From positions 1 to 29,365 of IMG/VR virus record IMGVR_UViG_3300032323_000667: DNA of 29,365 nucleotides; one strand, 5' to 3'. Below, one piece after another: positions 1-29,365 of the stretch. Within the stretch, counting starts at the first letter, position 1; each line of letters begins with the position of its first letter. This stretch comes from a virus. A program made the translations under genes and the position numbers. A model generated the notes under the pieces. It worked only from the letters and a program-made list of their open reading frames with translations, did no database searches and had not been told where the DNA came from.

Positions 1-1193
1 CCTAGACCATCTTTGATATAAAGTCCCTTGGCTGTTTCAAGCAAAATATTTTCAGTACTATACCATACATCTGTAGCTGTGAAACTAGGACCAGTTACTG
101 TGTCTCTCCATATGAAGTTTTTATCAGATGCTCCTTTTACAATCATACCGCCACCGTCGGCATAGACGTCTGTTGGAGTTGCTATTTTAGCAAGTTCTAA
201 GTTTTTATCTTCTACTGTAAGAACTGATGTATTAATAGTAGTAGTATTTCCTCTTACTGTAAAATCCCCTTCTACTATTAAATCTCCGCCTACATAAGTT
301 TCGCTGTCTGGATTGGATCCGTACAATGATAACAGCTGAGCCGTAGTATCTATTCCTACAACTGTGTCAACTGCGGCACCTCTTTTGACTTTGATTGTTA
401 TGTCTTTGTCTTCGAAGTCATTTTGTATCTGTACATCACCGTTGTTAACAATGATCTGCGCTTCTTGAGATTGTCCGATCAAAATACCTCTATTAGAAAG
501 CACAGTTAACTGTCCGTCGATAATATTATCAGTGTCAGTTCTTAAGTATCTTGAAGCAGGCTGATTTCCTAAGGCATCGGCATTGGTTGCCGTTACATTA
601 AACTTTAATCCAGATAAACTTCCTACACTGAATCCTGCAAATATAGTTCCTGTGAAACCATCGATGGGTAGCTTTGGATCAAAAGTATCTTTAGAAAAGA
701 TACCTAACAATACTCCATTGTTATAAAGTTGTGTGATTACTCGATTTTGATTCAAAGAGTCTAGTATTGTGACTACTCTTAGACCGCTGACTCCTTGACT
801 GGCAGAATAAGAAGGTCCAAGTAGAATGGTATTAGTTCCGTCATAGAAAAACAGTTGTCTGTCAACATCATTGAACCAAAGATCACCAACTCCTAGATTG
901 TCTGGTTGTGAGCTAGAAATAGTTGCGGAACTCACTGGTTGAAAACTTGTTCCTGTATAGACTTTTAGTTTAAGTTCTGATGAATCAAACCATATTTGAC
1001 CCTTGATAGGGCGTTGTGGTTCTGATGTGTCTGCAAAATTTTCTAAAAGTTTTACAAAGTTTTCATTTAAAGATTCGCCGAATCCCGAATAGTTTTTTCC
1101 TATCAATGTTATATCAGTAGACAGCTGATCTACTTGACCATCCGCCACTGTTGCTAATATTGATCCGTCTGTTTTGTTAATCGTATATGCCAT
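1..1193 (-). CDS. Fibre-like virion structural protein, C-terminus cut by window edge
   Basis: The reading frame is open from ATG at 1193 to the window edge (397 complete codons). AAGGA at 1201-1205 lies 7 nt before the ATG, which supports this start. The N-terminal half is clearly paralogous to the adjacent 698-residue collar protein: both share an NFA..EP..P..GQ.W..SS block near residues 50-70, a G..W.N.V..QL block, and SKD.F.PK near residue 170. Further on, a passage reading VLTVEDKNLELAKI is of a kind common in the shafts of marine T4-like virion proteins. The gene begins 10 nt after the collar gene and is probably co-transcribed. The likely role is a tail fibre or baseplate-attached fibre exposed on the virion. 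The receptor-binding end is not visible, so the exact function is inferred. Confidence 0.8.
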   Translation of the reverse strand, partial: MAYTINKTDGSILATVADGQVDQLSTDITLIGKNYSGFGESLNENFVKLLENFADTSEPQRPIKGQIWFDSSELKLKVYTGTSFQPVSSATISSSQPDNLGVGDLWFNDVDRQLFFYDGTNTILLGPSYSASQGVSGLRVVTILDSLNQNRVITQLYNNGVLLGIFSKDTFDPKLPIDGFTGTIFAGFSVGSLSGLKFNVTATNADALGNQPASRYLRTDTDNIIDGQLTVLSNRGILIGQSQEAQIIVNNGDVQIQNDFEDKDITIKVKRGAAVDTVVGIDTTAQLLSLYGSNPDSETYVGGDLIVEGDFTVRGNTTTINTSVLTVEDKNLELAKIATPTDVYADGGGMIVKGASDKNFIWRDTVTGPSFTATDVWYSTENILLETAKGLYIKDGL

Positions 1194-1203
1194 TATTCAA
1201 TCC

Positions 1204-3300
1204 TTAGAATGCAGGTGGGCCGCTTCTTATAATATAGTTGATAGTAAGATAGGGATTCATTACAGAGAAAGGTTGACCAAGAGCTGTTGAATTTACCGAA
1301 CCGGTGGTATTTAAATATTGTGCCTGTCCTGGAGCGGTTGGTCCGAGGCCAGGTCCCGGAGATGCACCGGGAACCACTGAGGATGATACTTTTATTACTG
1401 AAAACTGTTGATCACTAGATGCTGGTTTTAAACTGTGATCGTGATCTGGAATATTTCTTTTTTCTAAAATGTTTGTCGATGATCCTGCTGATCCACCTAG
1501 TGTATCTGCAGATGTACCAGAAACTCTATCAGCATTTCCGCCACCACCGTCAACGAATCCACCTAAAATGTTTGGTACTGTTAGTCCGTTATCCATATTA
1601 TCTCTGCCTAGAGGGAATCTTCCTCTTAGGTCCGGAAGTTTAAAAGTGTTAACTCCTAGAGTAGCTATACCATATGAGGTTCCGATAACGTCGTAGAGAT
1701 TTCCATATTTGGCTCTTTCAACTTCGGATCCGTCGCAGAACAAGTAACCTTCCGGAACGTTGGATCCAGCAAAAGGTAATATTGTTCCGATTGGTATACC
1801 TAGGTCACCCACAAACACGTCTCGAGATTGTTTTAATAGTCCGGTACCGGGTCTAAATACTAATATAAAATCACTTTCGATAGACTTATTTGGAAATGGC
1901 TCGTCCTTAGATTCAATAATATTACTGGTTAGGGAAGTATTAAATGTCTTGCTAAATTCTCCAGCACCGTTAAATGTAATAGTGTTAGAAGATACGTCTC
2001 CAGATAATCTAAAACTAGTAACGTTTCTTAAACTAGTAGCTGTATTTGCATTACCGCCAACGTCACCGTCTAGAACACCCCTTAGGAAATCAGCTTGTAT
2101 AGTCTTAGCATATACAGTTCTAAATCTCTTTCCTGTTGTTGCAGGTTGACCGATATCTTTAGTTTCGGTTTCGCTCGGAACGATATCTTCTATTAATGAT
2201 GTGCCAGCAACTGTAAAGTTGCCGCCTACTAAAAGATTTTTAGCAATAGCAGCACCACCTGCGGTTCTAAAGCTACCATTGTTTAGATTTGTACTTGTGT
2301 CAGTGTTGTTAATAATCACAGTACCTGTGGTCTGAATATTACCGTCAACGTCAAGTTCTTGCGTTGGACTTAATACGTTGATACCGACTTTATTTTCAAC
2401 GACTCTTAATACAGTAGTTGCAGTACCTTCTCTATTTGTTTGTAGATCAATACTAGAACCTGCATTACCATTATAGATTCTAGCAGATGCAACTGAAGTG
2501 CTTATTCTGAAGTTGCCGTCAACACCTAAAGTTAAACCTGCATTATTTCGTATGTTAAGACCAAATTCTGTAGTGTTAACAATATCGGTTCTTAAAAATT
2601 TACCAGCTTCTACTTTAATGTCATTGATTGTTAGTGCATCAGCACTTGAAGCAGTACCGATGACCTTAGGTCTTAGACCGCCTTCAAAATCTGCAAGCTG
2701 AACTTCATCAGTGGGGTCACTGATATTGAGACCTGCTCGGATAGTGTTAAAACCTGGAATACTTACTTTTGGAGTAAAACTATCCTTACTGATGATAGCT
2801 ACCGGAACTTCGTTGACTAGCACCTTTACAATTTTTCTTACGTTGTTATCTGAATCGTCAACTGACTCGATAACTGGTCCGGTTCTTAGTCCTTCTTCTG
2901 TACTAAATTCTGGTCCTACTAGAACCCAGGCTGCTCCGGACCATACATATAACTGTTGAGTAACTGTGTTTACCCAAACTTCTCCAATTTTGTCAGCAGC
3001 CACTGATGGAGCTGTTGGAGATTTCTGAATACCGGAACTTGATTTCCAACTGGTGTTATCGAAAATGTTCAATGTTCCAGTGGAACTGTTATACCATAAC
3101 TGTCCCTCAACTGGGTTAACTGGCTCGTTAGGACTTGCAAAGTTTTCTAAAAGATGTAGAAAGTTTTCTGCAATAATTTGTCCGTAACCGGTTACGTTTC
3201 TTCCAGGAAACTCTAATGTGGTATCTGTGTTAGATGTATTGTCGTATACTGTAATCGGAGATTTAGTATCGCTGTCGGTAAAATTTACATTATACGGCAT
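1204..3300 (-). CDS. Tail-collar-domain fibre protein (T4 gp12-like short fibre candidate)
   Basis: This is a 698-residue protein. The N-terminal region of about 180 residues, shared with the next gene, probably attaches it to the baseplate. The middle holds beta-shaft segments, including a VYAKTIQADFLRG...GNANTATSLRN stretch and an LSGDVSSNTITFNGAGEF unit. The C-terminal third is a phage tail-collar domain: IGTILPFAG and EGYLFCDG near residues 500-525, LPDLRGRFPLGRD near 555-570, and a terminal NPYLTINYIIR. This domain is found in T4 gp12 and many fibre tips, where it aids trimerisation and host binding. GAGGT at 3307-3311 lies 6 nt before the ATG, and the upstream gene stops 2 nt away. The collar call is firm. 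Equivalence to gp12 rather than another fibre is inferred from its place at the end of the baseplate cluster. Confidence 0.9.
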   Translation of the reverse strand: MPYNVNFTDSDTKSPITVYDNTSNTDTTLEFPGRNVTGYGQIIAENFLHLLENFASPNEPVNPVEGQLWYNSSTGTLNIFDNTSWKSSSGIQKSPTAPSVAADKIGEVWVNTVTQQLYVWSGAAWVLVGPEFSTEEGLRTGPVIESVDDSDNNVRKIVKVLVNEVPVAIISKDSFTPKVSIPGFNTIRAGLNISDPTDEVQLADFEGGLRPKVIGTASSADALTINDIKVEAGKFLRTDIVNTTEFGLNIRNNAGLTLGVDGNFRISTSVASARIYNGNAGSSIDLQTNREGTATTVLRVVENKVGINVLSPTQELDVDGNIQTTGTVIINNTDTSTNLNNGSFRTAGGAAIAKNLLVGGNFTVAGTSLIEDIVPSETETKDIGQPATTGKRFRTVYAKTIQADFLRGVLDGDVGGNANTATSLRNVTSFRLSGDVSSNTITFNGAGEFSKTFNTSLTSNIIESKDEPFPNKSIESDFILVFRPGTGLLKQSRDVFVGDLGIPIGTILPFAGSNVPEGYLFCDGSEVERAKYGNLYDVIGTSYGIATLGVNTFKLPDLRGRFPLGRDNMDNGLTVPNILGGFVDGGGGNADRVSGTSADTLGGSAGSSTNILEKRNIPDHDHSLKPASSDQQFSVIKVSSSVVPGASPGPGLGPTAPGQAQYLNTTGSVNSTALGQPFSVMNPYLTINYIIRSGPPAF

Positions 3301-3302
3301 TA

Positions 3303-3971
3303 TTATACCTCACTAAAACTTGTTAAACTCTGAACCCTAATCGTATAATCGATCTGTAACAGTCTGTTTAACGATTTTTGTACAGGGTGAAAAACTACAT
3401 GAGTTAACAGTTTACCATTGCCATCAGTACTGTAACTTTTTAAACCTAGCTCATCAAACACAAAATCTCCGCTAAGATCCTGACTGTTATCAAACGCTTC
3501 TTGACCGTCGGGTTCTCCGTAATCTAATAGACAACTTATAATGATATCACTATAGGTAGCACCGCTTAGATGTCTTATTTCCATTTTATTTCTAACAGGA
3601 TCGCTGTTTGCACTGGCATTTTGATCTACAATTTTGCTATAAGTCTGATTATAAAGACTAGAGTTTACTCCGATAGTGTTAGGAGTAAGATATGCAATAA
3701 GCCCAGTTGGATCAACTACTGTTCCTCCTGTACCAAAAACCATTTCATATATGGTTCCTTGCCCTTGGTTTGATAGCGAGTTAACCATGGCCACGCTCAT
3801 ATTCTCATAATGAATAGCGTTTCTTTTATCAATAAAAACTTCTTTAGTTTGTGGATCAAATATCTTAATGTGACCTTCAAAATGAAACCCGCCTGTTTCG
3901 TTGGGTTTCTTCTCGGCCGTGTGTTGCTGATCTTGTAAATTTTGGGGCATTTTTGGATCTTCCGTCGTCAT
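3303..3971 (-). CDS. Conserved virion-associated protein of unknown function
   Basis: I do not recognise a characterised family for this protein of 222 residues (215 from the second Met). It has no signal peptide and no membrane segment. The first 25 residues are polar and probably disordered; the rest alternates short hydrophobic strands, as in a small beta-rich structural protein (for example GHIKIFDPQTKEVFIDKRNA and QIDYTIRVQSLTSF). It sits between the giant baseplate protein and the fibre gene, where T4 encodes baseplate connectors and fibre sockets (gp9-gp11), so a fibre adaptor role is a reasonable guess only. The start is ambiguous. The first ATG (3971) has no Shine-Dalgarno and lies 4 nt from a late-promoter-like octamer. 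The in-frame ATG at 3950 has GGAAG at 3959-3963 and fits that promoter better. Confidence 0.7.
   Translation of the reverse strand: MTTEDPKMPQNLQDQQHTAEKKPNETGGFHFEGHIKIFDPQTKEVFIDKRNAIHYENMSVAMVNSLSNQGQGTIYEMVFGTGGTVVDPTGLIAYLTPNTIGVNSSLYNQTYSKIVDQNASANSDPVRNKMEIRHLSGATYSDIIISCLLDYGEPDGQEAFDNSQDLSGDFVFDELGLKSYSTDGNGKLLTHVVFHPVQKSLNRLLQIDYTIRVQSLTSFSEV
3959..3963 (-). promoter_or_regulatory. Shine-Dalgarno favouring the internal start at 3950
   Basis: On the minus strand this reads GGAAG, 8 nt before the in-frame ATG at 3950. No comparable site precedes the outer ATG at 3971. It therefore argues for a 215-residue product. Confidence 0.45.
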
Positions 3972-3975
3972 ATCT

Positions 3976-3983
3976 TATTTATT
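3976..3983 (-). promoter_or_regulatory. T4-type late promoter element AATAAATA
   Basis: The minus strand reads AATAAATA, differing by one base from the T4 late core TATAAATA. It overlaps the stop codon of the giant gene and could launch a separate late transcript for the 222-residue protein and the fibres. Late transcripts in T4 start a few bases downstream of the core, which would place the start near 3970 and leave the ATG at 3971 without a leader. Confidence 0.5.
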
Positions 3984-6900
3984 ATGGCAAATCAGTGCGC
4001 TTTTTATCTATGAAGTTTGCTATCGGAGTATTGTTATTCAACAATGTTACCCCGGAACTTGCAGTAGTTTCGCCTCTTTCATACCATAATTTTCCTACTT
4101 TCCTTATTATTAAAATGCGTGTTCCTGCAGGAACAACGTTGGTTAATCGTATGCTAGGATTAATACCGTCCACTGAAAACTCAGCTTCTAAAATCTTATC
4201 TGCCTGTGGACTTACGGAACCTAGCGTTTCATCGTAGACAGTTATAGGATCTTTTCTTAATCTTTTACCTGCTACAAATACTTCGATAATGTCCGAAGGA
4301 CCAAAGTCCGATGGTATCGTTGTTCTAGTCCAGTTGTTTCTAGAAGATTTTGCTGGTACAAAATCCAATGGACCTACAACCAACGAACTGCCGTCGCTGA
4401 CAAAATCTGTTCTTTCTTGCGAATCCGAATAAGGTATATTTTCAGTATAACCTAGATTTGATAATGTAGTGCCTGTAGAGTATACTGTGCCTATAGCTGT
4501 TCCTAGTGCTCCTCTTCTTAGCTGTCCTAGTACATTACCTTGCTTAGACATATACTGTATTTTTTCTCCGCTTATCTCTATGATTCCCGGAATGTTTTTA
4601 GACAGGATAGGCTCATCTAACGAGGATGCGTCATTCACTTCTATGGTTTGATCATAGTAGGTAAGATCTTTAGTTAAGAAAATACTTCCGATGGAATATC
4701 TCTTGTAATAGCTGATATTCAGCATGTCTTTGTGTATTTCAAAGGCTGTAGGTTCTTTATAAATGTTATTTCCAAATTCTATTATTTCTACCCTATCACC
4801 AGATACAGAAGGAACTTTTATATATACAACATTTCTCGGAACCTCAACTGTATACTCTGTTTCATTGATTAGTCGTTGACCGTTCAAGTATACTCTAACA
4901 TATGAAGAACTTAAAGGCGTTCTCTTAAGTTGATACGATGACTGTCCACCTGTATAGATGTCTGAGACTAGATCAAACGTAGGATATTCTGAGAACCAAG
5001 TAACATCTAATCTTGTTCCGTTTACAAGAACCACTGCTGGATCTATAACTAGAATGTCGTTTGATTCAATCGTATATTCTGTGTTGTTAATAATTTCTAT
5101 CTTGATAACATCATTTATTTCTAACACATCAGCGTTAACAATGACTTGTTCTGTAGTACCGTCATAGACATAGGCGGTAACGAAAGGTTGTAAAACATTA
5201 TTAATATATACTTTAATATCTACAGAAGTTACAATAGTTTCTGGATCTACACCAACTGGTATAATGTTGTTAGTACCATTGTAGACTGTGTAATAAGTAT
5301 CAGGTCCTTTTAGTTTTATTCCGTCTAACTCGACTATGATAGACGATTGAATCGACCCTCTTGATAGAGATACAAATCTATCTAGTTCAAATCTATTAGA
5401 AGAGCTAACAACAAAAGACTGTCTATTAACTCTTATTGCAGATTGTTGACTGCTATCTGTATCTAACGCTGCGGCAAGAGATATAATTTTTACTATTTGT
5501 CCTTGAGTAGGTACTACCGAGAACTGTACCATAGTTCTATTGGTTACAAGATCTGCTCCGGTAGTTTCTCTGATTTCGGTACTATTGATAAAACCTACAT
5601 CAACTTCAACACCGTCTACTGTTACTAACACTGATGATGTATCGGTAAACTTAGCCTTGGTTAAAAATAAAGTTGTAGTTCCGTCGCCGATAAACTCACT
5701 GTAGTCAAGCAATGCTGCGCCACCATAACCTATGGCAACTATTTCTATTACTTTATCAACCTGAGGGGCTGTATCAAAAACTATTTCGTTGGTGGCAAAA
5801 TCAATCGTATAGTCAGCAGTGCTGTCATCAGTATAATCATATCTAATCTTATCTACATAGACTGCTACAGATTGTGAATCTATTATTTCTAGACCGATCG
5901 AATATCTTGTGGTTGATCCATCGGATTTAATCACGTGCATCTGTAACGGTGCGGCTCCTGTAGAAGTTAACTGGAACACTTTAATAGATACACTGTCTAG
6001 CACTTGTCCCGGAATGTTTTCTTCAGGGGAAGGCACTGATTCTGGAGATATAAACTTGCCTCCATCGACTGTGATTTCATCAGCAGTTAGTCCTGTAGCA
6101 GTCACATAAGATCCAGCTACTGCCGACAAAGTTCCTCCACTGAGATTAGTGTCTAAAAGGTTAGGATCGCTGATAGATACAGATCCATCGCTTTCGAAAG
6201 GTCTGAATATAACAATATCTCCGTTGTTTAAATCAACGTATTGTTGAATATTAAATGTTGCTGTGCTACCGTCACCGACTATAGAAGGCATTTGTGCATC
6301 AGGATTTATAGCACTCGACGAATCCCAGTTATTAACATACATAGGATCATCGATCCTTACTGTACGACCTTGCCATCTTGCTCCTTTAATATAAACAGAA
6401 ATCATCTGATCTTCAATGGGAGTATAAGGTAAAGTAAAAGTCAACAGTTGCCATGTAGACGGAAACTCATCAGGGGGCTCATTGATATTAGTTACAAGAG
6501 CTTTATATGTTTTTCCATTATAACTTACAACAGATCCAGATTTCCATTCTTCTGATTGAGAATAAACTTCAGAATCAACAACAATATAATAATCTGAATT
6601 TGATTCTATACTGTCCCAACTATCTGTAAACCAAGGAAGGGCATCCCAGCCGCCTGTGATGTCAAATGTTGTGCCTTGTATTTCAACACCGCCAAAATCT
6701 ATGCCGGTCATTAGTTGTGAAACATCTTTGCCCAACATTCCTGGTTTAGGATCATAATATTTGTCGATTCGATTTACTGCATCAAATAACAAATCATTCT
6801 TTTCATAAGAGATTTCTATCAAATCCCCCTGTGCAGGAGTAATAACAAATATTAATCTACCTTTTAACAAAGTAGCGTTACCCACCTTTTGATAAAATAG

Positions 6901-9900
6901 ACTTATCGAATATTCATTTTGTAAAATAATTTGACCATTCTTAAATATTGATATCTTACTTTTATCTCTAGTTGGAGGATATTTTAGATCGAATGCCGAA
7001 ACTCGTCCAGTGGCTGTGAATGTTTCATTCTGAATAAACTGTGTGAATATTCCGTTTTTAGAGATTCTATCAAACTTAACTTGTAGATCAAAGGTTCTAG
7101 CTTTAGAGTAATCTAATATAGCTACAGCCTTGGCAATCTTCCTAGAAGCTCCCGAACCATTTCCTCCAACTAGTGTAACTGTAGGAGTTTTAGTATATCC
7201 CGATCCTATATCAAGCATCTCAATTCCAGATACTTTACCATTAGATATATAGGCTTTGGCAACAGCACCTGAACCGTTACCTTCAATTAATACCTTGGGA
7301 GGAAATGTGTATCCCGATCCCTGATTAGATATAACAATAGATGCAATACTGAATCCAACATTATCTGTCCAATACTTCCAAGGATAATCATTTAATCTAT
7401 TGAAACTTTCATTGACAGGCAATATTTTTCCATCTCTTGCAGAAAACGCTGGTGGCAAATCAAAGTCTGTTACATCTGAATTAGTATTCTCGATAGTGTC
7501 ATACCTGCTGGTATATTCTCTTACTGTTGTTCTATAAGGTTTTATTTCTTCTAGATATTTTTCGTAAGACTCAAGACTATCATTTTTATAGTTTATTTTT
7601 TGTTCAAGAGAACCTATATTGTGTATAGCATTAACAAAGCTGGTCTTAAATACCCAGTCGACTCTATTTTGTTGTTCATGTAAAACATACCTAATCGATG
7701 AAAAGAATAAGTTGTTCCATTCTACTCTAATATCGTCGATAAAAATATTTTCTTTAACAGCTTTAAAAATGTTTCTCAATTCTGTAGTAGGATTAGAATC
7801 ATAGAGATTAGCATCATAAGTTCCTACTTGATCGAATCCCAGAGCTGAGGTCGAAACATTATACAACGTATCTAATATTTCGATGGTTCCATTTTCTCTT
7901 CCTACTAGAGAATATTTTCCGTCTATTTCACCACCATCAAATCGTTCCAATACAGCCCAGCCACCTGCGCCATATTCCTTGATTCTTAATAGGTCGCCGA
8001 TATCAAGATTTACTAAAGTTTCTTGATAAAGACTAGTTATTTCAGCTACGATTCTCGATTGAGTTCCGTAGCCCTCTTTCCACCAATCAATAAACTTCCA
8101 ATACTTACGAGTATCGAATCCCTGTGTTTTTGTTCTATAAAACTGTCTACGTTGTTGATCCCAAGAATACACACTCCAGAATCCATTTAGAGTTTCATCA
8201 GATTTTACAAGAACACTATATTGCCTTACATTGGCAATGGCGGAATCATATTTTTTGCCTCGAGTAATAACTGTAGCCGACTTTACTCTTCCTTGTGTGT
8301 CTAAAGAAATAGCAGCAGTAGCTCCTTTACCGTTACCTTGTATTTCGATATACGGAGTAACTTTATAACCAAAGCCCGAATCGACAATATCTATCGTATC
8401 GATTTCTCCATCGATAACATTGACTTTTAATATTGCTTGCCTTACTCTATTTGGGAAGAAATCGCTGAGAACATCTCCTAGCTGTTGAATTTCATTGAAT
8501 GTTTCAACTGAGATATCGTATTCGTTTAACTCTAAACTTGGCTCTGGATCAACCAAAGATAGATTTTCATAGTTGATGATATCTGCAAAAGGTCTTGAAT
8601 ATAAGATTTGATTGATTCTTTGTATCGCTATTTTTAATGCTTCAAATCTATCAACAAACATTCCCTGACGAGGTCTATACAAGATTCCATATCGTCTCTT
8701 TTCAGGAATATTAGGATCAGGAACAGCATTTCCTGTGTTGTCAAAACCAACTAAACTGTCAATCCATTTATTTTCCACTGACTCTGAAGGTAAGCTGTCT
8801 GCTACACCTTCTGAAACCAACTGATATTCTTTGTGTACAAGATTCAACTGCTCATTGTTTGCGAACTCAATGTTTAACAGATTATTAGTAGAACTAAGTT
8901 TACCAACAATGTTATAAGCTAAGATCTTATCAGAGTCAACAAATGCTACCATAGGCAACCCCGACGATGCCGGATTTTCTATTATATTAGCAACATCAGC
9001 AGCTGATATTTTTCTAGATACATTATCTGTAGGTACTATGGTGCTGCTCTTAACCCAATAGTAATATAGTGTATCCGACGCTTCGCCGGTTGTTGCATTT
9101 GTAAGAACTTTTACTGAATACACATCATCATTGGGATATAACGGCTGGCCGCTGATTCCATTTGACAATCCGTCTACTGTATCGGCTAATGCACTCCATT
9201 CGCTAGGTAGTAATCTAGTTTCAATCCATTCGTATACATCAACAGATGCACCGTTTGCAAGTTTATTCCAGTTACCTATTCTGTAAGAAAGATCCCCTTG
9301 CTCATAGTAAATCCATTTGGCAGTAGATATATTCCACCATAACATTCCTACATTTTTAGAGAACCAGGCTGTATCTTGATCTACAATAACTTGATCAGAT
9401 CCAATAGTGTAAGTCGCTGGATCATATGGAACTTTGTATTTTATTTCTTGGTCAGCTATTCCTAGTATTTTCAACTTTGCAGAATCAATAACTGATACAT
9501 CTTCAATCTTAGTATCTCTGTCGTCATCGATCAATCTGATGTTTCTAACTAGAGAAATGTCTGTTAGAGGTTCTTGTTTTGCTAAAACAGTTATCGGTTC
9601 TATAGAAGAATTTTTTCTAAATGTTCTAACAGTTCCGGCAGGTGCGCCATTGACTTTATATTCCGGCGACCCGACAACTGTCACTGAACTAGTTGTGTCT
9701 ACTGCATAACCAAAGGATTCGTCTGGAGCAAGAGTGGCTTCTAATTTTTCAGCTAGTAAGTATCTTCCATTTACTCTTTCAAACACATAAACTTGTCCAG
9801 TAAATCCTACAAACTCAGAAAATACTGTTCTTCCTTCATCGAAGGTGGTATTGTCATCGAAGTAATAATAATCTCTGAAGCCTGCATTTTTTGCACCAAC

Positions 9901-12900
9901 TACAAGTTTATCAGCAGCAGAAGAAATGCTGATGCTTGAGCCAAATAATATATTGTTGTATTCTTCAAAAACCTGAACACGCTGTTTGAGTCTCCACTGA
10001 GGAGTTGTCAGCGAGGCAGAGCTGAGAACATACACGACACCTTGATTTTGCAAATCGGTGTCTGCATAAGGACTGCCAATAACAATATTCAGACCAGAGG
10101 CGTCGATGTCTAACGAATATCCTAGAGCGTCGCCAAGTTGAACGATTGCATCGCCAGTTTCCCCTGTATCGTTAATATCAACTAAAGAATCAGTCGATAT
10201 AGTTTGTCTTAAAACATATCTGTTATTTGTCGATCTTTGATAGATATAAACCTTACCTGAAGGATATGTTGTGCTATCACCGACATTTATCCAAGGATGT
10301 CCTTGATTAGGCCTTTGATTGTAACTTCTTATGTTTGAATCTTCGGGTACTGCACCAGATCCAAGATTTTCTAACCTATGATAAAATCCTTGATATTTGA
10401 CAACATCGCCTTCGAGGTATTCGTAGTCTGGTCTCCATAGTCCTCTATATTTCGGAAAATATTGACCGTCACTGTTAGGAGTACCTATGGCTAATATCGA
10501 ACCGTCTTTGTTCATTGCCATAGAAGTTCCAAACTGATCACCGTCTTTAGTTAGTTCGGCAATATCTTCCGGAGTTAATATTCCGCTAGTTAATGTTGAC
10601 CCGTCGTCAGTAAGAGCTGCATTAGTCGGCAAAGAAACATGAGTAGATATAGGATCAATCTTTATCCAGTCCACAGAATCGACCGTGATAGAACTACCGT
10701 CACCGGTAGTACTATCAGCTATACATCTCCACAGACTTCCATCATACCAAACAATGGATCCTTCGTAGTAGGCTGTAAGGCCAGACGGATCATACACTCC
10801 GGCATAGTTATAATCAAAATGCATTTGCCATTCGTTATTTGTATATCTGAATAGATATACTCTGCCTCTTTCATCTAAGGATCCAGGAGCAGATACACTC
10901 ATCCAATAATCACTTCCGTCTTTGCTAATAGAAACGTTGCTGGCAAATCTTTCGTTAATAGCAGGTCTTGGAGATAATATTGTTTTTCTTAGACTCCACT
11001 GCTGACCTGTCCATAGATACAAGAACAAGATACCTTGGTTACGATGTCCTTGGCTGTTGCCTTCTGAGTTAGGTTCTAATAATGTTATCGGATTCCAATC
11101 ATCGGATTGGATGTTTATTGTGCTGCCGTCGCCGACAACTATTTTATTTGCTCTCCACAACACACCTGCTTCTAAAACAACATCTCCAGGTTCGTAAGTC
11201 ACTGTGGTTGAAAACTCTCCTACAAAGTCGCTTATGATACCAGATGCCAACGGAGCTCCCACAGCTAACCATTTATTGTCAGGACTTATCGCTAATGATT
11301 GACCAAAACTTCTGTCTAATCTGTTAGCATAGGTTGCCTCAGGAACAATGATCTCTTTAATATGAAGTCCGGCAGTTCCTTCAATGTAAGTCATTATCAA
11401 TGATTGAACTGGGATACTTGTGATAGTTTGCAATAACAACTCAGCGTAGACTACCGAAGATCCTGTTCGTTCTGGTGCTGTTGTTCCGTAATCTACAATC
11501 TGTTTACCAGAATAAACTTTATTTTTCTCTATGACTGACCATCTGTTATTTTGATCTTTGTCAATCCACAATATCGATTTATTCGCTAATAGAGCAAAGT
11601 CTTCTTCGTTAACATCTTCAACTACATTGTATCTTGCGTTTTTAACTTCGAAGATTCTAACAGCAGTACTAGAATCTACTTCCGGAGCTTGAGAACCCTC
11701 AGGGACTTCGATATCAACTTTGGTTATATCTTTAGATACAACTTTAAAGAATCCTTCTAAGTTAGGAACATTTTTTATACCTATGTATTGATCAATGTCC
11801 AGTGCATGTCTTCTATTAAATGTCAGTGTTACAATGTTTCCAGTTTTTTCTGCCGCAACTATACTTAAAAGAGGAACAGTCGAAATCCTAAACACTCCCC
11901 AAGAATTTTTATAGAATGTAACGTATACGTGATCCTGTTCTCTCACTGATCGAACATCGATCGTTGACATTTCTTCTATGCTTGATATGATAAAATCAAC
12001 TTGGTCTAATTTTACATAACCTGCTGTTTGTATTGTTTGATAGTCTTTGGAAATAATAGCAGGTGTGAACGGAGAATCGGCAATAGTAAATTTAGATCCA
12101 GTGACTCTAATATATTGATCTGAAACGCTCGAAGGTACAGAATTTACAAATAGTATCGGCTGAGGATCTATGGCAAAGTCAGTCTTGGCTAGCTGGAACT
12201 CTATTTCTCTATATTGATTTTTACCACCTAGATCACCTACTCTAATAGCCCATTCTTCGTTCAATATAATACTATCTGTATCGGTCTTTGACAGTTTGTC
12301 AAAGATCTTTCTTGCAGCATTTATTGTTCCTTTATCTCGAATAAATCCTTGATAAAGATTAAACTGTGTTACTTCGTCTTCAGATAAATTTTGTAGATAG
12401 TCTCTAGTCTGATAACCTATAGCATGTCTTCCTAGCATTTTTTGACTGGATTGTAATCCGTCACTGTCTAGGCTATAAAAATCATCGAACTGATTTACTC
12501 TATAATCGAAGTTAGGAATAAGACCCTTGCTAGGAACAAGATCTAACAACGACCATTGAGCATTGTCAAAATCTTCTCCGCTGGTGTGATTTTTCTGAGA
12601 TGTGTAAGATATTCCCTTATAAGAAACAATGTCTCCTAATCTGTAATCAACAAATGGTTGCCAATCTCTAATATTAACTGCATCGTATATAAATCCAGGG
12701 CTAGTATAATCACCGTCCCAGTCTACAGTTCTAAACCCTCTTACTTTAATTCTTTCTTGTCGATAACCCGAAGTTTGATCATAGATCACATCATTGAAAA
12801 CTGTTCTGTCGTCAAAGATCGCAACGTGTTCTTTTAACACCTGATACATTTTAATAAAATAGATACCATCGTCGGTGTTGGTAGATTCAATGATTATTTT

Positions 12901-15900
12901 CTGAAACTCTCGTTTAACATTGATAAACTCAGGAGCGAGAGGAGTTCCGTCGCTTCTGTAGATTTGATAGTCATAGAAGCTATCTAAGAGATTATCAAAA
13001 ACTCCTATTTGAAAACTAAACTGAACTTTGTCTGCAGAAGGGCTAAGTGTTAGTAAACTGCTTTCGGCCCAGTTATGCTGAGTCCAGTACATAAATTCTT
13101 TGCAAGAAGTTGTCCAGTCTTTAGCGGATTTTAGTTCTGTGTCATAGCCATCAAAGATAAATCCTTTTGATATTAGATATTTTTCATAGCCTAATAAAAA
13201 GTCTACTACTTCCTGTATTGAAGTTAACACAGTACCATAGGTCATAGTGAGTAGTGTATCGGTAAAGGATCTTCTCTTGTAAGCCTGAACTGCTCCTTTT
13301 ACAGGGAGCCTAGGAACCTTTTGCCATTGCTGATTATCAAAGTTTGTATCGGCCTGATGGCTTCTTAAGCTTCTGTAATACTCGCCTCTATATCTTACAA
13401 TGACTCCATTGCCGTAAAACTTTTCAGGAGTCCATTCTAAGAATCCTTCGCTTACGCCGCCCACTGTCATTAACGGATCTGCAACAGATTTTACTGGATC
13501 ATAGTATCTAAAGTTCGGATCAAATAAATCGTATCCAGAAATACGATATCCGTTATTTCGTTTTTCAATAATAACCGCAGCATAGGTTATTGTGTCAATA
13601 GGAACGCTTTTATTAAAAATAATCTGTTGATTTTCTTGAGGAATAAAAATACTAGAAGTTGATGATTTAGGACTCTTACTGTCTAATAAAAACTTTTGTT
13701 GTTCCTGATCAACAAAACCAGACAACCTGTGAGTCAACGCTACATCTATTCCGGATAGTTTTTCTGTAAAAATATCAGTAGATAGATTTTGATTTTTTAG
13801 ATATTGTTTGACAAGATAGCTGACATTTAAAGAACTTTGAGAATAGATATCTTTTACTGTGATGAATAAATTATTATCACCAAAAACTTTTTGTCCTAGT
13901 CTATTTTCTGCAACGATTCCTTTAGACAATGCATAACTGATAAACTCAAAAGGATTTAATAATGCTAGAGCTATAATCACAGCATAAGGATATTCGCTGC
14001 CGATATGCCATGCATTTTCAATTGGAGATATGTCGCCTAATCTAAAACTTCCTTGATTGTTAACTAATACAAAATCTCTAGCTAGATTTGAATCTAGCGG
14101 ACTTAAAAGATTTCCGTCTCCGTCAACTGGAATATGATTTATTAATCCGGGTCGAGCATATCTAGATTTGATTCCTGCTCTCGGACCTCTTTTAATGATA
14201 CCTGCTTCGAGATCTTCCCATAACAATAAGTTACCTCTTGTGTAAGGGGCTGGTCCGTACTCGCTTTCCCACCAATCTGGCTGTTCGCTGAATCCTAACA
14301 TTTCCCAAGGACAGGTGTGTGGTCTATCTGTATCGTAGAACCACTTGTAAACACCTCTCCACCATCCTGGCAGATTTTGTGTCTGCGTCGGATCGGTCAT
14401 ATTTGTGTAGGTGTAGGTAAAACTTTCTTGGCTATCGAAATATGTGTTAGTAACGTAATCTAGGTTGGTATCAGATATCCATGCTAGGAATTCTCTGTTA
14501 ATGATAGGATCAATAGACTCCTTATTCCAAATAGAATTTTTGTAGTATCCTCCTAAAATTCTATCATTGTCATAGAGGTTTTCATCATACTGGAGTTTTA
14601 TATTATTGTAAATTCTTTTTTCAAGTTCCAATAATAAATCATCTCTATAGTCACCAAATGCTGTGATTTTGCTACCATCGTGGCCTTCGATCATTTCCTT
14701 TGGCGTGAGGTACGTATCGTCTAGATATTTTCTAGGCTTGTATTTTTTATACAATCCCATTTTAGTAGGGGTTGGAGGAATATGATTAAACTCAGTGGTC
14801 ACATATTCTCTGATTTCAATATTATTACCTAGAGATAACGGTTTATCGATTGTAATAAATCCAAGTGTTTCGTTGAACTGATAGTCGTATCCATAGAGTA
14901 GTTGTTCACCGTCAATGTAAACATACACAGCACGATTACTTTGTGTTTGCAAAGAAAACGGTTGGCTCAATGCGAATACATTTATTCCAATATCTTCGAC
15001 TTCATATTCAATTTTAGAATATGCGCCATTACCAATCATGTCTGATCCAGCGAAAGAATCTGACTGTTTTTTAACCTTGGTTATTTCTTTAAGAATCTGA
15101 TCTACAAAGTCTACAGTAGTTTGATCGTAATAAAGCTCTTCGGCAAGTTTTAAGAATGTATTTTTAAAATCAGAATAAGATTTTTTAGCGTACTTGATCG
15201 CTTTGATGACATTCATTTGTCTGTCTGCTAACAGAGACAATGTTACCGGAGCAAGATTGGCATGTTTTAAAAATCTTTTAGAAAATTTCTGATAGCCGTC
15301 TAGATCTCTAAGATTTCCAACTCCTGGAAACTTTCCAGAAAAACTATCATAAAAATCTATCCCGGACTGTATGTGATCACTAGCTTGACCAAAGGTAAAA
15401 AATCCTATTTCTTCGTTTAAGGGATTTTTTTCTAACCCTACTGGAAACTCGTAGTATCCCTGATCCGGCGGAACATCGGCAAATATTTTAACTGAAATAG
15501 CATCGCCCTTGACGAACGATTTATTAAAGATAAATCTATTTTTAGATCTCACATAGGAATCAGTTATTCTTATTCCGTTAAGATAGAAATAAATTTCTCC
15601 GGAAACAGCTTCAAAATCAGACCAGTTCACTGAGTTTAAAGTAACTTCAGAAGTCGATCGATCTAGAACTGCGTAATCTAATATAGGCTGTAGATATTTC
15701 TTTTCAGTTTTTACCCAAGCATTGTCATATTCGTCCGATACATGGAAATAATAAAAACCAGAAGAGACTTTTTCTGTTGCAACTGATTTATTTTTCTCAT
15801 AGTTGAACTTTTGAATATCCCAATCAAACTCGAACTGAATATCCCCTACGTTATCAATATTAAGATAACTTATAGGAAATCCCAGTTCTTTATCAACAAC

Positions 15901-17802
15901 TAATCCCGTACCGCGTTTATAACTGAATATTTCTGTTCCAGCGAAGCTAGTTACCGGATATTTTAATTTGTCAGAAAGACTGTCTAGGTCGTTGTCAAAA
16001 ACATCAAACAATGGTTCTTGATTTACCTTGGTTTTTACCTGAGATTCTTTCCATTGTTCTCCGTCATACCAGAACATCTTTCCTTGATTTTGATTTCCTC
16101 GCTTTATTAAAACAACTTCGCCTTTATTAGAAATGCTATCAGTAGTTTCTCTTAATGCGATTTGTTTTCTTCCATTTTGCATAATGAAAGTTACTTGGTA
16201 TATTCTATTATTGGCTAAAGTATCTTTGTCAGCTATAACAAGTATTCTCGATCCTTCGAATAACTGAATACCGTCGATACTATAACCTTGGCTACCTTCA
16301 ATTTTAGAAAAGACATCGTCTGTGAAATCATCAACAAAATCTATGTTTTCTTTAGCGACAGACCCGTGATTGAATAGCTGAAGATTTGACTTGAACTCTA
16401 TGATAGGTCGTTTGGCTCTAGCGGCTTCATCAAAGTCAAAGTCCGATCCGGATAGTTTACTAGAATATTGTAAAACGTCTCTATGGAACCAACGATTATA
16501 TCGACTCCATGGGTTTCTATCTTGACTGCTTTTTGCGATCGTGATATAATCTTTAGATGCAGGATACAGTGTAGCATCATCAAATGGGACGGCGTCGAAA
16601 CCGTCATTATCAAAGAATATTTCTGGAGTGTTTTGATTAAAAGGCGGAATGACTAAATCGTCTATCAGAGTCAATGATATTCCCGATCCTACTCCCTCGA
16701 CTAACCAGTTACTTTTAGCATACTTCTCAGGAGATACTTGACCTCCAAAGTTTACTACTAGTCCATTAGTGAAAGCTATATTGTTGCTACTAGTATATGT
16801 GGACTTTCCTAGTATCTCTGCGTCAATGTCGATCTTGCTGTTTGATTCGATATCTGCGACAATGATTCTACCAAACCTATCTGGGTCGGTAGGACTTTGA
16901 TAGTATAAAATATCAGGAGCATCTAAGGGAACTTCAAATGTGATTGTTCCGTTCACTATGCCATTATTGGTTATTCCCTTGTTATAATCAATAACGCTGT
17001 CGACTGTAGATGTTTCAATGTATTCCCAGTCTTGAGAATCTTTATCGATAGTACTACCATCTCCTGCTCCGATATCTCTAACAGCTCTCCATAGCGATCC
17101 GTCGAAGATGACATAGGTGCCTGTCTTGTAGGCTCTGTCCGGATCATATATCAAAGATCCTGTATCATAGTTAATGCGGATAGTCAATCCGTTATTCGGT
17201 ACATTGACTATAAACTTATAGGTCTGTCCCCTATATAATGTTAACGTGGGATTGTTTGTTATACCATCTGGATAAAATACATAGGTCTCAGTTTCGCCAA
17301 GTTTAACTCTGTATGTGCTGATAACATTTTGTGCTTGACCTAAAACTCTAACAGCCGTCGGTCCGGCAGGAACCCAATAATATTCTCTATAGTTAATAAA
17401 CTTATCCCAGTCAATAGGTGGGTTCCAGCTATAATGTTCTTGTTCGGTAACTAAGTCGTCTCTTTCTTCGTCATTTCCAAAAAATCTAACAATATTTTTA
17501 AAATCTAAATAATCATAAAAATTTTCTACCTGTTCGTTTTTCTTAAAAACTACTCCGGGTTCTAACTGATATCTACTTCTTAAGGTAGCATCAGTGTCTA
17601 GATAAACATCAGATCCTTTGAATGTTTTTCCATATCTCTTTCCTACATAACCAACTGTTTTTTCTAAAGTGCCAGGTTGTATAAACGCATCAATACTACC
17701 GGATAAAAACTTATCGTTGGCATCTGTTTGAAAAATTGTAGGTAAGAAATCTACGGTTCTTCTAATAGGTATTCCGCTTCTTGGATATACTTTGTCTTCC
17801 AT
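3982..17802 (-). CDS. Giant modular virion/baseplate protein (4606 aa)
   Basis: This single uninterrupted frame would make a protein of roughly 0.5 MDa. The start is backed by AGGA at 17809-17812, 6 nt before the ATG; gp6 stops 3 nt upstream. Visible architecture: an N-terminal region (about 19-170) with FLPTIFQTDAN and SWNPPIDWDKFINY, of a type I associate with very large structural proteins of marine T4-like phages; carbohydrate-binding-like modules near 217-264, 1452-1498, 1709-1755, 2195-2239, 2335-2384, 2454-2508 and 3745-3789; a Trp-rich block near 1141-1185 (GWWRGVYKWFYDTDRPHTC); an FG-GAP-type propeller near 2164-2731; GxGY glycine repeats near 3129-3195 and 3485-3564; and a C-terminal run of beta units from about 3790. 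It occupies the place of T4 genes 7-11. A baseplate or periphery role in host contact is inferred, since no part aligns by eye to gp7 or gp8. Predominant beta content argues against a tape measure. Confidence 0.85.
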   Translation of the reverse strand: MEDKVYPRSGIPIRRTVDFLPTIFQTDANDKFLSGSIDAFIQPGTLEKTVGYVGKRYGKTFKGSDVYLDTDATLRSRYQLEPGVVFKKNEQVENFYDYLDFKNIVRFFGNDEERDDLVTEQEHYSWNPPIDWDKFINYREYYWVPAGPTAVRVLGQAQNVISTYRVKLGETETYVFYPDGITNNPTLTLYRGQTYKFIVNVPNNGLTIRINYDTGSLIYDPDRAYKTGTYVIFDGSLWRAVRDIGAGDGSTIDKDSQDWEYIETSTVDSVIDYNKGITNNGIVNGTITFEVPLDAPDILYYQSPTDPDRFGRIIVADIESNSKIDIDAEILGKSTYTSSNNIAFTNGLVVNFGGQVSPEKYAKSNWLVEGVGSGISLTLIDDLVIPPFNQNTPEIFFDNDGFDAVPFDDATLYPASKDYITIAKSSQDRNPWSRYNRWFHRDVLQYSSKLSGSDFDFDEAARAKRPIIEFKSNLQLFNHGSVAKENIDFVDDFTDDVFSKIEGSQGYSIDGIQLFEGSRILVIADKDTLANNRIYQVTFIMQNGRKQIALRETTDSISNKGEVVLIKRGNQNQGKMFWYDGEQWKESQVKTKVNQEPLFDVFDNDLDSLSDKLKYPVTSFAGTEIFSYKRGTGLVVDKELGFPISYLNIDNVGDIQFEFDWDIQKFNYEKNKSVATEKVSSGFYYFHVSDEYDNAWVKTEKKYLQPILDYAVLDRSTSEVTLNSVNWSDFEAVSGEIYFYLNGIRITDSYVRSKNRFIFNKSFVKGDAISVKIFADVPPDQGYYEFPVGLEKNPLNEEIGFFTFGQASDHIQSGIDFYDSFSGKFPGVGNLRDLDGYQKFSKRFLKHANLAPVTLSLLADRQMNVIKAIKYAKKSYSDFKNTFLKLAEELYYDQTTVDFVDQILKEITKVKKQSDSFAGSDMIGNGAYSKIEYEVEDIGINVFALSQPFSLQTQSNRAVYVYIDGEQLLYGYDYQFNETLGFITIDKPLSLGNNIEIREYVTTEFNHIPPTPTKMGLYKKYKPRKYLDDTYLTPKEMIEGHDGSKITAFGDYRDDLLLELEKRIYNNIKLQYDENLYDNDRILGGYYKNSIWNKESIDPIINREFLAWISDTNLDYVTNTYFDSQESFTYTYTNMTDPTQTQNLPGWWRGVYKWFYDTDRPHTCPWEMLGFSEQPDWWESEYGPAPYTRGNLLLWEDLEAGIIKRGPRAGIKSRYARPGLINHIPVDGDGNLLSPLDSNLARDFVLVNNQGSFRLGDISPIENAWHIGSEYPYAVIIALALLNPFEFISYALSKGIVAENRLGQKVFGDNNLFITVKDIYSQSSLNVSYLVKQYLKNQNLSTDIFTEKLSGIDVALTHRLSGFVDQEQQKFLLDSKSPKSSTSSIFIPQENQQIIFNKSVPIDTITYAAVIIEKRNNGYRISGYDLFDPNFRYYDPVKSVADPLMTVGGVSEGFLEWTPEKFYGNGVIVRYRGEYYRSLRSHQADTNFDNQQWQKVPRLPVKGAVQAYKRRSFTDTLLTMTYGTVLTSIQEVVDFLLGYEKYLISKGFIFDGYDTELKSAKDWTTSCKEFMYWTQHNWAESSLLTLSPSADKVQFSFQIGVFDNLLDSFYDYQIYRSDGTPLAPEFINVKREFQKIIIESTNTDDGIYFIKMYQVLKEHVAIFDDRTVFNDVIYDQTSGYRQERIKVRGFRTVDWDGDYTSPGFIYDAVNIRDWQPFVDYRLGDIVSYKGISYTSQKNHTSGEDFDNAQWSLLDLVPSKGLIPNFDYRVNQFDDFYSLDSDGLQSSQKMLGRHAIGYQTRDYLQNLSEDEVTQFNLYQGFIRDKGTINAARKIFDKLSKTDTDSIILNEEWAIRVGDLGGKNQYREIEFQLAKTDFAIDPQPILFVNSVPSSVSDQYIRVTGSKFTIADSPFTPAIISKDYQTIQTAGYVKLDQVDFIISSIEEMSTIDVRSVREQDHVYVTFYKNSWGVFRISTVPLLSIVAAEKTGNIVTLTFNRRHALDIDQYIGIKNVPNLEGFFKVVSKDITKVDIEVPEGSQAPEVDSSTAVRIFEVKNARYNVVEDVNEEDFALLANKSILWIDKDQNNRWSVIEKNKVYSGKQIVDYGTTAPERTGSSVVYAELLLQTITSIPVQSLIMTYIEGTAGLHIKEIIVPEATYANRLDRSFGQSLAISPDNKWLAVGAPLASGIISDFVGEFSTTVTYEPGDVVLEAGVLWRANKIVVGDGSTINIQSDDWNPITLLEPNSEGNSQGHRNQGILFLYLWTGQQWSLRKTILSPRPAINERFASNVSISKDGSDYWMSVSAPGSLDERGRVYLFRYTNNEWQMHFDYNYAGVYDPSGLTAYYEGSIVWYDGSLWRCIADSTTGDGSSITVDSVDWIKIDPISTHVSLPTNAALTDDGSTLTSGILTPEDIAELTKDGDQFGTSMAMNKDGSILAIGTPNSDGQYFPKYRGLWRPDYEYLEGDVVKYQGFYHRLENLGSGAVPEDSNIRSYNQRPNQGHPWINVGDSTTYPSGKVYIYQRSTNNRYVLRQTISTDSLVDINDTGETGDAIVQLGDALGYSLDIDASGLNIVIGSPYADTDLQNQGVVYVLSSASLTTPQWRLKQRVQVFEEYNNILFGSSISISSAADKLVVGAKNAGFRDYYYFDDNTTFDEGRTVFSEFVGFTGQVYVFERVNGRYLLAEKLEATLAPDESFGYAVDTTSSVTVVGSPEYKVNGAPAGTVRTFRKNSSIEPITVLAKQEPLTDISLVRNIRLIDDDRDTKIEDVSVIDSAKLKILGIADQEIKYKVPYDPATYTIGSDQVIVDQDTAWFSKNVGMLWWNISTAKWIYYEQGDLSYRIGNWNKLANGASVDVYEWIETRLLPSEWSALADTVDGLSNGISGQPLYPNDDVYSVKVLTNATTGEASDTLYYYWVKSSTIVPTDNVSRKISAADVANIIENPASSGLPMVAFVDSDKILAYNIVGKLSSTNNLLNIEFANNEQLNLVHKEYQLVSEGVADSLPSESVENKWIDSLVGFDNTGNAVPDPNIPEKRRYGILYRPRQGMFVDRFEALKIAIQRINQILYSRPFADIINYENLSLVDPEPSLELNEYDISVETFNEIQQLGDVLSDFFPNRVRQAILKVNVIDGEIDTIDIVDSGFGYKVTPYIEIQGNGKGATAAISLDTQGRVKSATVITRGKKYDSAIANVRQYSVLVKSDETLNGFWSVYSWDQQRRQFYRTKTQGFDTRKYWKFIDWWKEGYGTQSRIVAEITSLYQETLVNLDIGDLLRIKEYGAGGWAVLERFDGGEIDGKYSLVGRENGTIEILDTLYNVSTSALGFDQVGTYDANLYDSNPTTELRNIFKAVKENIFIDDIRVEWNNLFFSSIRYVLHEQQNRVDWVFKTSFVNAIHNIGSLEQKINYKNDSLESYEKYLEEIKPYRTTVREYTSRYDTIENTNSDVTDFDLPPAFSARDGKILPVNESFNRLNDYPWKYWTDNVGFSIASIVISNQGSGYTFPPKVLIEGNGSGAVAKAYISNGKVSGIEMLDIGSGYTKTPTVTLVGGNGSGASRKIAKAVAILDYSKARTFDLQVKFDRISKNGIFTQFIQNETFTATGRVSAFDLKYPPTRDKSKISIFKNGQIILQNEYSISLFYQKVGNATLLKGRLIFVITPAQGDLIEISYEKNDLLFDAVNRIDKYYDPKPGMLGKDVSQLMTGIDFGGVEIQGTTFDITGGWDALPWFTDSWDSIESNSDYYIVVDSEVYSQSEEWKSGSVVSYNGKTYKALVTNINEPPDEFPSTWQLLTFTLPYTPIEDQMISVYIKGARWQGRTVRIDDPMYVNNWDSSSAINPDAQMPSIVGDGSTATFNIQQYVDLNNGDIVIFRPFESDGSVSISDPNLLDTNLSGGTLSAVAGSYVTATGLTADEITVDGGKFISPESVPSPEENIPGQVLDSVSIKVFQLTSTGAAPLQMHVIKSDGSTTRYSIGLEIIDSQSVAVYVDKIRYDYTDDSTADYTIDFATNEIVFDTAPQVDKVIEIVAIGYGGAALLDYSEFIGDGTTTLFLTKAKFTDTSSVLVTVDGVEVDVGFINSTEIRETTGADLVTNRTMVQFSVVPTQGQIVKIISLAAALDTDSSQQSAIRVNRQSFVVSSSNRFELDRFVSLSRGSIQSSIIVELDGIKLKGPDTYYTVYNGTNNIIPVGVDPETIVTSVDIKVYINNVLQPFVTAYVYDGTTEQVIVNADVLEINDVIKIEIINNTEYTIESNDILVIDPAVVLVNGTRLDVTWFSEYPTFDLVSDIYTGGQSSYQLKRTPLSSSYVRVYLNGQRLINETEYTVEVPRNVVYIKVPSVSGDRVEIIEFGNNIYKEPTAFEIHKDMLNISYYKRYSIGSIFLTKDLTYYDQTIEVNDASSLDEPILSKNIPGIIEISGEKIQYMSKQGNVLGQLRRGALGTAIGTVYSTGTTLSNLGYTENIPYSDSQERTDFVSDGSSLVVGPLDFVPAKSSRNNWTRTTIPSDFGPSDIIEVFVAGKRLRKDPITVYDETLGSVSPQADKILEAEFSVDGINPSIRLTNVVPAGTRILIIRKVGKLWYERGETTASSGVTLLNNNTPIANFIDKKRTDLP
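6435..6567 (-). repeat. Carbohydrate-binding-like module 7 of the giant protein
   Basis: Residues about 3745-3789 show W.SGSVVSYNGKTYKAL followed about 20 residues later by STW. This is the Y/W, G..V.Y.G..Y and terminal W pattern of short chitin/cellulose-binding modules. It is the only copy in the C-terminal third of the giant protein. Confidence 0.5.
7110..7347 (-). repeat. Tandem GxGY/P glycine repeats in the giant protein
   Basis: Residues about 3485-3564 contain two copies of a GSGYT..P.V...GNGSGA unit separated by a short strand (KVSGIEMLDI). The copies are nearly periodic, about 38 residues apart, suggesting a repetitive beta fold. Confidence 0.6.
8218..8415 (-). repeat. Isolated GxGY/P glycine repeat in the giant protein
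   Basis: Residues about 3129-3195 carry DSGFGYKVTPYIEIQGNGKG followed by a degraded second copy (RGKKYDSAIANV). It is related to the pair encoded at 7110-7347. Confidence 0.55.
9610..11313 (-). other. FG-GAP-type beta-propeller region of the giant protein, with inserted modules
   Basis: Six repeats begin near residues 2164 (SFGQSLAISPDNKWLAVGAP), 2284 (RFASNVSISKDG), 2422 (QFGTSMAMNKDGSILAIGTP), 2558 (ALGYSLDIDASGLNIVIGSP), about 2617 (FGSSISISSAADKLVVGAK) and 2695 (SFGYAVDTTSSVTVVGSP). The FG...S..I...G..L.VG.P pattern is that of FG-GAP blades. The first three intervals are 120-138 residues and each contains a carbohydrate-binding-like module (encoded at 11088-11217, 10650-10797 and 10278-10440). 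The last two intervals are 59 and 78 residues and contain none. The blade number needed for closure (six or seven) cannot be settled by eye. Confidence 0.7.
12537..13447 (-). repeat. Carbohydrate-binding-like modules 2 and 3 of the giant protein
   Basis: Residues about 1452-1498 (encoded 13305-13447) read WTPEKFYGNGVIVRYRGEYY ... NFDNQQW. Residues about 1709-1755 (encoded 12537-12680) read WQPFVDYRLGDIVSYKGISY ... DFDNAQW. These two are the closest pair among the seven modules, so a duplication is likely. About 210 residues of unassigned sequence separate them. Confidence 0.6.
17010..17152 (-). repeat. Carbohydrate-binding-like module 1 of the giant protein
   Basis: Residues about 217-264 read YDPDRAYKTGTYVIFDGSLW followed by GDGSTID...DW. 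The GDGS(S/T)I plus DW ending is shared with modules 4 and 5 but not with modules 2, 3 or 7, so two sub-types exist in one protein. Confidence 0.55.
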
Positions 17803-17805
17803 CTG

Positions 17806-20800
17806 TTATCCTGTAGTTGTTACAATAGTAGTAGGGTCTGCGTTTAGTTCGGCTGCTGATATAGAAGATACTATTTCTATATCATCAACTGTGGCTCCGC
17901 TGATTAAGATTTCATCTTGAGAACTTTGCACTTCAAATAAACTTCCAAAGACTTGATTAGGTTGATTTGGAACTATCACGATATTTGAAATGTCTGGTGA
18001 TGTTTGTGTTATAATATAGGTTGTCAACTCTGATAGATAGAATCTATCTCCAAAGTCCCAGTTGGTTGATTCAAAAAACTTATCAATAGAATTGATAATT
18101 CTAACTTTCAAATCGTTGTCATTTATTGTTCGGTTAGTGTTCTTAACAACTTTAAAGGTCGCTTGGAACTTAGAATCTGCATATTGGCCAAATAAAACCT
18201 TGTACTCTGTTGGATGATACACTATTTCATCACTGATGCTTTTTATAGAATCTAGATTAGATCCAAAAGAAATACGTAGATTATCTGTTGTAGGCGGCGT
18301 TGGTTTATTCAACGTTGCATCTTTCAGCCAGTTTCTAAATGCAGTGTCGTAGGATTTGGTCAATAGATAAACGTCGATAATATTGCTAACGCTAGGATCT
18401 ATTCTTCTGTCAACATTAGCATTGTGTGTATATTGAAAAGAAAGATCTGCTCTACCAATGTTTGCACGATATGTATTGTCAATGATAAATGTATTGGTAG
18501 ATTTATCTACTCTTTTAACCACTTGTTCATCAACATTATAAAAATAAATCAACTGACCGTCATTATAGTTTGCGATAGTTTCTAAAGTTTCTTTTTCTCT
18601 TACCAAGATAGTATCGTTAGAATTGTCTATGTATTGATAAGTTCTAATACCGTATTCGTCTATTATAGATTTGAAGAAAATATATCTTTGAGACGGGTCT
18701 TCGTTGTCTTCACCGACTATTCTTACAAACTGGTCCGGATCATCGATTACACCGTCATCATCGGTGTCGCTAAAAGATATTTTAATTTCGTTAGTTGATT
18801 GATAGCCATCTTCATATTTTATCGAATCACTTACTTCAAATATAAATGTTTGTTTTAAAGGATTTATTCTATTAAAATCTGTATTGATTCCTAATACTTT
18901 TACTTGATCCTTTACTGTTCTTCCTGTTCTAGAATCATAGATCTTTTGATTAACATCAAAATAAAATTTATTTTTTCTAATGCTGCCAAACACATATTCC
19001 ATTGATCTTACACGAACAACATATCTGTCTGGTTGTTTAACAAAAGATATTATCCACGAAGCATCAATATTATTGTTTGTTAAATCACCTGTACTACCTA
19101 ATGTAAAGTCGTCTATAAGATTAAGGTTAGAACTGGTAATGACTTTCCAACTTAGGTCATTAACATCGTATCTTAGGCCGAAGTTGACATTTTGAAATGC
19201 TAGATTAACGATTTCAGTTTCAATACTTTCTGGTAGATTAGAAACGAACTTAGGTACTATTCTAGACGCTATAGCACCTTGAGGTACGGTATCTGAAAAT
19301 TGCACCGGCCCTAGACCAGATGCCAATGCGCCGCGACCTGCGTTAGTGCCGTCACCAACAACTCTTACTACCTTAGTCCACAGATAAGATTTCTGTTGAG
19401 GATCATTTATGTTAGTATCAACCAGTGCTCCATTTTTAAATGACTTACCTGTAGGCGAAACAAACTTTATAAGAGCTTCAGAGGACAAATACTTTAATGT
19501 ATTATTAGTGTATGCACCTGTTTTTAAAAAGCTATTGTCAACGTTGTTGATAAAATAACCAGTAGACAGATTTAAAGAATCCGTTACCTGTACCCATCTT
19601 GAAGTGTCGTCAATGAAGTTTATTTTTGTATATTTTGTAAGATAAAAATTGTAGATGTCAGATTTATCAAACAACGGTTCTATGACTCTTCTAACAAAGT
19701 TTAAAATATCAATCTTAGATGTGAATTTAAAAGCTAGATTCGTTTCTACTTCGTTCTTGTAAATCATTCCATCATCGGCAAAAATATCTACACTTGAGTA
19801 TTTTCCGGTAGCATCAATGATGTCAAAGTTTCGAGATATTCCACTGCTGACTCTATTGATGGCTTTAACTTTAAGAATATCTTGAGAACTGGTCAATGGA
19901 GCAAGATTGTAGTCTTCTCCGGTGATCATTCTATTTTGAGTATAATAATTCGCAGGAGCATTAGTTCTAATCGTATCAATGTCTTCAGTTGCCGCAGCAT
20001 TGTTAACACTGGATTTTAAGCTCATGGTAATAGTTAAGGTATGTGCTGATCCAGTTTTATTGACATAAGGAACTTCGATGGTGATTCCTCTCATTTCAGC
20101 CGGAGCGATAGAATAACTTAAACCATTGCTGACTCTATAATATACTCTAAAGTTACCTTGTGGAAGGTTGCCGTAGACTCCATCAGCAAATAATAAATCT
20201 ATCTTGTCATTTTCTTTGGTTACTACAGAATAGATATTTCTATTTCCGTTGACAATACTATTATAGGCAATGTTGTTTCCAGTTACCGATGAAACCTTAG
20301 TCCACTCGGAAGTCTGTACAGCATTGGCATCTAGAGAATATAACCACACATCGCTGTTGTTTATACCCTCGGCATCAATGCTTACTATTTCGTTGCTCTT
20401 AGGAATAGCTACTTCAAAATCGGCAACTTCTAAACTTCCTTGTTTGAACAGCAAAAAGAATCCGGTGTTAGCACTGGCTGGTCCTTTACTGTCATTACGA
20501 TAGACAAAACCTAGTTGATTAGATGGAAATGGTGCTTCTTCGTAGACTGTTTCAGAATCCTTAAATGAAGTGCTGACTATTTCAAACAACATTCTTCTTC
20601 CTGCCACAGTCTTAGAAAAGCTGTAGATAGGCACGTCTGTATTTGTAGCTCTAAATCTATATTGATCTGAGTTAATACCTTGTATAACTGCTGAGCCTTG
20701 GCTTCTTCCAAACTCTGTGTTATCTGCCATTGCAGAGTTTAATATAGTTAAAAACTGTTCGCTCCAGTTAGGATTAGTTGCATCATTCCAAACAATAGTT

Positions 20801-21219
20801 TGCTGGGAGAGATTTCTTCCATTGCTGTCTAAGAGATTTTCTGTGGTCGATATAGTATCAAACTTCATTAGACCCGATGCTGGATTGTTTCGCTTGGCAT
20901 TATAGCTTAACATTCTAGCTAGTCTAAGGACACTTTCCTTACGCTCTGCTAGTTCGATAAAGTTTTCTCTAGATGCTAGGTCAATACGGAAACTGAGACT
21001 TTGTCCCATGAAAGCTATGGCGTCGATTAATGCCATATATTCCGAAGATTCGATGTAGTCGTTAAAATCTTCAGGGTAGTTTTCCCTGATATATTCGATG
21101 ATTACTCTACGAATATTTTCAAAGTCGTAGGATTTGAAATCAGCATTTTTAAATGTCTGATAAATCCTTGTCCAATCTTCGTTAAGTATAAGGTTGTTTT
21201 GTCTCGATGATGTCGTCAT
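17806..21219 (-). CDS. gp6: Baseplate wedge protein gp6 (gpJ-like family)
   Basis: The first about 120 residues match the gp6 pattern: NEDWTRIYQTFKNADFKSYD, then YPEDFNDYIESSEYMALIDA, then a helical segment with ELAERKESVLRLARMLSYNA. The wedge-core signature FADGVYGNLPQGNFRVYYRV lies near residue 345, followed by ITGEDYNLAP near 460. In T4, gp6 forms the continuous ring that joins six wedges and triggers sheath contraction. At 1137 residues it is much longer than T4 gp6 (about 660); the extra length is mainly beta-rich sequence after about residue 480. AGGA at 21227-21230 lies 7 nt before the ATG, and a late-promoter-like element lies just upstream. The gp25-gp6 neighbourhood supports the call. 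Confidence 0.92.
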   Translation of the reverse strand: MTTSSRQNNLILNEDWTRIYQTFKNADFKSYDFENIRRVIIEYIRENYPEDFNDYIESSEYMALIDAIAFMGQSLSFRIDLASRENFIELAERKESVLRLARMLSYNAKRNNPASGLMKFDTISTTENLLDSNGRNLSQQTIVWNDATNPNWSEQFLTILNSAMADNTEFGRSQGSAVIQGINSDQYRFRATNTDVPIYSFSKTVAGRRMLFEIVSTSFKDSETVYEEAPFPSNQLGFVYRNDSKGPASANTGFFLLFKQGSLEVADFEVAIPKSNEIVSIDAEGINNSDVWLYSLDANAVQTSEWTKVSSVTGNNIAYNSIVNGNRNIYSVVTKENDKIDLLFADGVYGNLPQGNFRVYYRVSNGLSYSIAPAEMRGITIEVPYVNKTGSAHTLTITMSLKSSVNNAAATEDIDTIRTNAPANYYTQNRMITGEDYNLAPLTSSQDILKVKAINRVSSGISRNFDIIDATGKYSSVDIFADDGMIYKNEVETNLAFKFTSKIDILNFVRRVIEPLFDKSDIYNFYLTKYTKINFIDDTSRWVQVTDSLNLSTGYFINNVDNSFLKTGAYTNNTLKYLSSEALIKFVSPTGKSFKNGALVDTNINDPQQKSYLWTKVVRVVGDGTNAGRGALASGLGPVQFSDTVPQGAIASRIVPKFVSNLPESIETEIVNLAFQNVNFGLRYDVNDLSWKVITSSNLNLIDDFTLGSTGDLTNNNIDASWIISFVKQPDRYVVRVRSMEYVFGSIRKNKFYFDVNQKIYDSRTGRTVKDQVKVLGINTDFNRINPLKQTFIFEVSDSIKYEDGYQSTNEIKISFSDTDDDGVIDDPDQFVRIVGEDNEDPSQRYIFFKSIIDEYGIRTYQYIDNSNDTILVREKETLETIANYNDGQLIYFYNVDEQVVKRVDKSTNTFIIDNTYRANIGRADLSFQYTHNANVDRRIDPSVSNIIDVYLLTKSYDTAFRNWLKDATLNKPTPPTTDNLRISFGSNLDSIKSISDEIVYHPTEYKVLFGQYADSKFQATFKVVKNTNRTINDNDLKVRIINSIDKFFESTNWDFGDRFYLSELTTYIITQTSPDISNIVIVPNQPNQVFGSLFEVQSSQDEILISGATVDDIEIVSSISAAELNADPTTIVTTTG

Positions 21220-21236
21220 GTTCTAGTCCTACTAGA

Positions 21237-21244
21237 TATTTATT
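21237..21244 (-). promoter_or_regulatory. T4-type late promoter element AATAAATA upstream of gp6
   Basis: The minus strand reads TAAAATAAATATC here, in the 41-nt gap between gp25 and gp6, one of the few gaps of any size in the block. The octamer ends 17 nt before the gp6 ATG, nearly the same spacing as the copy before the gp48-like gene (18 nt). Confidence 0.55.
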
Positions 21245-21260
21245 TTAAATAATTAACTGC

Positions 21261-21701
21261 TCAGATAACTGTAAGATTTTTCTTATCAAAATCAAAAGTC
21301 ATGTTTTCGCTGATATTAAAGGGCAGATAAATTATTTCAGCTTCGATCCTAACTCCCTGATCTGTGCTGTCTACTAGAACCGAGTTTACTGAAATTCTAG
21401 GATCATAGTTAATCACTGCTTCAACATCGTCTGATATCATTTGTTTTACTTCTTCAGTAAACGGTTCAAAAAGTAGATCCCAAATGACTGTTCCGAAATC
21501 TGGATTTTCTAGTTTCTGCCCTTTTCTAATATAGAAGTGATTTATAAGATCTTGCTTTACAAGATCGGCATCAAAGGCTTTAAATCCGTTTTTTGGATCT
21601 TTGCTATTAAATCCCTTGTAGGTAAAGATAGTGGAACCTTGCTGTCCAGATGATGCAAAATCTTTAGCTACGGTTTTTTGATTGTATAACTTTGTGGCCA
21701 T
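21261..21701 (-). CDS. gp25: Baseplate wedge protein gp25 (GPW/gp25 family)
   Basis: This 146-residue protein is near the length of T4 gp25 (132). The family core is visible as DLVKQDLINHFYIRKGQKLE, then NPDFGTVIWDLLFEPFTEEV at about residues 66-85, and INYDPRISV near 97-105. In T4-like phages gp25 sits at the inner edge of the wedge under the first sheath ring and initiates sheath polymerisation; the same fold occurs in type VI secretion (TssE). The ATG is preceded by AGGGA at 21709-21713 (7 nt), and the gp5 stop is 1 nt upstream, so the two are translationally linked. The N-terminal about 45 residues are polar and slightly longer than in T4. Confidence 0.95.
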   Translation of the reverse strand: MATKLYNQKTVAKDFASSGQQGSTIFTYKGFNSKDPKNGFKAFDADLVKQDLINHFYIRKGQKLENPDFGTVIWDLLFEPFTEEVKQMISDDVEAVINYDPRISVNSVLVDSTDQGVRIEAEIIYLPFNISENMTFDFDKKNLTVI

Positions 21702-21702
21702 A

Positions 21703-23259
21703 TTAGGATTCCCTATCTGTTAGTTCAGGAGTAAAGAACTGAGGTGCTTGATTTTCGTGTAGTGCCCAGGGCTCGTGCATAGGAACTCTAGCCATTATAC
21801 TCTTTAATGGCTTGTCTGAAATATATTTTTTCTCTGGCCAACTCAGCGAACTATCAGTTACAATATTATCTTTGGTTGTTAAAACTAGGGCAGGAGTTGC
21901 GGGGGTCGCGGCTGGGCCGTTCATGTGTATTTGTGCGGCTGTTTCAGTGTGATTTCCACCGCTTAGTATATTTGTATTACCGCCTGCTGTAAAATAGTTG
22001 GCCAATGTTGTGTCCACATTAAAGTTTTGTGTTGTAGTAATATATCCGTTATCACCTATTAGCAACTTGAAATCATGTTTGCTTTCAATGTGTATTCTTC
22101 CGCTGTCAAAACCTTTGTCGTCTTTGTCTGCATCTTTGCTGTAATCAGCTGTGGCTTTGATATTAACATTACGACCAGCTTCTAAGTTGATGTCCCTATC
22201 AGCTCTAAAATTAAAATCGTTTTCTGTATGAATAGAAATACTGTCTTCGGCATAGATATCTATCTTTCCGTTGCTGGTTAACTCGATCCAGGCTGTGCCT
22301 TTGGCATTTCCTATATAGATTAGATCCTCACTGTTGTGTAGCAGTATCTGATGACCTGTTCTTGTTCTTATTCTAAAATGTTCGTTGTAGGGAATATTAG
22401 CATCGCCCTTTCCTCCGTTGAGGATGTCCGCATAGTCTACTGGACCTTTTCCGGCTGGAGTTTTTCTTTGATATCTATCGTCACCGTCATCCATGACTAG
22501 CTGTGTACCGCCTAATCTACTGACTGGCACAGGGCTTGCTGTTTTACTCTGTGAGCGACCTATAAATGATTTTTTGGCGCCTGCTCGTTTGTCTAGAGGT
22601 CCTGGAGACAGAATACCAAAGACCATATTTGGCACATCTCTTCGAACTGTAGATGTTGTGACTCCGCGAACATCATCTTCTAATAATCCTTGTTCTAAAA
22701 ATCTATCTGCTATAGGATGTACTGGTCTTTTAAGTTTGTCTATAGCTGTGCTGTTAGACAAGTCATTGGCTTTCCTATTAACTTCTGCAACAGGCAAAGG
22801 CTGTGATGTTGCGTATTTCTTTTTATCAGCAGGAGAAATATCAATCTTATCTGTTCCTCCGATAGCCGGGATCATATTATTTGCAAATCTGCTTGGAACG
22901 CAACCGATGAAGTATCCTTCTGAAGGATTCCCATCGACAAATACAACCATAACAGTTACACCGATATCCGGCGGTACGAACCACATTCCATAAGACTTTT
23001 GAGTATCGTTAAATGATTGGTCATTGTCTTTGTTTGTGCCCATAAACTCATAGGCTGTGCTACCGTAGAAAGGAGTGAGGTACCTTACAAAGTAGGTTTG
23101 ATTGTCTTCACCTTGTTCGTTGGCTTGATCTCTTAACAAGGTTACTTCAAGACCGCTCATAAAACTTGGATCAAGGTGACTTATAACCTTACCAAGATAC
23201 GGACCGGTACCTATACCTGTCTTAGTTAATTTTTCGGGTGCTCTTTTATCAATAGCCAT
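21703..23259 (-). CDS. gp5: Baseplate hub spike protein gp5, lacking the lysozyme domain
   Basis: The N-terminal OB-fold region spans about residues 18-125, with YLGKVISHLDPSFMSGLEVT, GMWFVPPDIGVTVMVVFVDG and EGYFIGCVP. A charged linker follows (about 126-300). Then comes a beta-helix needle-type repeat (about 315-450) with short strands such as GKIDIYAEDSISIHTENDF and DRDINLEAGRNVNIKATADY, as in T4 gp5 and VgrG. T4 gp5 (575 aa) carries a T4-type lysozyme between these parts; I see no such domain in the linker here. The tail is ARVPMHEPWALHEN near 485-500. It would form the central puncturing spike at the tail tip. No strong Shine-Dalgarno is close; the hub gene stops 2 nt upstream, so coupling is likely. 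Confidence 0.9.
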   Translation of the reverse strand: MAIDKRAPEKLTKTGIGTGPYLGKVISHLDPSFMSGLEVTLLRDQANEQGEDNQTYFVRYLTPFYGSTAYEFMGTNKDNDQSFNDTQKSYGMWFVPPDIGVTVMVVFVDGNPSEGYFIGCVPSRFANNMIPAIGGTDKIDISPADKKKYATSQPLPVAEVNRKANDLSNSTAIDKLKRPVHPIADRFLEQGLLEDDVRGVTTSTVRRDVPNMVFGILSPGPLDKRAGAKKSFIGRSQSKTASPVPVSRLGGTQLVMDDGDDRYQRKTPAGKGPVDYADILNGGKGDANIPYNEHFRIRTRTGHQILLHNSEDLIYIGNAKGTAWIELTSNGKIDIYAEDSISIHTENDFNFRADRDINLEAGRNVNIKATADYSKDADKDDKGFDSGRIHIESKHDFKLLIGDNGYITTTQNFNVDTTLANYFTAGGNTNILSGGNHTETAAQIHMNGPAATPATPALVLTTKDNIVTDSSLSWPEKKYISDKPLKSIMARVPMHEPWALHENQAPQFFTPELTDRES

Positions 23260-23261
23260 TT

Positions 23262-25511
23262 TTAATAATCGTAAACCTCAGACTTAGGAGGTTCTGGTTC
23301 CTTAAGGTTATATAGAGAAGTATTAGTCTTAGTCGGAGTAATCTTTTCAGTAAAGTCGCTGGCCTGTAATGGCATTCTTACACAGTTAAGATTTTGCCTA
23401 AATGTTCCTCCGCTAAATCTATTTTCGCATTTTATAACTTTATAGATCCCGCTGAAAGGACTGTCTTCTTCATTAACAAACAAATAATCTCCTGCAGACT
23501 CTTTCGGTTCGATAGGAGTTCTAAATCTCAAGTATATGTATATGTCCCCAGCTTCGTAGTTAGCCGCACCGTCTTCGGTTATCATGGGCGTTTGGCCGGG
23601 CGGAGGCATGTAACCTCCAGTGCCGTTGTCGATTAACCAATAGGGATCTCCTAGTATTTCTATATTAACATTGACTAAGTTTGCTTGGCCGTTTTGTAAA
23701 AATGCTAGGTGGAAATTATTTGCTACGATTTCTTCTGGCTTGAGCTGACCGCTGCCGCCGAACGGTAGTTTAACTGCATTAGGATCCTGTCTTACTTTTG
23801 TTCCGCCAAGTTTGCTAGCCTGTGCTTGTATTCCTGCATTACCTTCTTCTGTCTTGGCTTGATTTCGTTCTTCTTGTCCGGAAGATTGAGAATCTTGATT
23901 AGCTGATCTACCAGCATCTTGGGGAGGACTCGGAGCAATGGCTGTGTAAAATGCTGTGTTAAGTTCAATGTCGAACTTTAGAAGATCGTTATTCTGTCCT
24001 GTATAGATATAGTCGTACTGTTTAACTAATTCTTTTTCTAATGCTTCATAGCCGTAAGGTATGGCGTTGGGATTAGAAAACAAACTACTGTGTACTTTGT
24101 AGGGCATTATTCTATAGATAAATCGCTTTTGATACTCTCCGATCTTAGCATCGTATTCCAATAGTTGTATCTGAACATCTATTCTAAACCAACTGATCTG
24201 TCCTTTTTCATCAGGATCTTTTGCCACCGCATTAGTTGCATATTCCGAAGATAGAATGGCCTGAGACATGATAGCTATCAGAGATTGACCTTGAGCATAT
24301 TGGAACGTTCTTGCTTTAGGATCTATAGTAACATTATCTCTAACTACTTTTCCTGTGGCTTGGTCGTAGACTTGATCGGCTCTAGGAGCAACATAGATTC
24401 CTCCACTATCTGCTTTGAAGCCAAGACTTGCGGCACCTATAGGATTAGTTTGGAAGTTAGCATCATTCTGAGCATTAGATTTAGTAGCAACTTTTACTGC
24501 TCTGTTTGATGCGTTAACTGTTGCTCTGTCTACTGTTGAAGTAGGTTCAACACCGGGTATAGGATCTGAACTAGATTGAGGAAAATGTATTTCATAGATG
24601 TTTGGAAAAGTTTTTAACTTATCTTTAACTGATTTTTCTTCTCTTTCTCTTAGGGTAGCTTGAAGACTTCTCTCGCCTGTAGATAACAGTTCTTTAACTG
24701 TACTACCTACTATGGATACATCATTGAAAGTTGTATTGACAAGGTTACTGAACCCCATATGGTTATATGGCACAGCTTCGACTGCATACTTGCTTCCGCC
24801 TTCATTAATAGTGAATGTACATTTTCTAAGAGTCAAAACAAAAAATTTAGGTTGAACCCCTTTGTATATTTTTCCGTCTTCGGTGTAACCCAAGAACTCC
24901 ATCTTTAAAACAAAAGGTGTTCCGTCAAGATAGTTTGCATAACCAGAAGTAAGTGCTGCTGTTTGTAGAGTCTGCAAAAATAAAGCACCAGAGTAAGGTT
25001 CTATTACATCGAAACTTATTGTAATGGCATTCGATGCTCCTGTGCCTTCATTGGGAGCAATAGCGGTATTGATAACAAGATTGTCGATATAATATTCCGG
25101 TGATCCGTAGGCTGTAGGGACACGCTGTTTGTCGTATCTTCCTGCAGAAGATAACACTACCTGTCCCGAAGCAAAATCTGCTGTTCGATATAGATAAGGA
25201 TTGTTGAGTTCTTCTTTTTTAAGGCAGGCTAAAGTAAAAACAGTGGTATAGCTGGCAAAGGTTTCTAGTTGATTTTCGATGCCTCTGCGTTTGGATCTTT
25301 TAGCTTTAGCGTTGGCATCTTTTTCTGCTTGTTTTAAATCTTCTTTAGCTTTGTCAGCTGATGTTCCTCCAACCGTCACTGAACCTTTACCGACGTTTGC
25401 TGGCTGATCGCTCGTAGGACTTTCGCCGTTTGGTTTTTTAAAAAGATTGCTAACAGCACCAACTGCAAGAGCTGCAACACCTAACGTTTTTAAAAGACTG
25501 TTTGAAGACAT
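23262..25511 (-). CDS. Baseplate hub protein, gp27-like candidate
   Basis: This is a 749-residue protein encoded immediately before the gp5 spike, a usual place for its hub partner. Residues 6-24 form a hydrophobic stretch (LLKTLGVAALAVGAVSNLF), followed by a lysine/alanine-rich probable coiled coil (about 52-77) and then a long structured region. Near residues 440-530 it shows RFIYRIMPYKVHSSLF and KQYDYIYTGQNNDLLKFDIE, which resembles hub proteins of marine T4-like phages. A low-complexity Gln/Ser/Gly linker (about 540-590) precedes a final domain with LGDPYWLIDNGTGGYMPPPG and GIYKVIKCENRFSGGTFRQN. It is nearly twice T4 gp27 (391 aa). AGGAG at 25518-25522 lies 6 nt before the ATG. The hub role rests on context and weak resemblance. 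Confidence 0.7.
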   Translation of the reverse strand: MSSNSLLKTLGVAALAVGAVSNLFKKPNGESPTSDQPANVGKGSVTVGGTSADKAKEDLKQAEKDANAKAKRSKRRGIENQLETFASYTTVFTLACLKKEELNNPYLYRTADFASGQVVLSSAGRYDKQRVPTAYGSPEYYIDNLVINTAIAPNEGTGASNAITISFDVIEPYSGALFLQTLQTAALTSGYANYLDGTPFVLKMEFLGYTEDGKIYKGVQPKFFVLTLRKCTFTINEGGSKYAVEAVPYNHMGFSNLVNTTFNDVSIVGSTVKELLSTGERSLQATLREREEKSVKDKLKTFPNIYEIHFPQSSSDPIPGVEPTSTVDRATVNASNRAVKVATKSNAQNDANFQTNPIGAASLGFKADSGGIYVAPRADQVYDQATGKVVRDNVTIDPKARTFQYAQGQSLIAIMSQAILSSEYATNAVAKDPDEKGQISWFRIDVQIQLLEYDAKIGEYQKRFIYRIMPYKVHSSLFSNPNAIPYGYEALEKELVKQYDYIYTGQNNDLLKFDIELNTAFYTAIAPSPPQDAGRSANQDSQSSGQEERNQAKTEEGNAGIQAQASKLGGTKVRQDPNAVKLPFGGSGQLKPEEIVANNFHLAFLQNGQANLVNVNIEILGDPYWLIDNGTGGYMPPPGQTPMITEDGAANYEAGDIYIYLRFRTPIEPKESAGDYLFVNEEDSPFSGIYKVIKCENRFSGGTFRQNLNCVRMPLQASDFTEKITPTKTNTSLYNLKEPEPPKSEVYDY

Positions 25512-25512
25512 A

Positions 25513-25812
25513 TTAGACTCCTAACAATCTTTCTAGATTTGATTTTTTTGGTATGTATATTTGTGTTCCTGGAACAAAATCAAAAACGGGATCTTTGATA
25601 GTACTCATATTTCGTTGTACGAATACCCACCAAAGTTTAGGTGTTCCATAGAGATCATATGATAATAAATCTGGTCTATACTTGTATTGATTTTCGATCG
25701 TGTATAAAAAATCATCTACTTCGGCAGGCACAGGTCTTATTCTCAATAACTCGAGATATAAATTATTTTGAACAGTATTGTAATAAGGAGACGTTTGTCT
25801 ATATTTGGTCAT
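25513..25812 (-). CDS. gp53: Baseplate wedge protein gp53 (short form)
   Basis: This compact 99-residue protein has the gp53 signature: YRPDLLSYDLYGTPKLWWVF at about residues 45-64, then KDPVFDFVPGTQIYIPK near 73-89. In T4, gp53 clamps gp6 and gp25 onto the hub and completes the wedge. The final part resembles the LysM-like tail protein X fold that serves the same role in other phages. T4 gp53 is 196 residues, so this version corresponds to the conserved core without the rest. Its ATG has AGGA 12 nt away, a little distant; the upstream gene stops 3 nt before, allowing coupled translation. Confidence 0.88.
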   Translation of the reverse strand: MTKYRQTSPYYNTVQNNLYLELLRIRPVPAEVDDFLYTIENQYKYRPDLLSYDLYGTPKLWWVFVQRNMSTIKDPVFDFVPGTQIYIPKKSNLERLLGV

Positions 25813-25815
25813 ATA

Positions 25816-26892
25816 TTATAGATATCCTACTGTTTTTCCTGCTGCAAAGTCTTGTAGACTAAACTGTCTTAGTCTACTTCTATTGTACATTGGTGTCACT
25901 GTTACAGAGATATTACTCATGATAGGTACCCATGTTGGGGATTTGACTTGTCCCAAAGAACATTTAATATAGTTTACATCGTCTTTGAAATCTACTGTAA
26001 AGTTTTTTACTACCACAGGTACTGTATTAAAAATACTGCTACCGTAACCTGTTAGCTGACATACCGGTGGCGGATTGCCTTGAAACTCGCTACTACCGTA
26101 AAACATTTTAGTCACTGTTCTAAAGAAGGTAGTGACTCCGATCCAGTAGTAGGCATCAGTTTCTGTTTCACAACTGAAATCACCAGAGATAGTTATATCG
26201 TCAATTTGGCTGTTCTTATAGGCATTAAAGGGATAAACACTGTGTACAGGATCTATCTGAGAATAGTTTGCTTTGCTAGAAAGTGTGATGTTCGGTAAGT
26301 ATGGCCAAACAACGCCTTGAGTGGGTTTGATTGTGTCGTTGAACAAGGGGCTTTTGAAAAGGTCCCAGTTAGAATTAATTCTCACACGCCAATCATTTCC
26401 GGGAACAGGAGTCATTTGAATCACTGCTCCTCTGCTAGCAAATAATTCTCCGTTAGATGGAAGATTTCCAGCACGTTTTAGACTCAATAGATTATTGATT
26501 TGCCCAGCGACACTGCTTATTTTTGTTGCTGCATCAAGAAGGCCGCTGGCTAGGCCTCCACCTGTTATTTTGTTAATGGAGCCTGCTATGTCTGCTGTTA
26601 TGTTACTAATCGATCCTGCCGCCGTTCCTACTTTAGAAACCAATGACTGTGCATTAGCAGCAATGCCACCAAGATTACCTGCACCAGGAATGTTGCTTAA
26701 ACCCGAAGCTTTGAAACCACTAAGGGCCGATCCTACTTCGCCTGATAATCTAGCAGCGGTTTGGTCTAGTTTTAGTTTTCCTATTTCGCTAGAAGCATTA
26801 GAAAAAGCTGTGCCTGCTTGGCTAGATGCTGTTGATATAGAACTACTAACGCTAGTGACTAGTTTGGCTAAAGGATTCACTGATAAAGACAT
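25816..26892 (-). CDS. Baseplate tail-tube cap/initiator, gp48/gp54-like
   Basis: The first about 140 of 358 residues are low-complexity Ser/Ala/Gly with amphipathic helical stretches. The rest is structured and rich in aromatic residues (WRVRINSNWDLFKSPLF, SGDFSCETETDAYYWIGVTT). It ends SNISVTVTPMYNRSRLRQFS...VGYL. The length matches T4 gp48 (364 aa), and the C-terminal layout (a strand, then NR.S/R near the end) is similar to gp48, which joins the hub to the tail tube; gp54 is a close functional relative. Position directly before gp53 supports this. GGAG at 26899-26902 lies 6 nt before the ATG, and a late-promoter-like octamer lies 18 nt upstream. It is the first gene of the leftward block. 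Confidence 0.65.
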   Translation of the reverse strand: MSLSVNPLAKLVTSVSSSISTASSQAGTAFSNASSEIGKLKLDQTAARLSGEVGSALSGFKASGLSNIPGAGNLGGIAANAQSLVSKVGTAAGSISNITADIAGSINKITGGGLASGLLDAATKISSVAGQINNLLSLKRAGNLPSNGELFASRGAVIQMTPVPGNDWRVRINSNWDLFKSPLFNDTIKPTQGVVWPYLPNITLSSKANYSQIDPVHSVYPFNAYKNSQIDDITISGDFSCETETDAYYWIGVTTFFRTVTKMFYGSSEFQGNPPPVCQLTGYGSSIFNTVPVVVKNFTVDFKDDVNYIKCSLGQVKSPTWVPIMSNISVTVTPMYNRSRLRQFSLQDFAAGKTVGYL

Positions 26893-26910
26893 TCATTTCT
26901 CCATTTTCAG

Positions 26911-26918
26911 TATTTATT
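26911..26918 (-). promoter_or_regulatory. T4-type late promoter element AATAAATA heading the tail operon
   Basis: In the divergent gap between the tail operon and gp55, the minus strand reads AATAATAAATACTG. The octamer is followed after 8 nt by the Shine-Dalgarno GGAG and then ATG. It is the best-placed of the three copies and would be a target of gp55. Confidence 0.6.
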
Positions 26919-26919
26919 A

Positions 26920-26947
26920 TTGACAAAATGTGCTATTATTATATTAA
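26920..26947 (+). promoter_or_regulatory. Possible sigma70-like promoter for gp55
   Basis: TTGACA at 26920-26925 is a perfect -35 box. The best-spaced -10 is TATTAA at 26942-26947 (16 bp). A host-type promoter would let gp55 be made before late transcription. Weak point: the start site would fall near 26954 and truncate the AGGAG at 26950-26954. Confidence 0.35.
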
Positions 26948-26949
26948 TC

Positions 26950-26954
26950 AGGAG
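26950..26954 (+). promoter_or_regulatory. Shine-Dalgarno of gp55
   Basis: AGGAG lies 11 nt before the ATG at 26966, slightly longer than usual. It is the only strong site in the gap on this strand and fixes the gp55 start. Confidence 0.55.
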
Positions 26955-26965
26955 ACCTCTATAGA

Positions 26966-27817
26966 ATGACACAACAACCAACAAAAGTAAAGTATTTGAC
27001 TAATAAGGATTTATTAAAAGAAATACATCTAAGCAAAAACACATATTGCACGTTTATCAAGCCGGAATATCATCAATACGATTTGATCATTCCTAATCTT
27101 GAAAAATTAAACATCAGAACTATTGCAGACGCTAAACGTAACAGAGCTGCTAGATTGTCTAAAGAAGCACACGAAGCTGCACAATCCGGGGGTAAAAAAA
27201 TACCTGCTAAAGAGTTTGAGATCGATTACAAAAAAATGAAAAAAGAAGATCTTGTCTTTAGAGTGATGACTTTTGAACATGTACCATTGGCTCCTGGGCG
27301 CAAGAAGACATTAAAAAATACCGCCGACAGTCACGAAAAAGTAAACTTTCCTCCTTTCCAACATTGGAAATATGACGACCAGGATAATCTTATCTGTGTA
27401 GGCAAAAGTCATTGGAAGGGTCCGTTAACAACAGGCAAGTTTAATAAAGAGCACGGGCAGATGACCAACAACCTAGCTCGTATGTTTTTGAAACTCTGTG
27501 AACGCTATGCAACTCGAGGCAACGTCCGAGGTTATACCTATAATGATGAAATGAAAGGGCAAGCCATTCTTCAACTAACTCAAATAGGACTACAATTCGA
27601 TGAAAGCAAATCTGATAATCCTTTCGCTTACTATACTGCTGCTGTCACTAATTCATTCGTTAGAATTATCAACATTGAGAAGCGCAATCAAAACATTCGA
27701 GACGACATTCTCGAAATGAACGGAATGAATCCAAGCTGGAGTAGACAAAACTCTGGAGGGTCCGGTGGCGGAGGTGGTGCTAGCGGTCCGGTTGAATCTG
27801 GCGGGGATTGGGATTGA
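26966..27817 (+). CDS. gp55: Late transcription sigma factor gp55
   Basis: The sigma region-2-like core lies at about residues 166-240: MTNNLARMFLKLCERYATRG, YNDEMKGQAILQLTQIGLQF, FDESKSDNPFAYYTAAVTNS and FVRIINIEKR. It matches the T4 gp55 pattern FDE.K..NP.AY.....N.F. The N-terminus (KVKYLTNKDLLKEI) also matches T4. In T4, gp55 replaces the host sigma on RNA polymerase, recognises TATAAATA, and is activated by the gp45 clamp. At 283 residues versus 185 in T4 it has about 130 extra residues between the N-terminal motif and the core. It ends in a Gly/Ser stretch (263-273) and GGDWD in place of the hydrophobic-acidic clamp-binding tail of T4. It is divergent from the structural operon it should activate and begins the plus-strand replication/recombination cluster. 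Confidence 0.9.
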   Translation: MTQQPTKVKYLTNKDLLKEIHLSKNTYCTFIKPEYHQYDLIIPNLEKLNIRTIADAKRNRAARLSKEAHEAAQSGGKKIPAKEFEIDYKKMKKEDLVFRVMTFEHVPLAPGRKKTLKNTADSHEKVNFPPFQHWKYDDQDNLICVGKSHWKGPLTTGKFNKEHGQMTNNLARMFLKLCERYATRGNVRGYTYNDEMKGQAILQLTQIGLQFDESKSDNPFAYYTAAVTNSFVRIINIEKRNQNIRDDILEMNGMNPSWSRQNSGGSGGGGGASGPVESGGDWD

Positions 27818-27842
27818 TCTTACAAGTTAAAGAATGTACAAT
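27814..27842 (+). promoter_or_regulatory. Possible promoter before gp47
   Basis: TTGATC (27814-27819, overlapping the gp55 stop) and TACAAT (27837-27842) are spaced by 17 bp. The start would fall at about 27849, giving an almost leaderless gp47 message. This would fit the lack of a Shine-Dalgarno, but such matches are common in AT-rich DNA. Confidence 0.25.
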
Positions 27843-27850
27843 ATTTTAAT

Positions 27851-28861
27851 ATGAATCTATTTAAAAAAGTAGCCTGTTTCACTGACATACACTTTGGATT
27901 GAAATCCGGAAGTCGTACACATAATCAAGACTGCGAAGATTTCGTCACTTGGTTCTGTGACACAGCTCAAGCACAGGGATGCGAAACAGCCATATTCCTA
28001 GGCGATTGGCATCATAATCGCAGTACCACTGATGTGAGTACTATGAACTATACTGTGAGTAACCTAGAAAAACTCAGTCAGAGCTTTGAACGAGTCTATT
28101 TCATTCTAGGTAATCACGATCTGTTCTACAAAGACAAGCGTGAAATAAACTCTATCGAGTTCATGCGACTGTTTCCTAACGTAGTGCCTATTAGAGATCC
28201 GCTTACACAGGGCGATGTTACTATTCTTCCTTGGTTAGTTGCAGACGAATGGAAGAATATTCCCAATATTAAAAGTCGATATATCTTTGGACATCTAGAA
28301 CTACCTAGCTTTTATATGAATGCTATGGTACAGATGCCAGATCATGGACAGTTGCAACGCACACACTTTGTTAATCAAGACTATGTGTTTACAGGCCACT
28401 TCCATAAACGCCAGCAATCAGCAAACATTGTCTACATCGGCAATGCTTTCCCGCACAACTATGCAGATGCCGGTGATGATGAACGAGGTATGATGATTTT
28501 AGAATGGGGCGGCAAGCCCGAATATCATACTTGGCCAGGTCAACCTATCTATAGAACCTACAAACTAAGTCAAATCATCGATTCGCCAGATACGTTGCTA
28601 CGTGAAAAAATGCATTGTAGGGTTACTATTGATCTACCTATTACCTTTGAAGAAGCTAACTTTATTAAAGAACAGTTTATTCCGCAGTACAATCTGCGAG
28701 AGTTAATGCTGATTCCAGAAAAAGTAGAAGTAGAATCAAACTCGGTGGCTATAGACATTAACTTTGAATCTGTAGACACTATTGTTATGAATCAAATCAA
28801 CGCCATTGATAGCGAAACTTATAACAAAGGCCTGCTTTTGGAGATTTATAAAGAACTATGA
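27851..28861 (+). CDS. gp47: Recombination nuclease subunit gp47 (Mre11/SbcD-like)
   Basis: All metallophosphoesterase motifs are present and spaced as in Mre11: DIH (D12, H14), GDWHHNR (D52), GNHD (N88, H89), GH (H148) and GHFHKR (H183, H185). The length of 336 residues equals T4 gp47 (339). With gp46 it forms a complex that resects DNA ends for recombination-dependent replication and repair and degrades host DNA. The C-terminal about 100 residues form the capping and gp46-contact region. It starts 33 nt after gp55 without a visible Shine-Dalgarno and ends with an ATGA overlap with gp46, so the two subunits are translationally coupled. The gene order 55-47-46 is that of T4. Confidence 0.96.
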   Translation: MNLFKKVACFTDIHFGLKSGSRTHNQDCEDFVTWFCDTAQAQGCETAIFLGDWHHNRSTTDVSTMNYTVSNLEKLSQSFERVYFILGNHDLFYKDKREINSIEFMRLFPNVVPIRDPLTQGDVTILPWLVADEWKNIPNIKSRYIFGHLELPSFYMNAMVQMPDHGQLQRTHFVNQDYVFTGHFHKRQQSANIVYIGNAFPHNYADAGDDERGMMILEWGGKPEYHTWPGQPIYRTYKLSQIIDSPDTLLREKMHCRVTIDLPITFEEANFIKEQFIPQYNLRELMLIPEKVEVESNSVAIDINFESVDTIVMNQINAIDSETYNKGLLLEIYKEL

Positions 28862-29365
28862 TTAAGATTAAAAATCTTACTGTACGAAATTTTATGAGCG
28901 TGGGTAATCAAACCCAAGCTATCGACTTTGATCGAGGACAGTTAACTTTAGTATTAGGTGAAAACTTAGACCTAGGTGGGGATGATAGCGGTGCTCGTAA
29001 CGGCACAGGTAAAACTACAATCATCAACGGACTAAGCTATTCTATCTACGGTCAAGCGTTAACCAACATCAAGAAAGATAATCTTGTTAACAAGATCAAC
29101 GGAAAAAATATGTTGGTCACTGTAACGTTTGAAAAGAACGGTATCGAATATCATATCGAACGTGGTCGCAAACCTAATCTACTGAAGTTTAGCATTAACG
29201 GTGCTGAACAAGAATCTGACGATCAAGATGAAAGTCAAGGCGATAGCAGAGAAACCCAAAAAGCCATCGAAGAGCTATTTGGTATGAGTCATGAGATGTT
29301 CAAACATCTTGTTGCTTTGAACACTTACACAGAACCATTCCTTTCTATGAAGGCTGCTGATCAAC
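28858..29365 (+). CDS. gp46: Recombination nuclease ATPase subunit gp46 (Rad50/SbcC-like), 3' end outside window
   Basis: Only the first 169 residues are visible. FMSVGNQTQAIDFDRGQLTL is followed by the P-loop ARNGTGKT (A46-T53), IINGLSYSIYGQAL, and IERGRKPNLLKFSING near residue 100, then ELFGMSHEMFKHLV. This is the T4 gp46 layout (NIMSVG, P-loop, RG.KPN, GMS...FK). Relative to T4, about ten acidic/Gly residues (about 36-45) are inserted just before the P-loop, and the first P-loop glycine is Ala, still consistent with the [AG]x4GK[ST] pattern. An acidic Asp/Glu/Ser segment lies near residues 118-133. It would pair with gp47 as the ATP-driven clamp. The start overlaps the gp47 stop (ATGA). 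Confidence 0.95.
   Translation, partial: MIKIKNLTVRNFMSVGNQTQAIDFDRGQLTLVLGENLDLGGDDSGARNGTGKTTIINGLSYSIYGQALTNIKKDNLVNKINGKNMLVTVTFEKNGIEYHIERGRKPNLLKFSINGAEQESDDQDESQGDSRETQKAIEELFGMSHEMFKHLVALNTYTEPFLSMKAADQ

Follow-up and report, generated by a model that had tools for sequence, protein, structure and literature searches.

Does a giant phage virion protein carry a β-propeller loaded with carbohydrate-binding-like modules, and would such modules bind sugar? The question arises from a 29,365-bp virus record (IMGVR_UViG_3300032323_000667, positions 1 to 29,365), called the window here, in which an earlier note made from the sequence alone had proposed an FG-GAP propeller displaying three sugar-binding-like units on one side. 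We have examined the gene neighbourhood of this protein, its predicted fold, the placement of its modules and its relatives.

The giant protein and its gene neighbourhood

The segment in question (window 9610-11313) corresponds to residues 2164-2731 of a 4,606-residue protein that matches the phrog_10938 profile with an E value of 0 and 1051 bits. In its N-terminal part this giant shares 25-30% identity with virion proteins of PA5oct, Atu_ph07, Phosso, SCTP-2 and RaK2/BF-type jumbo phages, and the record of the PA5oct homologue, gp355, carries an ESI-MS/MS note. Its gene stands in a baseplate cluster whose order on the minus strand runs from the hub/lysozyme-like gene through the gp25-like and gp6-like genes to the giant and then to fibre-like genes.

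21703..23259, minus strand: baseplate hub/tail lysozyme-like protein (phrog_13211, E 5.8e-38)
21261..21701, minus strand: baseplate wedge subunit, gp25-like (phrog_261 / phrog_43, E about 4e-15)
17806..21219, minus strand: baseplate wedge subunit, gp6-like, directly upstream of the giant (phrog_10646, E 1.7e-288; phrog_219, E 4.4e-21)
3982..17802, minus strand: giant virion (baseplate) protein hosting the propeller, 4,606 residues (phrog_10938, virion structural protein)

Following gp6, the giant occupies the gene position of T4 gp7, and this order suggests, on positional grounds, a gp7 place at the wedge. Alignment with hhalign against seven gp7 proteins gave probabilities below 1% for all parts of the giant compared, and no gp7 was among the matches of a profile search for its solved relatives. 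A second AlphaFold2 model, covering residues 1500-1989, was poor (pLDDT 63.5), and the absence of T4 gp7 from its VIA list is no evidence against gp7 homology. In RaK2-type phages, whose giant protein is a distant relative, a secondary receptor binder has been proposed in another protein of the baseplate, gp098 (PMC10253068).

Several other features of the window were recorded. Downstream of the giant lies a gene for a 698-residue fibre/collar-like protein (window 1204-3300, minus strand) with many weaker tail-fibre PHROG matches, and a late sigma factor (gp55-like) and an SbcD-like nuclease gene (window 26966-28861, plus strand) are divergent from the baseplate cluster. A defence-system profile search gave no match. 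The giant itself also contains a GxGY-type repeat (DSGFGYKVTPYIEIQGNGKGA) at window 7543-9510 (residues about 2765-3420, part of it near 3114-3196), which is common to phrog_438 and has a profile match to the phage depolymerase/tailspike Dpo31 (28lx_A, E 2.1e-4).

Six FG-GAP repeats in a predicted seven-bladed propeller

Both profiles to which the earlier note had pointed, FG-GAP and CBM5/12, scored above their Pfam cut-offs on the whole giant: FG-GAP_2 with an E value of 2.2e-11 and 44.2 bits (cut-off 23), and CBM_5_12, several copies taken together, with 1.6e-21 and 76.5 bits (cut-off 26.2). In six relatives FG-GAP_2 scored 25.6-72.1 bits. A repeat HMM made from the relatives alone and run on the 4,606 residues found exactly six sites at 7.5-23.3 bits and no seventh, while only 1 of 300 segment shuffles gave any match of 5 bits or more. 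The six repeats span residues 2166-2697, with FG motifs at F2166, F2286, F2424, L2560, F2620 and F2697. The resulting spacings of 120, 138, 136, 60 and 77 residues reproduce the number of repeats and the first three intervals noted earlier, and correct the last two, which had been given as 59 and 78. No calcium-binding DxDxDG loops were spotted by eye in the window repeats (for example ISPDNKWLAVGAP and MNKDGSILAIGTP).

The AlphaFold2 model of residues 1900-2870, calculated from an alignment of 39 sequences (38 of them metagenomic relatives), had a pLDDT of 80.5 and a pTM of 0.72, the module regions being its weaker part. The top match in VIA-align is integrin αL (5e6u_A), with a Z-score of 29.7 and an rmsd of 2.9 Å over 359 residues; model residues 196-840 are aligned with it starting at integrin residue 1. 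The best 50 VIA rows are mostly integrin α chains (Z 27-29.7, about 360-378 residues, 2.7-3.2 Å), and the symmetric 7-bladed propeller 7bie_A fits model residues 211-832 with a Z-score of 27.2. Foldseek agrees with the propeller fold (9t5z_A, E 2.6e-12), and profile searches returned integrins αE, αM and α4. A sequence search with the single window propeller gave no convincing solved relative. The propeller proposed earlier is thus borne out by AlphaFold2, VIA-align and Foldseek, and the predicted structure is of the FG-GAP (integrin-type), seven-bladed kind.

9586..11520, minus strand: integrin-α-like seven-bladed β-propeller, residues about 2095-2739 (AlphaFold2, VIA-align, Foldseek)
11347..11454, minus strand: blade 1, four strands without an FG-GAP motif, residues 2117-2152 (DSSP of the model)
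11245..11307, minus strand: FG-GAP repeat 1, blade 2 strands A-B, residues 2166-2186
10825..10947, minus strand: FG-GAP repeat 2, blade 3, residues 2286-2326
10468..10533, minus strand: FG-GAP repeat 3, blade 4 strands A-B, residues 2424-2445
9991..10125, minus strand: FG-GAP repeat 4, blade 5, residues 2560-2604
9880..9945, minus strand: FG-GAP repeat 5, blade 6, residues 2620-2641
9607..9714, minus strand: FG-GAP repeat 6, blade 7, residues 2697-2732

The six blades implied earlier become seven in the model: a blade without an FG-GAP motif (about 2117-2152) lies ahead of the first repeat, and it had escaped the note, as had four further module copies in the giant. DSSP places its strands at 218-221, 226-231, 236-242 and 247-253 in model numbering, and relatives such as L051 have an FG-like repeat at this position. 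Because this four-strand unit aligns with both the integrin and the symmetric 7-bladed propeller, the predicted propeller is best counted as seven blades, blade 1 and six FG-GAP blades. A propeller of six blades, with exactly one insertion to a blade and always at an equivalent place, would account for the six recognisable FG motifs and for three modules in three successive intervals; given the additional unit, and given that module 2 follows a strand D whereas modules 1 and 3 follow a strand B, we consider it very improbable.

Modules inserted in the loops of blades 2 to 4

Each of the three long intervals contains one CBM5/12-like module, as the earlier note had claimed. Strands were assigned from DSSP and from relatives lacking the modules.

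11080..11214, minus strand: CBM5/12-like module 1, B-C loop of blade 2, residues 2197-2241
10654..10794, minus strand: CBM5/12-like module 2, between strand D of blade 3 and strand A of blade 4, residues 2337-2383
10282..10440, minus strand: CBM5/12-like module 3 (long-looped), B-C loop of blade 4, residues 2455-2507
17014..17148, minus strand: further module copy, residues 219-263
13312..13434, minus strand: further module copy, residues 1457-1497
12541..12663, minus strand: further module copy, residues 1714-1754 (VIA Z 8.5 to the phage Milano baseplate chain 8fqc_P1)
6439..6558, minus strand: further module copy, residues 3749-3788

A profile search matched the modules to the chitinase CBM 2rts. 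The CBM5/12 fold is supported structurally for a non-propeller copy (about 1711-1757; VIA Z 8.1 to 3wx7_A and 5.6 to 1ed7), the propeller copies having been folded solely inside the larger 1900-2870 model.

Interval lengths in the 39 aligned sequences argue that the modules are true insertions and not blade strands. With a module, interval 1 measures 119-164 residues, interval 2 127-549 and interval 3 117-209; in the sequences without one, which are few (3, 6 and 5, respectively) and come in part from deeper branches, the same intervals measure 72-84, 60-93 and 37-72 residues. Intervals 4 and 5 never hold a module and have medians of 59 and 79 residues. At site 2 two relatives (L042 and L027) have an apparent deletion by eye, with a remnant of the module tail left. 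No DNA-level direct repeats were found between the modules.

The modules had been placed in the first three blades, one within each. There are indeed three inserts, and modules 1 and 3 do lie within blades, but the blades concerned are 2 to 4 and module 2 sits in the stretch that joins blade 3 to blade 4. In a β-propeller, B-C and D-A loops emerge on the same side. Strand parity would thus put all three insertion points on one face, and to this extent the one-sided display proposed earlier is retained; this face would correspond to the ligand face of integrins.

Further residues, up to 418, are present in relatives at positions 2298, 2321-2324, 2343, 2406 and 2717. They amount to 395-418 residues at the equivalent of residue 2298 in L040 and L046, and to about 110-190 residues at 2321-2324, in the C-D hairpin of blade 3, in L015, L030, L048 and L012. 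The blade 3 region (2298, 2321-2324) is a hot spot for further inserted domains, and the extra residues there had no Pfam identity in the relatives scanned.

Relatives and probable order of gain

A single-sequence search for relatives in viral contigs found none; the conserved core alone gave matches. From viral contigs the core profile retrieved at least 590 relatives, and 80 of these were kept for comparison. Among the closer ones (L007-L048 and L061, most of them with a core identity above 45%), nearly all have repeats and modules at matching places, and the stretch equivalent to residues 1900-2870, between conserved flanks, ranges from 740 to 1,652 residues across the relatives. In cultured phages it is mainly the flanks that match the giant, the propeller being without a match: tblastn of the propeller against 50,697 phage records gave nothing at 1e-5 and two weak matches with E values up to 5. 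A look for host clues in genome bins yielded three distant relatives in MAG contigs and no more.

In a tree computed from the core domain and not from the propeller, the outer positions are taken by the cultured phages and by two MAG contigs, with no repeat found at the propeller site. L104 comes next, followed by L056, L081 and L082; all four have FG-GAP repeats, and in none could a module be detected in this zone. Inside these is a 40-row clade with mostly loaded propellers (SH-aLRT 100). The simplest reading of this sequence-based tree is a stepwise assembly, from no propeller through a bare propeller to a loaded one. Losses, instead of stepwise gain alone, are possible: in the sister clade, of 31 rows, few repeats can be detected and most rows have a single module or none, and the tree was built quickly and has long outer branches. 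A LamG-like domain suspected by eye at the propeller site of SCTP-2 was not confirmed by Pfam. Repeats resembling the GxGY type of the giant occupy the insertion zone in Atu_ph07 and Phosso.

Do the modules bind sugar?

The residues that carry the fold, Y662 and W696 in the numbering of B. circulans chitinase A1 (ChiA1), are kept in nearly all module copies. The title of a ChiA1 study in the reference list of PMC8449059 gives Trp687 as a chitin-binding residue; PMC8449059 itself also describes a consecutive aromatic pair for CBM5. At the three propeller sites the Trp687 position is aromatic in only 1 of 36, 1 of 32 and 0 of 34 modules (2/102 in total), so that across the family almost every propeller module has another residue or a deletion there, whereas the core copy at residue 1714 has an aromatic (Phe) there in 34 of 34. 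These positions were numbered through the chain range 655-698, with an assumed sequence for the last nine residues of the ChiA1 reference. No consecutive aromatic pair of the CBM5 type was spotted by eye in the listed modules.

Conservation was compared as well. Identity to the window is 0.41-0.47 for the modules and 0.33-0.62 for blades and flanks, so the modules are about as conserved as their surroundings and do not show the hypervariability expected of a host-specific binder. The fold is present in solved tail parts of phages Milano and 7-7-1 and cyanophage A-1(L) and in the contractile injection system (CIS) of Anabaena; a carbohydrate-binding module of the A-1(L) neck-fibre protein gp80 showed no host binding (PMC10966104). 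Since nearly all propeller modules have lost the Trp687 site, the modules recur elsewhere in the giant and solved parts of phages and of a CIS contain their fold, sugar binding by the propeller modules is not supported.

A glycan-binding receptor platform, in which the three modules bind host surface polysaccharide, would fit the CBM_5_12 and 2rts matches, the conserved core aromatics and loop insertions that share a face by parity. We regard it as unlikely in view of the near-absence of the Trp687-site aromatic, the lack of an aromatic pair on inspection by eye, the A-1(L) precedent and the lack of hypervariability. With the binding residue missing, a fold-scaffold or docking role for the modules is more likely than chitin-type sugar binding, and where virion proteins of phages are annotated as 'chitin-binding', the term may refer to a fold and not to a function.

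Proposed role of the loaded propeller

Altogether, we favour, with some reserve, an account that joins uptake of the propeller, its later loading and a platform for multivalent contacts. In one clade of large, uncultured phages of the myovirus type, the giant encoded right after gp6 would have taken up an integrin-like seven-bladed propeller in a length-variable zone flanked by two conserved halves, as sequence, relatives and predicted fold indicate. Small CBM5/12-fold modules would later have entered loops of blades 2 to 4, which is consistent with the module-less relatives and the tree. The propeller would most likely be a rigid baseplate platform repeated around the tail axis, and its loop modules would make multivalent contacts where tail and cell meet, either with the surface of the host or with fibres of the phage itself. 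Against this account stand the even conservation of modules, blades and flanks and the weaker modelling of the module regions; moreover, the path of the chain into and out of the propeller might turn the module face towards the core of the baseplate and not towards the cell.

A structural or docking role, in which propeller and modules belong to the inner scaffold of the baseplate or anchor fibres of the phage itself and make no host contact, is a serious contender that falls somewhat short of probable. It agrees with the recurrence of modules at four other places in the giant, with their fold in the Milano baseplate complex, the 7-7-1 fibres and the Anabaena CIS baseplate and cap, and with the even conservation of modules and blades. 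However, cultured homologues do without the propeller domain, which is thus not needed for the shared assembly, and the long variable insertions in the relatives' loops suggest that these loops are exposed. It is also doubtful that a phage lineage has built on its baseplate an integrin-like, one-faced adhesion head, acquired whole, then loaded with loop modules that can be exchanged, which would recognise the host as a reconfigurable platform apart from the tail fibres.

The propeller, the modules and the likely order of their gain can be read from one family of relatives, which provides a natural series for the growth of phage baseplates through inserted domains. Should the propeller touch the host, it would serve for receptor contact apart from the tail fibres, and many uncultured contigs would encode such a device.

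Comparison with known systems

Full-text literature searches found no paper that describes phage tails with FG-GAP propellers. Other phage proteins do match FG-GAP by profile or by fold, namely gp320 ('hemagglutinin') of Atu_ph07, H6WG31 of cyanophage S-TIM5 and two frames of Phosso, but these are separate proteins and not insertions in the gp6-adjacent giant. By fold match, gp320 (L094 3019-4200) is an FG-GAP propeller, and its gene adjoins tail sheath genes. The two giant frames of Sinorhizobium phage Phosso (L087; PV764938.1, about 48-69 kb), of 3,182 and 3,702 residues, hold most of its 42 FG-GAP_2 matches; the gene inspected is annotated as hypothetical.

Cultured phrog_10938 relatives (PA5oct gp355, Atu_ph07 gp180, Phosso, SCTP-2 gp140, Serratia BF gp235 and RaK2-type phages) likewise encode the protein after a gp6-like gene and share the conserved flanks, the identity of 25-30% extending over the N-terminal half; no FG-GAP propeller was found at the site, where the zone is shorter or holds other repeats (Atu_ph07, Phosso). 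The ChiA1 chitin-binding domain (1ed7), of CBM family 5/12, has the fold signature of the modules, with Y662 and W696 almost always kept, but the modules of the giant's propeller have lost the Trp687 position, show no CBM5 aromatic pair and are embedded in a virion protein. The same small fold occurs in tail, baseplate or cap proteins of Milano (8fqc_P1), 7-7-1 (9rkv_M), the Anabaena CIS (7b5h/7b5i) and A-1(L) (8kec), and we know of no propeller-loop insertion among the modules of these systems.

The closest counterpart is the integrin α chain (αL 5e6u, αM, αX, αV and α4), which has a seven-bladed FG-GAP propeller like that predicted for the giant. In αL, αM and αX an α-I domain is inserted in the propeller, a precedent for the module insertions described here. 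In contrast to the integrins, the giant is a phage baseplate protein with about 16-20% identity to them, lacks (by eye) the long DxDxDG calcium loops between FG and GAP, and has three small CBM5/12-like modules as its inserts. This predicted architecture, with modules set into the loops of an FG-GAP propeller within a baseplate protein, is well supported as a real and well-defined new variant.
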